From NCBI GenBank assembly GCA_029204225.1, contig CM055095.1:75998896-76062895 (forward strand): a stretch of 64,000 bases of DNA, read 5' to 3'. This DNA comes from Diphasiastrum complanatum (Eukaryota > Streptophyta > Lycopodiopsida > Lycopodiales > Lycopodiaceae). Every line of letters begins with the position of its first letter. Positions within the stretch are counted from its first letter, which is position 1. Positions 1 to 64,000 of the stretch are shown in pieces. The notes under the pieces were generated by a model that was given only the letters and a program-made list of their open reading frames with translations, did no database searches and was not told the DNA's origin. Both the position numbers and the translations under genes were made by a program.

Positions 1-404
1 TTATCAAAGGAGGAAAAGCAATGTGTTTTTCTTGCAATGCCGCTGTCAGAGCAATTCTGCAGCGATTATATTTTCATGAGAAAAGTAAGCGCGTATTAAT
101 TCCTGATCGTAACCTGTGCAGGGAGATGTTGATGGCAACAAAGGATTGAGCTTTGAAGCGATGTAATCGACTTCTCGGGTTACGGAAAATCTGCAACAAA
201 ATGCAAGAGGGAGCTGATACTATCAAAACCGCATCGAAAAAGAAGTGGGTTCTGAAGGAAATTCTCATTTGCTGCAGGGTTTGATCGCAGTATATTGATC
301 ATGATCACAGGAATGCTGCTAGGCAGAGAGGAGGCTTGGTTCAAGGAATAAGGCAAGTCAATTGTGTGTTTAGACTTACAGAGGAAGAAGAAGAAGAAGA
401 AGGA
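1..404 (+). promoter_or_regulatory. 5' flank and presumed 5' UTR of the left BAC2-like gene
   Basis: This is the non-coding lead-in to the first carrier gene. A purine-rich GAA repeat at about 381-402 ends just before the ATG at 405. An upstream in-frame ATG at 336 would add 23 residues including a run of Glu, but family proteins normally start at the MEFW-type motif, so I place the start at 405. No clear TATA box stands out. Compared with the other arm, about 78 bp is missing near 152. Confidence 0.5.
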
Positions 405-2930
405 ATGGAGTTCTGGCGGGATCATTTGACATTTTCTTTGGGAAAAGACTTTCTAGCAGGTGGATTGGGTGGCATAGCAGGGGTGATCGCTGGCCATCCT
501 CTGGACACCATTCGAATCCACTTGCAGCAGCCGCAGCGGCCCTCTGCTTCTGGGCCAACTACGGCTGGAGCGGTGGTACGCCATCTGCTAGCCACCGAAG
601 GGTCGTCTGCTTTCTTCAAAGGGATGTCCTCGCCTCTTGCCACTGTCGCTATTCAGGTTGATTCTTTATCAATCTTTCAAGTCTCAATTATCAAGCATCT
701 GCTTTTCCATCACTCAGTAAATCTACTCATTAATCAAGCTCCCTGTAGCAAACTGCAGCAACTTATGACATCGGTTGTGCCTTTTTTTGGGATTATATTT
801 ACATATTAGAACAGACTCAACAATGCGATCATAAATAATTCAAGCATGCTTCCCAGACTGAAGAATGCCATTTTTTTATCAATCCTTCTACGCAAAGGAG
901 AGAAGAAGCGTGAAGCTGTATATCCTGAAAGCTAGCTCTTATGATCAACAAGATGCTGGAAGCATGCTCATCATTTGGAAGATGCTGCAAGCATTGCATC
1001 CTATTCCAAACCTTTGCATGTACAGCTTGAAATAATAGTAAAAGAATAAACTCTAATCTTGTTTAAGATCCTCTAAGGATTGCCGATTCCTATCTAGTAT
1101 CCCTGTACAGGTCGATGAAAACTGCAAGCTTAAGATCTTCACCACTAGTTAATGGTCATTGTTGCTGTGCAGGAATCATCCAACTATTGTAGTTTGCTAA
1201 ATTGGATTGAGCCACTAATGTACTCGCAGCTACAAGGAACTCCCTCGTGTGGTATCAGGCTAAAAGTTCTATTCAGAGCATCAAACCCAAAGCTTGATCG
1301 AGCAATCAGAAGTTATGAACTCATGCCTCACCAGTTCAAGAACGTGAATATATTTAGTGTATCTGGTCATTGATGTCGAGCTTTTAGTATCACATTTTGG
1401 CCTTTAGAGGAAACCATTCTGCATCAGTAAGGGTTTGTATTGCGCTAAAACTTTGTTCATAACGATCGTGCTTGCTGCGGAAACACTTCCTTCAGTCAGT
1501 TATGATATCCTAGAGAACTTCCTACCCCACCTTATTAACCTCTGTAAATCACATAGTTTAGTTCTTTCTATGTATGGTGGACCACTTTCCGTTTTCGCGA
1601 GGATTGCTTACATTGTTGAGTAGAATGAAACTGTTGCAGCCATAAGCAAACACGTGGGTGTATCATGCGTGCTTGAGTTTGGCTCGGGCAACCAGGTTTG
1701 ATTCGTGGTGATCCCATAAATACCAAAAACCACTAGCAATCACGTGTCTTGTACTTTGATCTACTGTTCTGTACGCTTCAATCAGCTTCTGGGAGAAAGT
1801 AGCTACAAGGGAGAGCAAACAGTCCATTTTCCAGATGAAATTTAAGCTTTCAGGTTTTTACGTACATGAATTATAAGCTCGGTCAATACTGTTATCTCCC
1901 TCAGCTTTAAAAATAAGCATTCCAAAATAACCTGCTATTGGGAGCCTCTTGACCCTGTGAAATCTAGTAGCGAAATGCTAGTTTTGGTTGTTATGTTTTG
2001 ATTGCCTCATGATTGGAGGAAAATTGGCTGTTGACTAAAATTTTGTGTTTACAAGAGGATTTCCATAATATATAGTTGTATGCCAAAATGTGCGAATGTT
2101 TTCAGAGTTTTACTCTACATTTCTCCGCTTGAAGTAATATCTGTACCTGAAGTTTAATGAGCTTAATACCCGGAAGCAACTCTGGCTGACTGATCCTTTG
2201 ACCTGTTGGTTGTGCTGTATAGAATGCTGTAGCATTTCAGGCGTACGCTCTCTTATCTAGAGCTTTAGCTGTTGAAAAGAGTGAGCCTTTGCCTCTTCAC
2301 AGAGTTGCAGCTGCTGGAATAGGAGCAGGTTCCTTGCAGACACTAATATTGACACCAGTAGATCTTGTCAAAATTCGCTTGCAGCTACACACGGCTCACG
2401 GCGGCGGAAGATCTCGGCCCACCATCAATTTTGATGGTCCTTGTGATGTTGCACGAGACATCATCAAGAGGGAGGGTGTGCGAGGACTGTACAGAGGTTT
2501 CAGAGTGACTGTGCTGCGAGATGCTCCTAGCCATGGTGTCTACTTTGCTGCATATGAGTATATTCGAGAGTATTTGCATCCTGGTTGTCGAAAAAATGGG
2601 GGTGAAACTGTCATGACCATGCTTACAGCAGGTGGATGTGCTGGAGCATTAAGTTGGATAGCTTGTTATCCACTGGACGTTGTAAAATCTCGCCTTCAGG
2701 CACAGGGACAGGGACGTGACAGTCGCGGGAGATACAAAGGTATCACTGATTGCATCTCGAGGAGCATCCGAGAGGAGGGAGTTTCAGCGCTCTTTCGAGG
2801 ACTTGGAACTGCTATTGCAAGAGCTTATTTGGTGAATGGAGCTATTTTTTCTGCCTACGAGATGACTTTAAGATTATTCTATTCGCAACCATCTCAGGAA
2901 ACAATGCTTGAGAACCCCACCCCCATGTAG
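405..2930 (+). CDS. BAC2: Mitochondrial basic amino acid carrier, BAC2-like (two exons)
   Basis: Exon 1 is 405-656 (84 codons) and exon 2 is 2223-2930, joined in phase 0 across a GT-AG intron, giving about 319 residues. The protein has the three tandem halves of the mitochondrial carrier family, each with the Px[DE]xx[KR] signature: HPLDTIRIHLQ near residue 32, TPVDLVKIRLQ near 124 and YPLDVVKSRLQ near 220. Family-typical motifs include EGVRGLYRGF, VLRDAPSHGVYF, EYLHPGCRK and VNGAIFSAYE. These resemble Arabidopsis BAC2, a six-helix inner-membrane carrier that exchanges arginine, lysine, ornithine and related basic amino acids. Length is close to the roughly 300 residues expected. The frame is intact and is probably a functional gene. 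Assignment to BAC2 rather than another carrier subfamily rests on recalled similarity, not a search. Confidence 0.9.
657..2222 (+). other. Intron of the left BAC2-like gene
   Basis: The 1566-bp intron begins CAG|GTTGATTC and ends GCTGTATAG|AATGCT, so both splice sites follow GT-AG. Removing it joins residues ATVAIQ to NAVAFQ in frame, as expected between repeat 1 and the following helix of a mitochondrial carrier. Short open frames inside it (for example 1152-1373) are repeated in the other arm but show no family resemblance, and I regard them as chance. Confidence 0.85.
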
Positions 2931-4120
2931 CAACAGCATCTCCATAATCACTACTCCAAGGATTACTCATATCTACTTCATCATTATTCTCTTTGCATTT
3001 TCCATTAATTAGACCTGTTATTCACTATTTAGTTGGATCTCTCTAGTGATGGCTTAATGCAATTTGAACCAGAGCTGCTTTTCTATCCATGGATGCAAGA
3101 AATGCTTCAAATTCTATGAAAGTCAGATAAAGTGGATCATGACAAATTTGGAAGACATTATTATGGCAATTTATGGTTGTTGATGGTAGTTTTAGAACCT
3201 CAAGATCCATTCGAAATTAATATGGATAGCCATTACTTGGCCTGAGCATCTGTGCATATTAGGTACCCACTTTCAACTTGGTCAGCTACATCATTAAGAG
3301 AATATAAATATAATGGTTGGATTATCATTTGACAACTTTTCTTTTTTGGTTATATTGCATGGTACAAATATTATAATTACGGACTTTCTCATGAATTAGT
3401 CCCCAATTGCAATTTTTTGCTTTGCTTTTTACCCATCTCAGGTTTAGATCTTGCTCTTTGGATAAATTCATGTTCACCATCAATTCCACTCTTTCTGTAA
3501 ACTGCCGAATGTCTATAGTCTCTAGTCCTTGATTGCACTTATTCTTCTAAGCATATGTGTACTTGAAACATAACATCTCTTTATGATACAGAAAGCCAAG
3601 TGACTCTCATATTGACAGAACAAATAATATTGTTGCGATATTATCAAAAGCAAATTGTAGCTAATCTTCTTTGCATATGTCTTCTTATAATATTGTTTTT
3701 CTCCCCCACTACAAACATGGGCAAATTGTCAGACACATACGATGAGGCCCATCTTTGGCTTCTTGGTCCTGTGTGGCAATTTTTGTGGCAATCACATGGC
3801 AATGAGCACGTGGCTCTACCACGTGTGGTAGTGCCACACCACCAAAATTTTCTACGACGACGATGAAAAGGGGACGGGAGGGGGACATGGCACAACCACA
3901 CAATTATTTGAGAGAGAAAAAGCGAGTGGAATGGACATTGGCTTTTTCCCAACATTAGTACTAGTTTTATTATTTGTGATACCAAAAGAGAGAAGAGATA
4001 TGAGAAAATTGAAAGATCAGGTGACAAATAATTAGATTAGATTTTTAACTAGATTTCATTGATAGATTACATGAATGTTAGTTGGATGTTGAATAATTTG
4101 TTTTTGATTTATTGATTTGT
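2931..4120 (+). other. 3' flank of the left carrier gene, inside the inverted arm
   Basis: AT-rich sequence after the stop codon, matching the other arm throughout. Around 3780-3845 it contains repeated CACGTGG-like words. I see no convincing coding frame and no certain polyadenylation signal. Confidence 0.5.
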
Positions 4121-6528
4121 TTAAGATGCAATCTACTTGAATGATCTTTGGTTAGAAAGAGAAATACACTACCAATCTCACCAATGTAGAAAAATCAGCA
4201 TCTACACAGAAATTGAGATGCAAACACCAATAGAACTTAATCAAACTTGAATGAAATGATTATGTGTTGTTGTTGTTCGTACAAAACCAACAAGCTACTG
4301 TATTTCACACGTTGGATCCAAAAATAACAAATATAGATCATTCTACACATAGAATTGCAAGCAATCACCAAGATAGTGCACCAACGGATAGTAGAACCTA
4401 AGAGAACCATGTATAAGCATGAAATGAGATAGAGAAGAGAGAAGATTGCTCTCTCCATGAGTTACATCCTTTTATAACAGGTCCAAACCCTATTTGGCCC
4501 CTTGGATTTCCCACCAAAATGCTAACCCTACTCATTTTGGGTCTAGATTCAATGTACCCAACTATTCAAATTGAATCTACTCAAACATGCATTCTAACTT
4601 TCCCACACTTTCAAAAAGTGTTTATTCAAATGAAATTTAGACTAATGAACTTTGAAAATTCAACCTCTAAGTCTAAAACAAGTTTTGGCCTCAATATGCC
4701 AAATATGAAAATATTGCAAAATGTGATGAAACTAGTTGAATCTTTCACAATTTTCACAAATTTGTTGGCATGTAAAACTTGGCTACTTATGATAAAATCA
4801 TCATAAAATTGCCCACCCAAAATGTGGCTAAAGGAAATTTTGTGGCCTTGGAATTGGCCCATAAAATATTTCACGGCCTTAGAATTGGCCTAAATGCACA
4901 AATTGTAATAGTCGACATTGCCACGCTAAATTTTCTATGTACTAAAATACTTTTTTGCTAGTACGTATAGACAATCATTCAGTGTGTGTTTTTTGTAGGG
5001 TACCGGTCTACCAGAACAATCCCAAGTCATGAGTCACAGAAGTTGCAAAAAAGACAATTCAAACAGATCACAACGAGGAGTAGGGCGAGTTTGGACCCAA
5101 TATATAGAGCCAAAAGCATCCTGGGCACATAGCCATGCATAGCCCTAAGTTCCCTATACATAGATTCACCTAGAATAGAGTCCTAAGCATGGACCACCTA
5201 TTCATAGAATTGTTATTGATAACTCTACACATGCATGCATTGTCTCATACCTTGTCTAAACTCCATTTAGTGTATTCTGGGCCTCACAAGGATATCAGTT
5301 ACTTTCGAGTCACATCCAGTATGATGTGGCATAACTAACAGCTTGATTTACTGGAGTACCGTTGTATCCAAAAATAGGAGTATACTGAGTCGTACTTACT
5401 GGCCATGGACATAACATTAGGAGTCATGACCAATATCTCAAATCTCCTACAAAACACTCTTTTATGACCAATATTATTTGGCATCATTTAGATTTATGGC
5501 CATATTATGGTTAAACTGATCCAGCTAGTTTTATATCTCCGTTTTGGTATTGCTTGCGTCCCATACCACAAGTTCTTCCTCCACGAAAGCCCTTCACTTC
5601 CTGATCAAATTGTTACAAAAAATAATTTTTGTTAACAAGTATATGAAGTTCTCGAAAATTGTTTATAAATTCCAACTTCATCATACAATTTCCAACTCAT
5701 ATTTTCTTTCGCCCATGTTCATGATATGTATGGTCATTGAAAGGATAATAGGTTTCATCCTAATATGCCTTGAGTGACAGATTTAGAAATGGGGAAGAAT
5801 GAGTTGACTTTTTCTTGTTCTTATTTCTTACTATATTGGTATGCCCCAGCTTCAAGCACATCAAAAAAATGTCTTTTTTCGTTTCATTTTAGTCTTTCCA
5901 TCGTAGGCTTCTAAGCCATTTGGCCGTGCCCGTTTCTGAGAAAAACGACACCTTGGCTCAAAAAATCCAAGAACTTCTAGACATAGGTGTCCAATGTTGA
6001 GGGTATTACAGTGTAAATAAATAAATTAGTTGGAAATAGTTCGAGGGTCGTGGCATCCTGCGTGCGTAAGCCCATGGCCCAATGAGCACTTCTAAATAAA
6101 TAATTTTGCCATGTAATTAAAAATAATATTAGAAGGCCAAAGTTAAGCTTAAACTTAAGTATCTCAGTTTGTGAAGTAGTCAATGGTCAAATGGTGTTAG
6201 GTGGGGTGTGTTTCTTCCTACACCATAGACTTATTTGTGCTTCTTGTGAAGGGTGTGGATTTCAATCCCACCTTCTTGCAAGTAGCCAATAGGAAACCAG
6301 GGGCAAGGGCCACCCCAAAGATAAAAAGGCGCCATTTGTAATGATTTTGCATGCTTAATAGAAAGGAGGAGGCTCTACTATTTTGTGAGCTCAAGCATCC
6401 TCATTTGCTAATCCCTCATGCTAATGCTATTGTGGTGTTTTCTACTTGCTTTCCATTTCAATGTTCTTGTTTTGATTAGTTATGGCTTTTCCATTAGCAT
6501 ACACATTGAGCATTTGAGCTAACCTACA

Positions 6529-6534
<6 letters not shown>
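4121..6534. other. Gene-free AT-rich sequence
   Basis: No frame here resembles a known protein. It includes one dispersed repeat (4808-5037, listed separately). Around 6185-6275 there is a hairpin-like stretch with a box-B-like word (GGATTTCAATCCC), too incomplete to call a tRNA or SINE. Confidence 0.5.
4808..5037. repeat. Dispersed repeat, copy 1
   Basis: This matches 61690-61897 in the same orientation with many differences. Shared landmarks in order are AAAATGTGGCTA, GGAATTGGCCCATA/GAAATGGCCCATAG, ACGGCCTTAGAATTGGCCT, a CGACATTGCC-like word, GTGTTTTTTGTAGGG/GTGTTTTTCAGGG and CCCAAGTCATGAGT. It is probably an old LTR or leader fragment of one retroelement family. No coding potential is visible. 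Confidence 0.75.

Positions 6535-6605
<71 letters not shown>
6535..6605. repeat. (CT)n microsatellite
   Basis: An almost uninterrupted run of about 35 CT units. Confidence 0.98.
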
Positions 6606-6608
<3 letters not shown>

Positions 6609-7071
6609 ATCGTGAATGTATGTGCTTAGAGTTAACAAAGGTAGTATTAAAAAAGTTAGTGTTAAGGTAGAGTTAGTAAGCACCTAAATTAGCAATTAAG
6701 TATAGTTAAGGCCCTATCTTTGTGTTCTAACACAGGCAGTGTGAAAAAATGGTCAAAATCTATTTTGGTTGTTTTATGTTTTTAGTTTGTGAGGAAAAGA
6801 TCACATGTGTGGAGCATGTTCCCACATGTAGAAAAAGTCAAAAATAGTTTATGATGTTAACTTTAGGGGTATCACAAAGTTTTATGTCAAGCATCTTTGT
6901 GTAGAGTTGTGACAGGGCCAAAAATTGGCATAGTTGGCAAATTGGTCAAATCCACATGTAATGCCACTATTGAGTCAAAAGTCATTTGTGATGCAAACTC
7001 AAGCTATGTAGGCTAGTAAACAGGATTGTGATACTTGTATTAATGTAGTTTGATGAGTGATGAAATCAAAG
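6606..7071. other. Gene-free spacer before LTR_A
   Basis: AT-rich sequence between the CT microsatellite and the start of LTR_A, with no recognisable coding or RNA feature. Confidence 0.5.
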
Positions 7072-7566
7072 TGTTGGCTTTGGTCAAGGGGTACAATAGG
7101 AATTGAGAAATCTTGAAGAAAGGTCCAATAGAATTGTAGGATGGATGCATCACTCATCCAATAGCATTAGAGAGGCTAGGATTAGGGGTCCAATAGCATG
7201 CAAGGAGGATTCTCCCCAGGTTTATATGTACTCCACTTTGGAATCATAATTTAAGTTGAGTTTTTTAGTCAATCTTTGTATGGTGGGATTTGCTTGTTCA
7301 ATCTTCTCTCTCTACCCGAGTTGAATTAGCTCTATTCTCTCTCTACCTGAGGATAGGAGCTTAATTTTACTTAGTTTTATCAAAAAGCACTTCCTCTCAT
7401 GTGTATGTACTTTGGTCATCAACAAATACATCCATCTTTGCCTCTATGCCTTGTGTTTTTGATCTAGATCTTGGAAATCAATCTAGAATCCGTCTACAAG
7501 TGCACAAGCTTGCTTAGGAGATCAATCACACACTTTAGGGCATTCCCAAACGTGTGAATTTTCACA
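7072..7566 (+). repeat. LTR_A, unit 1
   Basis: It starts TGTTGGCTTTGG and ends GAATTTTCACA, directly before a perfect primer-binding site, giving 495 bp with TG...CA ends. A near-identical copy is at 38508-39002. No 3' partner LTR_A is found downstream, so element A is a 5' fragment. Confidence 0.8.
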
Positions 7567-7579
7567 TGGTATCAGAGCC
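7567..7579 (+). other. Primer-binding site (initiator Met tRNA), element A
   Basis: TGGTATCAGAGCC is complementary to the 3' end of plant initiator methionine tRNA, the usual copia primer. It directly follows the CA end of LTR_A. Confidence 0.9.
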
Positions 7580-8326
7580 TACCTAGGTATTTGACGTTTG
7601 TTTCATCCAAAGTTCCAAAATTTTTCTTGAAAATCTAGATCTAGAGAGACTAGTTTGCTTCTCCCATGCTATCTTAAGCAAATTTGGATCAAGAGGGTCC
7701 ATTATCATATGGATTGGACCAAATATGGTACTATACAGATTTTCCTGCTCAGACACATGTGAAGGACAGCCCAATTCATTTTGGTGGTTCTCTTCCATGT
7801 GTGATCCAAAATTGATGCTTGATAGCTAGTTTTAAAGCTATTTGAGTTTAGTTTGTGTAGCAATTGACTTCATATTGATTGGATCTCTCAATTAAAAGTT
7901 ATAGTCAATTGAATCAAGGTGGGTAGGGCACCCAACCTGCTTGGACACTTTTTTCTTTTGACTCTATTATGCTTGTTTGATCAAAAATCTCACTTCTAGG
8001 CTTGCCAATCTTGTTTTCTTGAGATCTAGTTATCATTTTGAGGTCATTGCCACTTTCTTTCATACAATTGGATTGTATTTGAGCGATTTGTGGATTCTTG
8101 GAGTGTTTCCCACGTGCCAAAGATAGCTTGACCCAAACTTAGCCCATACTTCATCAGTTGATGTGAGATTGATCTAGATTAAGAGAGATTGGAAAAGCTA
8201 GTGAGGTCCATATCTCACTTTGTTGCACGATCTTGCATAGGAGTTGGTAGTACACCTTTAAAGGATCCTATAGTGAGAGAGAAGCAACATTTTAGTGTCT
8301 AAATCACAAGGAGTCTTCACTATTAT
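7580..8326 (+). other. Untranslated leader of element A
   Basis: About 750 bp between primer site and gag_A start. It is well conserved at 39016-39759 and more distantly at the right end of the window (63500-64000). It holds no long open frame on the plus strand. Confidence 0.7.
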
Positions 8327-9214
8327 ATGGCATCTATGGGTTCCTACCTATTGGAATCTAGTGAAAGACTATCTACCTCCAACTATTCTATTTGGAAGGT
8401 TAGAATGGAGTCTATCTTGATACTCCAAGATGTAATGGACATTGTACTTGGGATTGAGGAGGAGCCTCAAGTCCTTCAAGAAGTATAAAAGTACAAGAAG
8501 AGAGCTAGGATGGCTCTCCACCTTACCAAGATGAATGTCTCTAATGAGGTTTTGACAGAGATTGGTGTTTGCAACTCAGCCAAGCAAGCTTGGGATTCTC
8601 TCAAAGATATTTATGAAGCCAAAAATACCACTAGACTCCCCACTCTTAGAAATCAAATCTTTCAAAGTTCTCAAAAGATTGATGAGAGTGCCACTAATTA
8701 TGTGTTGAGAGTGAAAGATACTCATAGGGAGCTTGCTTGCATTGGAGGATCCATAAATTAAAGTGAGCTAGTCCAAGTCATATTTAATGGCTTGAGAGAT
8801 GAGTATGAGAACCTTGTCCAATCCTATGCCATCAAGGAGGAGCTACCTATTTTGGAGGCTTTGCAAGGAGTGCTAATGGCTGAAGAATCAAGGCATGAGA
8901 ACAAGCTATTAAGGATGGACAAATTGTCACTCAATCATAATGGTGAAGAAAAAGTTTTATTTTCCAAGCACAAAGAGAGGAACAAAAAGCAACACCAACA
9001 CTTCTCTAAGGACAAAGCAAAAGACCAATATGAAGAGGATGTAAAACACCTGATCAAACAAATGTTGATTCTACTAACAAAGTGCATAGTTTACTTGACA
9101 AAGGATGAGAAACGAACTCGAACTCAAAACACTTCTATTTGTGGTCAACCTCAAAAGATTCATGAAATATCTTGTGGTAACTCAAAAGATTTGCGAACAA
9201 ATTTCATATGGTGA
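8327..9214 (+). pseudogene. Copia gag_A, first copy, broken
   Basis: The frame opens at 8327 (MASMGSYLLESSERL) and shows the copia gag N-terminal signature SNYSIWKVRM, then NSAKQAWDSLKDIYEAK and a Lys/His-rich tail. Two in-frame TAA stops interrupt it, at 8486-8488 and 8759-8761. Both stops are at the same places in unit 2 (39919 and 40192). No CCHC zinc knuckle follows. After about 9040 the sequence changes to the 3'-terminal region of element B (EDVKHLIKQ), so the gag is truncated by a junction. Confidence 0.85.
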
Positions 9215-9289
9215 CTCGAAAGATTTGCGAACAAGTTCTTGTCGCGAAATATTCTATTTCTTGTTCATACCTCACATGTCGTGAACTTG

Positions 9290-10053
9290 GGATTGAGGAG
9301 GAGTCTCAAGTCCTTCAATAAGTACAAAAGTACAAGAAGAGAGCTAGGATGGCTCTCCACCTTATCAAGATGAATGTCTCTAATGAGATTTTGAGAGAGA
9401 TTGGTGATTGCAACTCAGCCAAGCAAGCTTGGGATTCTCTCGAAGCTATTTATGAAGCCAAAAACATCACTAGGCTCCTCACTCTTAGAAATCAAATCTT
9501 TCAAAGTTCTCAAAATATTGATGAGAGTGTCACTTATTATGTGTTGAGAGTGAAAGTTACTCATAGGGAGCTTGCTTGCATTGGAGGGTCCATAAATCAA
9601 AGTGAGCTAGTCCAAGTCATACTTAATGGCTTGAGAGATAAGTATGAGAACCTTGTCCAATCCTATCTCATCAAGGAGGAGCTACCTACTTTGGAAGCTT
9701 TGCAAGGAGTGCTAATGGCTGAAGAATCAAGGCATGAGAACAAGCTATTAAGGATGGACAAATTGTCACTCAATCATAATGGTGAAGAAAAAGTTTTATT
9801 TGCCAAGCACAAAGAGAGGAGCAAAAAGCAACACCAACACTTCTCTAAGGACAAAGCAAAAGACCAAGATGAAGAGGATGTAAAACACCTGATCAGACAG
9901 ATCTCGATTCTACTAACAAAGTGCATAGTTTACTTGACAAAGGATGAGAAACGAACTCGAACTCGAAACATTTCTATTCGTGGTCAACCTCAAAAGATTC
10001 GTGAAATATCTTGTGGTAACTCAAAAGATTCGCAAACAAATTTCTTATGGTGA
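9290..10053 (+). pseudogene. Copia gag_A, second tandem copy
   Basis: This repeats the bases starting near 8447, about 843 bp downstream, in the same orientation. It begins CTTGGGATTGAGGAGGAG, without the gag N-terminus. It reads open from 9349 to 10053 (234 residues) and lacks the second TAA of copy 1, reading SINQSELVQ where copy 1 stops. It keeps a stop just upstream of 9349. The last 30 or so codons run into LTR_B sequence. The duplication is absent from unit 2, so it is local to this locus. Confidence 0.8.
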
Positions 10054-10740
10054 CTCGAAAGATTCGCGAACAAGTTCTTGTCGCAAAATTTTATGTTTCT
10101 TGTTCAAACCTCACATGTCGTAAAATTGTGGCCCGTCGCCTGTCGCGAACAATTCGCAAAATATTTTTTATTCTTCTTCAAGCTCAAAACTATCAACTGT
10201 CGCAAACAATTTGCGAAACACAAAGATGTCATGAAAAGACAAAGTGTCACAAACAATTCACGAAACACAAAGCTTAGACAAAGAGATAAACTGTCATGAA
10301 CAATTCGCGAATAGAAATTATTCGAGCCTGGAAATAGAGTGCTTATTTGAATATCAACTGTCGTAACGGTTAGATCTACTGTTATAGAATTAAAAGGCCA
10401 AAAGACCTGTCCTGTAGCAATATAAATACATGTGGACTACTCATTGTAACACACTCTCATAACTCTCTCAATCAAAGACACAACAGCGAGATAAGACAGC
10501 AAGAGATGTATACTGATGATTTAGATTCAGAATTATAAATTTGTTTTTGATCAAAGTTTCTCATTGTCTAATATTGTTTGAAGTTGTCTCTTAATTTTGC
10601 ATGCTAAATTCAATCAAGGCAAAATTGTTCTATTAGTACATAGATAAAAAATAGACCCGATTGAAGACACTGATATTAGTTTGATTTATTCAAACTTTCA
10701 TCGTGTTTTCTAAAAAAGAATTATAACTATTTTTCCTACA
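9956..10740 (+). repeat. LTR_B, unit 1 (approximate start)
   Basis: It ends TTTTTCCTACA one base before a primer-binding site. Copies are at 14292-15127, 40549-41327 and 46380-47176. Its first half carries four copies of a hairpin motif related to TCGCGAACAATTCGCGA (10143, 10200, 10247, 10294). The words GCAATATAAATACATG near 10420 and the CTCTCATAACTCTCTCAATC run resemble a retroelement TATA box and start region. The left boundary is inferred from where the copies begin to agree. Confidence 0.7.
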
Positions 10741-10741
10741 G

Positions 10742-10753
10742 TGGTATCAGAGC
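10742..10753 (+). other. Primer-binding site (initiator Met tRNA), element B
   Basis: TGGTATCAGAGC, one base after the CA end of LTR_B. Confidence 0.9.
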
Positions 10754-10759
10754 ATATCA

Positions 10760-11310
10760 GAGTCGATATAGTGGTATCCTTACACCCCTCTCAGCATCCT
10801 TCATCCACCAGTAGCCCCTGCCAAAGAACTTCGAGAATGCAATCTCAAAGGAAAAATAGCTTAGCTATTTTCTTCGAGCCCTACCCAGGTCATTCCACAC
10901 AACTCAAACTTTACTGGCAAAAGATTCAACAATGACACTTCAAAAGGCAATAGATGGAGTCAAAGAGGAAGTAAAAGCTCATGAACGATATGACAATAAT
11001 GGTGATTCCAAAAATGCGCTATTTACTCAGAAGAATAAATCTTCAAATAAGTCTAAGTTTAAGAGGGAGTCTTCTAAACAGAATGGAAATGAATCCAAGA
11101 CAAATGATCAACAATCTAGAAAACAACAGAAAAATTTTGGTGATAGGAAGATTTGCAACAGATGCAAAGGATTAGGTCATACATAAGATAAGCGTTGGTT
11201 AAATCCAAAGATTGAATGCATTCATTATCATAAATGGGGTCATGGAGTACTAGACTGTTATCAGAATCCCAAAAATAAGGAGGAGCATAATCGAAGCAAA
11301 CCTTCAGATT
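10760..11310 (+). pseudogene. Copia gag_B, internally deleted
   Basis: Compared with the copies at 15243 and 47292, the first part of gag is lost: the sequence jumps at AACTTCGAGAATG|CAATCTC near 10840. The tail (10932-11186) reads MTLQKAIDGVKEEV and a Lys/Asn-rich stretch to a degenerate CCHC knuckle. CNRCKGLGHT is followed by a stop and then DKRW where Cys is expected. A second knuckle-like piece, CIHYHKWGHGVLDC, lies at about 11219-11260 in the same frame. Confidence 0.75.
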
Positions 11311-11357
11311 CAAACTATGTCGAAGACAAAGCAGAATGCTCCAGAGCATCAAAAGAC

Positions 11358-11783
11358 ATGACAACAAAAAATTCAGCAGCGTATGTTTGTGCTGATCAAT
11401 GTTGTTCATCAAATTCAAAGATTCGAGAAGTAGTACTTGATTCGAAAGCCACGTCACATTTTGTTTCCTCGAAACAAATATTGTCTGAGTACAATAAGAC
11501 GAATTATTCGATATTTATTATACTTGGAGATGGTTCTAAACACGTAGTTGATGGAACTGGTGCACTATGGCTAGACATGAATCAGAGTGACAAGAAACTG
11601 GAAGAAATTCTCTATGTCCCTACTCTTGATAAAGATATTATATTCGTAACAAAGATAGTCGATACAAGCATGTCAGTAACCTTCACAAAGGACTATTGTA
11701 AACTGTTTGATGAGGATTATGATAACCTAGTTGCTAAAAGCAACAAAGAAGGAAATTTGTACTACTTAAACATTCAAACTTGA
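11358..11783 (+). pseudogene. Copia aspartic protease, element B
   Basis: The frame contains VVLDSKATSHF near residue 27, where copia proteases have DSGA(T/S). The catalytic Asp is present but the following Gly is Lys, in this copy and in unit 2. The downstream ILGDGSKHVVDGTG and YVPTLDKDI are typical of copia protease domains. A change of the conserved Gly makes activity unlikely. Confidence 0.8.
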
Positions 11784-12545
11784 ATCGAACAAGCGAATCA
11801 TACTCAAGAATCAACAGATATTCTGTGGCACAAGAGGCTATGTCACATGAACATGGAAGCCTTGTACCAAGCCAACAAAAGTCAGAGAATCGAAGGCGTC
11901 GAAATCAAAAGTCGAGATATTCGAACTACCTGCGAATCTTGTCTTAAAGGCAAAATGACTAGAACACCTTTTAGTAAGGATGTTTATAAAGCAAGCAAGG
12001 TACTGGAAATTGTGCATTCAGATATTTGTGGACCATTTGGAGTATTGTCTTTAGGTGATGCAAAATACTTCATTATGTGTATTGATGACTTCAGCAAACT
12101 CGTTGTGGTATACTTTATTCGTACAAAATCTTTTTGAGAAATTTGTTGAGTATATGAATTGGGCTGAGAAGCAGATAGGCAATAAGTTTAAGCAAATTTG
12201 CATAGATTGTGGAGATGTGTACATTTCCAACGAATTCAAAGCTTACTGTACTGATCGAGGTATTATGCATACGAAGACTGCATATCATATACACCTCAGC
12301 ACAATAGAATAGCTATACGAAGGAATCGTACACTTATGGAAGCTGCTAGGTGTATGATGGCTCATGCGAAAGCACCAAAACAATTGTGAGCGGAACCAGT
12401 GGCTACATCAAATTATCTTTAGAATCGATTTTTGAAATCTCAAATACCAGATAAAACTCCTCATGAGATATGGTGGAAGTCAAAGCCAAATCTTGCACAT
12501 GTTCGGACATTCGGATGCGCAGTTTATATGCACATACTAGACAAA
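11784..12545 (+). pseudogene. Copia integrase, element B, unit 1
   Basis: The zinc-binding part reads LWHKRLCHMN ... CESCLKGK (HHCC). The catalytic core has HSDICGPFG (first Asp) and IDCGDVYIS (second Asp). The region of the catalytic Glu reads NRIAIRRNR instead of the family NG-AE-R, so the Glu is lost, as in unit 2. Frameshifts near 12130 and 12290, and stops near 12388 and 12421, split it further. Confidence 0.8.
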
Positions 12546-13794
12546 TTGAGAAAAAAAACTCGATGAAAAGACAGAACAAGGTTTTGTAGTAGGATTCGAC
12601 TTACATTCATCATATTATCAAGTCTACATACCCGAAACTGGCAGAATAAAAGTTGTTCAAGATGTCAAATTCGATGAGTCAAAATAAATAGCACACAGTG
12701 ATTTAGTCGACTATGATATTCTCAAGAATTATTATGAGCTACCAATGATAGAAGTAAAACAAGAAGAAGATGAACGAAAATTACCAGATTCGGAGAGATT
12801 TAAAGATCGAGTATCTGACAGACTTGAGTCACCAGTTCGAATTCCAGCAAAAAGGTTGAACCCAAAACTGCAAAATCGAACTCGAAACCACTTGTGAGAA
12901 GATCTGATAGACAACAAAAACCACCAGTAAAATTTGGTCAGGATGTTTTAACAAATGTAGCCATCGAATTTTGAGGTTTCTAAGACGAACCTCAAACATT
13001 CGAGAAAGCTATTGATGGACCAGATAAAGATCACTAGATTCAAGCAATGGAGGACGAAATCTCATCCATGTATAAGAACAATGTATGGACACTTGCACCT
13101 ATACCTGATGGAAGAAAACCAGTTAAATCCAAGTGGATCTACAAGGTCAAAACAGGTCCTGATGGAGAGAACATCAGATACAAAGCAAGGTTCATTGCAA
13201 AAGGTTTTTCACAGAAGTATGGGATCGACTACACTGATACTTTCTCACCAGTAGTCAAACACACATCAATTTGCTTGTTATTCACTTATGCAGTGGCTCA
13301 TGATCTAAAAATCCATATTGTGGATGAGAAAATTGCTTTCTTGCACGCAGAATTAGAAGACAACTTATTCATAGACCAACCACTTGGTTTTGTAAGCCAA
13401 GATTATCCAGCATTCGGATGTCACATGAATAAAAGAATAAAAGCATTTATGGTCTGAAACAAGCAGCCAGACAATGGCATAGAAAGAAGGATGAAACACT
13501 ACGTTCTTTAGGCTTCAAATCTCTATTCATTGAATCGAATGTCTATATAAAGCATGTCCAAAATGAAATAATCATTTGAGTTGTTTATGTTGACGACACG
13601 CTAATCTTCTCAATAAAAGATAAACTAATTTTAGATGTCAAAAGAGACATTTCTGAAATATTTGAGATCGCTGACCTAGGAGAAGCAAAAACCTATCTAG
13701 GCTTGTCAATCGAGAGAGACTTTGAAGGTGGTAAGTTGTTACTTCACCAACAAAAGTACACTCAAAAAACCATTCAAGACTTCAACATGCTCAA
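12546..13794 (+). pseudogene. Copia reverse transcriptase, element B, unit 1
   Basis: After a stop-riddled linker, the RT region reads KAIDGPDKDH, MEDEISSMYKNNVWTL, GRKPVKSKWIYKVKT and YKARFIAKGFSQ. The polymerase motif YVDD is intact at 13586-13597, followed by IADLGEAKTYLGLSIERD. At least four stops or frameshifts (about 12975, 13036, 13455, 13580) disable it. Confidence 0.85.
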
Positions 13795-14215
13795 ATGCAA
13801 AGGTGTGCATATCCCATGATACCTGAAACAATACTGAGCAAGGCAAATTGTCTGCAGACTCTTGAGGAAGAGAAGCGAATGGCCAATACACCCTATCGCA
13901 GGATAATTGGATCATTGTTATATCTTGCAGACAACACCAGACCTGATATAGCATTTGCAGTATATAGACAAAGCCAATTTAATCAGAATCCAAAATCGTT
14001 ACATTGGAAGTTGGCAAAGAGAGTAGTACAATATCTCCAGGAAACAAAAGACTATGGAATGTGTTATTCGAAGGAAGCTGGATTTCGGATCGAATCTTAC
14101 AGTGACGCAAGCTGGGCATCCATGAAGCATCAATGATAGCAAAAGTATTTCAGGAGGTTGTACTCTAGTATCTGGTGCAGCCATATTCCAGATAAACAAG
14201 AAGCAAATGTAGAAC
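13795..14215 (+). pseudogene. Copia RT end and truncated RNase H, element B, unit 1
   Basis: It reads YRRIIGSLLYLADNTRPDIAF, the conserved copia RT/RNase H linker, then SYSDASWASMKH (RNase H first Asp). A frameshift follows at about 14130. RNase H stops soon after CTLVSGAAIF, and the end EANVEQLIK runs into LTR_B. The second half of RNase H is missing here, but a detached copy is at 47974-48223. Confidence 0.8.
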
Positions 14216-14291
14216 AACTGATCAAATAGATCTTGATTCTACCAACCAAACGTGCAGTTTACTTGAAAAAGGATGAGAAAGAAACAAACGT

Positions 14292-15127
14292 GAACTCAAA
14301 ACATTTCTATTCGTGACCAACTCAAAAAGATTCGCGAAGGATTCGCAAAATTTGTCTTGCAGTCAACTCCAAAGATTCGAGAAACAGTGTCTTGTGGAAG
14401 CTCATGGCTTTCTTGTTGAAGCTCAAAAGATTCGCGAACAGAATCTTGTCGCAAAAAAATTTTCTGTTTCTTGTTCAAAGCCTCAGATGTTGCAAAATTG
14501 TCGTGAAATCTTCTGGACTGTTCTTCGAACTCACCTGTCGCAAAACTATCTTGAACAGTTCGCGAAATATTATAGTTTCCTTCTTCAAGCTCAAGAATTG
14601 TCATCTATCGTGAACAATTCACGAATGACGAAAATGTTGCGAAGAGTCAAGTGTCGCGAACAATTCGCAAACACAAAACTAAAATGAAGAGACAGATTGT
14701 TGCAAAATATTCGCGAACAGAATTTATGCGAGCCTGGAAACAGAGTGTCTGTTTGAATATCAACCGTCGTAATGGTCAAATTTCTATTGTTACAGTATCA
14801 AAAGGCCAAAAGACCTCTCTTGTAGCAATATAAATACATATGAAATTAACTCAATCAGAGACACAATAGCAAGAGATGTATATTGATGAATCAAATTCAG
14901 AGTTATGAAAAAATTCGTTTTTGATTAATAATTTCTTATTGTCTAAATGGTCTTGAGTTGTCTCATACTTCCGCATATAATTTTTGCACGCATATTCATT
15001 CAGAATAAATATTGTTCTATTAGTACATAGATCAGATAAAATCGCGATTGAAGACACTGATATTGGTTTGATTTATTCGAACTCGCATCATGTTCTATGT
15101 GAAAGAATAACTGCTATTTTTCTTACA
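14292..15127 (+). repeat. LTR_B, second copy
   Basis: It matches 9956-10740 and 46380-47176 and ends TTTTCTTACA one base before another primer site. It carries two of the 17-base hairpins (14608, 14654) plus further TTCGCGAA words. It follows unit 1 pol directly, so it could be the 3' LTR of unit 1, but a primer site and a new gag follow it. Confidence 0.75.
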
Positions 15128-15128
15128 G

Positions 15129-15140
15129 TGGTATCAGAGC
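15129..15140 (+). other. Primer-binding site (initiator Met tRNA)
   Basis: TGGTATCAGAGC after the second LTR_B copy. Confidence 0.9.
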
Positions 15141-15242
15141 ATACGGAATTAAAGTTGATACAGTGGTATCTTCATATCCCTCTTAACATTTTTCATACAT
15201 CCATCAGTAAGCCGCTATTTGGACCTTATTCAGAATTAAAAG

Positions 15243-15872
15243 ATGTCATAGATCACCAACATTCAAGCTAAGATCACTACTATCTTGGACCCAGAAGGTT
15301 CAAACTACTTGATTTGGAAATTAAAGACTTCACTCTTGTTGAAAGGCAAAGGTCTATGGCAATGGATAGAACCAATTGAGAAGAAGCCAGAAGCTACTCT
15401 TGGCAAAGAACTTCAAGAATGGAGTTTAAAAAATGACAAAGCTATAGCAATTATTGCATCTTCAATGCATGACAATATAATGCTAGATCTTACATCAATT
15501 TCAAACGCAAAGGATTTATGGGAAGGATTTATTTCAAACGCAAAGGATTTCAAATGAAAAATGAGACTCGATCTCGTAATCAGATCATGTTTTTGGAAGA
15601 CCAATTAACTTACCTACAGTGGGATGGCAAAGACCTGAACACATTCGTGCGAAAGATAAAAGATCTATTTATTTCCTTGCAGAATTTCAGTGCAAAGAAT
15701 ATAATTTCTAAGGAGAAACAGCTTAGTTATTTTCTTCATGCCCTACACAGGTCATTCCACACAACTCGAACCTTGTTGGTGAAAGATGCGACAATGACAC
15801 TTCAAAAGGAAATAGATGGAGTGAAGGAGGAAGTAGAAGCTCGTGAACGCTATGACGACAATGGTGATTCAT
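15243..15872 (+). pseudogene. Copia gag_B, truncated
   Basis: The start codon is at 15243. Codon 3 is TAG where the copy at 47292 has TCG. It then reads ITTILDPEGSNYLIWKLKTSL, GLWQWIEPIEKKPE and LTSISNAKDLWEGF. The 20 bases ATTTCAAACGCAAAGGATTT occur twice 38 bp apart (near 15498 and 15534), a small local duplication that shifts the frame. The gag stops matching at about 15872, before the zinc knuckles, so the rest of this element is lost. Confidence 0.8.
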
Positions 15873-16394
15873 AAAATGCTCTATTTCTTTCCTTATCAAG
15901 GGTGTTGATTAGGAAGTGACTAATATCCTTAATAGATGATTGAATAGAGGATGATGCCATAGGAGGGTCAGCAACAGAAACTTCCTCATTATCTGGGATC
16001 TGAACTAACAAGAAAAGTACGAAACCACTCTGATATTCAACCACTCGACATTTCTTGTTGCAATAAAGACACATTGAACTGCTTTTGAAAAGATCAAACA
16101 ATTTGGTGAACATTCTATCTAGTCTATGTTTGAAAGATGGGAAGAAATGAACAAGATCAGTATAATTCATGTACAAGAGTGAGCCTATGGAGATAACAGA
16201 CTTACTAAGTATATCCCTGAATCTAACATAATGTTCATAAAATACGTCAGAATTTGGTTGTGCAGTTCTTAAAACATGTAAATATGGCCTGAATAGGCTG
16301 TGGAAGTAGTCTAGATTTTCAGTAATCCCAAATTTTTAAAAAAATAAACTCAGGCCTGAATCTCATGTAGATCCTGAGGAAGAGGCAATGGAAC
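15873..16394. other. Unrecognised segment between gag_B and the H3-like locus
   Basis: The minus strand is open from 16176 to 15850 (108 codons) with a CLYCNKKC word. I cannot relate it to a family, and it may be chance. Confidence 0.3.
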
Positions 16395-17200
16395 TACGAC
16401 AGATATCGCACTTGTACACGAGGGAGAACAAACAAAACAAAACTAACTCTAACGATCGCACACAAGAGGGATATATATGGCAGGTAGCAACTGAATATCG
16501 CACTTGTGCGCAAGTAGGTATCATTGCAAAAAATGGAAAACAAGGCATGCGCACAAGAGCGATATGTTGTGAATTTCGAGAAAGAAAAAAATAAAAAATT
16601 AATCAGGTTTTGTGCCTTTTATACATTTTCACACCTGTGGTCAACGGTCAATGGACACGTGTTTACTTCCAATTGGACTGCAAGCACTGGCATGTGTGAG
16701 GTGACACTTGGACACGTGTGAAATGACACCAATACACGTGTCTCGTGTTCATTCGTCGGTTCAACAACACATGTCGCTCTCGCATTTGGCCGTACAAATC
16801 CCACACATGTAAAATGACAACCTGACATGTGTCGCTCTCGCATTTGGCCATACAAATCCCACACATGCGACAGGACATTCTTGCGCACGTGTGAACCGTG
16901 ATATAAAATCACAAACTTCGATGAATTTTTTTCTCTTTTTTTTGGGGTCTGCATATCGTACTTGTGCGCCTCCTTCACAATCGATATTCTGCCTACTGCC
17001 TTCCATGCGCACAAGTCCGATATTTTTGCCTACATGTCTCCTTATATCGGACTTTTCATCTCTCTTCTATACTAATCGATCTCTCTGATATTTGGCTCGC
17101 ACAGGTCCGATATACCGTACATTCTTTCCGTACATATCGGTCCTCTACGAGGGCTTCATAATCCTTCCTTGCTTATCCTAGTCGTCATGCACACGTGTGA
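16395..17200. repeat. Cluster of short two-orientation motifs and CACGTG boxes
   Basis: At least eight copies of a word like ATATCGCACTTGTGCGC or its reverse complement occur, for example near 16404, 16492, 16546, 16951, 17007 and 17098. Five exact CACGTG boxes lie at 16656, 16713, 16735, 16886 and 17192. A 58-bp tandem duplication sits at 16768-16873. The cluster ends just upstream of the H3-like ATG at 17220, so it may be its promoter or an LTR. No coding frame is convincing here. Confidence 0.6.
16768..16873. repeat. 58-bp tandem duplication
   Basis: GTCGCTCTCGCATTTGGCC followed by (G/A)TACAAATCCCACACATG occurs at 16773 and again at 16831, 58 bp apart, with few changes. Confidence 0.85.
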
Positions 17201-17219
17201 TATCCCCTAGTACACTTCC

Positions 17220-17618
17220 ATGGATAGGAGAAAGCAGACAAGGAGGGATTTCTTCTCTGCTGGCTCGTTTTTAGCTCCTGTAGTTGCCATTACACCTCCC
17301 GCTAGATCTAGAAGGCGCAACCGCAGCAGGTGGCTCTCTAAAATACGTAAGTATCAGAGATCAGCCACTCTATTGATTCCCAGAGCTCCATTCTACCGTG
17401 CCGTCCGAAATATAACTAGAAATGATCTTGGACAGCTTGTTAGATTCACACCCACATCTCTCTAGTGCCTTCAAGAAGCTGTTGAAGACTATATGAGTCT
17501 TTCTTTTGAAGATTTATTTGTGCTTGCTATTTATTCCAAGAGAGTCACCATAATGCCTAAGGACTTTCAGCTACTAAAGATAATGAGGGAGAGGTTTTGC
17601 AAGTTACATGTATCTTAG
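17220..17618 (+). pseudogene. Divergent histone H3 / CENH3-like reading frame with one internal TAG
   Basis: The frame opens at 17220 with a short Arg-rich tail (RSRRRNRSR near residues 29-37) and then follows the H3 fold. SKIRKYQRSATLLIPRAPF (40-58) matches the alpha-N and alpha-1 region, AVRNITRND the end of helix 1, [10 protein letters not shown] helix 2 and [13 protein letters not shown] (106-118) loop 2 and helix 3. The LLIP and VRNIT words, KDFQL in place of KDIQL, and a slightly longer loop 1 (RNDLGQLVRF) resemble centromeric H3 more than canonical H3. A TAG at codon 82 (17463-17465) falls in helix 2, so as read it is a pseudogene. The frame has no intron. The next TAG is at 17616-17618. 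I am confident of the H3 family, less so of CENH3 over another divergent H3. Confidence 0.8.
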
Positions 17619-18024
17619 CCTGCTGCTCCCATACTTGTTCCTCTAGATAGGACTGATCTTCCGAAAAATGTAAGGAGGGTAGATACCACCAAATCTGTGA
17701 AGCCTAACCCGGAACCAATTGTAGATGATGCTACTCTAGATAATGTTGTAAATATAGCTACATTGATTTTGGATACCCTTGTACAAAGCCGATGTTGTAG
17801 ATAGAATTGGTACTCCTTTTTGTTTTAGACTAGAGGAACTTGACTTAAGTATAAATTATAGAGTTGTTGATTGTTTGGATCTCAAAAATAGACGGGCTTT
17901 TATCAGTGATCTTGTGATAGAGTCTGGGCTTACACTCTTGCAATATGACATCGCAAGAGATTCTTCCAATGAGTTGTTGGTGCTGAGTAACTTTTTGCTT
18001 CAGGCCTTTAAGGAGAATAACGAC
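17619..18024 (+). pseudogene. Unknown conserved domain downstream of the H3-like frame
   Basis: The H3 frame stays open past the TAG at 17616 (PAAPILVPLDRTDLPKNVRR...) to about 17805. From 17779 the next frame reads ADVVDRIGTPFCF, VVDCLDLKNRRAF and GLTLLQYDIARDSSNELLV. The latter part has a close copy at 44960-45316, which runs to its own stop. I recognise no family. The match ends near 18022, where gypsy sequence takes over. Confidence 0.5.
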
Positions 18025-18025
18025 A

Positions 18026-18667
18026 TGGTTGACTCCATAGATGTTTTCTTGTCGTCAACCTGGTTCTTGTTACCAAATTCGTGTTCAGATTTGTCACTCG
18101 AATCGTCAGACTCTTTCGAGTTTGTGTCTACAATGTTAATTTCTTCATACAAAACATCAGCTTCATCATTGCAGGCATCGAAGAATTTTTCATCATCAGC
18201 ATTCTCATAACGTTCAAAGTACTGCACTTCAATATCAGATTTATAGAAAAAAATATTCAAGGCATACAAAGATTCTTTAGATGTAAAACTGGTGTCGGAC
18301 AAAGGAGTTTCACCTTCATATTTGTCACGACTCCAGATTATGATTTGTTCTGCTGGCTTACCTTGATTATTGGTCTCACCAGTTTGAAATCTTAGCTCTC
18401 TGGATAAAGCCAAGGTCGTCCAATCAGCACAGAATAGGATGATAAACCGAGTGGTTTGATAACAATAAAATTCGTGGTGAATGGCTTGGCTTGAATGTAG
18501 ACGGTGACATCCTTCAGCTCACCAACAGGTTTTCATCATGTTGAATCAGCTAACTTGATGTTTCGTTGTGTTGGTTGAATGTCAGTCAGCCCCAGAGCAT
18601 GAGCTGTGTCTTCTGTTATTATATTTACACTAGAACCAGAGTCAATTGGCACATTTTTGATTAGGCA
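18026..18667 (-). pseudogene. Ty3/gypsy retropepsin and linker, element gypsy-2
   Basis: Read on the minus strand, the protease motif is VPIDSGSSVNII near 18640, followed by HALGLTDIQP, two stops (KLADST then TAA-type stops), and a flap-side LSSYSVLIGRPWL near 18420. The end of the frame (18413-18000) is an acidic linker (FFDACNDEADVLYEE). RT should come next but the element stops at the junction near 18025, so the polymerase is absent. Confidence 0.75.
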
Positions 18668-19565
18668 TCATGCAATAGCAACATCAATTTCAGGTGCACC
18701 GAGATCACCTAAATCAATGGACAAAACACCAACATCTGGTAGAAAATTTTTCTTCTTCTTCTTCGTAGGCACATAAAGGCCTTTCAACTGCTTTCTGTAA
18801 TAAGTGTTATCTACCAACAGCTGTTCAAAAGTAATGTTTGGTCGAAGAGATCCGATATCAGTTACGATGTCATATTCTTTTGTCTTTGATTTTGAGGTTG
18901 GTTTATCAATAACAGCACTAGACAATTTCGTCTTCGCAATTTCTTCGTCTTCTTCCTTGAAAGCGACCACCTTCTCTGCAGGAACAGTCTTTAGTTCAGC
19001 GTCGATGATCTCCTTTGCTTCTGCTGAGATATCTTTTGCAAATAACTTCGCAGCATCACGGTCATAGTCAGGGTCATCCTTGAGATATTCTTTAGTTGTG
19101 GATTTGTTCGTCATCTTGCTAGAAGATTTTGTCTTCGCGGATTTTCTGTGCTTTGTCGAAGATTTCTGATCAGGTTTCGAGGAGCTTTTGCTTCTCGTGG
19201 TGACTTCAAAAATATTTTTCACGTCAGTCGGCCAGGATTGATCTTTAGTCATTGCCAATTTTTCTTCAATAACGTCAATTCTCTATACAATAGCATCTGT
19301 CACAGCTTTCGCTTTTGTGTCTGCGGCAGCTGGTGTTGCTACATACTGATATTTGGGCCGCGGATTCTGCGGATGAGGGCAGTCAGGATACTTGTGACCA
19401 GGTTCTCTACATTTTGAACATAATGGTACGAAACCAATTGGCTTCTGTGGTTGAGGACAGTCAGGAGAAAAATGTCCCGGCTCTCCACAGTTGTAGCAGT
19501 TGCCCGAAACTAGTTTATTCAAGGTTTGAGACTTCGCTGGTCCAACAAATTTAGGAGGATTATGT
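18668..19565 (-). pseudogene. Gypsy-2 gag C-terminus with two CCHC knuckles
   Basis: Minus-strand frame 19522-19283 holds two adjacent zinc knuckles, CYNCGEPGHFSPDC and CSKCREPGHKYPDC, which bind nucleic acid in gag. A stop at about 19282 separates them from a Lys/Ser-rich linker (19258-18668) ending LGDLGAPEIDVAIA, just before the protease. Confidence 0.8.
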
Positions 19566-19662
19566 CTTCTTGGTGCGAATTTGGGTCTATCTTGCTGGGC
19601 TGATGCTGTAGTACCCGTACATAGTTAGTAGTCGCATCATTCTAAAAAATAAAAAGTACCTC

Positions 19663-20747
19663 CTAGGCAGGATCTTTAATGTATTTCACATTAACGAAAG
19701 TGCAGTCTTCCTTGGTGTGTCCAGATGTTCCACATTTTATACACCACATTCCTGAGTTAGAAGAAGATACCTTTGGTCTTTTATCTACAACTTTTGAGAT
19801 CTGCAATTTCAAGTCATTAAATTTTTTATTAAGGTCAGCCATATTACTTTTCCAAAGCTTTTCCACTTTGGAAGTTGATGACTTATCCTCGACAACTTTC
19901 GTGTCGTTCTTTCATTTAGTTCGTCGTTTATTCTTTTTCTCTCCTTTGTCAGCATCTGATTCTGATGAATTGCTACTTTCAGATTCCAAGCTTGAAGAAC
20001 TACTACTGGAATCTGAATCTGAATCATCATCGTTGTCATTGGAATTAGTCTTAGACTTTCGAGATTTCTTCGTTGATCGCCGCTTTCGTGCTAATTTCGA
20101 AGTCTCAAAATTTTCTACACTAGCTATAACAATTGCTAAGGATTTCATGTCCCCTTGTCTGCAGTATCGATCAATCTTTGGTGGTAGACCAGCCAAAAAC
20201 CATTCGATTTGCATATCCACGGGATATACACCGGTTAGTTTTCCTATTAGGTTTTTAACCTTACGTGTATATTTGCGAAGAGATTCTTTACTCTTCTTCT
20301 GAACATCGTTCAGTCGTCCAAGAATTCTAGATTTGTAACCTATCTCTCTGAACTGGTTCAGAAATGCATCTTTCAACAGGTACTAGGTTCCTACACGGCT
20401 TGGTTCTACCTAACTATACCAGATACGCACCTGCTTTCTTAGCAGACCAGGAAAAATTTGTAGTTTGTCTACGTCAGTTCCCTAATATTCGCATTGGCTA
20501 TTGACTCAAATTGTGAGACATAGCTATCTGCATCATCGGAGCTAGTCCCTTTAAAATAATCATATTTAATTTTAGAGATAGAAGTGAAGCGTGTAGTAGG
20601 GCCCTCCATACAGAAGCTAATTAGGAGTTCAAGTAACTGAGCAGTGATTTTGTCTAGATTTCTATGACTAATACTTTCACTCTGTCTTCGTAAAAACTCC
20701 TCTCTAAGCTTCCGATATCTTTCTAATCTCGATTCTCTATCTGACAT
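19663..20747 (-). pseudogene. Gypsy-2 gag capsid and first CCHC knuckle
   Basis: The frame starts at 20747 (MSDRESRLERYRKLREEF). It continues with capsid motifs SQFESIANANI, LKDAFLNQFREIGYKSRI and KESLRKYTRKVKNLIGKL, then an Asp/Ser-rich linker (about 20040-19930) and a zinc knuckle WCIKCGTSGHTKEDC near 19720. This order is that of a Retrotrans_gag protein. Breaks occur near 20470, near 20380 and at 19915. Confidence 0.8.
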
Positions 20748-20798
20748 ACATTAGAGATGGAAATGGATCTTCAAATTTCTTATAACTTTTCCTAAACT

Positions 20799-20817
20799 AT
20801 CCCCAGCAACGACGCCA
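20799..20817 (-). other. Primer-binding site of gypsy-2
   Basis: On the minus strand this reads TGGCGTCGTTGCTGGGGAT, close to the TGGCGCCGTTGCCGGGGA site common in plant Tat/Athila-type gypsy elements. It lies between LTR and gag, as expected. Confidence 0.8.
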
Positions 20818-20822
20818 AAAAT

Positions 20823-22092
20823 TGGTATATGTCGTGCTATACCAACAGGTTTAATATAGATTTTGTAGTGAAAAGTATCGTTCCCACAGAGGATAGCATT
20901 AGAAAGTTACATTTTTGGTGTAATTATGGCAGGTGGTTTTGAATGTTAGTTTGGTTGTCAACAGACATTAAAAAGTAACTAGTATTACTTATATTTGAAA
21001 TGGGTAATGTTAATGAATTCAGAACAACAATCTGGCCTCTATCAAATTGAAGGAAGCGTGTTCTACAAATGAAATGTTATCAGAGTAGAACAATAGACTA
21101 CACTCTGGCTGACTAAGGTGTCAACAGAGAATCGAGAATTGTTCGATGTATTTGCGACTGTGCAGACAATTAATTAATCGAGTTCACGAACTACTCATTC
21201 CTAGACAATACTCCTCAACAACTAATGCCCAACTTAATGGTTAAAGAGCACGAATGGTTTTAGAGCACGTTAGAAACTTATGTCAATGCCAATCAGGAAA
21301 ACAGATCAAAGACTCAATTCTTCAGACAGGGACTGTCATCTCATTTGTATACATACAACTTAATTCAATGATCGTGCTAGACTGCACAAAGATAGTCATT
21401 ATTCGAGTGTCGAAAAGAAAGTATTCGTGACAAATGAATAAGATGATCTTAAGACGGTTCTTTAGAGCATGCTTTATGGAAACACAGCAAACGACTGTAA
21501 TGCACTAGAGCGTCTGTCTGATCAGAGAGTAATTCATGAAATGCGCTAGAGATTGTTAGCAGACTCAAGATCACTCACACTCAACAGTGCGGAGAATAGA
21601 GATAAGGGAGAATAACTCACAGAACTCTATTCACTTCTTCAATCCCTTACGTAATCATAAACTCTTTTCTCTCGATGATTGAGACTGAAGTGTGAGATCA
21701 ATATATGTTCTACGGGGCGAACAAACACACCTCTTAAACAATAGGTGTGTTGCTCATGCGAAAGGGTCTAGTTAAGAATTAAACTGAAAATACATTCAAC
21801 TATACCATAAGAGGTATACTTAACTATGAGTTAAAGTTTCTCTAGTTTAACATGTCTTTTCATAACTAGTCGTTTTGTATGGACGACCTAGTTAAGGGTT
21901 ACCCAAGGCAATGTCTTTTCCTATTAAAGGACTAGCCCTTAATTTATAAGGCAAGTACCTAGGAGATATTATCTCGAAAAATGACTTAGGCCTTTTCATG
22001 ATTTATACTTAACCAGCTCATATCTTCATTTTCGAGTATATTATGCCATATTTATGTTGATATTCAATTTTTGACATTTGTGTGGCATCACA
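20823..22092 (-). repeat. Gypsy-2 LTR (outer end tentative)
   Basis: On the plus strand it begins TGGTATATGTCGTGCTATACC, itself a near palindrome, next to the primer site. A plausible outer end is GTGTGGCATCACA at 22092, which on the minus strand reads as TGTGATGCC. No matching 3' LTR is present in the window. Confidence 0.5.
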
Positions 22093-23799
22093 CTCTTACT
22101 TTTCCTAAGTTATGTTAGACATATACTCCGATATCCTGTAAATGATTAAGTATGATTTGGATTTCAGAAAATTATGATTGATGAATCATATGGATCTAAA
22201 TATTTATGGTTGACGAATCATAAATAGATACTTAGTTATAGTCAGACGATTATAAGGAATTGTAATGATTCTTAAGTCTGTTGATTAATTCTTGATTTCT
22301 TATTTGAGTAAGAATTCAGATCAGTGTTTTGAATCTCTCTACTCTAGTATTTTATTTAAGAACCTATGGATCTCACAGATATTCTCACAAGATAAGTATT
22401 TTATTTGTAAAAAATTTAATTTATCTAGTGGATGTTATTCTGCTACAGTCTATGGTCTATATATGCTTGAGTACAGTTCTTCATTTGATTGGATCTCCAG
22501 TTTTCCATTGTGGTTTATCTTGTAAGCAGTCTCTTAGGGAGCTTTCCTTATACCTAAGGGATATCTCAAATTGACAAAACCGGAAACCCGATAAACTATT
22601 GCCTTATACGAAGAGTATATTTGTAGATTTTCTAACATTTCATGTGATTTTTTGAAAGGTCATTTTAGTACCCTTTGACCTTACGAAGTCACATGAATGT
22701 AAAATGTAGTTGTTTCTAAAAATCATTTTCTCCTATTTAAATCTTCAATGAATCCTTTCCTGATTATACAAGTCAATTTTCTATCTTAAGATAAGTCATT
22801 CAGAGAAAAGTGTTGGGACATGAATAGTATTTGATAGTATTAATGCAACACGTTTCTTGACTTTAAAGATTTTTTTTTGCAATTTTTCTTGGTAACATCT
22901 CCTTGGGCTATCTAGACTGATATGCACCCCTTGGAAACTTGTGTGGTTTCCTGTTAAAAGAGGGAGAAGTAGGAAGAATAGAACAAAGAAACATCTACCA
23001 AAGATTCCAGGAGCAATCTATTACTTGAATAGTTGAGGACTTGATTCAAGGACGATAGGATATTTTGATATTACAGAAATCCTCTAAGGATTATAGTATA
23101 TTTCCAATTGGAAGATAGAAGAGAAGAAATATAGAAAACACTCTTGCAGTAGAGAAATTTGCTGATCACAAGTCCGATTGATTTGTATCAGAACTAGGAA
23201 ATTCACTTTGCAATATATTCTTTTGAGTGAATCTCCAGTTGAGATTTTGGTTGTGAAATAGTACTCTATGAGAAATAACTCTCTTAGAGTTAACTGAGCT
23301 ACATGATTCTCAGTTGGAACAACAATGGTTACAAATGGGATGAAATCTATAGAGATTTGCTATGTTGTGAATCATTGTGTAGATCATAATTTCATTGCGG
23401 CAAATTCTAATTATGTAAATCTACACTGTATTCCATGGACTTAAGTTTAAAGCATGCATAAACTAGTCGTTAAAACATAGACATATTGATGAGAATTGTA
23501 TAGAGACAATTTTTCACCGAGTAAAAGTGGCTTATAGACCTAGGTGGAATTAGAATTAGATTGAATGTGGTGTTTTGGATCCACTCCTATACATTCAAAT
23601 ATTTTCTAAATCCAATACAACTAATGGAGTCACGAGTGATCCTTCTAAATTACTTGTTTCAATCAACAATATAATCTTATTATTGATGATATGTATTGCT
23701 TATAAGTCACAATCTTTATAAATTATTCTTTGGTCCATTTCAGAAAGGGTTTGTGCGTAGAGGACATGAAATACTTTTGGCCTTTATCTTTATCTCGGT
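22093..23799. other. Gene-free AT-rich sequence
   Basis: No coding, RNA or terminal-repeat feature can be supported. It could be the 3' remainder of the neighbouring minus-strand copia scrap. Confidence 0.4.
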
Positions 23800-23829
23800 T
23801 GGAAAAAGATAGAACGTTATCCCGATAAC

Positions 23830-24440
23830 TCAAGATGGAGTTGGATATGGAGGTAAGTTGAAAGATAAGGCAATAGCACTCTGATTATCACAGAATAAAA
23901 TTGTGGGGTTGTATTGATACAAATTAATATCTGACAGTAAATTTCTCAACCAAAATGTTTCCTTAATAGATTGAGAAGCAGCAATGTATTCTGCTTCTGT
24001 AGAAGAAAGTGTGATAGAGGTTTGCTTACGACTGTTCCATGAGATAGGACCGTCGTTGAAGAAGAATGTAAATCCAGATGTGGACTTACAATTGTCTACA
24101 TCTCCTCCCTAGCTTGCATCAGAATATCCACTGATCTGATGAAGATTGTCGTTGCTAACATCTCCATAGCAGATGCACTGGTCCATGGTAGCTCAAATAT
24201 ACCTCATGACTCTTATGAGAGCCTTCCAATGGGTAATGCCAGGATTAGCCATATATTGGCTGAGTGAGCTTACTGCAAAAGAGATGTCTAGTTTTGTGCA
24301 GACCATTGCGTACATGAGAGATCCAAGTATCGATTGATAAGTGATAGGAAAAACTATCAGTGACTTAAGTATGAAAATATGGTACTGAATTGCAGAACAA
24401 GAAGACAATTAATCTATCGGCTAGTAGAGTCTTGTACTGT
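23830..24440 (-). pseudogene. Minus-strand copia RT end and RNase H
   Basis: From 24408 downward it reads YQSILGSLMYAMVCTKLDISFA and SLSQYMANPGITHWKAL. RNase H then reads ISGYSDAS, a TAG where Trp is usual, GGDVDNCKSTSGF, SSTEAEYIAASQSIKE near 24010-23970, and LFCDNQSAIAL near 23880. This is a different copia family from A and B. Everything between the primer site (24466) and the RT end has been deleted. Confidence 0.8.
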
Positions 24441-24465
24441 GAAAGCTTATCAGGCTACGAAAATA

Positions 24466-24477
24466 GCTCTGATACCA
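24466..24477 (-). other. Primer-binding site of the minus-strand copia
   Basis: GCTCTGATACCA on plus is TGGTATCAGAGC on minus, directly abutting an LTR end reading CCAACA. Confidence 0.85.
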
Positions 24478-24900
24478 TGTTGGAGAAAGAGGGTGTGTGA
24501 GTGTGAGAAACTAAAATAGCTCGAAAAGAAAATGAACACGAAAAGAAACGAACTCGCAACTTGAACAAGAAACGAACTCGAACGGAAAGTGTTTTTGCAT
24601 AGCGGAATGAGCTATATTACTCTTTCCCTAAGCATGCTATGCCTATTAGAAACGAACAAAACGTTAGTAATAGAAATCATGGTCAATTTGATTACGTAGC
24701 CAAACATTAAGCAACAACACATCAGAAGGATAATTTGTCGCGAACAACTAGACAAATTATTAGTCGCAAATGATTCGCGAAGAGCTAGACTGAGCTCTAC
24801 TGATAATCAGTCGCAAATTAGTCGCGAAAGGCAAGACTAAATATTAGTCGCAAACAACTAGAATAATAATAATTTGCTAAGAATAGATTACCAGATTGAG
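24478..24900 (-). repeat. LTR of the minus-strand copia (outer end not determined)
   Basis: On plus it begins TGTTGGAGAAAGAGG next to the primer site. From 24720 to 24850 it carries several TCGCGAA/TCGCAAA words like those of LTR_B, though in a different arrangement. I cannot locate the outer end. Confidence 0.5.
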
Positions 24901-27900
24901 CAATAAGAGAGTCAGACAAAATGTAGGAAAGCATAGCAATGTTGACACAAATCTGAACGCAGAACAAAACAGAGCTGTTATCAGATTAAGTATAGCAAAA
25001 TATACATGTCAATAATGTTGTGGAGCACAAGACAATAGCGGACGAAACCTCGTGCTCTACAAAGCTAATCCAATTTGTAAAAGGAATGAACCTATTATTG
25101 ACAATACAAAGAATCAATGCGCGAGGGCATCTACTTCGTCTATCTCTGATAAGCTTCTGATGCTATTGTTTTTCACACATGACGTTATCTCACATCTGTA
25201 GAATACACAAATGGTATTCAATATATATACACAATTTTACAGGTGTGCAGATGAAGAAAGTGCAAAGTGGATGTGTTGTCCATAGGAGATCGTGAGTGGC
25301 TGCTGTCGTTGTCAAATCTGTTAGCACAGTTGCATGGGATGAGCGTGAAAAGGCCGCGACGTGAACCTTTGCTGAATTGAACATTGGTGAAGATGCAAAA
25401 AATGCGACACTTTGACAAATTCAAACATTTAATTTACAAGGTGCCTTCACTTTTCTGTAAGGGCACCTTCGGCCTTTTGTAAGGTAGTATCGTCTTTTTC
25501 GCCTGTCACAAATCACGTGTAAAAACACAGTATCGCGTTTTTCGCCTTTCTCACCCGTGGAAATTTACTTGTATTTATGTAGACAGTCGTGTTTTTCGCT
25601 TGTCTTATTTTACATGTAAATATGCAGACTGTGTGACAACATGAGTAAAAATACAGCATGAATGGAGGCAGATTAAAATGGGATTTAGGAGAGTAAAGAA
25701 GATAAATCCATCCTTGGATTAGGACTTAATAATAATCACCTAACAACATACTACTTTAATGCATGAAAAAGGATGTTATAAAAATCCATAGCTATTGTAG
25801 CTCTAAAAATCCATGGTTAAATCGACTCTTTTATGCAATGATACATTTTCCCAGTATGCCTTATGGTTCCCGGAACTCAACTAGCCTTAAGTTGGTCAGA
25901 TTCCAATGGAGTATGTGGTAAAAATTGGCAGGATACTCTAAGTTGTGAACAACATCGATTTGCAAACTGGAGAGGTCAAGTGGAAAAATGGTGAGTACAT
26001 TACGCATACCATCATGTTCACTAGATGGTAGCGTTTTCCAAATTTTGAGTCTAGATATTTCAGTAGACAATACCAAAAATGGTGTGCCTATGTTGCGACT
26101 TAGCCATGATAGCTTGTTTCAGCTGTTCCTGGCGGACTACCTACTTTGGTGTTTCACAGAGGTCGGGTCAAGTTAACGCACTCTCCATAAATGACGAGAA
26201 GACGTTTTCAAACTTGACGATTTATTGTCGTTCAACTAACCCGTCTATTCTAGCAAAATGTATAGCAAAAAACGCATTTACTTAGTTTTTGTAAGGTGCA
26301 TCAATTTAATACGATGTCAATAAATCCTAATTACAATTAGTCTTGGTTTTGGCTGATAAGTTGAAAAACAAAAAGCAATCTATTCTCTAGACAACCACAC
26401 AACATTTGTCATACCTTACTATAGTTCCAAACTGAACTCCTATTGGTGCAAAAAATGGTTCACTATCAAATTCTAAATCGTTTGTGTGAATGCAACTACG
26501 AGATCTAAAACTTAACCACCCTATGGTGGATGGCTCAAAATAGTACATGAGCGAAAGCAATGACGGTTTTAACCTTTAAGATGATATGATTAATCCTTCA
26601 AGAACTTGATTCAACTAAAACACTTGTAAAACCTCACTTGAACCGCAAATGATTATGGCTACCATACCACACCACATTTTGATTGAAAGTAAAAGCTTAT
26701 GGAAAATAGCCTCATGAACTTATTGGGATGAATAGCAATGCAAACCCAAGTCAAGTAAAATCTTACAAGAGGGAGATTCACCACAACACACATAAGGTTC
26801 TCAACACTTCTTTTGTTCATTCCATTTCAATCAATTAGGTAAGTACAACGGCTCTTATAGCCTCGCGGCTGAATCCTAAAAGATAATAGCCATAAATACC
26901 TAACTTACTTTGGTAACAAATTCTAGAGTTCAAGCCCTAGATCGATTTCCAAAACTCGATACATATTGAATTTTACTTAGTGATTTCATCCCACCTAGAA
27001 AACTACTAAAAATTTATTTACTATAATAAAGTCGGCATTACTACTCCCAATAAAGTTAAGTTCTAATTCTTAACAAAGATAAAAATATTGAAAACAAGAT
27101 TAAGTGAGCCATCACAAATAAGAAGAAATATCTAATTGATGCAACAGAGTTAATGCTATTCAAGGACATATCGAATAACCCACACCAAATCAAATCAACT
27201 TAAAATCAGCTTAAATGAAGGACCTCTAAACAAAGGACAAATATGAACTACATATACCTTAGAGAGAAGGTCGACCCTGAAGAGAATATATATGATGATG
27301 CATATTTGCACGTTATATAAAACGTTGTATCTATCCACACACTTGTTTCTTATTGGAGCAATGTCGTGTAACTAGGATGCCACATTAGAAGTTGTACACA
27401 TGTAATTTTCTTATTGTTATAATTAGTTAAGTTATTATAAATAAGAACTGGCACATCAGTTTTTGAGGGATGCGTTCATTCGCACTCGGACATCTATTTG
27501 TACTCCATACACATCCCATTGTAACCGTCGAGTTTCCAGAAGAACAGAGAGTTTTCTTGAGTCTTTGAGATTTCACTGCTCTTCACTTTCATATGTTATC
27601 TGAATGCTGAGTGCTTTTATGCTTACAGTTGATAGTCTCGGCCTGACGGATTTATCATATGTTTGATTACTCTAGTCTGACAATACTTTTAGCCTCAATA
27701 CTGCCGTAAGTGTTCAACCGTAAATTCGATGTTGAGATTGTCTTTAAACTCATCGGTTGTTTAATTGCTTGAGTAATTGAACTAAACTTAATTGATATCA
27801 AGACATTTGAAATCATTATTTCGTTAACTTTGCAGAATGTCCATTCTTACACATTCTAAAGAGTTCACTGTGTTGTTGTAAGTTGGTATTGATTGAATTT

Positions 27901-27918
27901 TGCTTACGGATCCTTTCT
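24901..27918. other. Gene-free sequence up to the right inverted arm
   Basis: No open frame resembles a known family. A minus frame at 26076-25861 looks protein-like (NLEYPANFYHILHW) but I cannot assign it. A run of words around 25440-25630 (TTTTTCGCCTGTC and similar) recurs loosely. Confidence 0.4.
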
Positions 27919-30900
27919 ACAAATCAATAAATCAAAAACAAATTATTCAACATACAACTAACATTCATGTAATCTATCAATGAAATCTAGTTAAAAATCT
28001 AATCTAATTATTTGTCACCTGATCTTTCAATTTTCTCATATCTCTTCTCTCTTTTGGTATCACAAATAATAAAACTAGTACTAATGTTGGGAAAAAGCCA
28101 ATGTCCATTCCACTCGCTTTTTCTCTCTCAAATAATTTTGTGTGGTTGTGCCATGTCCCCCTCCCGTCCCCTTTTCATCGTCGTCGTAGAAAATTTTGGT
28201 GGTGTGGCACTACCACACGTGGTAGAGCCACGTGCTCATTGCCATGTGATTGCCACAAAAATTGCCACACAGGACCAAGAAGCCAAAGATGGGCCTCATC
28301 GTATGTGTCTGGCAATTTGCCCATGTTTGTAGTGGGGGAGAAAAACAATATTATAAGAAGACATATGCAAAGAAGATTAGCTCCAATTTGCTTTTGATAA
28401 TATAGCAACAATATTATTTGTTCTGTCAATATGAAAGTCACTTGGCTTTTTGTATCATAAAGAGATGTTATGTTTCAAGTACACATATGCTTAGAAGAAT
28501 AAGTGCAATCAAGGACTAGAGACTATAGACATTCGGCAGTTCACAGAAAGAGTGGAATTGATGGTGAACATGAATTTATCCAAAGAGCAAGATCTAAACC
28601 TGAGATGGGTAAAAAGCAAAGCAAAAAATTGCAATTGGGGACTAATTCATGAGAAAGTCCGTAATTATAATATTTGTACGATGCCAATATAACCAAAAAA
28701 CAAAAGTTGTCAAATGATAATCCAACCATTATATTTATTTTCTCTTAATGATGTAGCTGACCAAGTTGAAAGTGGGTACCTAATATGCACAGATGCTCAG
28801 GCCAAGTAATGGCTATCCATATTAATTTCGAATGGATCTTGAGGTTCTAAAACTACCATCAACAACCATAAATTGCCATAATAATGTCTTCCAAATTTGT
28901 CATGATCCACTTTATCTGACTTTCATAGAATTTGAAGCATTTCTTGCATCCATGGATAGAAAAGCAGCTCTGGTTCAAATTGAATTAAGCCATCACTAGA
29001 GAGATCCAACTAAATAGTGAATAACAGGCCTAATTAATGGAAAATGCAAAGAGAATAATGATGAAGTAGATATGAGTAATCCTTGGAGTAGTGATTATGG
29101 AGATGTTGTTGCTACATGGGGGTGGGGTTCTCAAGCATTGTTTCCTGAGATGGTTGCGAATAGAATAATCTTAAAGTCATCTCGTAGGCAGAAAAAATAG
29201 CTCCATTCACCAAATAAGCTCTTGCAATAGCAGTTCCAACTCCTCGAAAGAGCACTGAAACTCCCTCCTCTCGGATGCTCCTCGAGATGCAATCAGTGAT
29301 ACCTTTGTATCTCCCGCGACTGTCACGTCCCTGTCCCTGTGCCTGAAGGCGAGATTTTACAACGTCCAGTGGATAACAAGCTATCCAACTTAATGCTCCA
29401 GCACATCCACCTGCTGTGAGCATGGTCATGACAGTTTCACCCCCATTTTTTCGACAACCAGGATGCAAATACTCTCGAATATACTCATATGCAGCAAAGT
29501 AGACACCATGGCTAGGAGCATCTCGCAGCACAGTCACTCTGAAACCTCTGTACAGTCCTCTCACACCCTCCCTCTTGATGATGTCTCGTGCAACATCACA
29601 AGGACCATCAAAATTGATGGTGGGCCGAGATCTTCCGCCGCCGTGAGCCGTGTGTAGCTGCAAGCGAATTTTGACAAGATCTACTGGTGTCAATATTAGT
29701 GTCTGCAAGGAACCTGCTCCTATTCCAGCAGCTGCAACTCTGTGAAGAGGCAAAGGCTCACTCTTTTCAACAGCTAAAGCTCTAGATAAGAGAGCGTACG
29801 CCTGAAATGCTACAGCATTCTATACAGCACAACCAACAGGTCAAAGGATCAGTCAGCCAGAGTTGCTTCCGGGTATTAAGCTCATTAAACTTCAGGTACA
29901 GATATTACTTCAAGCGGAGAAATGTAGAGTAAAACTCTGAAAACATTCGCACATTTTGGCATACAACTATATATTATGGAAATCCTCTTGTAAACACAAA
30001 CTTTTAGTCAACAGCCAATCTTCCTCCAATCATGAGGCAATCAAAACATAACAACCAAAACTAGCATTTCGCTACTAGATTTCACAGGGTCAAGAGGCTC
30101 CCAATAGCAGGTTATTTTGGAATGCTTATTTTTAAAGCTGAGGGAGATAACAGTATTGACCGAGCTTATAATTCATGTACGTAAAAACCTGAAAGCTTAA
30201 ATTTCATCTGGAAAATGGACTGTTTGCTCTCCCTTGTAGCTACTTTCTCCCAGAAGCTGATTGAAGCGTACAGAACAGTAGATCAAAGTACAAGACACGT
30301 GATTGCTAGTGGTTTTTGGTATTTATGGGATCACCACGAATCAAACCTGGTTGCCCGAGCCAAACTCAAGCACGCATGATACACCCACGTGTTTGCTTAT
30401 GGCTGCAACAGTTTCATTCTACTCAACAATGTAGCAATCCTCGCGAAAACGGAAAGTGGTCCACCATACATAGAAAGAACTAAACTATGTGATTTACAGA
30501 GGTTAATAAGGTGGGGTAGGAAGTTCTCTAGGATATCATAACTGACTGAAGGAAGTGTTTCCGCAGCAAGCACGATCGTTATGAACAAAGTTTTAGCGCA
30601 ATACAAACCCTTACTGATGCAGAATGGTTTCCTCTAAAGGCCAAAATGTGATACTAAGAGCTCGACATCAATGACCAGATACACTAAATATATTCACGTT
30701 CTTGAACTGGTGAGGCATGAGTTCATAACTTCTGATTGCTCGATCAAGCTTTGGGTTTGATGCTCTGAGTAGAACTTTTAGCCTGATACCACACGAGGGA
30801 GATCCTTGTAGCTGCGAATACATTAGTGGCTCAATCCAATTTAGCAAACTACAATAGTTGGATGATTCCTGCACAGCAACAATGACCATTAACTAGTGGT

Positions 30901-32112
30901 GAAGATCTTAAGCTTGCAGTTTTCATCGACCTGTACAGGGATACTAGATAGGAATCGGCAATCCTTAGAGGATCTTAAACAAGATTAGAGTTTATTCTTT
31001 TACTATTATTTCAAGCTGTACATGCAAAGGTTGGAATAGGATGCAATGCTTGCAGCATCTTCCAAATGATGAGCATGCTTCCAGCTTCTTGTTGATCATA
31101 AGAGCTAGCTTTCAGGATATACAGCTTCACGCTTCTTCTCTCCTTTGCGTAGAAGGATTGATGAAAAAAATGGCATTCTTCAGTCTGGGAAGCATGCTTG
31201 AATTATTTATGATCGCATTGTTGAGTCTGTTCTAATATGTAAATATAATCCCAAAAAAAGGCACAACCGATGTCATAAGTTGCTGCAGTTTGCTACAGGG
31301 AGCTTGATTAATGAGTAGATTTACTGAGTGATGGAAATGCAGATGCTTGATAATTGAGACTTGAAAGATTGATAAAGAATCAACCTGAATAGCGACAGTG
31401 GCAAGAGGCGAGGACATCCCTTTGAAGAAAGCAGACGACCCTTCGGTGGCTAGCAGATGGCGTACCACCGCTCCAGCCGTAGTTGGCCCAGAAGCAGAGG
31501 GCCGCTGCGGCTGCTGCAAGTGGATTCGAATGGTGTCCAGAGGATGGCCAGCGATCACCCCTGCTATGCCACCCAATCCACCTGCTAGAAAGTCTTTTCC
31601 CAAAGAAAATGTCAAATGATCCCGCCAGAACTCCATTCCTTCTTCTTCTTCTTCTTCCTCTGTAAGTCTAAACACACAATTGACTTGCCTTATTCCTTGA
31701 ACCAAGCCTCCTCTCTGCCTAGCAGCATTCCTGTGATCATGATCAATATACTGCGATCAAACCCTGCAGCAAATGAGAATTTCCTTCAGAACCCACTTCT
31801 TTTTCGATGCGGTTTTGATAGTATCAGCTCCCTCTTGCATTTTGTTGCAGATTTTCCGTAACCCGAGAAGTCGATTACATCGCTTCAAACTATTAGTCAA
31901 GATGAACTTCCAAAACACATGGGATGCAGAAAAAGGGTACACCGTAGAGCACCTGGCGCAGCTCAATCCTTTGTTGCCATCAACATCTCCCTGCACAGGT
32001 CACGATCAGGAATTAATACGCGCTTACTTTTCTCATGAAAATATAATCGCTGCAGAATTGCTCTGACAGCGGCATTGCAAGAAAAACACATTGCTTTTCC
32101 TCCTTTTGATAA
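27919..32112 (-). repeat. Right arm of the inverted duplication
   Basis: This is the reverse complement of 1-4120 with about 1% differences by eye. Examples are exon 2 codons giving Val-for-Ala and Val-for-Leu, a single base lost in the intron near 30432, and about 78 extra bases at roughly 31890-31968. It may extend further right, but the partner lies outside the window. Confidence 0.95.
29112..31636 (-). CDS. BAC2: Mitochondrial basic amino acid carrier, BAC2-like, second copy
   Basis: Exon 1 is 31636-31385 and exon 2 is 29819-29112, with the same GT-AG intron as the left copy (31384-29820). The frame is intact at about 319 residues and carries all three carrier signatures. I see two amino acid differences from the left copy in repeat 3: VSVLFRGVGTA here against VSALFRGLGTA there. 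Exon 1 coding appears identical. The gene faces the left copy tail to tail across 26 kb. Both should make inner-membrane carriers for basic amino acids; whether both are expressed cannot be told from sequence. Confidence 0.9.
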
Positions 32113-32456
32113 GGTAATGAGTATGCTTTCGTCACACCTCTTCTCATGACCTTATCTCTCCCTGTTTGTCCTCTAGGCTCTATCGCTCTCTCTCTCACAG
32201 ACACACTTACATGCAGTCTATCTACACATTATGTCTTTGTTGTCTGCACACACTGTCTTCAGCTTTCCACACGTTGTATACCCACTGGACTGACTGTTAA
32301 CCTTCAGCAGAATGACCATGTTAGGAAACGTACTTTCCACCTAAATCCTTGGTTGGCACTGATGTTCCCCTCCCGGACCCACATGAGTCCTGCTCTCCTT
32401 CATCAGTACATGATCCTACACCTCTATCCCCCCTCAGCTGATCAGAGCTCTCTAGA

Positions 32457-32491
<35 letters not shown>

Positions 32492-33480
32492 TTTTTATCA
32501 GCTCCCCAAATCCTCCACCAAAGCCAACGCTAAGTAAAAACCCACCTCCAACACCATTGCCTGCATTAATCCCAGGAATTGTGAGGGTGATAGCTCAGCC
32601 ACAGGTTCGAGGAAACAAAGCATAATCCTCGATATTCCTCATGCCTCATGAGGTACATGGTAACCTGAGGCAAGGAGGCTGAATATCTGGACGTACCTTG
32701 CCTTTTCATAAAGCATTCCTAATTTTTTTTTCTTTGCTATTTAAGGTAAGTAAGCATATTGCAATCTTAATATTTTTACTTTTTTATTATTTATGATGTG
32801 TGTGTGTTTTAGGGTGTACACAAAGATAAAAATATTAAGGATACTTTATGTAAAGTGATGCATTCATTTGAGAGAGTTCCTAGCAAGCGAGGCCACGTTT
32901 CGATGCGTGTTTCGTGCACACCTCCAATAGCAGGAGAAAAATGGTGTAGAGGAGAGAGCTTTGCAAAAAGGCACCTTCATGTTAAATGATGGCAAGGACG
33001 GTCCGGTTGGACCAGTGGGTCGCATTTAATCCTTGGACCACTTGTCTTTTCGTGAATGTGACATGTGGTGCCAATTTGTGGCTGCCACAAGCATGTGACA
33101 AATGCCCTCTTAAAGAGGCTGCCTCTGAGGTAGCCTCCTACATGTGGCTTAGCTATGAGAGAGAACTCCATTGCCAAAATCTTTGGCTTTCTTGCCAACC
33201 AAAAGCAAAACTGAAAGCTGAAAAGAAAGAAAGAAAGAGAGACGGGGGGCAGGCAAGAAATAATAAAACTAGAAATAAAATGCACTTGTACTCCAATGGC
33301 CCATTTGACTTTCACAGTAAAGTATTAATTACAAGTCAAACTTTACAAATAATTACCGTTTCTTTTTTTATCCAATTCATTGAAAGCCAATAAAAATTAA
33401 ATTTTGCTTCTAAACATACAAAATAATTACTCTTTGAAAAGCCTAAAAGGTTTTTAATTTTTTTTTTAAAAAGTAGCATG
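31637..33480 (-). promoter_or_regulatory. Upstream flank of the right BAC2-like gene
   Basis: It covers the 5' flank inside the arm (to 32112) and unique sequence beyond. A short (CT)n run lies at about 32461-32487. No frame here is convincing; the 159-codon plus frame at 32146-32625 is low-complexity. If this copy is expressed, its more distal promoter differs from the part of the left copy's flank that lies outside the window. Confidence 0.4.
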
Positions 33481-33786
33481 GTACACAATAACATATCACA
33501 GGAGTTCCGACGTGGGCGTTCGATGGATTTTTGGAAATTTTATAATTTATCGCATTTTGACGGCATCGGATTCCGACACCCAAGTAAAAATTCCCAAATT
33601 GGGCATTTGATGATCGGGAAATTGTGGCTCCAACCAATTTTCAAACTTGTCGTCAGATTCCGACATTCCAACGTGGATATGGCATGGAATATTGTCTACC
33701 AAAAAAAAATAGTTGGCATCCAACGTGGATGTCAGATTCCGACATTCGCATTTTGACGTCCACGTCATTGATGTGTGTATGTGTAT
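33481..33786. repeat. Degenerate repeats with GATTCCGACAT words
   Basis: The words CGGATTCCGACACC, CAGATTCCGACATTCC and CAGATTCCGACATTCG occur at about 33567, 33655 and 33732, with CAACGTGGAT nearby twice. It looks like a short, old tandem array. Confidence 0.5.
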
Positions 33787-33875
33787 ATGTTTTGCATTTT
33801 GCATTGATTTAGAATTTAGGGTAATAGATAAGTAGATAGTGTTTGATAGTAATTGAATGTTAGATTTGTAATTGG

Positions 33876-33949
<74 letters not shown>

Positions 33950-34042
33950 GTGTGTGTGTGTTTTGCATTTTGCATTGATTTAGGATTTAGGGTGATAGAT
34001 GAATAGATAGTGTTTGATAGTAATTGAATGTTAGATTTGTAA

Positions 34043-34136
<94 letters not shown>

Positions 34137-34314
34137 GCATTTTGCATTGATTTAGAATATAGGGTGATAGATGAATGGATAGTGTATGATGAAAATTGAA
34201 TGTTAAATTTGTAATTTGTTAGAGAGAGAAAAAATTAAATGCATATTGTATGATGATTTGCATAGAAAGTTAAATATGCAATTTGTTTAAACAAAGCTAA
34301 AATAGACTGAAAGA

Positions 34315-34400
<86 letters not shown>

Positions 34401-34579
34401 GATTGTTGTAATCTTATAGAAATTATTACATTTGTGAAAATAAAATACAAATTAGATGATGAGAGAGAGAGAGAGAGGATGTGATGTGAGTGTGTGTGTG
34501 TTTTACATTTTGTATTGACTTAGGAATTAGGGTAGTAGATGATAAATAGTGTTTGATGGTAATTGAATGTTAGATTTGT

Positions 34580-34652
<73 letters not shown>

Positions 34653-34790
34653 GAGTGTTTTGCATTTTGCATTGATTTAGAATTTAGGGTAATAATAGAA
34701 TGAGAATGAGAGAAGTAGATTAGTATAACACAATAGAAATTATTAGAGAGAGAGAGTGTGTGTGTGTGTTTTGCATTTTGGCATGTGTGT
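33787..34790. repeat. Minisatellite with embedded (AG)n and (TG)n runs
   Basis: Six copies of a unit starting TTTTGCATTTTGCATTGATT begin near 33790, 33961, 34133, 34501, 34658 and 34769. A full unit continues with TAGAATTTAGGGT, a TAGATAGTGTTTGATAG word, AATTGAATGTTAGATTTGTAA, a long AG run and a short TG run. AG runs occupy about 33886-33943, 34048-34106, 34320-34396 and 34583-34650. Spacing varies with AG-run length. Confidence 0.9.
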
Positions 34791-36757
34791 GTTATACTAA
34801 TATTAAAATCTTATATTAAATATAAGATTTTATGCTTTGAATCTATCAACTTTTAATTCTTTAATCTTTATATAATGTATTTACAAACACACAATATATT
34901 GCTTGCAATAGTTCAATTGTGTAATAGTATTACTTTTGAATTGCTTGTGTATGTGACAAAGGTATTCGAAGAAAAGAAAAGAGAGCAAGTGTTGAAACTT
35001 GAAAGAGCGAGCGTGCTTGCACTTAAGCTTCGAGCTTACTGGCGATAAGTTTGTGTTGTTTCAATTTTTGGATTATTTGAATATGTTATCTAACATAGTA
35101 AAAAAGTCAAATGTAATTCATCACTTTCATTTTGTTCATAGCAATGTCGTATTTTTATAATTTATTTTTTATCACATACATTAGAAATTAGTTTATATGA
35201 AAGAGTCAAATATAGGTGATTAAATTTTCGAATCCTAGGAAGGTGTGTAGCCCTTACTTTTTTTCAATAAAAGCGAGGTTCTAATCTTTCCTTAAATGGA
35301 AAAACCTACATGTTGCAGGGAGGGAATATGAGGTGACATTCTGAAATAGGACATAGCCGCAAGGTTCGGGTATTATAATTATCACATTCAACTCTAATCA
35401 AGGTTCCGGGTATTGAAAAGGGTCCGAGCTTTTATAGATACTGAGTCAAAGCTACGGGGACAATACCAGTATATAGACTAATTTTCATCTATAATAACAA
35501 TAAACCCTAAACTTTAAACAACAATAGGAGACACTTAACTTTGATAAATCCGTGAGAAACAATGTAATCCTCAATCAAATTTGGATCATCGTTAATATTC
35601 CAACTGCACCCTTCATTTTTTCCTCACAATTCAAGCATTTTTCATTTTTTCCACGGTAATTGTTGTCCATGTCATGTACAAGAGAATCGGAATTATTCCT
35701 GACGTGGATAGCCGGTCACTCCAGTTGTATGTGGTTATTAGTTATGCTACGTCATTCCGGACGTGGTCGAATAAAATAATTAATAATCATATGAGGGCCC
35801 AAACCTATAATTGGACATAGGAGCACATGCATGGTGAAGACTGCTTTAATGCAAGAACAGGAGATCAATAGCTCAATTTAGATTGCATGGGGATCCTAAA
35901 GCAAATATTCTCTCTCTCTTGAGAAGAATAGGTCTAGTGGAAACTCGCCCATCCTCCTATTATGAATTGTGATTCTTCAGCCAATTCTTCCTCTCCTCTC
36001 TTGTGTTCTTCACTGTGGCTTGGGGGTGGATTGGTTAGGGTATTGACTAACCTCTCCATATTGGTTGGGTGATTCATGCTCCACAGGTGTCCTTTTGGTT
36101 TGTGTGAAAATTGTCAACATTTCCTAGCTAGTTTGAGGCCTAAATTGGCAATTTTTGTACATAGTTTTGGATCTAACCTTTCACACGTGTGAAAGAGGCC
36201 TAGATACTTTTATTTTAGTATATATCTCATATTGAAGAAGTCTCAAACTTCAGGACCTTCGAAATGACACCAAAATCATGTTATTTGGACATATAGGCCA
36301 AAATTGGCTATTTTAGGCTACTGGTGCCCTAAAATTGGGTCCTAAGTTCTAGAGAGAGGAGAGAGAGTCATCTCTCTCACCTATATTAGATTGAATTTTG
36401 CGGAGAACAGGTTGGAGAAACTTATTATATTGTTGAGAGAGATCAATAGATCATTGTCACAGTTTCTTCCTCCATTGAGAGCATTGCTTTGTGTATTGTC
36501 TTCAAGCTTTTGTGTATGATCTTAAGAGATTTCCAAAAGTGGTAGGTTGTTGTTGTAGGGCTGGTATGCTGTTGTTTTTGGCTGCCATCAGTACCTTTTA
36601 TTAGTTTGTTTTGTCTCTTGAATGATTTGCAAAGTTCATGTGTATCAAAGGTAGCATTAGGATGCTTTGCCATTTCTAGCTTTTGTAGCTTGTTGTGCAA
36701 AGATCTTAGCCAAGTATTTTGGGAGTTTGGATCCATTCAAGATCCACTTTTTTCACA
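34791..36757. other. Gene-free sequence, right part probably an LTR
   Basis: No coding feature. The final few hundred bases end TTTTTTCACA directly before a primer site at 36758, so they are probably the end of an LTR whose start I cannot fix. Confidence 0.4.
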
Positions 36758-36770
36758 TGGTATCAGAGCT
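36758..36770 (+). other. Primer-binding site of a plus-strand copia-type element
   Basis: TGGTATCAGAGCT after a CACA end. No copia coding sequence follows in this orientation, so the element body is lost. Confidence 0.7.
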
Positions 36771-37329
36771 AGTTGGCTGTTATTTTTAGTAAGATTTCCA
36801 TTTATGCTGATATTTGGATGTTTGATCAAGTTCTAGCATGATTATGCATTGCATTGTTGATCAAATCTTACTAACCTTTGTTTTGTGAGTTGAACTTGTG
36901 GATCAAAAGCATATTTCAGGTCTATTGAGTATCAGAGGCTGAGAAGAAGCTATTTTGGATTGGATCATAACACCTAATCATCTGTTGATTGTGAGGCTTG
37001 TGCATATTCAATACTAACAATGTTCTATTCAATGTATTGTTGACAATCTCCACTTCTGTGGATGAACACTCTCCTTTGTGGATGAACACTCTCCTTAAGT
37101 GGATGAACCTTCTCCTTAAGTGGATGACAAATACTCTTTGAGTGATTTTGCATTTCTCCAAAAGGCTGAGCAAAGCTCTTCTTGTTGCTGATTTGAGTGA
37201 CTGGTTGTAGCACTATGTGCTTGTTGTTGAAACTACTTCTTCTTTTCGTTGTTGTACCTTGATTCCGGAGCCACTCTTCTTACAGTATTTGCACAATAGT
37301 TTCTACACTGGTTGGATTGATGAAGAGCT

Positions 37330-37690
37330 TCAAGGCAACCACGTGTCCTGACACTATATGGTCGAGAATCAAGCCATGTGTAACCCAAAATTGACATTTT
37401 TCTGGATTCAAGGAGATCTAAAAATTGCGACATTTTTGTAGCACTTTCTCCAAATTGGAAAAGTGTCTTGAGTTTGGTCCATGCACGCACAGATCGTCCA
37501 AGAAAATTTCCAGAAATTTTTGCAAATATTCTTTGAATGTCTCCTGCATGACACGCTGAAAAGTGCTTGGGGCATTGCAAAGTCTGAATGGCATCACTCT
37601 ATAGACATAGATTCCCCATTCTATGGCGAATGTTGTCTTGTGCTGGTCTTGGGGGGCTATCTTCACCTTGTAAAGTCCTCCAAATCCAAG
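37330..37690 (-). pseudogene. Ty3/gypsy reverse transcriptase fragment
   Basis: It reads KIAPQDQHKTTFAIEWG, YVYRVMPFRLCNAPSTFQRV and LEIFLDDLCVHG, where FLDD replaces the usual (F/Y)VDD. A stop and then SLNPEKCQFWV follow. These are core RT motifs of plant gypsy elements. Both ends are cut off, and no gag, protease or integrase accompanies it. Confidence 0.85.
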
Positions 37691-38507
37691 GTAGAGCCTC
37701 CAAATGTCCTCCAAGCAACCTGCAAGCTTCAAGATGCTCCCCAACTCCAAGCTAGGATGTCTTCACCTGCAAGTAAGGATCTGCAAGCCTCCAAGGATCT
37801 CTCTCCACCTGTGTCCCTACTCTTTAAACACAAAGATAGATAACAAGCTGGCCTCAAGTATTCACCACCCAACCATAGCTAGATCCAAGCTCCAAGCAAG
37901 ACCTATCTAGCACCCCCTTGCTAACCATAAACAAATCACAAGCATACCACAACACTCCAGAGTATACTCAAGATCCAAACCCTACTTATGTCTCATACCA
38001 TAAGCAAGATCCAAACCTTAAGCATACTACCACAAGAAAGCACTCTACACACTAATAGCAACACTAGAGCATAAGCAAAGCAAACAAGAGAGATCTCCAC
38101 CTCCCAATGGGCACCCTACTACTCTCATATAGATGGCCCATGGACATCTCCAATACATGCCCATCCAATAAGAGAGAGAGAAGCCTAGGGGAGTTAAAGA
38201 ATCTCCAAGAGCCTTCATAGACTTATGGAAGGTCAAGAGACTCCTTCCATAACCTATGACTCTTTGAATGCCTTTCTTGTGGAAGTTGGGAACTCAATGG
38301 ACACTTTAGAAGGGAGCCCTCCTACTAGGTCCTATTGCCCAAGTTGTGTAAGTATACTTTGGTCCTAGACCAATAAAGTGATATGGTTCAAGGTTGAGGC
38401 CGAAGGTTTAGAAAAATAGTCACCCAATGACTTTCTAACACCTCTCTAGGTTCCATACCTCCATCCAAGGCATAGACACCTACCTGCCCTTAACCAAGGA
38501 CACTAGT
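37691..38507. other. Gene-free sequence before LTR_A copy 2
   Basis: Rich in AAGC/CCAAG words on the plus strand. No coding feature. Confidence 0.4.
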
Positions 38508-39002
38508 ATCGGCTTTGGTCAAGGGGTCCAATAGGAATTGAGAAATCTTGAAAAATGGTCCAATAGAATTGTACGATGGATGCATTACTCATCCAATAGC
38601 ATTAGAGAGGCTAGGATTAGGGGTCCAATAGCATGCAAGGAGGATTCTCCATAAGTTTTATACGTACTCCACTTTGGAATCATAATTTAAGTTGAGTTTT
38701 TGAGTCAATCTTTGTATGGTGGGACTTGCTTGTTCAATCTTCTCTCTCTACCCGAGTTGAATTAGCTCTATTATCTCTCTACCTGAGGATAGGAGGTTAA
38801 TTTTACTTAGTTTTTTTAAGAAGCACTTCCTCTCATGTGTATGTACTTTGGTCATCAACAAATACATCCATCTTTGCCTCTATGCCTTGGGTTTTTTATC
38901 TAGATCTTATAAATCAATCTAGAATACATCAACAAGTGCACAAGCTTGCTTAGGAGATCAATCACACACTTTAGGACATTCCCAAACGTGTGAATTTTCA
39001 CA
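38508..39002 (+). repeat. LTR_A, unit 2
   Basis: It matches 7072-7566 almost base for base and ends GAATTTTCACA before the primer site. Its first bases have changed (TATCGGCTTTGG instead of TGTTGGCTTTGG). Confidence 0.8.
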
Positions 39003-39015
39003 TGGTATCAGGGCC
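39003..39015 (+). other. Primer-binding site, element A, unit 2
   Basis: TGGTATCAGGGCC, one mismatch from the unit 1 site. Confidence 0.85.
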
Positions 39016-39759
39016 TACTTAAGTATTTGATGTTTGTTTCATCCAAAGTTCCAAAAAATTTCTTGAAAATCTAGATCTAGAGAGACTAGTTTGCATCTCC
39101 CATGCTATCTCAAGCAAATTTGGATCAAGAGGGTCCATTATCATATGGATTGGGCCAAATTTGATACTGTATAGATTTCCTGCTCAGATACATGTGAAGG
39201 ACAGCCCAATTCATTTTGGTGGTTCTCTTCCATGTGTGATCCAAATTTGGTGCTTGATAGCTAGTTTTGAAGCTATTTGATCTAGTTTGTGTAGCAATTG
39301 ACTTCATATTGATTGGATCTCCCAATTAAAATTTATAGTCAATTGAATCAAGGTGGGTAGGGCACCCAACCTGCTTGGACACTTTTTCTTTTGACTCTAT
39401 TATGCTTGTTTGATCAAAAATTTCACTTCTAGGCTTGCCAATCTTGTTTTCTTGAGATCTAGTCATCATTTTGAGGTCATAGCCACTTTCTTTCATACAA
39501 TTGGATTGTATTTGAGTGATTTGTGGATTCTCGAAGTGTTTCCCATGTTCCAAAGATAGCTTGACCCAAACTTATCCCATACTTCATCAATTGATGTGAG
39601 ATTGATCTAGATTAAGAGAGATTGGAAAAGCTAGTGAGGTCCATATCTCACTTTGTTGCAAGATCTTGCATAGGAGTTGGTAGTACACCTTTAGAGGATC
39701 CTATAGTGAGAGAGAAGCAACATTTAAGTGTCTAAATCACAAGGAGTCTTCACTATTAT
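39016..39759 (+). other. Leader of element A, unit 2
   Basis: Non-coding, closely matching 7580-8326. Confidence 0.7.
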
Positions 39760-40548
39760 ATGGCATCTATGGGTTCCTACCTACTGGAATCTAGTGAAAG
39801 ACTATCTACCTCCAACTCTTCTATTTGGAAGGTTAGAATGGAGTCTATCTTGATACTCCAAGATGTAATGGACATTGTACTTGGGATTGAGGAGGAGCCT
39901 CAAGTCCTTCAAGAAGTATAAAATTACAAGAAGAGAGCTAGGATGGCTCTCCACCTTATCAAGATGAATGTCTCTAATGAGGTTTTGACAGAGATTGGTG
40001 TTTGCAACTCAGCCAAGCAAGCTTGGGATTCTCTCAAAGATATTTATGAAGCCAAAAATACCACTAGGCTCCCCACTCTTAGAAATCAAATCTTTCAAAG
40101 TTCTCAAAAGATTGATGAGAGTGCCACTAATTATGTGTTGAGAGTGAAAGATACTCATAGGGAGCTTGCTTGCATTGGAGGATCCATAAATTAAAGTGAG
40201 CTAGTCCAAGTCATATTTAATGGCTTGAGAGATGAGTATGAGAACCTTGTCCAATCCTATGCCATCAAGGAGGAGCTACCTACTTTGGAGGCTTTGCAAG
40301 GAGTGCTAATGGCTGAAGAATCAAGGCATGAGAACAAGCTATTAAGGATGGACAAATTGTCACTCAATCATAATGGTGAAGAAAAAGTTTTATTTGCCAA
40401 GCACAAAGAGAGGAGCAAAAAGCAACACCAACACTTCTCTAAGGACAAAGCAAAAGACCAATATGAAGAGGATGTAAAACACCTGATCAAACAAATGTTG
40501 ATTCTACTAACAAAGTGCATAGTTTACTTGACAAAGGATGAGAAATGA
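39760..40548 (+). pseudogene. Copia gag_A, unit 2
   Basis: It starts MASMGSYLLESSERL at 39760. TAA stops are at 39919-39921 and 40192-40194, exactly matching those of unit 1 copy 1. The remainder matches unit 1 up to EDVKHLIKQ, where element B sequence begins, and ends KDEK with a stop at 40546. Confidence 0.85.
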
Positions 40549-41327
40549 ACTCGAACTCAAAACACTTCTATTCATGGTCAACCTCAAAAGATTCATGAAA
40601 TATCTTGTGGTAACTCAAAAGATTTGCGAACAAATTTCATATGGTGACTCGAAAGATTTGCGAACAAGTTCTTGTCGCGAAATATTCTATTGCTTGTTCA
40701 AACCTCACATATCGTGAAATTGTGGCCCATCGCCTGTCGCGAACAATTCGTGAAATATTCTTGATTCTTCTTCGAGCTCAAAACTGTCAACTGTCGCAAA
40801 CAATTCGCAAAACACAAAGATGTCGTGAAAAGACAAAGTGTCACAAACAATTCGCGAAACACGAAACTTAGACGAAGAGATAAACTATCGCGAACAATTC
40901 ACGAACAAAAATTATTTGAGCCTGAAAATAGAGCGTCTATTTGAATATCAACTATCGTAACTGTTAGATCTACTGTTATAAAATTAAAAGGCCAAAAAAC
41001 CTGTCCTATAGCAATATAAAACATGACTCATTGTAACACACTCTCATAACTCTCTCAATCAGAGACACAACAACGAGATAAGACAACAAGAGATGTAGAC
41101 TGATGATTCAGATTCAGAATTATAAATTTGTTTTTGATCAAAGTTTTTCATTGTCTAAAATTGTCTATAGTTGTCTCTTAATTTTGCATGCTAAATTCAA
41201 TCAAGGCAAAACTGTTCTATTAGTACATAGATCAAAAACAGACCCGATTGAAGACACTGATATTAGTTTGATTTATTCAAACTTTTGTGGTGTTCTCTGA
41301 AAAAGAATTATTATTGTTTTTCCTACA
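40549..41327 (+). repeat. LTR_B, unit 2
   Basis: It carries hairpin motifs at 40737, 40794, 40841 and 40888 and ends TTTTCCTACA one base before the primer site. Confidence 0.75.
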
Positions 41328-41328
41328 G

Positions 41329-41340
41329 TGGTATCAGAGC
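41329..41340 (+). other. Primer-binding site, element B, unit 2
   Basis: TGGTATCAGAGC. Confidence 0.9.
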
Positions 41341-41394
41341 ATATCAGAGTCGACATAGTGGTATCCTTACACCCCTCTCAGCATCCATCCATCA

Positions 41395-42135
41395 GTGGCC
41401 CCTGCCAAAGAACTTCGAGAATGGAGTTTAAGAATGACAAAGCTATAGCAATTATTGTGTCTTTAGTGCATGACAATATAATGCTAGATCTTACATCAAT
41501 TTCAAACGCAAAAGATGGGAACCAATAATGAGACTCGATCTCGTAATCAAATCATGTTCATGGAAGACCAATTAACTTACCTACAATGAGATGGCAAAGA
41601 CCTGACCACATTCGTACGAAAGATAAAAGATATGTTTATCTCTTTGCATAATTCTGGCGTAGAAAATGCAATCTCAAAGGAAAAATAGCTTAGCTATTTT
41701 CTTCGAGTCCTACCCAGGTCATTCCACACAACTCAAACTTTATTGGCAAAAGATTCGACAATGACACTTCAAAAGGCAATAGATGGAGTCAAAGAGGAAG
41801 TAAAAGCTTATGAATGCTATGACGTAATGGTGATTTCAAAAATGCTCTATTTACTCAGAAGAATAAATTTTCAAAGAAGTCTAAGTTTAAGAGGGAGTCT
41901 TCTAAAAAGAATGGAAATGAATCCAAGACAAATGATCAACAATTTGAAAAACAACAGAAAAATTCTAGTGATAGGAAGATTTGCAACAGATGCAAAAGAT
42001 CGGGTCATACAGAAGATAAGTGTTGGTTAAATCCAAAGTGAATGCATTCATTATCATAAATGGGATCATGCAGCAGTAGATTGTTATCAGAATCCCAGAA
42101 ATAAGAAGGAGCATAATCGAAGCGAACCTTCATAT
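41395..42135 (+). pseudogene. Copia gag_B, unit 2
   Basis: The N-terminal half is deleted up to KELREWSLKNDKA-type sequence, but about 270 bp missing from unit 1 is retained (LTSISNAKD and the following segment). The tail has CNRCKRSGHTEDKCW, an intact CCHC knuckle, just before a frameshift at about 42038. Further stops and frameshifts break it. Confidence 0.75.
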
Positions 42136-42139
42136 TCAA

Positions 42140-42498
42140 ACTATGTCGAAGACAAAGCAGAATGCTCCAGAGCATCAAAAGACAGGACGACAAAAAATTC
42201 AGCAACGTATGTTTGTGCTGATCAATGTTGTTCATCAAATTCAAAGATTCGAGAAGTGGTACTTGATTCAAAAGCCACCTCACATTTTTTTTCCTCGAAA
42301 CAAATATTTTCTGAGTTCAAGAAGATGAATTATTCGAGATTCATTATACCTGGAGATGGTTCTAAGCACGTAGTTGATGGAACTAGTGCACTATGGCTAG
42401 ACACGAATCAGAGTGACAAGAAACTGGAAGAAGTTCTCTATGTCCCTACTCTTGATAAAGATATTCTATTCGTAGCAAAGATAGTCGAACAAGCATGA
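42140..42498 (+). pseudogene. Copia protease, element B, unit 2
   Basis: It reads VVLDSKATSHF, then IIPGDGSKHVVDGT and YVPTLDKDI. The same Gly-to-Lys change after the catalytic Asp-Ser occurs as in unit 1. A frameshift at about 42490 separates it from the next domain. Confidence 0.8.
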
Positions 42499-43370
42499 CA
42501 GTAACCTTCGCAAAGGACTCTTGTAAATTGTTTGATGAAGATTCTAATAACCTAGTTGCTAAAAGCAACAGAGAAAAAAATTTGTATCACTTGAACATTC
42601 GAACTCGAATCAAACAAGTGAATCATACTCAAGAATTGACAGATATTCTGTGGCACAAGAGGCTATGTCACGTGAACATGGAAGCCTTGTACCAAGCCAG
42701 CAAAAGTCAGAGAATCGAAGGAGTCGAAATCAAAAGTCGAGGTATTCGAACTACCTGCGAATCCTGTCTTAAAGACAAAATGACTAGAACACCTTTCAGT
42801 AAGGATGTTTATAAAGCAACCAAGGTACTGGAAATTGTGCATTTGGATATTTGTGGACCATTCGGAGTATTGTCTTTAGGTGATGCAAAATACTTCATTA
42901 TGTTTATTGATGACTTCAGCAAGTTCGTTGTGGTATACTTTATTCGTACAATCTGAAGCTTTTGAAAAATTTGTTGAGTATACGAATTGGGCTAAGAAGC
43001 AAATAGGCAATAAGTTAAAGCAAATTCGCATAGATTGTGGAGGTGAGTACATTTCCAAAGAATTCAAAGCTTATTGTACTGATCGAGGTATTATGCATAT
43101 GAAGACTGCATATCATACACACCTCAGCACAATGGAATAGCTATACGAAGGAATTGTACACTTATGGAAGCTGCTAGGTGTATGATGGCTCATGCAAAAG
43201 CACCAAAACAATTGTGGGCGGAAGCAGTGGCTACATCAAATTATCTTCAGAATCGAATTCTAAAATCTCGAATACCGGATAAAACTCCTTATGAGATATG
43301 GTGGAAATCGAACCAAATCTTGCACATGTTCGGACATTCGGATGCGTAGTTTATATGCACTGTACCAAAC
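42499..43370 (+). pseudogene. Copia integrase, element B, unit 2
   Basis: The pre-integrase HHCC reads LWHKRLCHVN ... CESCLKDK. The core has VHLDICGPFG and IDCGGEYISKEF. The Glu region again reads GIAIRRN rather than AERRN. Frameshifts at about 42953 and 43130 split it. Confidence 0.8.
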
Positions 43371-44636
43371 AAATTGAGAAAAAAAAACTTGATGAAAAGA
43401 CAGAACAAGGTTTTCTAGTAGGATTCGAGTTACATTCATCATATTATCGAGTCTACATACTCGAAACTGGCAGAATAAAAGTTGTTTGAGATGTCAAATT
43501 CGGTGAGTCAAAATACATAGCAGACAGTGATTTAGTCGACTATGATATTCTCAAAAATTATTATGAGCTACCAACGATAGAAGTAAAACAATCAGAAGAT
43601 GAACGAGAATTACCAGATTCAGAGGGATTTCAAGATCAAGTACCTGACAGACTCGAGTCACCAGTTTGATTTCCAACAAAAAAGGTCAAACCCGAAACTG
43701 CAGAATCGAACTCAAAACCACCTGTGAGAAGATCTGATAGACAACAAAAACCACCAGTAAGATTTGTTCAGGATGTTTTAACGAATGTAGCCATCAAATT
43801 TTGTGGTTTCTCAGACAAATCTCAAACATTCGAGGAAGCTATTGATGGACCAGATAAAGATCACTGGATTCAAGCAATGGAGGACGAAATCTCATCCATG
43901 TATAAGAACAATGTATGGACACTTGCACCTATACCTGATGGAAGAAAACCAGTCAAATCCAAGTGGATCTACAAGATCAAAACAGGTCCTAATGGAGAGA
44001 ACATCAGATACAAAGCAAGGTTGGTTGCAAAAGGTTTTCCACAAAAGTATGGGATCGACTACACTGATACTTTCTCACCGGTAGTCAAACACACATCAAT
44101 TTGCTTGTTATTCGCTTATGCAGTGGCTCATGATCTGAAAATCCATATTGTGGATGAGAAAACTGCTTTCTTGCACGCAGAATTAGAAGAAGACTTATTC
44201 ATGGACCAGCCACTTGGTTTTGTAACCCAAGATTATCCAACATTCGGATGTCACGTGAATAAAAGCATTTATGATCTGAAACAAGCAGCCAGACAATGGT
44301 ATAGAAAGAAGGACGAAGCACTGCGTTTTTTTCAAACCTCTTTTCACTGAATTGAATGTCTATATAAAGCATGTCCAAAATGAAATAATCATTCTAGTTG
44401 TTTATGTTGACGACACGCTGATCTTCTCAAGAAAAGATAAACTAATTTCAGATGTCAAAAGAGACATTTCTGAAATATTTGAGATCGCTGACCTAGGAGA
44501 AGCAAAAAACTATCTAGGCTTGTCAATCGAGAGAGACTTTGAAGGTGGTAAGTTGTATCTTCACCAACAAAAGTACACTCAAAAAATCATTGAAGACTTC
44601 AACATGTCAAATGCAAAGGTCGGCATACTCCCATGA
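43371..44636 (+). pseudogene. Copia reverse transcriptase, element B, unit 2
   Basis: A linker (EKKKLDEKTEQGFLVGFELH) leads to a 208-codon open frame at 43724-44350. That frame carries DHWIQAMEDEISSMY, KSKWIYKIKTGP, YKARLVAKGFPQKYG, FLHAELEEDLFMDQPLGF and YDLKQAARQWYRK. A stop at 44348 separates it from the frame with YVDD at 44403-44414 and IADLGEAKNYLGLSIERD. This is the best-preserved RT in the window. Confidence 0.85.
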
Positions 44637-44639
44637 TAC

Positions 44640-44950
44640 CTAGAACAAATCATTGTTATATCTTGCAGACAACACCAGACCTGATATAGTTTTTGTAGTA
44701 TACAAGCTGAGCCAATTTAATCAGAACCCAAGATCGTTGCATTGGAAGTTGGCAAAGAGAGTACAATATCTCCAGGAAACAAATGACTATGGAATGTGTC
44801 ATTCAAAGGAAGCTGGATTTCGGATCGAATCTTACAGTGACGCAAGCTGGGCATCCATGAAGAATGATAGCAAAAGTATTTCAGGAGGTTGTACTCTAGT
44901 ATCTGGTGCAGCCATAGGATAAACAAGAAGCAAATGTAGAACAACTGAGA
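44640..44950 (+). pseudogene. Copia RT end and RNase H start, unit 2
   Basis: It reads LYLADNTRPDIVF, SLHWKLAKRV and SYSDASWASMKNDSKSISGGC, then stops at SGAAIG. The GSL... start of the linker has been lost by a short deletion near 44647. The rest of RNase H is missing. Confidence 0.8.
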
Positions 44951-44959
44951 AAGATAGAT

Positions 44960-45316
44960 CTTGATTCTACCAACGATGATTATCTTAAATTTGAGAAGGA
45001 CATAGCCGATGTTGTAGATAGAATTGGTACTCCTTTTTGTTTTAGACTAGAGAAACTTGACTTTAGTATAGATTATAGAGTTGTTGATTGTTTGGATCTC
45101 AAAAATAGACGGGCTTCTATCATTGATCTTGTAATAGAGTCTGGGCTTACACTCTTGCAATATGACATTGCAAGAGATTCATCCAATGAGTTGCTGGTGC
45201 TGAGTAGCTTTTTGCTTCAGGCCTTCAAGGAGAATAACGACACATTGTCACAGTGTCTGACTAGTGGATTCACACCAGCAACAAACTACCTGCTTGTCCC
45301 TTATCATACCAAGTAA
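44960..45316 (+). pseudogene. Unknown conserved domain, second copy
   Basis: It is open without a stop through STNDDYLKFEKDIADVVDRIG, VVDCLDLKNRRAS and LLVLSSFLLQAF, and ends at YLLVPYHTK with the stop at 45314. It matches 17785-18022 closely; the last 24 residues are not found there. Here it is joined directly to the 3' end of copia element B (EANVEQLRK). It has no family I can name. Confidence 0.5.
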
Positions 45317-45523
45317 GATATATTAAATGCTTCTTGATGTTTAATGTTTTATCATTGGCATTATCAATGGAAATAGTTCTCAAAATTGCAGCTAAAGAAA
45401 TTTCAATCTTATTTTGCAACAATTGCTAAAATGAATTTTCGCAATTTTTGCCCAAAAAGTCTAGCAAAAAATATCAGCCAAACAAATTGCAGAAACAAAT
45501 TGTGAACATAAATCCGCAAAAGA

Positions 45524-46379
45524 CTTCAGCAAGTTCGTTGTAGTATACTTTATTCGTACAAAATCTGAAGCTGTCGAAAAATTCGTTGAGTATACGAATT
45601 GGGCTGAGAAGCAGACAGGCAATAAGAATTCAAAGCTTACTGTACTGATCGAGGTTTTATGCACACAAAAACTGCATCTTACACACCTCAACACAATGGA
45701 ATAGCTGAACGAAGAAATCGTACACTGATGGAAGCTGCAAGGTGTATGATATCTCATGCGAAAGCACCAAAACAGTTGTGGGCAAAAGCAGTGCCTACAT
45801 CAAATTATCTTTAGAATCGTATTTTGAAATCTCGAATACCGGATAAATCTCCTCATGAGATCTGGTGAAAGTCTAAGCCAAATCTGACACATGTTCAAGC
45901 ATTTGGATGCGCAGTATATATGCACATACCAAACAAGTTGAGAAAGAAACTCGATGAAAAGATAGAACAAAATTTTCTGGTAGGATTCGAGTTACATTCA
46001 TCATACTATCGTGTTTATGTACCAGAAACTGACAAAATAAAAGTTGTTCTAGATGTTAAATTTGATGAGTTGAAATACATAGTAGACAGTGATCTAGTCG
46101 GCTATGAAATTTTCAAAAATTATTATGAGCTACCAACGACAACAGAAGAAAAACAAGCAGAAGATGAAAGAGAGTTACCAAATCCAGAGGGAGGTCAAGA
46201 TCGACTACCTGACAGACTCGAATCGCCAGTTTGAATTCTAGCAAAAAAGCTCAAATTAGAATCAAACTCGAAACCTGCAGAATCAAACTCGAAACCACCT
46301 GTGAGAAGGTCAAACAAACAACGAAAATCACCAGAAAGGATGGTCAGGATGTTTTTAATACAGCCATGGAATTTTGTGG
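45524..46379 (+). pseudogene. Copia B integrase and linker fragment, third copy
   Basis: It begins at DFSKFVVVYFIRTKSE inside integrase. An internal deletion removes the second-Asp segment. The Glu region is intact here (HNGIAERRNRTLMEAAR in one frame, near 45690-45740). The linker (45920-46234) reads LRKKLDEKIEQNFLVGFELH and LPNPEGGQDRLPDRLES. It stops at about 46370, where LTR_B sequence takes over. Confidence 0.75.
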
Positions 46380-47176
46380 AAGCTCATGGCTTTCTTGTTG
46401 AAGCTCGAAATATTCGCGAACAGGATCTTGTCGCGAAAATTTTTTTGTTTCTTGTTCAAAGTCTCAAATGTCGCAAAATTATCGTGAACAATTCGGAAAT
46501 CTTCTGGACTGTTCTTCAAGCTCACTTGTCGCGAAACTATCTCGAACAGTTCGCGAAATATTCTAGTTTTCTTCTTCAAACTCAAGAATTGTCATCTGTC
46601 GCGAACAATTCGTGAATGACGAAAATGTCGCGAAGAGTCAAGTGTCGTGAACAATTCGCAAAACACGAAACTGAAACGAAAAGACAGATTGTTACGAAAT
46701 ATTTGCGAACAAAATTTATTCAAGCCTGAAAATAAAACGTCTGTTTGAATATCAACCGTCGTAAATGGTTAGATTTCTACTATTATAGTATGAAAAGGCC
46801 AAAAGACCTGTAAATAAAAGACCAAAAGAGCTGTTCTGTACCAAAATAAATACATATGAAACTAACTCAATCAGAGACACGATAGCGAGATAAGACATCA
46901 AGAGATGTATATTGATGAATCAGATTCGGAGTTATAAAAAATTTCATTTTTGATCAATAGTTTCTTATTGTCTAAGTGGTCTTGAGTTGTCTCATACTTC
47001 TGCATATAGTATCTTACTTTCGCATATAAGTTTTGCACGCATATTCAGTCAGAATAAATATTGTTCTATTAGTACGTAGATCAGATAAAATTGCAATTGA
47101 AGACACTGATATTGGTTTGATTTATTCGAACTCGCAACGTGTTCTCTATGGAAGAATAATTGCTATTTTTCTTACA
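46380..47176 (+). repeat. LTR_B, fourth copy
   Basis: It carries hairpin motifs at 46599 and 46645, plus other TCGCGAA words, and ends TTTTTCTTACA one base before the primer site. Confidence 0.75.
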
Positions 47177-47177
47177 A

Positions 47178-47189
47178 TGGTATCAGAGT
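47178..47189 (+). other. Primer-binding site, element B
   Basis: TGGTATCAGAGT, with the last base changed. Confidence 0.8.
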
Positions 47190-47291
47190 ATACGGAATTA
47201 AAGTTGATACAGTGGTATCTTTGTATCCCTCTTAACATTTTTTATACATCCATCAGTAAGCCGCTATTTGGACCTTATTCAGAATTAAAAG

Positions 47292-47520
47292 ATGTCGTCG
47301 ATCACCAATATTCAAGCTAAGATCACTACTATCTTGGACCCAAAAGGTTCAAACTACTTGATTTGGAAATTAAAGACTTCACTCTCGTTGAAGGGCGAAG
47401 GTCTATGGCAATGGATAGAACCAATTGAGGAAAAGCCAAAAGCTACTCCTGGCAAAAAACTTCGAGAATGGAGTTTAAAAATGACAAACCTTTAGCAATT
47501 ATTGTGTCTTTGGTGCATGA
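47292..47520 (+). pseudogene. Copia gag_B N-terminus, truncated
   Basis: It opens MSSITNIQAKITTILDPKG and continues NYLIWKLKTSL and WIEPIEEKPK, then frameshifts at about 47490 and ends at 47520 where another LTR_B piece begins. It has the best-preserved start of this gag family in the window and fixes its ATG. Confidence 0.8.
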
Positions 47521-47973
47521 CAAACTGTCACGAAATATTCATTCGAGCCTGGAAACAGAGCGACTGTTTGAATATCAACCATCATAAACGGTTAGATTTC
47601 TATTGTTACAATATTAAAAGGCCAAAAGACTTGTAAATAAGAGGCCAAAAGCAGTCTTGTAGCAACATAAATACATATGAAACTCAATCAGAGATACAAC
47701 AACGAGATAAGACAGCAAGAGATGTATATTGATGAATTAGATTTAGAGTTATAAAAAAATTCGTTTTTGGTCAATAGTTTTTTATTGTCTAAATGCTCTT
47801 GAGTTGTCTCATACTTCCGCATATAATTTTTGCCATATTCAATCAGAATAAATATTGTTCTATTAGTACATAGATTAGATAAAATTGTGATTGAAGACAC
47901 TAATATTGGTATGATTTAATCGAACTCCCATCGTGTTCTCTGTGGAAGAATAATTGTTATTTTTCTTACAACA
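47521..47973 (+). repeat. Partial LTR_B, fifth copy
   Basis: It matches the second half of LTR_B (from TCACGAAATATTCATTCGAGCC) and ends TTTTTCTTACA, but is followed by RNase H rather than a primer site. Confidence 0.7.
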
Positions 47974-48223
47974 AACAGCAGTAACTCAATCTTCCTGTGA
48001 AGCCGAAAATGTAGCAGTAGCCAAGATGGCAAAAGAGCAGATCTGGATCAAACAGATATTGGAAGGATTTGATGAATCTAATTCTGAACCTTATGTCTTG
48101 TTAATGGATAACACTTTAGCAATCTATACGAAAGATCCTATATTTCATTTGAAAACGAAGCATATAGGTATTAAATCTTACAAGATGCACATTTCTTCTT
48201 TCTTCAAGATTTATGGTGCATGA
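47974..48223 (+). pseudogene. Detached copia RNase H end
   Basis: It reads QQTAVTQSSCEAENVAVAKMAKEQ, LLMDNTLAI (third acidic residue of RNase H) and IFHLKTKHIGIKSY, the usual C-terminal end of copia pol. It is the half of RNase H missing from units 1 and 2 and is probably a displaced part of element B. Confidence 0.8.
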
Positions 48224-49645
48224 TTATTTCCTATTATTCAAAGCATATGTTGAGATGGAATTCTCATTGAAGATCAAAGCTTTGAGGAGTGGTGGAGCTC
48301 TTGGAGGAAATATACCATATGAAGTATTATTATTGAAGCCTAAGGTTGATTGCCTTAGTGTCTTTGAAGGTTCTCGCTTTGCACATATTCCCTTGGAAAC
48401 AAGGAGGATGGATGATCCAAGCTCATGAAAAATGGTTGGATGCTTATCCACCAAGGAGGCCTATAAAGCCATTATGCTCTCTATTTTTAAAAGTGATTGA
48501 GATTAAAGAAGTCATATTTTGTGAAGATCTACATTCAACCTTGGAAGGGGCCAAGTTCAAGGCATCCCAAGATGCATCTCAAATCATATCTATTGAAGAT
48601 TATCAAGATGTGAAGGGGCCTTCTCAACATATGATTTCAAGGGAATCTTCAAGATTGATGGCCAAGTCTTTATGGCTCATCTTTTATGGTAAAGAGAGGA
48701 AAAGTTCAGTTGGTATCCACTTTAACATTCTCACTTATGCTTCTCTTTCATTACTTGATGTACTATCTTGCTTTATTGAGATTTCTACATATTAAAATTC
48801 ATGTAAGGCAATTCTAGTTTTGGATGATGCCTATTGTATGGACATATTTCTTGTCATTGATGGCTTGGATATGTTTCCAAAACATTTTAGATGCAAGATA
48901 TTGTATCATCAAAAGTATGCTCTTAGATTTAGTAAGAGCAAGATTGAGCTTGTTGCCTAAAATTTGAAAAATCATGTTTTCACATGTTTTGAGGCAAATT
49001 GTAAACTTCTCTTGAGATTAAGTGAAGCATCCAAAGAGAACGCTTACATTCTTGAGCAAGTAGTTAGTCTCAAGAAGATCAGGATTTTATTTGATATCAA
49101 GATTAGATCCATCATGGATATAGTTCATTGTATGTGGACTAGTCAAGCTAGAAAGCATAATCTTGACGATCATCATTTTTTCACATCTTATGATCTTGAT
49201 CTCTATGATCCTTATGAGGCTTGGAAGCCTCGAATTTCTCTATTTATGGTGCAGCCATCATGCAAGTGGAGCTTCAAATCAAAGGCCATCATCAAGCATG
49301 GAGGAAGCACATGGTCATAGTGGCATATTGGTGGAGTACTCTTCAAGGATATTGGCAAGAGATTTCTACCAAAAGGCCTCTGTCACCAGTTAATAAGGTT
49401 TTTGGGTTTTACGAAAGCGATATCAAATCTACGCTTTTCCCAGACCAAGATATATTTTCAAGTTATGTAATCTTTCAGTACAAAGAGTTGAGCCTCCGAC
49501 TTGTGGTGTGCCAGCTTCAATGTTAATAAAAAGTGGCCAGTAAATTGAGTACTGTGCCAAATAGCTTAAATGTATAGTTATTTTAATTGGGAGACACCTT
49601 TACTTTAATCTCACATCTAATGAGAACATCAGATTTTATAAAGGT
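48224..49645 (+). other. Unrecognised segment with medium open frames
   Basis: Plus frames at 48346-48795 (149 codons) and 48964-49320 (118 codons) look compositionally protein-like but match no family I know. A purine run AAAGGTGGGG at about 49647 and the following TG suggest it could be the interior of a non-autonomous LTR element. Confidence 0.3.
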
Positions 49646-49661
49646 GGGGTGGATGTTGTAA

Positions 49662-50230
49662 AGCTACCTTTACAAGCTTTACTTCTGGTGCCAGCTATGT
49701 CCCCGACGCCAGCAGTGCCCCTGCTGCTCCCGGCGCCAACGGCGCCGGCACCGCTCCTGGCACCACTGTGACCAGAATCCAGCCGGCGCCAAGTTCCTAT
49801 GGCTGAAAATCTTTGATCGGTTCTAGTGGAGTCCAGAGAGCTCAGATCGATGTGCAATCACCTCACACGATCTAAGCATGATTAAAGGAAGCCTAGGGAT
49901 CAATAAAATCTAGAGAGAGAAAATGACTTTCTAGAAAGAGAAAATTCTAGAGAGAGAAAAACGTGCTTTACCAGCTTGGGTAAAGTGCTTGGTATGAGGG
50001 GGGGTGCTGAATCACACCAATACTATAGGGGAGTGCGGGTTGCGACTCAGGGCGAGCTCCAACCAAGTCTTAGCCTCCCTTGCTGGAATGTTGTCATGGC
50101 TCTCGCCTTGGCATGCTAGGGCCCCGGAGACTAGGGTCGGTCACACACTTGAAATGTAACCTTCTCAGATTTATCAATAAAGTGGGATTTTCCTCAAACT
50201 GACTCTGATTACCTTATGGGTTTCAGTGTT
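49662..50230 (+). repeat. Possible LTR (ends tentative)
   Basis: It starts TGTTGTAAAGC after a polypurine-like run GGTGGGG, and is GC-richer than its surroundings. No matching partner or primer site was found. Confidence 0.3.
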
Positions 50231-50439
50231 CGGTAAAAGCGCCAGTTGTAAGGCCGCTTCCAAATTTTTAAGTTGGCACATAGCTGAGGGTCGTATCCCG
50301 GGACGCCAACGGTATGCTGTCGGGACCATTTGGTCCAGGAACTAGTTGTCTCCATATCTGTCGCGGCTTGTGGTTCTGAGTGTTCCTTGCATGAACGTGA
50401 ATGGGTTAAGCTCTTGGGGAACGGGCTCTAATCTGTCGG

Positions 50440-50760
50440 CTGAGTTGGATGGCTTGCTTGGGTGGAAGTTACCTGTTTATGGCTGTCCAGTCTGGCATGG
50501 CGCCAGGTTGGCTTTCAACGCTCGTGACGAAGCTTTCAGTTGGTTAAGTCTGATGTAATTTAGACCGCTTGCTTGGAATGGATGTTACTCGTTTGTAACG
50601 AAGCTTCGAGTTGGTCAAGTTTGATGTATGTCGGGCAGTTTGCTTGGAGGGAAGTCACCCACATCGGGACCCCCGATCTGGCCTGGCGCCAGGTTGGATC
50701 TCAATGTTGGTTCTCGAAACTTCAAGTTGGTTAAGTCTGATCGTTGTTGGCGAGTTGGTT
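50440..50760. repeat. Degenerate tandem repeats
   Basis: ACGAAGCTTTCAGTTGGTTA-type words occur near 50526, 50598 and 50715, and GGCGCCAGGTTGG at 50499 and 50685. They form an irregular array between the gypsy-1 body and the upstream GC-rich block. Confidence 0.65.
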
Positions 50761-50799
50761 GCTTGTATGTCAAGTGGGTTTGGATGGCAAGAGTTGAAG

Positions 50800-51279
50800 G
50801 CTGGGAAGCTAAGTCGTGGTTCCCGGCTCCCTTTGGGATGCCTGCACTACAGGTGAGATGCCTTTCATGTCTTTATAGGACCATGCAAAGACATGTCTAT
50901 ATTTTCGTAGGAGCTTTTCAAGCCCTCTACGTTGCTCGCGATTGAAATGAGCCCCGACGTGGACAATATATTTGTCACTTTCAGGTGGCTCGCTCGAGGA
51001 AAGTGATGGTTCGGGCAGGGCCTTCATATGATGAATTACCCTTTGGCTCGCGTTGAGCTTGGGGTAATTGGATGGTTACATCCTTGATCGTATAGTCCTT
51101 AAAATATGCAGGCACATCATGGGCTAAAGTTTTGAGGGGGGCCTTGTCTTTTAACTACCTATTTGGTGATTTGGAAGATTCAAAGGTTGGTGTAGGAACA
51201 GAAGCAGTCTCATGAACTTCCTTAACAGTGGTAAGGTCGCCAGGCGGTTGAATTTGAAGAGGTTTCTTCATCTTTTTCT
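50800..51279 (-). pseudogene. Start of gypsy-1 polymerase, truncated
   Basis: On the minus strand it reads FNREQRRGLEKLLRKYRHVF and AWSYKDMKGISPVV, the segment just before RT in gypsy elements. It then stops; RT, RNase H and integrase are missing. Confidence 0.75.
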
Positions 51280-52347
51280 TCATGTTATGGCCACATGGTT
51301 GTGGCTTCGGAGGTCGTGAAGTGTGCGGGTGAGGAATGTGTGGTACATCATGGAAAATCTCGTCATCAATTTGAGAGATTGTTTCTTCCTCACAAAGATC
51401 CCATGGATAATTTGGTCGTTTGACACAGCAGAACTTAGAATCGGTTTTTCGACTGCCACCTTAGCAACTGGTTCCACTTTGGATGCATGTTGTGGGAAGG
51501 CCTTGAGTGGAAGTGCTTCCATGTAGTTGAGGATTTGAATATCAGAAATGTCCAAATTGTTTGGGCAATTTTGAATTCGTAGGACATTCTCGTTATCTAT
51601 GAATAAATCTTTTGATTCATCAGTAGATAGCCATGCAACGTTTAGCAACTCATCATTGTGTGGAAGAATATCAATAAAATTGATATTAATGATAGGTGTA
51701 TCAAGATCAGGTAATTGTTCGTGGTCGATCAGGGGAGGAGAGGAACAATCATCCTGATGTTGAGCACAGTAATCGGCATTCACACAATCAATGGTAGCTA
51801 GACTATGACTCAAGTTTATGATATCAGTAGATTTAACATAATGACATTTTTTGTGGCTGGACTGGTATGGCTCAAACACTGAATTAGTGGTCGAGGATCC
51901 CTCGTCATGAATGCATGCGGGTGAATCAATGGTGACAAAACTGTCTCGATTTTCAAAGGTGGCTCGACCTTTGCTCCAGTTGTGAACGACTCGTGCATTG
52001 GTGAGCCATGGGCGACCAAGTAGTAACTCATAGGAATAGGCATTATTGGGAATATCAAGTACTACTAGATCTATAGAAAACTTTAGACCTCCTAGTTTGA
52101 TCAACACTTGCGGAAGGAAACCGGTAGGTCGAACCACACTTTGATCAGCCATCCTAAGCTGACGAGTGGGTTTGGTAAGCTTGTCTCTCAGATTCCATTC
52201 TAGCATAAGAGATGTGGAAATGATATTGACACTTGAGCCGCCATCGAGAACAGCTAGGACTTCACAAGATTGGCGATGGGTAGCTGGTATTTTGATGTTG
52301 CCCCGTTCACTGAGTGGATTGGCGAGGTGTAATGACATTTCGGGCAA
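51280..52347 (-). pseudogene. Gypsy-1 aspartic protease (retropepsin) with long linker
   Basis: A 355-codon open frame on the minus strand. The active site is VLAVLDGGSSVNIIS near residue 32-46, with ELLLGRPWLTNARVVHNW near 108, the usual retropepsin layout before RT. The catalytic Asp-Gly is followed by Gly-Ser where D-(S/T)-G is usual: DGGS. The long acidic tail leads into the polymerase piece. It is open but belongs to a broken element. Confidence 0.8.
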
Positions 52348-52349
52348 CT

Positions 52350-53330
52350 CATCAGGGGTGGTGGTGTCAGTGGATTGGATCTAGTGTGTCCATTTGCCAG
52401 CATACTTCCATAGAACATGGAAAGGGAGAGTGACATTGGCTTGCAGTAAATTCCCAGACTTTAGTACCTTCAAGGGTTTTGCTTTCAAAAGGCTTGTGAG
52501 GTACTTTATGGGAGGTGGAAAATTGCTGATCGGCATTGTGGATTTGCTGGCGATACTGATGATGCAGCCAAATTTTTTTAGATCGGTGAGGATAAACTAT
52601 CGAGGTCGAACCTTCACTTGGAGGGATAGCATGCTATTGAGTTTTGCTAGGTGCAAGTGTAGGGGCTTGGCGTTGAATTTGTGCCCGAGTCAAGACCCAT
52701 GCGGGATGAGTTTCAACTGGCAAAGTTTCTACTTGCACTGAACAGACAGGAGCAGCAGGTTTGGATCAGAATGTGCTGTCCTTCACGTGATGTTCAATAT
52801 CGTAGTTTTCACAAGCTGGAGGAAAGCGGAGTTTATCTGGGCAGCAAATACTAGGATGCTTACATGCACAGATAAAACATCCTTGTATTGTTGGGAGTTG
52901 ATGCGCAGCAAATACCGCATGGTTTGGATTGTACGTTTGGGCATTGGGGTCCACTGCTTGGGCATTAGGATCATATGTATAATAAACAACTGTCTTAGTG
53001 GGGTACTGTTGTTGAGTATGGTCTTCCACATAGTAGGTTGCTGGATCGATAGTATTGGGATCAAGATAATGTACAGCTTGTTGTGGAGCAGGTTGGTTAA
53101 CGGCAAACTATTGACGTGGTGGTTGGTACTGATTTGGTGCAGTTGGTCATGGTTGGTATACCTCTGGTTGTGGCATAGGCTGTTGTGGAGGGTAGGGGCG
53201 GTATGCTCGATAGATGGTGGGTCTGGGTGCAGCTGGAAAATGGTTTCACAATTGAGGGCATTCATTAGCAGTATGATGTTGTGAGCAGATTGGACACCAG
53301 ACATTTTCTCGTGCTAGAAAAGATTTCTCA
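52350..53330 (-). pseudogene. Gypsy-1 gag C-terminus with two zinc knuckles
   Basis: On the minus strand, VWCPICSQHHTANECPQL lies near 53300-53255 and CFICACKHPSICC near 52890-52850. Both fit CX2CX3HX4C. Between them is a Pro/Gln/Tyr-rich linker with repeated DPNAQ words. Stops occur at about 53255 and 53108. Confidence 0.75.
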
Positions 53331-53340
53331 GCAATCTATT

Positions 53341-54059
53341 TCATGGCGGTTTGAAAATCGGCAGTGAGTTTATCCATATGTGATTGTTGAGCTTTTTGTC
53401 AGATTTCCATTTGATGCATAATTTCAGAAGATTGAGCAACATTTTCAGACTGCGGGTGATTAAGATGGTGGGATTCTTATATTTCTTTTTATGATGGTCA
53501 AAGTCATCGTTGAAACCTTCGTCTTCTTCACGGATAGCATCAGTCATCACGTCTTTAAGTTGATCATCAAGGTCAATTGGTTTTAGTTCTCGGCGGATGT
53601 TTTTAGGCAATTCAGCCAAGAACAGTTTTATGGCCATTCGTTTAGTGATGTTTTCATCAACACATTCAACCTTGAGACGTTTGAAGTGCTCAATGTAGTT
53701 TCAAACAGACTCGTCGCGACACATCTTGATATGGGTAATTTGGATGAACGGGCTCTAAGTCAGTTTGGATGGTCTGAAACACTTTATGAGGGCATCTTTG
53801 AGAGTGGTCCAAGAAGCAAAATCAGGAGTTTCAAGGTTAAGATACTACTCTTTGGTTGTTCCATAGAGTACCATGGGGAATAGGCGAAGCTTTTCAATCT
53901 CAGCGGTATCTCCACAGAAGCGGCATGCATTATCAAAGTCTTGGAGAAATCGGACTGGGTCAGATTCTCCATCGTACTTTGGTGCATCGATATGTCAAAT
54001 TCTGCGTTCTAGTCGTGGAGGGGTTGAATTGGAAGATTCAACACAATCTCGAGACATTA
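53341..54059 (-). pseudogene. Gypsy-1 gag capsid
   Basis: The start is at 54059 (MSRDCVESSNSTPP). Capsid motifs follow: PKYDGESDPVRFLQDFDNAC, ASWTTLKDALIKCF, and IKLFLAELPKNIRREL near 53630-53590, as in Retrotrans_gag proteins. Stops at about 54000, 53853 and 53700 break it. Confidence 0.8.
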
Positions 54060-57000
54060 TGCAGAGTGTGGAGTAGAGTAACAGTATAGATGATCAGGGC
54101 AGTACTGTCCTTGGCAAAAAAGACAAAAAGGGTAGTTTTCTTGTAGAATGGAGGATTTTGGACAAAAAATTGGACTTTTGTGTTGTAAGAGAATTTGCAG
54201 ATGGGCTAAGAAATCATGGAGAGACAGAGGAATCAAATTGTAGTAGTCGCAAATTCTGACAGGGAGTGCTTTTTGTCAAAATACTAATTTTTTTAATATT
54301 TTTGAAAAAAAAATTGAATGGTAGAATTCGCGAAGGGTATAGATAATTCATGCTCACTGAGGACGATTTCGTAGGGTGGCTAACGATTTCTGATTTTACT
54401 GACAGAGAGAGGATAAGGTTGAAAAGGTGACTTTCTAATAGAAAACAGACAAAATCTTTGAGATAGAATTCGCGAAGTTGCTGGAGACTGATCTTGACTA
54501 GATCGAGCCTCAGGGAAGCCGTCAAATTCTAAGACAAAGATTTGGGTGAAAAGCAAGGGATTTTGACAGTATATTAAGTTGTTTTCACAGAATCTGAATT
54601 GGGTCAGAATTCATGGAGGTGATAAAATGAAAGATCAGGGTCTGTTATGGCTGTAGACAGACCGGCGAATTCTGATATACCTGTTTGGTTGGAAAAAATT
54701 GGTCACTTCTTTTCAAAGAAAATACCCAAGTTGAAACTTTTGTTGCTTCCCCCCTACTCACAATATGGTGTAGTATAGAGAGGATTGTCCACCTTTTAAG
54801 TTCCTACCAAAAGCTTCAAAAGGAAATAGTTAACGAAAATGAATGCACTAAGGCTTGCCCAACTAGTGCCCGAAACGAAAATGAAACTATCTAAAACAAT
54901 AAGTAACCAATCCTTGCTAAGGCTTACCCAACTAGAAAGGTTACTAAACTAGATCCTAAATTAACACTCACAAGGGAAATGGAATGATAGATTGCGGCTA
55001 ACTAAATAATCAATCAAATAAATACATGCCACAATACAAACCGACGAGAAGGATGCAAGAGGAGGCCCGAGCACCTTCCCTCAAGCTATGCACCTTCCCA
55101 AAGGGAACAAATGAAATAGAGAGATAGTCTCAAAAATAGAGAGCTTGATAGCTTATTCTCAAAAGTGTCCTTTACGTGGCAAATACCTCTCCTTTTATGG
55201 CAAGGAGGTCTTCCATAAGTATCCACTAACTTATGGGATTAACTTATTTCTAGCCTTTCTAGAACTTCTAACTTAGGACTTAGAACTTCAAAAAGTTTCT
55301 AACTTAAGAAAACTTAAGACAAAAGTTTCTAGCTTAAGAAAACTTAAGACAAAAGTTTCTAATCTTAAGTTTCTTAAGTCTAAGTTCTAAATCTAAGTTT
55401 AAGTTATTTTATTATTTTAAGCTTCTACTCATGGACTTACAAAACACATGCCATGGTAGAAGTTTATTGACAGAGACTCATACGTGGACTTACAAAACAC
55501 ATGCCACGGAGTTTTATTTCTTTTTTATATTTTCTCTGTGTTTGCACAGTTGCTAACATGGATGGATGGTGGCACGTATTTGAATAGGGATGATCACACA
55601 AAAAAATGGATGTTGTAACGGTGCAGTTGGCAACAATGGTGAGTGATAGATGGCCTCGACGGTGCCAGGGCGGGTGGGGTCCGGGGTCTGGCGCCTTGGC
55701 CCAGGGGTCTGGGGGACTGCGCTGGCCTCCAGCACTAAACGATATGACTTGTATAAGATCAAACGGGTATTTCGCGGGTCAAGTCACTAGTAGTTCAAGA
55801 TTTTTTTTGATTTTTTCAGATTTTTTTAACAGAAACCTTCGCCTGCTGATATATGATTTACCACAATGTATTACCACTTTAGGGAGCTTGGCGAGGGTTT
55901 TTGTTGGCGAAGGATGGTTCAGCAAAGGCTTTGAAAGCATTTTGGGCGCGATTAGCACTGGGAACCTTCGCCACTATCCCTCTGATGGAGACTAACCTTT
56001 GCCAACTTGCAAGGAAGTACAGATTGATGATAAGAGGGTTGGCGAGGGTTAGGCGAAGGTTCTCATGGCGAGAAATAGTCTGGTGAAGGTCTAGAGGGTA
56101 ATTTGGCACTTTTGAGAGCTAAGAACGTTCACCGGACTAGTCACAGGTGATATTAACCTTCCTGACTTCACAGATACTTTAAAACAATGTTTTATGACTA
56201 TTATGAGCTCAGCGAAGATTAATGATATATTGGCGAGGGTTTATGAAGATTGGCGAAGGTTCAAAGGACTTAGATTTTTCTGTAAGCATTGGGAACGTCC
56301 ACCTAACCACTTTTTCTCAATATTAATCTTCGCTGACTTCACTGAAGTTAGAAAACATGGACAAGTAGCTACTGGCAAACTGGCGAAGGTTTACAGTAAG
56401 TACTTTTACAGATATTGAAGTTGGCAAGGGTTCTGATAGCAAATTCCTACTTTTGGTGACTAAGAACCTTCGCCAGAGACCATACACTCGGTATTAACCT
56501 TCGTTGACCTCCTGGGCGAAGGTTGTCTAGGGTGTTTTGGGCTACTGTGAGATTCTAGACATTTTTAACAAAGGTTATTTCATTTTTCTGGCTATTTTTT
56601 GGCAATTTTGGCAAACTGCCTGGGAAATAACCTTTGCCTGACTAACTGTAGGTATTGATGATGTGGCAGAACGTACTTCCAGGTGGGCAAAGGTTGGTTT
56701 GATCAGAGCAGAAAGTTATGAGGTCTGATAGGTGTTTTTTGGCTCTTTTCTGGACAGTTTCTCAAAACTACATGATTTTTTCTAATTTTTAGGATCTATG
56801 GAAGGGATAGGGTGCTAGGATCTGATGATTCTCACCTCTCAATCTCTCTCCACAGATCAAATTAGCAACAAATCATGAAAAAAACAACAAATCTAACATC
56901 TACTCCACACTAAACTACCCCCACACATTCATTCCACAAGTAAAAATCACAAATACAAGATGAATGTATGCAAGCTAAAAAAACAAGAAAATGCTAGTCT
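54060..57000 (-). other. Long gypsy-1 leader
   Basis: About 2.9 kb between primer site and gag. It contains no convincing frame. It has a motif cluster at 55888-56700 and AATTCGCGAA words near 54325 and 54471. An AAGTT-rich stretch lies at about 55265-55430. The length is unusual and may include a later insertion. Confidence 0.5.
55888..56700. repeat. Cluster of GGCGAAGGTT motifs in both orientations
   Basis: Forward copies include 56052, 56252, 56382 and 56516, with GGCGAGGGTT variants at 55890, 56041 and 56232. Reverse copies AACCTTCGCC occur at 55963 and 56465, with variants at 56497 and 56627. There are at least 13 in about 800 bp. Confidence 0.8.
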
Positions 57001-57020
57001 ATTCCTCGGCAATGGCGCCA
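57001..57020 (-). other. Primer-binding site of gypsy-1
   Basis: On the minus strand this reads TGGCGCCATTGCCGAGGAAT, close to the plant TGGCGCCGTTGCCGGGGA site. Confidence 0.85.
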
Positions 57021-57026
57021 AAAAAT

Positions 57027-57324
57027 TGTAACGGCCTTGGTTCACCTGTCACGTATCGATTCGTTCCCAAGGGAATAGTGCTTCCCTTGCGAAGTTAGCT
57101 TGTAAAACCTACTCTAACCACACCTATATTAACCACATATAACTAACCACCCTACTTTAACCACAAGCATGAGACTGAAGAATAGATTACAATGGAGGAG
57201 GTGCTTACATCCTATCCTCTCTACTCTCTTAGAAATCATTAACAACATGCAAATAGAACAAAGAAGAAAATACAAGACACAAAAACGTGAGAGAGAGAGA
57301 GAGAAGGTGGGGGGGGGGGGAGGG

Positions 57325-57396
<72 letters not shown>

Positions 57397-57894
57397 AGCA
57401 AGGATGTTTTAATCTCATTTGGGTATAATCTCCTCCTCTTATTGAACATAGATATATGGTACAAATGGTGCCTTTTTATGGATGGGGAAGGCCCTTGCCC
57501 CTTTCTCCTATTGGTTAATTATAATGGCAAGGATCCTAATCCAAGCCTCCTAAATTAACACAAAATGAATCTGGTGGTTCTAGGAAATCACAAGGGCACT
57601 CACATGATTCATGTGAGTTCTAATTTGGGCCCTTTTAGCTTTTTTATTAACAACTTGACTTAGGGCCTCTAATGTCATTTTAGAGTTTTAGGCCCCTAGT
57701 CATTTATTCCTAATTCTACAAGTTCTACAAAACCAAATTGCAAGCTCATTGGGTTGGGCTTATACATGCAGGAAGCCAGTGCCCTCGCACTTGTTACTCT
57801 ACATGTACAGTGTACTATGGTGGGGCCCACTTGGTAGTAGTATTTGGTTTAGCCAGTAGTATTTTAGTGGCGGGACCCACTAAGTGTCCCAACA
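57027..57894 (-). repeat. Gypsy-1 LTR
   Basis: On plus it runs from TGTAACGGCC, six bases after the primer site, to GTGTCCCAACA, so on minus it starts TGTTGGGACAC and ends GGCCGTTACA (TG...CA, 868 bp). It contains a long GA run. No second LTR is found near 50 kb. Confidence 0.65.
57289..57390. repeat. (GA)n microsatellite inside the gypsy-1 LTR
   Basis: GA units interrupted by a run of G at 57307-57326. Confidence 0.95.
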
Positions 57895-58444
57895 GTGCAA
57901 AATTGACAAAAAAAAATTGGGTGCATTTGTTGAATCTATGCAAATGCAAGTCTAGGTGATACTAGGTGTTTCTCTAATTGGTTCAATTTTTGGACAGTTG
58001 GTATTTTTTTGTTCATTGATACATTTATTAGGAATAGAAATGGCAGCATTCTTTTAGCTTTCAAATATTTATAACAATTTCAGCAAGTTTGCATTGTATG
58101 TTTGTTTGCATAATTGAAATGGTTTGTTGTAATTGTTTTAAATATAGGCTTATTTCTACTGATAATTGCCTTGTTTGATACTTGAAATTGAGTTTTCCAT
58201 AACTAAGGCATACATGTATAGGTGTGTCTTTTATTTGTCGAAGGTACCTTTGTTGTTGTTTATTTTGAACAACGTTATGATTTGTATCTAGAGAAATATG
58301 GTAATGTGCAAATCGGTTATTTGGGACTTCGCCCGTTTGTCTTTTTAAGTATCGTATATGTCAGACAATTGCAGTTATTTTGATATGTGCAGGTACATCA
58401 ATAATTGAGCAAAATTGTTTTGCCATTTCAAAACTAGAGAGATA
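57895..58444. other. Gene-free AT-rich sequence
   Basis: No coding or repeat feature can be supported. Confidence 0.5.
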
Positions 58445-59560
58445 TTTGTTATCATGAATTAGCTGCAAAATTCATTCACGGTATAAAGTTGCCCATTTAA
58501 AACAATTTCTATTTTCAATATATGGTTGAATATATGTTCTTGGCATTATGCCAAGACAATGTTGTGTATTTTGTTTTTTAAGTATTTGATGTGCCTTGTT
58601 ACTTGTTTTGTAGTCAAACATTCGCTTGGGATTTTCATAGTTTCTAAAAAAACAAACTGGAATGTGCTCAATTTTCAAAGTATTGTCAGCCATTATTTTG
58701 AGTAATTCATTATTCATATGAGCATGCCAATGGAACTTTGTATGTCGTTTTCTTTTTCGATTTATTGTTTTGGTGATTGGCATGATTTTTGTATTGTATT
58801 TATAATTTGGCTTTTCAGTAGCAATATCGACAAAGGTACGTATACATACTTTGTGCAAGTCATCTCCACTCCAACAAGATTGTTTTGACCATCAAGTTGA
58901 TATTTCCCTTTAGTTTCAACAGCCAGTATTTTGCCACGAATAGAAATTGGGTCTCTTTCATATGTTGTTGGCAATGATTCAATTAGCCCCAACATTGTTT
59001 GGACCCATTCATCATAAGTACTCACCACCACAACTTTACCATTGTCATCTTCAATTATCACATGTATGGCAAAAACATGTCGCCAATGATTTTCTCGTGA
59101 TCTTTTTGGATTGGCAAATTGAACAGACAAAGTCGATCGGTGGTGCATTTATATTTGTAATTTTCAATGTTTCGAATACTTACATGCACATATTTTCCAA
59201 CATTTGTTCCAAGTCTATACATTTAAAGTATATAACATAAACCAATAAAACATGCAACGAAACAAATAAAACAAAAGTCTAAAATTGTAACACGTGAATG
59301 TTTTCCAAGTACACCTCCATTCCAATAGTTGTGGTTTGAGCAAAAGCTTTTGAAATTTCAAATCATGGATTGTTGAAAAATTTGTATAAGGTTGCACAGT
59401 AAGTCGAATCAACCCATTTCTGAATGTGCCTTGAACATTTTTTAGCATTATCATAACTGGACGACCTTGTCGGAAACCTTTCTCTAGCTCAAAATATTGT
59501 GTGGAGCAGGGCAAGAAAAAAGGATGCTCAAATAAGCCAAAATCCATGTGGATGACCATC
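58445..59560 (-). CDS. Unrecognised minus-strand coding region, possibly spliced
   Basis: Three overlapping minus-strand frames look protein-like. The first starts at 59559 (FELEKGFRQGRPVMIMLKN, FRNGLIRLTVQPY, LLEW). A candidate GT at about 59321 and a TTTATTG...TATAG acceptor at 59218 would join LLEWR to LGTNVGKYVHV in frame. The next part reads NHWRHVFAIHVIIEDDNGKV and ESLPTTYERDPISIRGKI, with a GTATGT donor near 58855. The last frame ends NCFKWATLYRE at 58472. The alternating strand pattern around W-HVF-IHVIIEDDNGKVVV could fit an OB-fold such as in telomere proteins, but this is only a guess. It may be a host gene piece or an unknown element. Confidence 0.35.
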
Positions 59561-60726
59561 GTGGGCTAACTTGTGCTGAACTTGTTGCAAGGACTTGTTA
59601 CAAGCAACAAAAGTCGATAGCAAATGCAGCCATGTACTGCTAGCTTGCCATATTTCATTCCCTTTCGTTTAACAATTTCATATCTATCTCCGATTGAGAC
59701 ACTTGTGGCTGACAGGAAGTGAGTTGCCCATTTGACTCAAAATTTTAATCCCTTCTAATAAAACTCGCTCTCTATGTCACTACTTTTTATTCATTTTGGG
59801 TTGAAGTTCTAAATTGAGAATAATAATAGCCTTCTGTTACCTCAAAGTTAGAGATTGATCTGTATGATTCATGAATATGGATGCTAGCATTTCATCTCAT
59901 CATTCTACGTTATGAGAGTTTGTTAATCAGCACAATCAAATAAAGGAAGATGTCATCATGTGTCAATCATGAGTCTCTAATTAAGTAATCCTTCACAGAG
60001 AGAGCAACATAGACTAATATGGTTTGCAAAGTCCCATTTCTAATCTAATTGGCCATAAAGAGAGGACTTCAAGTAAGGAGCTGTAGAGAACTGTAGATCA
60101 TAAAGTGTCATTGAAAAGGCACTCAATGAGGAGTCGTCATGTTGGCTGACTGGTAACACCTTTGTCACCAATAATGATCATTTTGTTAATGTCATCTCCA
60201 GTAAACATTAGCATTATTTTCTTTGAAAAAAATATGAGCTATTTCATTATAAATTCCTTCCTTGATGCTGATTCAAATCACTGAAGGTGAAGCTTTAGCT
60301 TACCACTGAAGATGATACAAATGGCTGTGAAATTTGCAAGACTGTCCTTGGACACAGTAACTGACGGGAGGACGGTAGGACGAAACAAATGGACCTTTCT
60401 GGTGTTTATGAGCATGTGATGGTGAGCAAGGCAGAGAGAGAAAAGGCAACAGAGCAAGTGAAAGAGTATGGAATCATTTTTGTTGCAAATCTTGAAAAAT
60501 AACAGCAACTAGGCAGTGCAACCATCTACTGCTCTCCATCTCTCTCTCTTAAAAAAACACACACACAATTTTATCTTTTCATATTGTCAACTAGTCGTCT
60601 TTCTATGGATAAGATGAACTCCATTCCAAACAGCTCTAAATCATTAGGGCCCTTTTTGGACTCAAAAAATGGTCTCTTCCATTGTTGGTGGGTATATAGG
60701 GTCATGGCTGGTATCAATAATGGGTA
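59561..60726. other. Gene-free sequence
   Basis: AT-rich with no recognisable coding or RNA feature. Confidence 0.5.
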
Positions 60727-61530
60727 TCAACATGGTATCAAAACACATGTCCGACTGCTCTGATTGTTGCAATAGAGTATAGTTGGACTTATTTGAGAGA
60801 TCATAGAATCCTTAAGCAATCTTCTGAGCCAGATAATTTCTTTCACTGTAGAGGTAGCTGCGACATATTCTGATTCTGTGGAGGACAAAGAAATGCATTT
60901 ATGCTTCCTCCTTTGGAAAGCAAAGATAGCTAGAAGTGGATTTTCTTGTGTCCACATTACCAGCCCAATCAGAGTCAAATTAAGTAGGTAATGTCAAAGC
61001 ATCCTCTATATTTCCATTATAACACAAAGCATAGTGCTTAGTGGCTTGAATGTATCTTGGTACTCTGAGTAGAGCCTTCCAGTGAGGTAGGCCGAGATTT
61101 GACATAAACTGTGACAATGTGCTGATTGTAAATGCTAGATCAGGTCTGGTGCAGACCATGGCATACATGATCAATCCGACTATCGACTGATAGGAGTAGT
61201 TGCACATATGTTTATTCATCAGTCTTCAGGCACATATCCTTTGACAGTTTAAATCCTGAGTTCATAGGCGAGTCTATTGACTTGTAGTTTTCCATGTCAT
61301 ACCTATAGAGTACACTGATTAGATACCTTTCTTGACTTAATGTGATACTTCTCTTTGCTCTGTCTCTGTTTATTTCGATTTCTAGAAGGTAGTGCACAGG
61401 GCCTAAATCGGTCATTTCGAATTCCTTCGACAAAATAATCTTCGTCTCATGAAGTAACTGATTTGTGAGTCATCAACATATAGAGCTATTATGACATAGC
61501 TTGAGCCTCTGTGTTTGAGATAACCATTAG
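60727..61530 (-). pseudogene. Minus-strand copia RT and RNase H fragment
   Basis: From high to low coordinate it reads ALYVDDSQIS (the RT YVDD motif near 61480), FEMTDLGPVHYLLEIEI, YQSIVGLIMYAMVCTRPDLAF, SDWAGNVDTRKSTS and ISLSSTESEYVAATSTVKE. It belongs to a copia family other than A and B. Frameshifts at about 61434 and 61210 and a stop near 60979 break it. Upstream RT and everything before is absent. Confidence 0.8.
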
Positions 61531-61689
61531 AGTCAGCAGAGTTAGGAATGAAGTCATGCTTGTTAGCCGATATTTTTGCACGAAAATCGGGCTATTTTTA
61601 GAGCAATTTTTACAATTTTGTAAAACTCGGCATGTAAAACTCGACTATTACTAATAAGATCGGCATAAAGCCCTATAGACAGGGGTCCC

Positions 61690-61897
61690 AGCCCGTCCAA
61701 AATGTGGCTAGAGGATTTTGAGGCTTTAGAAATGGCCCATAGAATAGTTTACGGCCTTAGAATTGGCCTGATTATACTAGCCGACATGGCCGAGCGAATT
61801 TTCCAATGTACTCTGTTACTTTTTATTAATATAAAAAATTGCCTACTGTGTTTTTCAGGGAACCGGTTGCCTTAAAGAAACCCCAAGTCATGAGTGA
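61690..61897. repeat. Dispersed repeat, copy 2
   Basis: The partner of 4808-5037, with the same ordered landmarks. Confidence 0.75.
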
Positions 61898-63499
61898 TCG
61901 CCAGTACCAATACACGGAAAACGACAAAGAGAAAAATTAACTCACAACAAATGGCCAAAAATTATGTGACAGGGTCAAGGAAATTGTAACAAAAAGATAG
62001 GCAAGTTCCAGTGCAAGTCGAAGCGGCACCCTGACGGACAAATCACCTCGACGGCTTGAGCCATGGGCCACATACACGCAAAAGGGAAATACAAGTGGAG
62101 GCCAAAAAGTGCTTAACAAAAATACCCTACCTAAAAGTGGTAGGAGTTGACCACAAGTAGCAATGAGGACCACCCAATTAAGAAGAGTAATCAAGAGAAG
62201 TACTTACCATTTACACCACCAACAGGTGCAAAAGAGAAAAGTGACTCACACATGTGGTACCCTTGTACCCATGACCCCAATCCATCTTTTCCAAAAGGGG
62301 AAGGGTACCCCTTGTGGTCAAATCACAACTAAGAGCCATGTACAAGAGAGGACACTTTTCGATATGGCATTCTGAAGGGGAAGGTGTGAGAGGTGCCTAT
62401 AAAGGGAGAGGCTTCTTTTTGCATTCACGTGGAAGGATGAGTAGATGGGAGAGGGTTTTTCCTTTATATATAGATTGAGAGGTTGGTTGTAAAAGAATGG
62501 TCATTGTGTTGGTTGTGTGAGAGAATGAATAGGAAAGAAGTTGGAAAGCAAACGATTGGTTGTGTGGCTGAGATGCCTTGGTTGTTGCTTGTTGTGAGGG
62601 TTTGAGAGAGAATGTAGAATGGAGAGTGTGAGAGTGTTGCATGCTAATGAGTGTCATGGTTGAGAAGATGGCTTTGTGGAAGTGAGGTTAGTAATGGATT
62701 GTTGAGAGGAGAATTTGTGGTATGTGTAGTGAGCATGAGTGTTGTTGAGAAGATGTTTTTCTTTTTGTTCTTTAGATGGGTTTGATAAGAGGTGTGTATT
62801 TTAGAGAGAAAGCTCCTTTGTTTGAAAGGATGAGGGTTTAAAAAGAGGTTGTTTTTGTTCTGAGGTTGGTTGTGAGAGGCGTGATCCAAAGTTTTGGAAA
62901 GTGAATGTAGGTAATGGAGGGAGTGGGCTCTTTGATCGCATGAGAGATGAATTGTTGTGTTACAAAGAAATGTAACCGAGGTCATAAGAGAATAATAAGG
63001 TGTGTGCCTTGAAGCGGCTGTCATCTTCATGTGTGGATCTTATTACCTGCAATATTTGAAGTTGATTCTTAGAGTGCGGGTGTAGTTCCACACCTGACCA
63101 ATTGGTGTTTCCACTTGAAGCGCAACTGAAACCAATGTTGAAGCATCCCAGGGCATTCACAACTGTCCACTTGTAGATACAGTTGTTTTGGTGGGGAGCC
63201 CAGCTCTATAGCCATGAACTCAGCACTCCATCAGCTGCTTAGTTCGGTTCTGGCCATAGCACCCTGAGACCAGCGGACTATTTAGTGTGTGGGACAAATA
63301 TTGTAGCTTGAAAGCCAGACCATCGCTGCTATGCACCTACTGATACGGTTTTATTGTTGATGTATAATTTGCATTTACTTTAAAAAGAATGGAATTCTTT
63401 TTGTTTGAAAGAGAGAGTGCATATCTAGTTATTACAAACTTAGTTGGAACTCTCAAAGTATTTTCAGTTTGTTGGCCTTGCCTTGCAAAGGCAATTATA
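61898..63499. other. Gene-free sequence, partly purine-rich
   Basis: Around 62440-62960 the plus strand is dominated by GTTGTGTGAGAG-type words, which produce open but low-complexity frames on the minus strand. I support no gene here. Confidence 0.4.
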
Positions 63500-64000
63500 C
63501 TCTATCTTGAAGTTGGTCAATGGAGTTTGGAAGAAAGTCAATATATTGGATTGATCCCTGCTAGGTACTATACGGACTGTACTACTCAGGCACGTGTGAG
63601 ATCACCAAAATTTGAATGGTTGGCGTTTGTCCAAGGTAGATCCAAATTGAGTGCTTGATAGCTTGTTGGAAAGCTAGTGGAGTGTAATTTCTAGTGCAAT
63701 TGATTTCACATCAATTGGATCAAAAGTTATAGACTTTTGAATCAAGGTGGGTAGGGCACCCAACCTGGTTGGACACATTTTGTTTGACTCATATCTTGCT
63801 TGTTTGATCCAAAAACTCAAGAAAAAGCTTGCCAATCTTGTCTAGTTGAGATCTAGACAATTTTTTGAGGTCATAGTCACATGGTTTCATGCAATTCAAT
63901 TGTATTTGAGTCATTTGCGAATGTTTCAAGTGCTTTTTGTGTGCTTGAGTCAAGTTGACCCAAAGTTTTTCCTTGCTCCATCTCTGAATGAGAGTTTGAT
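63500..64000 (+). mobile_element. Element A leader, third and more diverged copy, cut by the window end
   Basis: It aligns with 7680-8150 and 39110-39590. Shared landmarks are GGTACTATAC, TGCTTGATAGCT, GAATCAAGGTGGGTAGGGC, CACCCAACCTG, TTGGACAC and GCTTGCCAATCTTGT. Divergence is clearly greater than between units 1 and 2. A gag_A copy would be expected just past the window. Confidence 0.75.

Follow-up and report, generated by a model that had tools for sequence, protein, structure and literature searches.

An H3-fold reading frame was found on the plus strand at positions 17220-17618 of the window, i.e. the whole 64-kb stretch of DNA that was analyzed. It lies between a Ty1/copia-like sequence and a truncated Ty3/gypsy element of opposite orientation. 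The features of the locus, together with a repeated block further downstream, are the following.

14207-15886, plus strand: Ty1/copia-like sequence, delimited by self-similarity within the window; stops at the left edge of the H3 segment
15129-15140: tRNA-Met-type PBS in this left copia-like sequence
15853-16335, minus strand: opposite stop-to-stop frame of 161 codons, with the first ATG not before codon 56; possibly non-coding
16403-17113, no strand: ATATCGCACTTGTGCGC cluster of 7 matches with at most 3 mismatches, in both orientations, at a spacing of ~91 bp per side
16453-16720, no strand: left palindrome arm, with TATAAAAG at 16616-16623 on the minus strand
16802-17078, no strand: right palindrome arm, with TATAAAAT at 16902-16909 on the plus strand
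17220-17618, plus strand: H3-fold frame, consisting of a short Arg-rich tail and the histone fold; internal TAG at 17463-17465, final TAG at 17616-17618
17619-17783, plus strand: probable C-terminal extension, the H3 frame still being open for 55 codons beyond the second TAG
17783-18025, plus strand: coding-like block with one open frame, different from the H3 frame
18026-20817, minus strand: truncated Ty3/gypsy element with PBS, gag-like frame, CCHC knuckle, and protease-like stretch
19286-19624, minus strand: CCHC zinc knuckle, a clear Pfam match
19915-20382, minus strand: gag-like frame, at 22.9 bits just short of the Pfam cut-off of 24.1
20800-20817, minus strand: PBS-like site (2 mismatches in 18), which we take to be of the Tat/Athila type
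45000-45242, plus strand: second copy of the coding-like block, downstream of copia sequence (RVT_2 at 43670-44347)

An H3 fold had been proposed in a sequence-only reading, which named a profile search of the two halves as its check and the lack of any H3 profile match as the ground for giving it up. The Pfam profile Histone PF00125 matched the frame with an E-value of 2.3e-22 when X was placed at the internal TAG, and each part also matched singly above the curated cut-off (2.1e-9 before the internal TAG and 4.9e-7 after it). Matches of the frame to CENP-T_C (0.0027) and CENP-S (0.021) were both under their Pfam cut-offs. A phmmer search of PDB returned 176 distinct sequences at E ≤ 0.01; among the best 60 of these 176, the top match was an H3 (2.2e-18). 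A chance match is excluded.

The translation with its single internal TAG was confirmed, and the fold is free of introns, as had been noted. The tail had been described as short and Arg-rich, and the 37 residues N-terminal to the fold indeed contain 10 Arg and 1 Lys. The N-terminal tail of H3 has the conserved form ARTKQTARKS...; this was sought in the frame and is absent, the Arg-rich tail being unlike it. Codon-position GC of the frame proper gives a weak signature (0.43/0.44/0.40). Judged by its sequence, 17220-17618 is a real H3-fold gene that has decayed, and this copy itself looks dead. An AlphaFold model of 17220-17783, with a mean pLDDT of 34.9, was set aside as evidence.

Retroelement DNA is present on both sides, in agreement with the earlier description: copia-like sequence extends to 15886, and the gag-like frame, the CCHC frame, and the PBS occupy 19.3-20.8 kb on the minus strand. 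The H3 frame, on the plus strand, is antisense to all three. The left limit of the gypsy element (18026) was placed where the repeat block ends. Its protease-like stretch was seen by eye, and Pfam gave no protease match. Following a Pfam search of all 11 frames of at least 100 codons starting at 15.85-20.4 kb, no RT, RNase H, integrase, or transposase was found. Self-comparison of the window yielded no second LTR, and neither Rfam (gathering score) nor ARAGORN gave matches in the window. The antisense position relative to a truncated gypsy element goes beyond the earlier reading, as do the continuation to 17783, the palindrome, the opposite frame, and the recurrence of the block at 45000-45242.

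Palindromic upstream region and probable C-terminal continuation

The region between the H3 frame and the opposite minus-strand frame contains an imperfect palindrome, with arms of ~270 bp and a centre of 81 bp. The arms align with a score of 95; when the left side was block-shuffled 500 times, scores averaged 26 and reached 45 at most. TATAWAAR was found 16 times in the whole window, versus 17.03 expected by chance. As TATA-like sites are no commoner than chance, the weight rests on their mirrored positions in the two arms. All 7 ATATCGCACTTGTGCGC matches in the window lie inside 16403-17113, with 0.10 expected window-wide and 2 in the largest shuffle; the motif, which is itself palindromic, was chosen by eye from the region where it was counted. 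The presumed leaders, taken from assumed start points, show more stable folding than their shuffled versions (z -4.61 and -3.91), and that on the plus strand carries three ATGs upstream of the H3 ATG. The palindromic region is probably a two-way promoter with related halves.

Two candidates were set aside: CACACATGTG, which occurs 11 times in the window (4.31 expected) but is not limited to the palindromic region, and a sigma-70 promoter scan, which is not suited to plants. Two 53-nt copies (16767-16819 and 16825-16877; 58 bp apart and 87% alike) are central in the palindromic region and are surrounded by CACATGTG/ACACGTGT-like sites. On the other side of the palindrome, the final codons of the opposite frame (15853-16335) lie inside the copia sequence, and this frame had no convincing match in Pfam or PHROGs.

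Downstream of the second TAG, the 55-codon extension has a codon-position GC of 0.58/0.38/0.25 and a purine at position 1 in 0.72, a strong signature. Because of this signature, the gene is probably longer than the histone, a further point beyond the earlier reading. No Pfam family was found in 17619-17783. A PHROGs match to the extension (E 0.0051, 22 residues) was weak and was treated as chance. Similarly, the weak Pfam, PHROGs, and PDB matches of the opposite frame, the extension, and the block were set aside as evidence.

The coding-like block (17783-18025) and its second copy (45000-45242) are 95.06% identical over 243 bp in the self-comparison of the window. Both copies are open, and 5 of the 12 changed codons are synonymous. 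At 45 kb the block frame extends upstream by ten residues that are missing from the first copy. The copia self-match upstream of this second copy reaches 44974, and by eye the ten residues are not copia either. Neither Pfam nor PDB gave a family or structure match for the block. Given its second copy, the block, at least, is repetitive; it may belong to the H3-fold gene or to a different gene of the same element. Within the 64-kb window, the H3 segment (15887-17782) occurs once.

Relationship to H3 and CENH3

Six sequences were used as reference folds (H3.1, CENH3s, CENP-A, and Cse4). Fold identity of the H3 frame was 47.7% (41/86) to Arabidopsis H3.1, 45.6% (41/90) to maize CENH3, 44.9% (40/89) to rice CENH3, 42.7% (38/89) to Cse4, 42.2% (38/90) to Arabidopsis CENH3, and 39.6% (36/91) to CENP-A, and alignment to the six folds required no frameshift. 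Seven diagnostic columns were defined as those in which the three plant CENH3s are alike and H3.1 is different; the frame shows the CENH3 state in five, the H3 state in one, and neither in one. Loop 1, earlier described as longer, is indeed that of H3.1 plus one residue in the alignment, the same as in rice CENH3; in the maize and Arabidopsis CENH3 sequences it is longer than in the H3 frame. BLAST scores put H3 slightly ahead (73.9 bits for Arabidopsis H3.1 versus 65.1-67.8 for plant CENH3). In a ten-row tree, none of the seven inner branches was well supported, and the frame, on a branch of 2.02, was not placed.

The leaning toward centromeric H3 that had been suggested is partly supported: most diagnostic columns agree with it, but the bit scores slightly favour H3 and the tree leaves the frame unplaced. 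The frame bears plant-CENH3 landmarks and is a candidate member of CENH3. With plant CENH3 it shares the H3 fold and, relative to the references used, the LIP, A, T, T, and L landmarks (5/7 columns). It differs in its identity of 42-46% to the three plant sequences and in its C-terminal landmark, which is in the H3 state. Unlike plant CENH3, the locus also has a probable C-terminal extension, a promoter-like palindrome, and a broken frame.

Neutral decay was simulated from three references to 45% identity, with 400 runs each and an assumed 1 indel per 10 substitutions. On average, 2.9-3.1 stops and 9.3-9.8 frameshifts arose, and the combination of at most one stop with no frameshift was obtained in 0 of 400 runs for each of the three references. 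Taken alone, the stops do not decide the matter: at 45% identity, no more than one stop is expected with a P of 0.17-0.20. The comparison favours a frame that diverged under coding constraint and decayed late; its nearest true relative may differ from the references used.

Origin of the locus

Our leading interpretation, which is tentative and has somewhat less than even confidence, is that the locus is the decayed remnant of an H3-fold accessory gene once carried by a mobile element. The source would most likely be a Tat/Athila-branch Ty3/gypsy element, in which the H3-fold gene was antisense to gag-pol and the H3 segment formed part of the element. RNA of the intact gene would start from its own half of the two-way palindromic promoter, and the product would consist of the short Arg-rich tail, the H3 fold, and, in the same protein, the C-terminal extension. 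Such a protein might act on nuclear chromatin, with either host H4 as its pairing partner or the DNA of the element itself as its binding target.

Several features point to this accessory gene: the H3 fold with its coding-like continuation; the repetitive nature of the adjoining coding-like block; the palindrome with its TATA-like sites, ATATCGCACTTGTGCGC cluster, and well-folding leaders; and the orientation of the frame, antisense to that of a gypsy element whose PBS is of the Tat/Athila type. A parallel is provided by the antisense gene of Grande, whose own upstream promoter drives its transcription and whose protein is nuclear (PMC7264820). Against it, RT, RNase H, and integrase were not found, whereas known elements have them between gag-pro and the ORF, and no second LTR was found within the window. 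In addition, the H3 segment occurs once within the window, the H3 frame has a weak codon signature, the TATA-like sites are at chance frequency in the window, and the frame of the block differs from that of H3. The TRP28 domain, present in 97% of Retand clusters (PMC11963269), also has no counterpart here: PF04195 did not match the H3 frame (E up to 1) or the extension, the block, and the opposite frame (E up to 10).

Like the antisense ORFs of Grande and Retand, the H3 locus is antisense to gypsy with a promoter-like region and repeats upstream (PMC7264820, PMC11963269), and a nuclear protein, presumed in our case, would be a further likeness. The region from RT to integrase and the 3' LTR, in contrast, were not found at the H3 locus. 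The domains reported for antisense ORFs are TRP28, Smc, mitotic checkpoint, DNA polymerase III subunits, topoisomerase 2, and Mis12, as opposed to the H3 fold here, and the word 'histone' occurs 0 times in the main text of that report (PMC11963269). A host-type domain in plant gypsy elements is also described for orchids, where Ty3/gypsy elements carry an m6A demethylase domain (PMC9289625); the domain is different, and a group of elements is described there as opposed to one broken copy here.

A broader claim is that a plant LTR-retrotransposon family carries a CENH3-derived histone gene with a C-terminal extension, located antisense to gag-pol and driven by a two-way promoter of its own, whose product would be used for marking or entering centromere-type chromatin or for packaging the DNA of the element. 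We consider this claim doubtful. We know of no earlier case of a retrotransposon-encoded histone, so that this one would be the first, and among the literature matches listed (titles and starts of abstracts) none described a plant retrotransposon carrying a histone. If true, a histone-fold protein as antisense accessory ORF would be a direct pointer to chromatin, and a mobile element would be able to interfere with centromere identity. According to two reports, the role that antisense accessory ORFs play in plant retrotransposons of the Tat branch has yet to be established (PMC7264820, PMC11963269).

Close behind the mobile-element accessory gene we rank a host origin, which is thus a serious possibility as well. 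A CENH3-type (or H3) gene of the host could have been copied by retroposition or segmental capture, persisted as a fast-evolving retrogene or paralogue, and then decayed, with retrotransposon insertions and template switching breaking it up; the adjacency of this copy to gypsy would be accidental. The intronless fold is consistent with such a copy, as are the five sites out of seven in the plant CENH3 state and the patchwork of the region, in which copia breaks off at 15886 and the block appears again inside a copia copy. The lack of a second H3 segment within the window fits as well. Identity is low, however, whether measured against H3 or against the three plant CENH3s used, and the palindromic divergent region and the coding-like extension are foreign to a plain CENH3 copy. 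Even as a dead host paralogue, the frame would be an unusual one of the CENH3 type in its divergence, its coding-like C-terminal continuation, and its palindromic divergent region.

A fragment of an integrated nuclear DNA virus, with two opposed genes, one of them a viral H3, around a palindromic-repeat control region, is improbable. Opposed frames do flank the palindromic region on both sides, several viruses have single H3s, and medusavirus has an H3-like protein with 44% identity to H3 (PMC9145170). Single viral H3s also resemble this locus as lone H3 genes in a possible genomic parasite, but their fold is 73-87% identical to the H3 of the possible host (PMC9145170), as opposed to at most 47.7% between the H3 frame and the references. 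The landmarks, moreover, are those of plant CENH3, and the PHROGs matches are weak. IMG/VR was scanned with three frames (H3, opposite, and block) and one prokaryote genome with the H3 frame; these scans, which reach close relatives only, gave no relative. Scanning viral contigs with a motif turned up 5 stretches, each with a single match.

Slightly less probable still, the palindrome could consist of head-to-head TIRs of DNA transposons, each with a captured gene fragment pointing outward. The imperfect inverted arms of ~270 bp, the 81-bp centre, and the outward TATA-like sites would suit this arrangement, but the arms are well diverged and transposase matches were obtained in 0 of the 11 frames scanned.

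Least credible is a plain processed pseudogene of a standard H3 or CENH3 gene, to which the intronless frame, the single stop in the fold, and the retroelement neighbourhood might correspond, but which is opposed by an identity of 39.6-47.7% reached without frameshift, by the promoter-like region upstream, and by a longest A run of 5 within 17619-17783; a recent pseudogene of this kind was rejected on the low identity without frameshift and the promoter-like upstream region. Among the three options offered in the sequence-only reading, the plain processed copy is the weakest, and both a histone captured by a mobile element and a decayed CENH3 paralogue stand.

Further repeats were observed in the window. 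The copia-like stretches 7070-15886 and 38505-47523, the latter containing the block at 45000-45242, are parallel and rearranged, with main pieces 92-96% alike and partly tandem. A second gypsy element is located on the minus strand at 51283-57020; its PBS (57003-57020) is of the Tat/Athila type, and an aspartyl protease is weakly matched at 51283-52380. Positions 1-4120 and 27919-32112 form an inverted repeat (99.2% over 3973 bp and 98.7% over 153 bp, ~24 kb apart), which is either a recent inverted duplication or an assembly artefact. Both of its arms contain mitochondrial-carrier exons (PF00153), presumably resembling plant BAC2; judged from the sequence, these exons and the types of element present point to a flowering plant. 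Finally, 172-bp-type repeats form an array at 33770-34702 that also has long GA and GT microsatellites.
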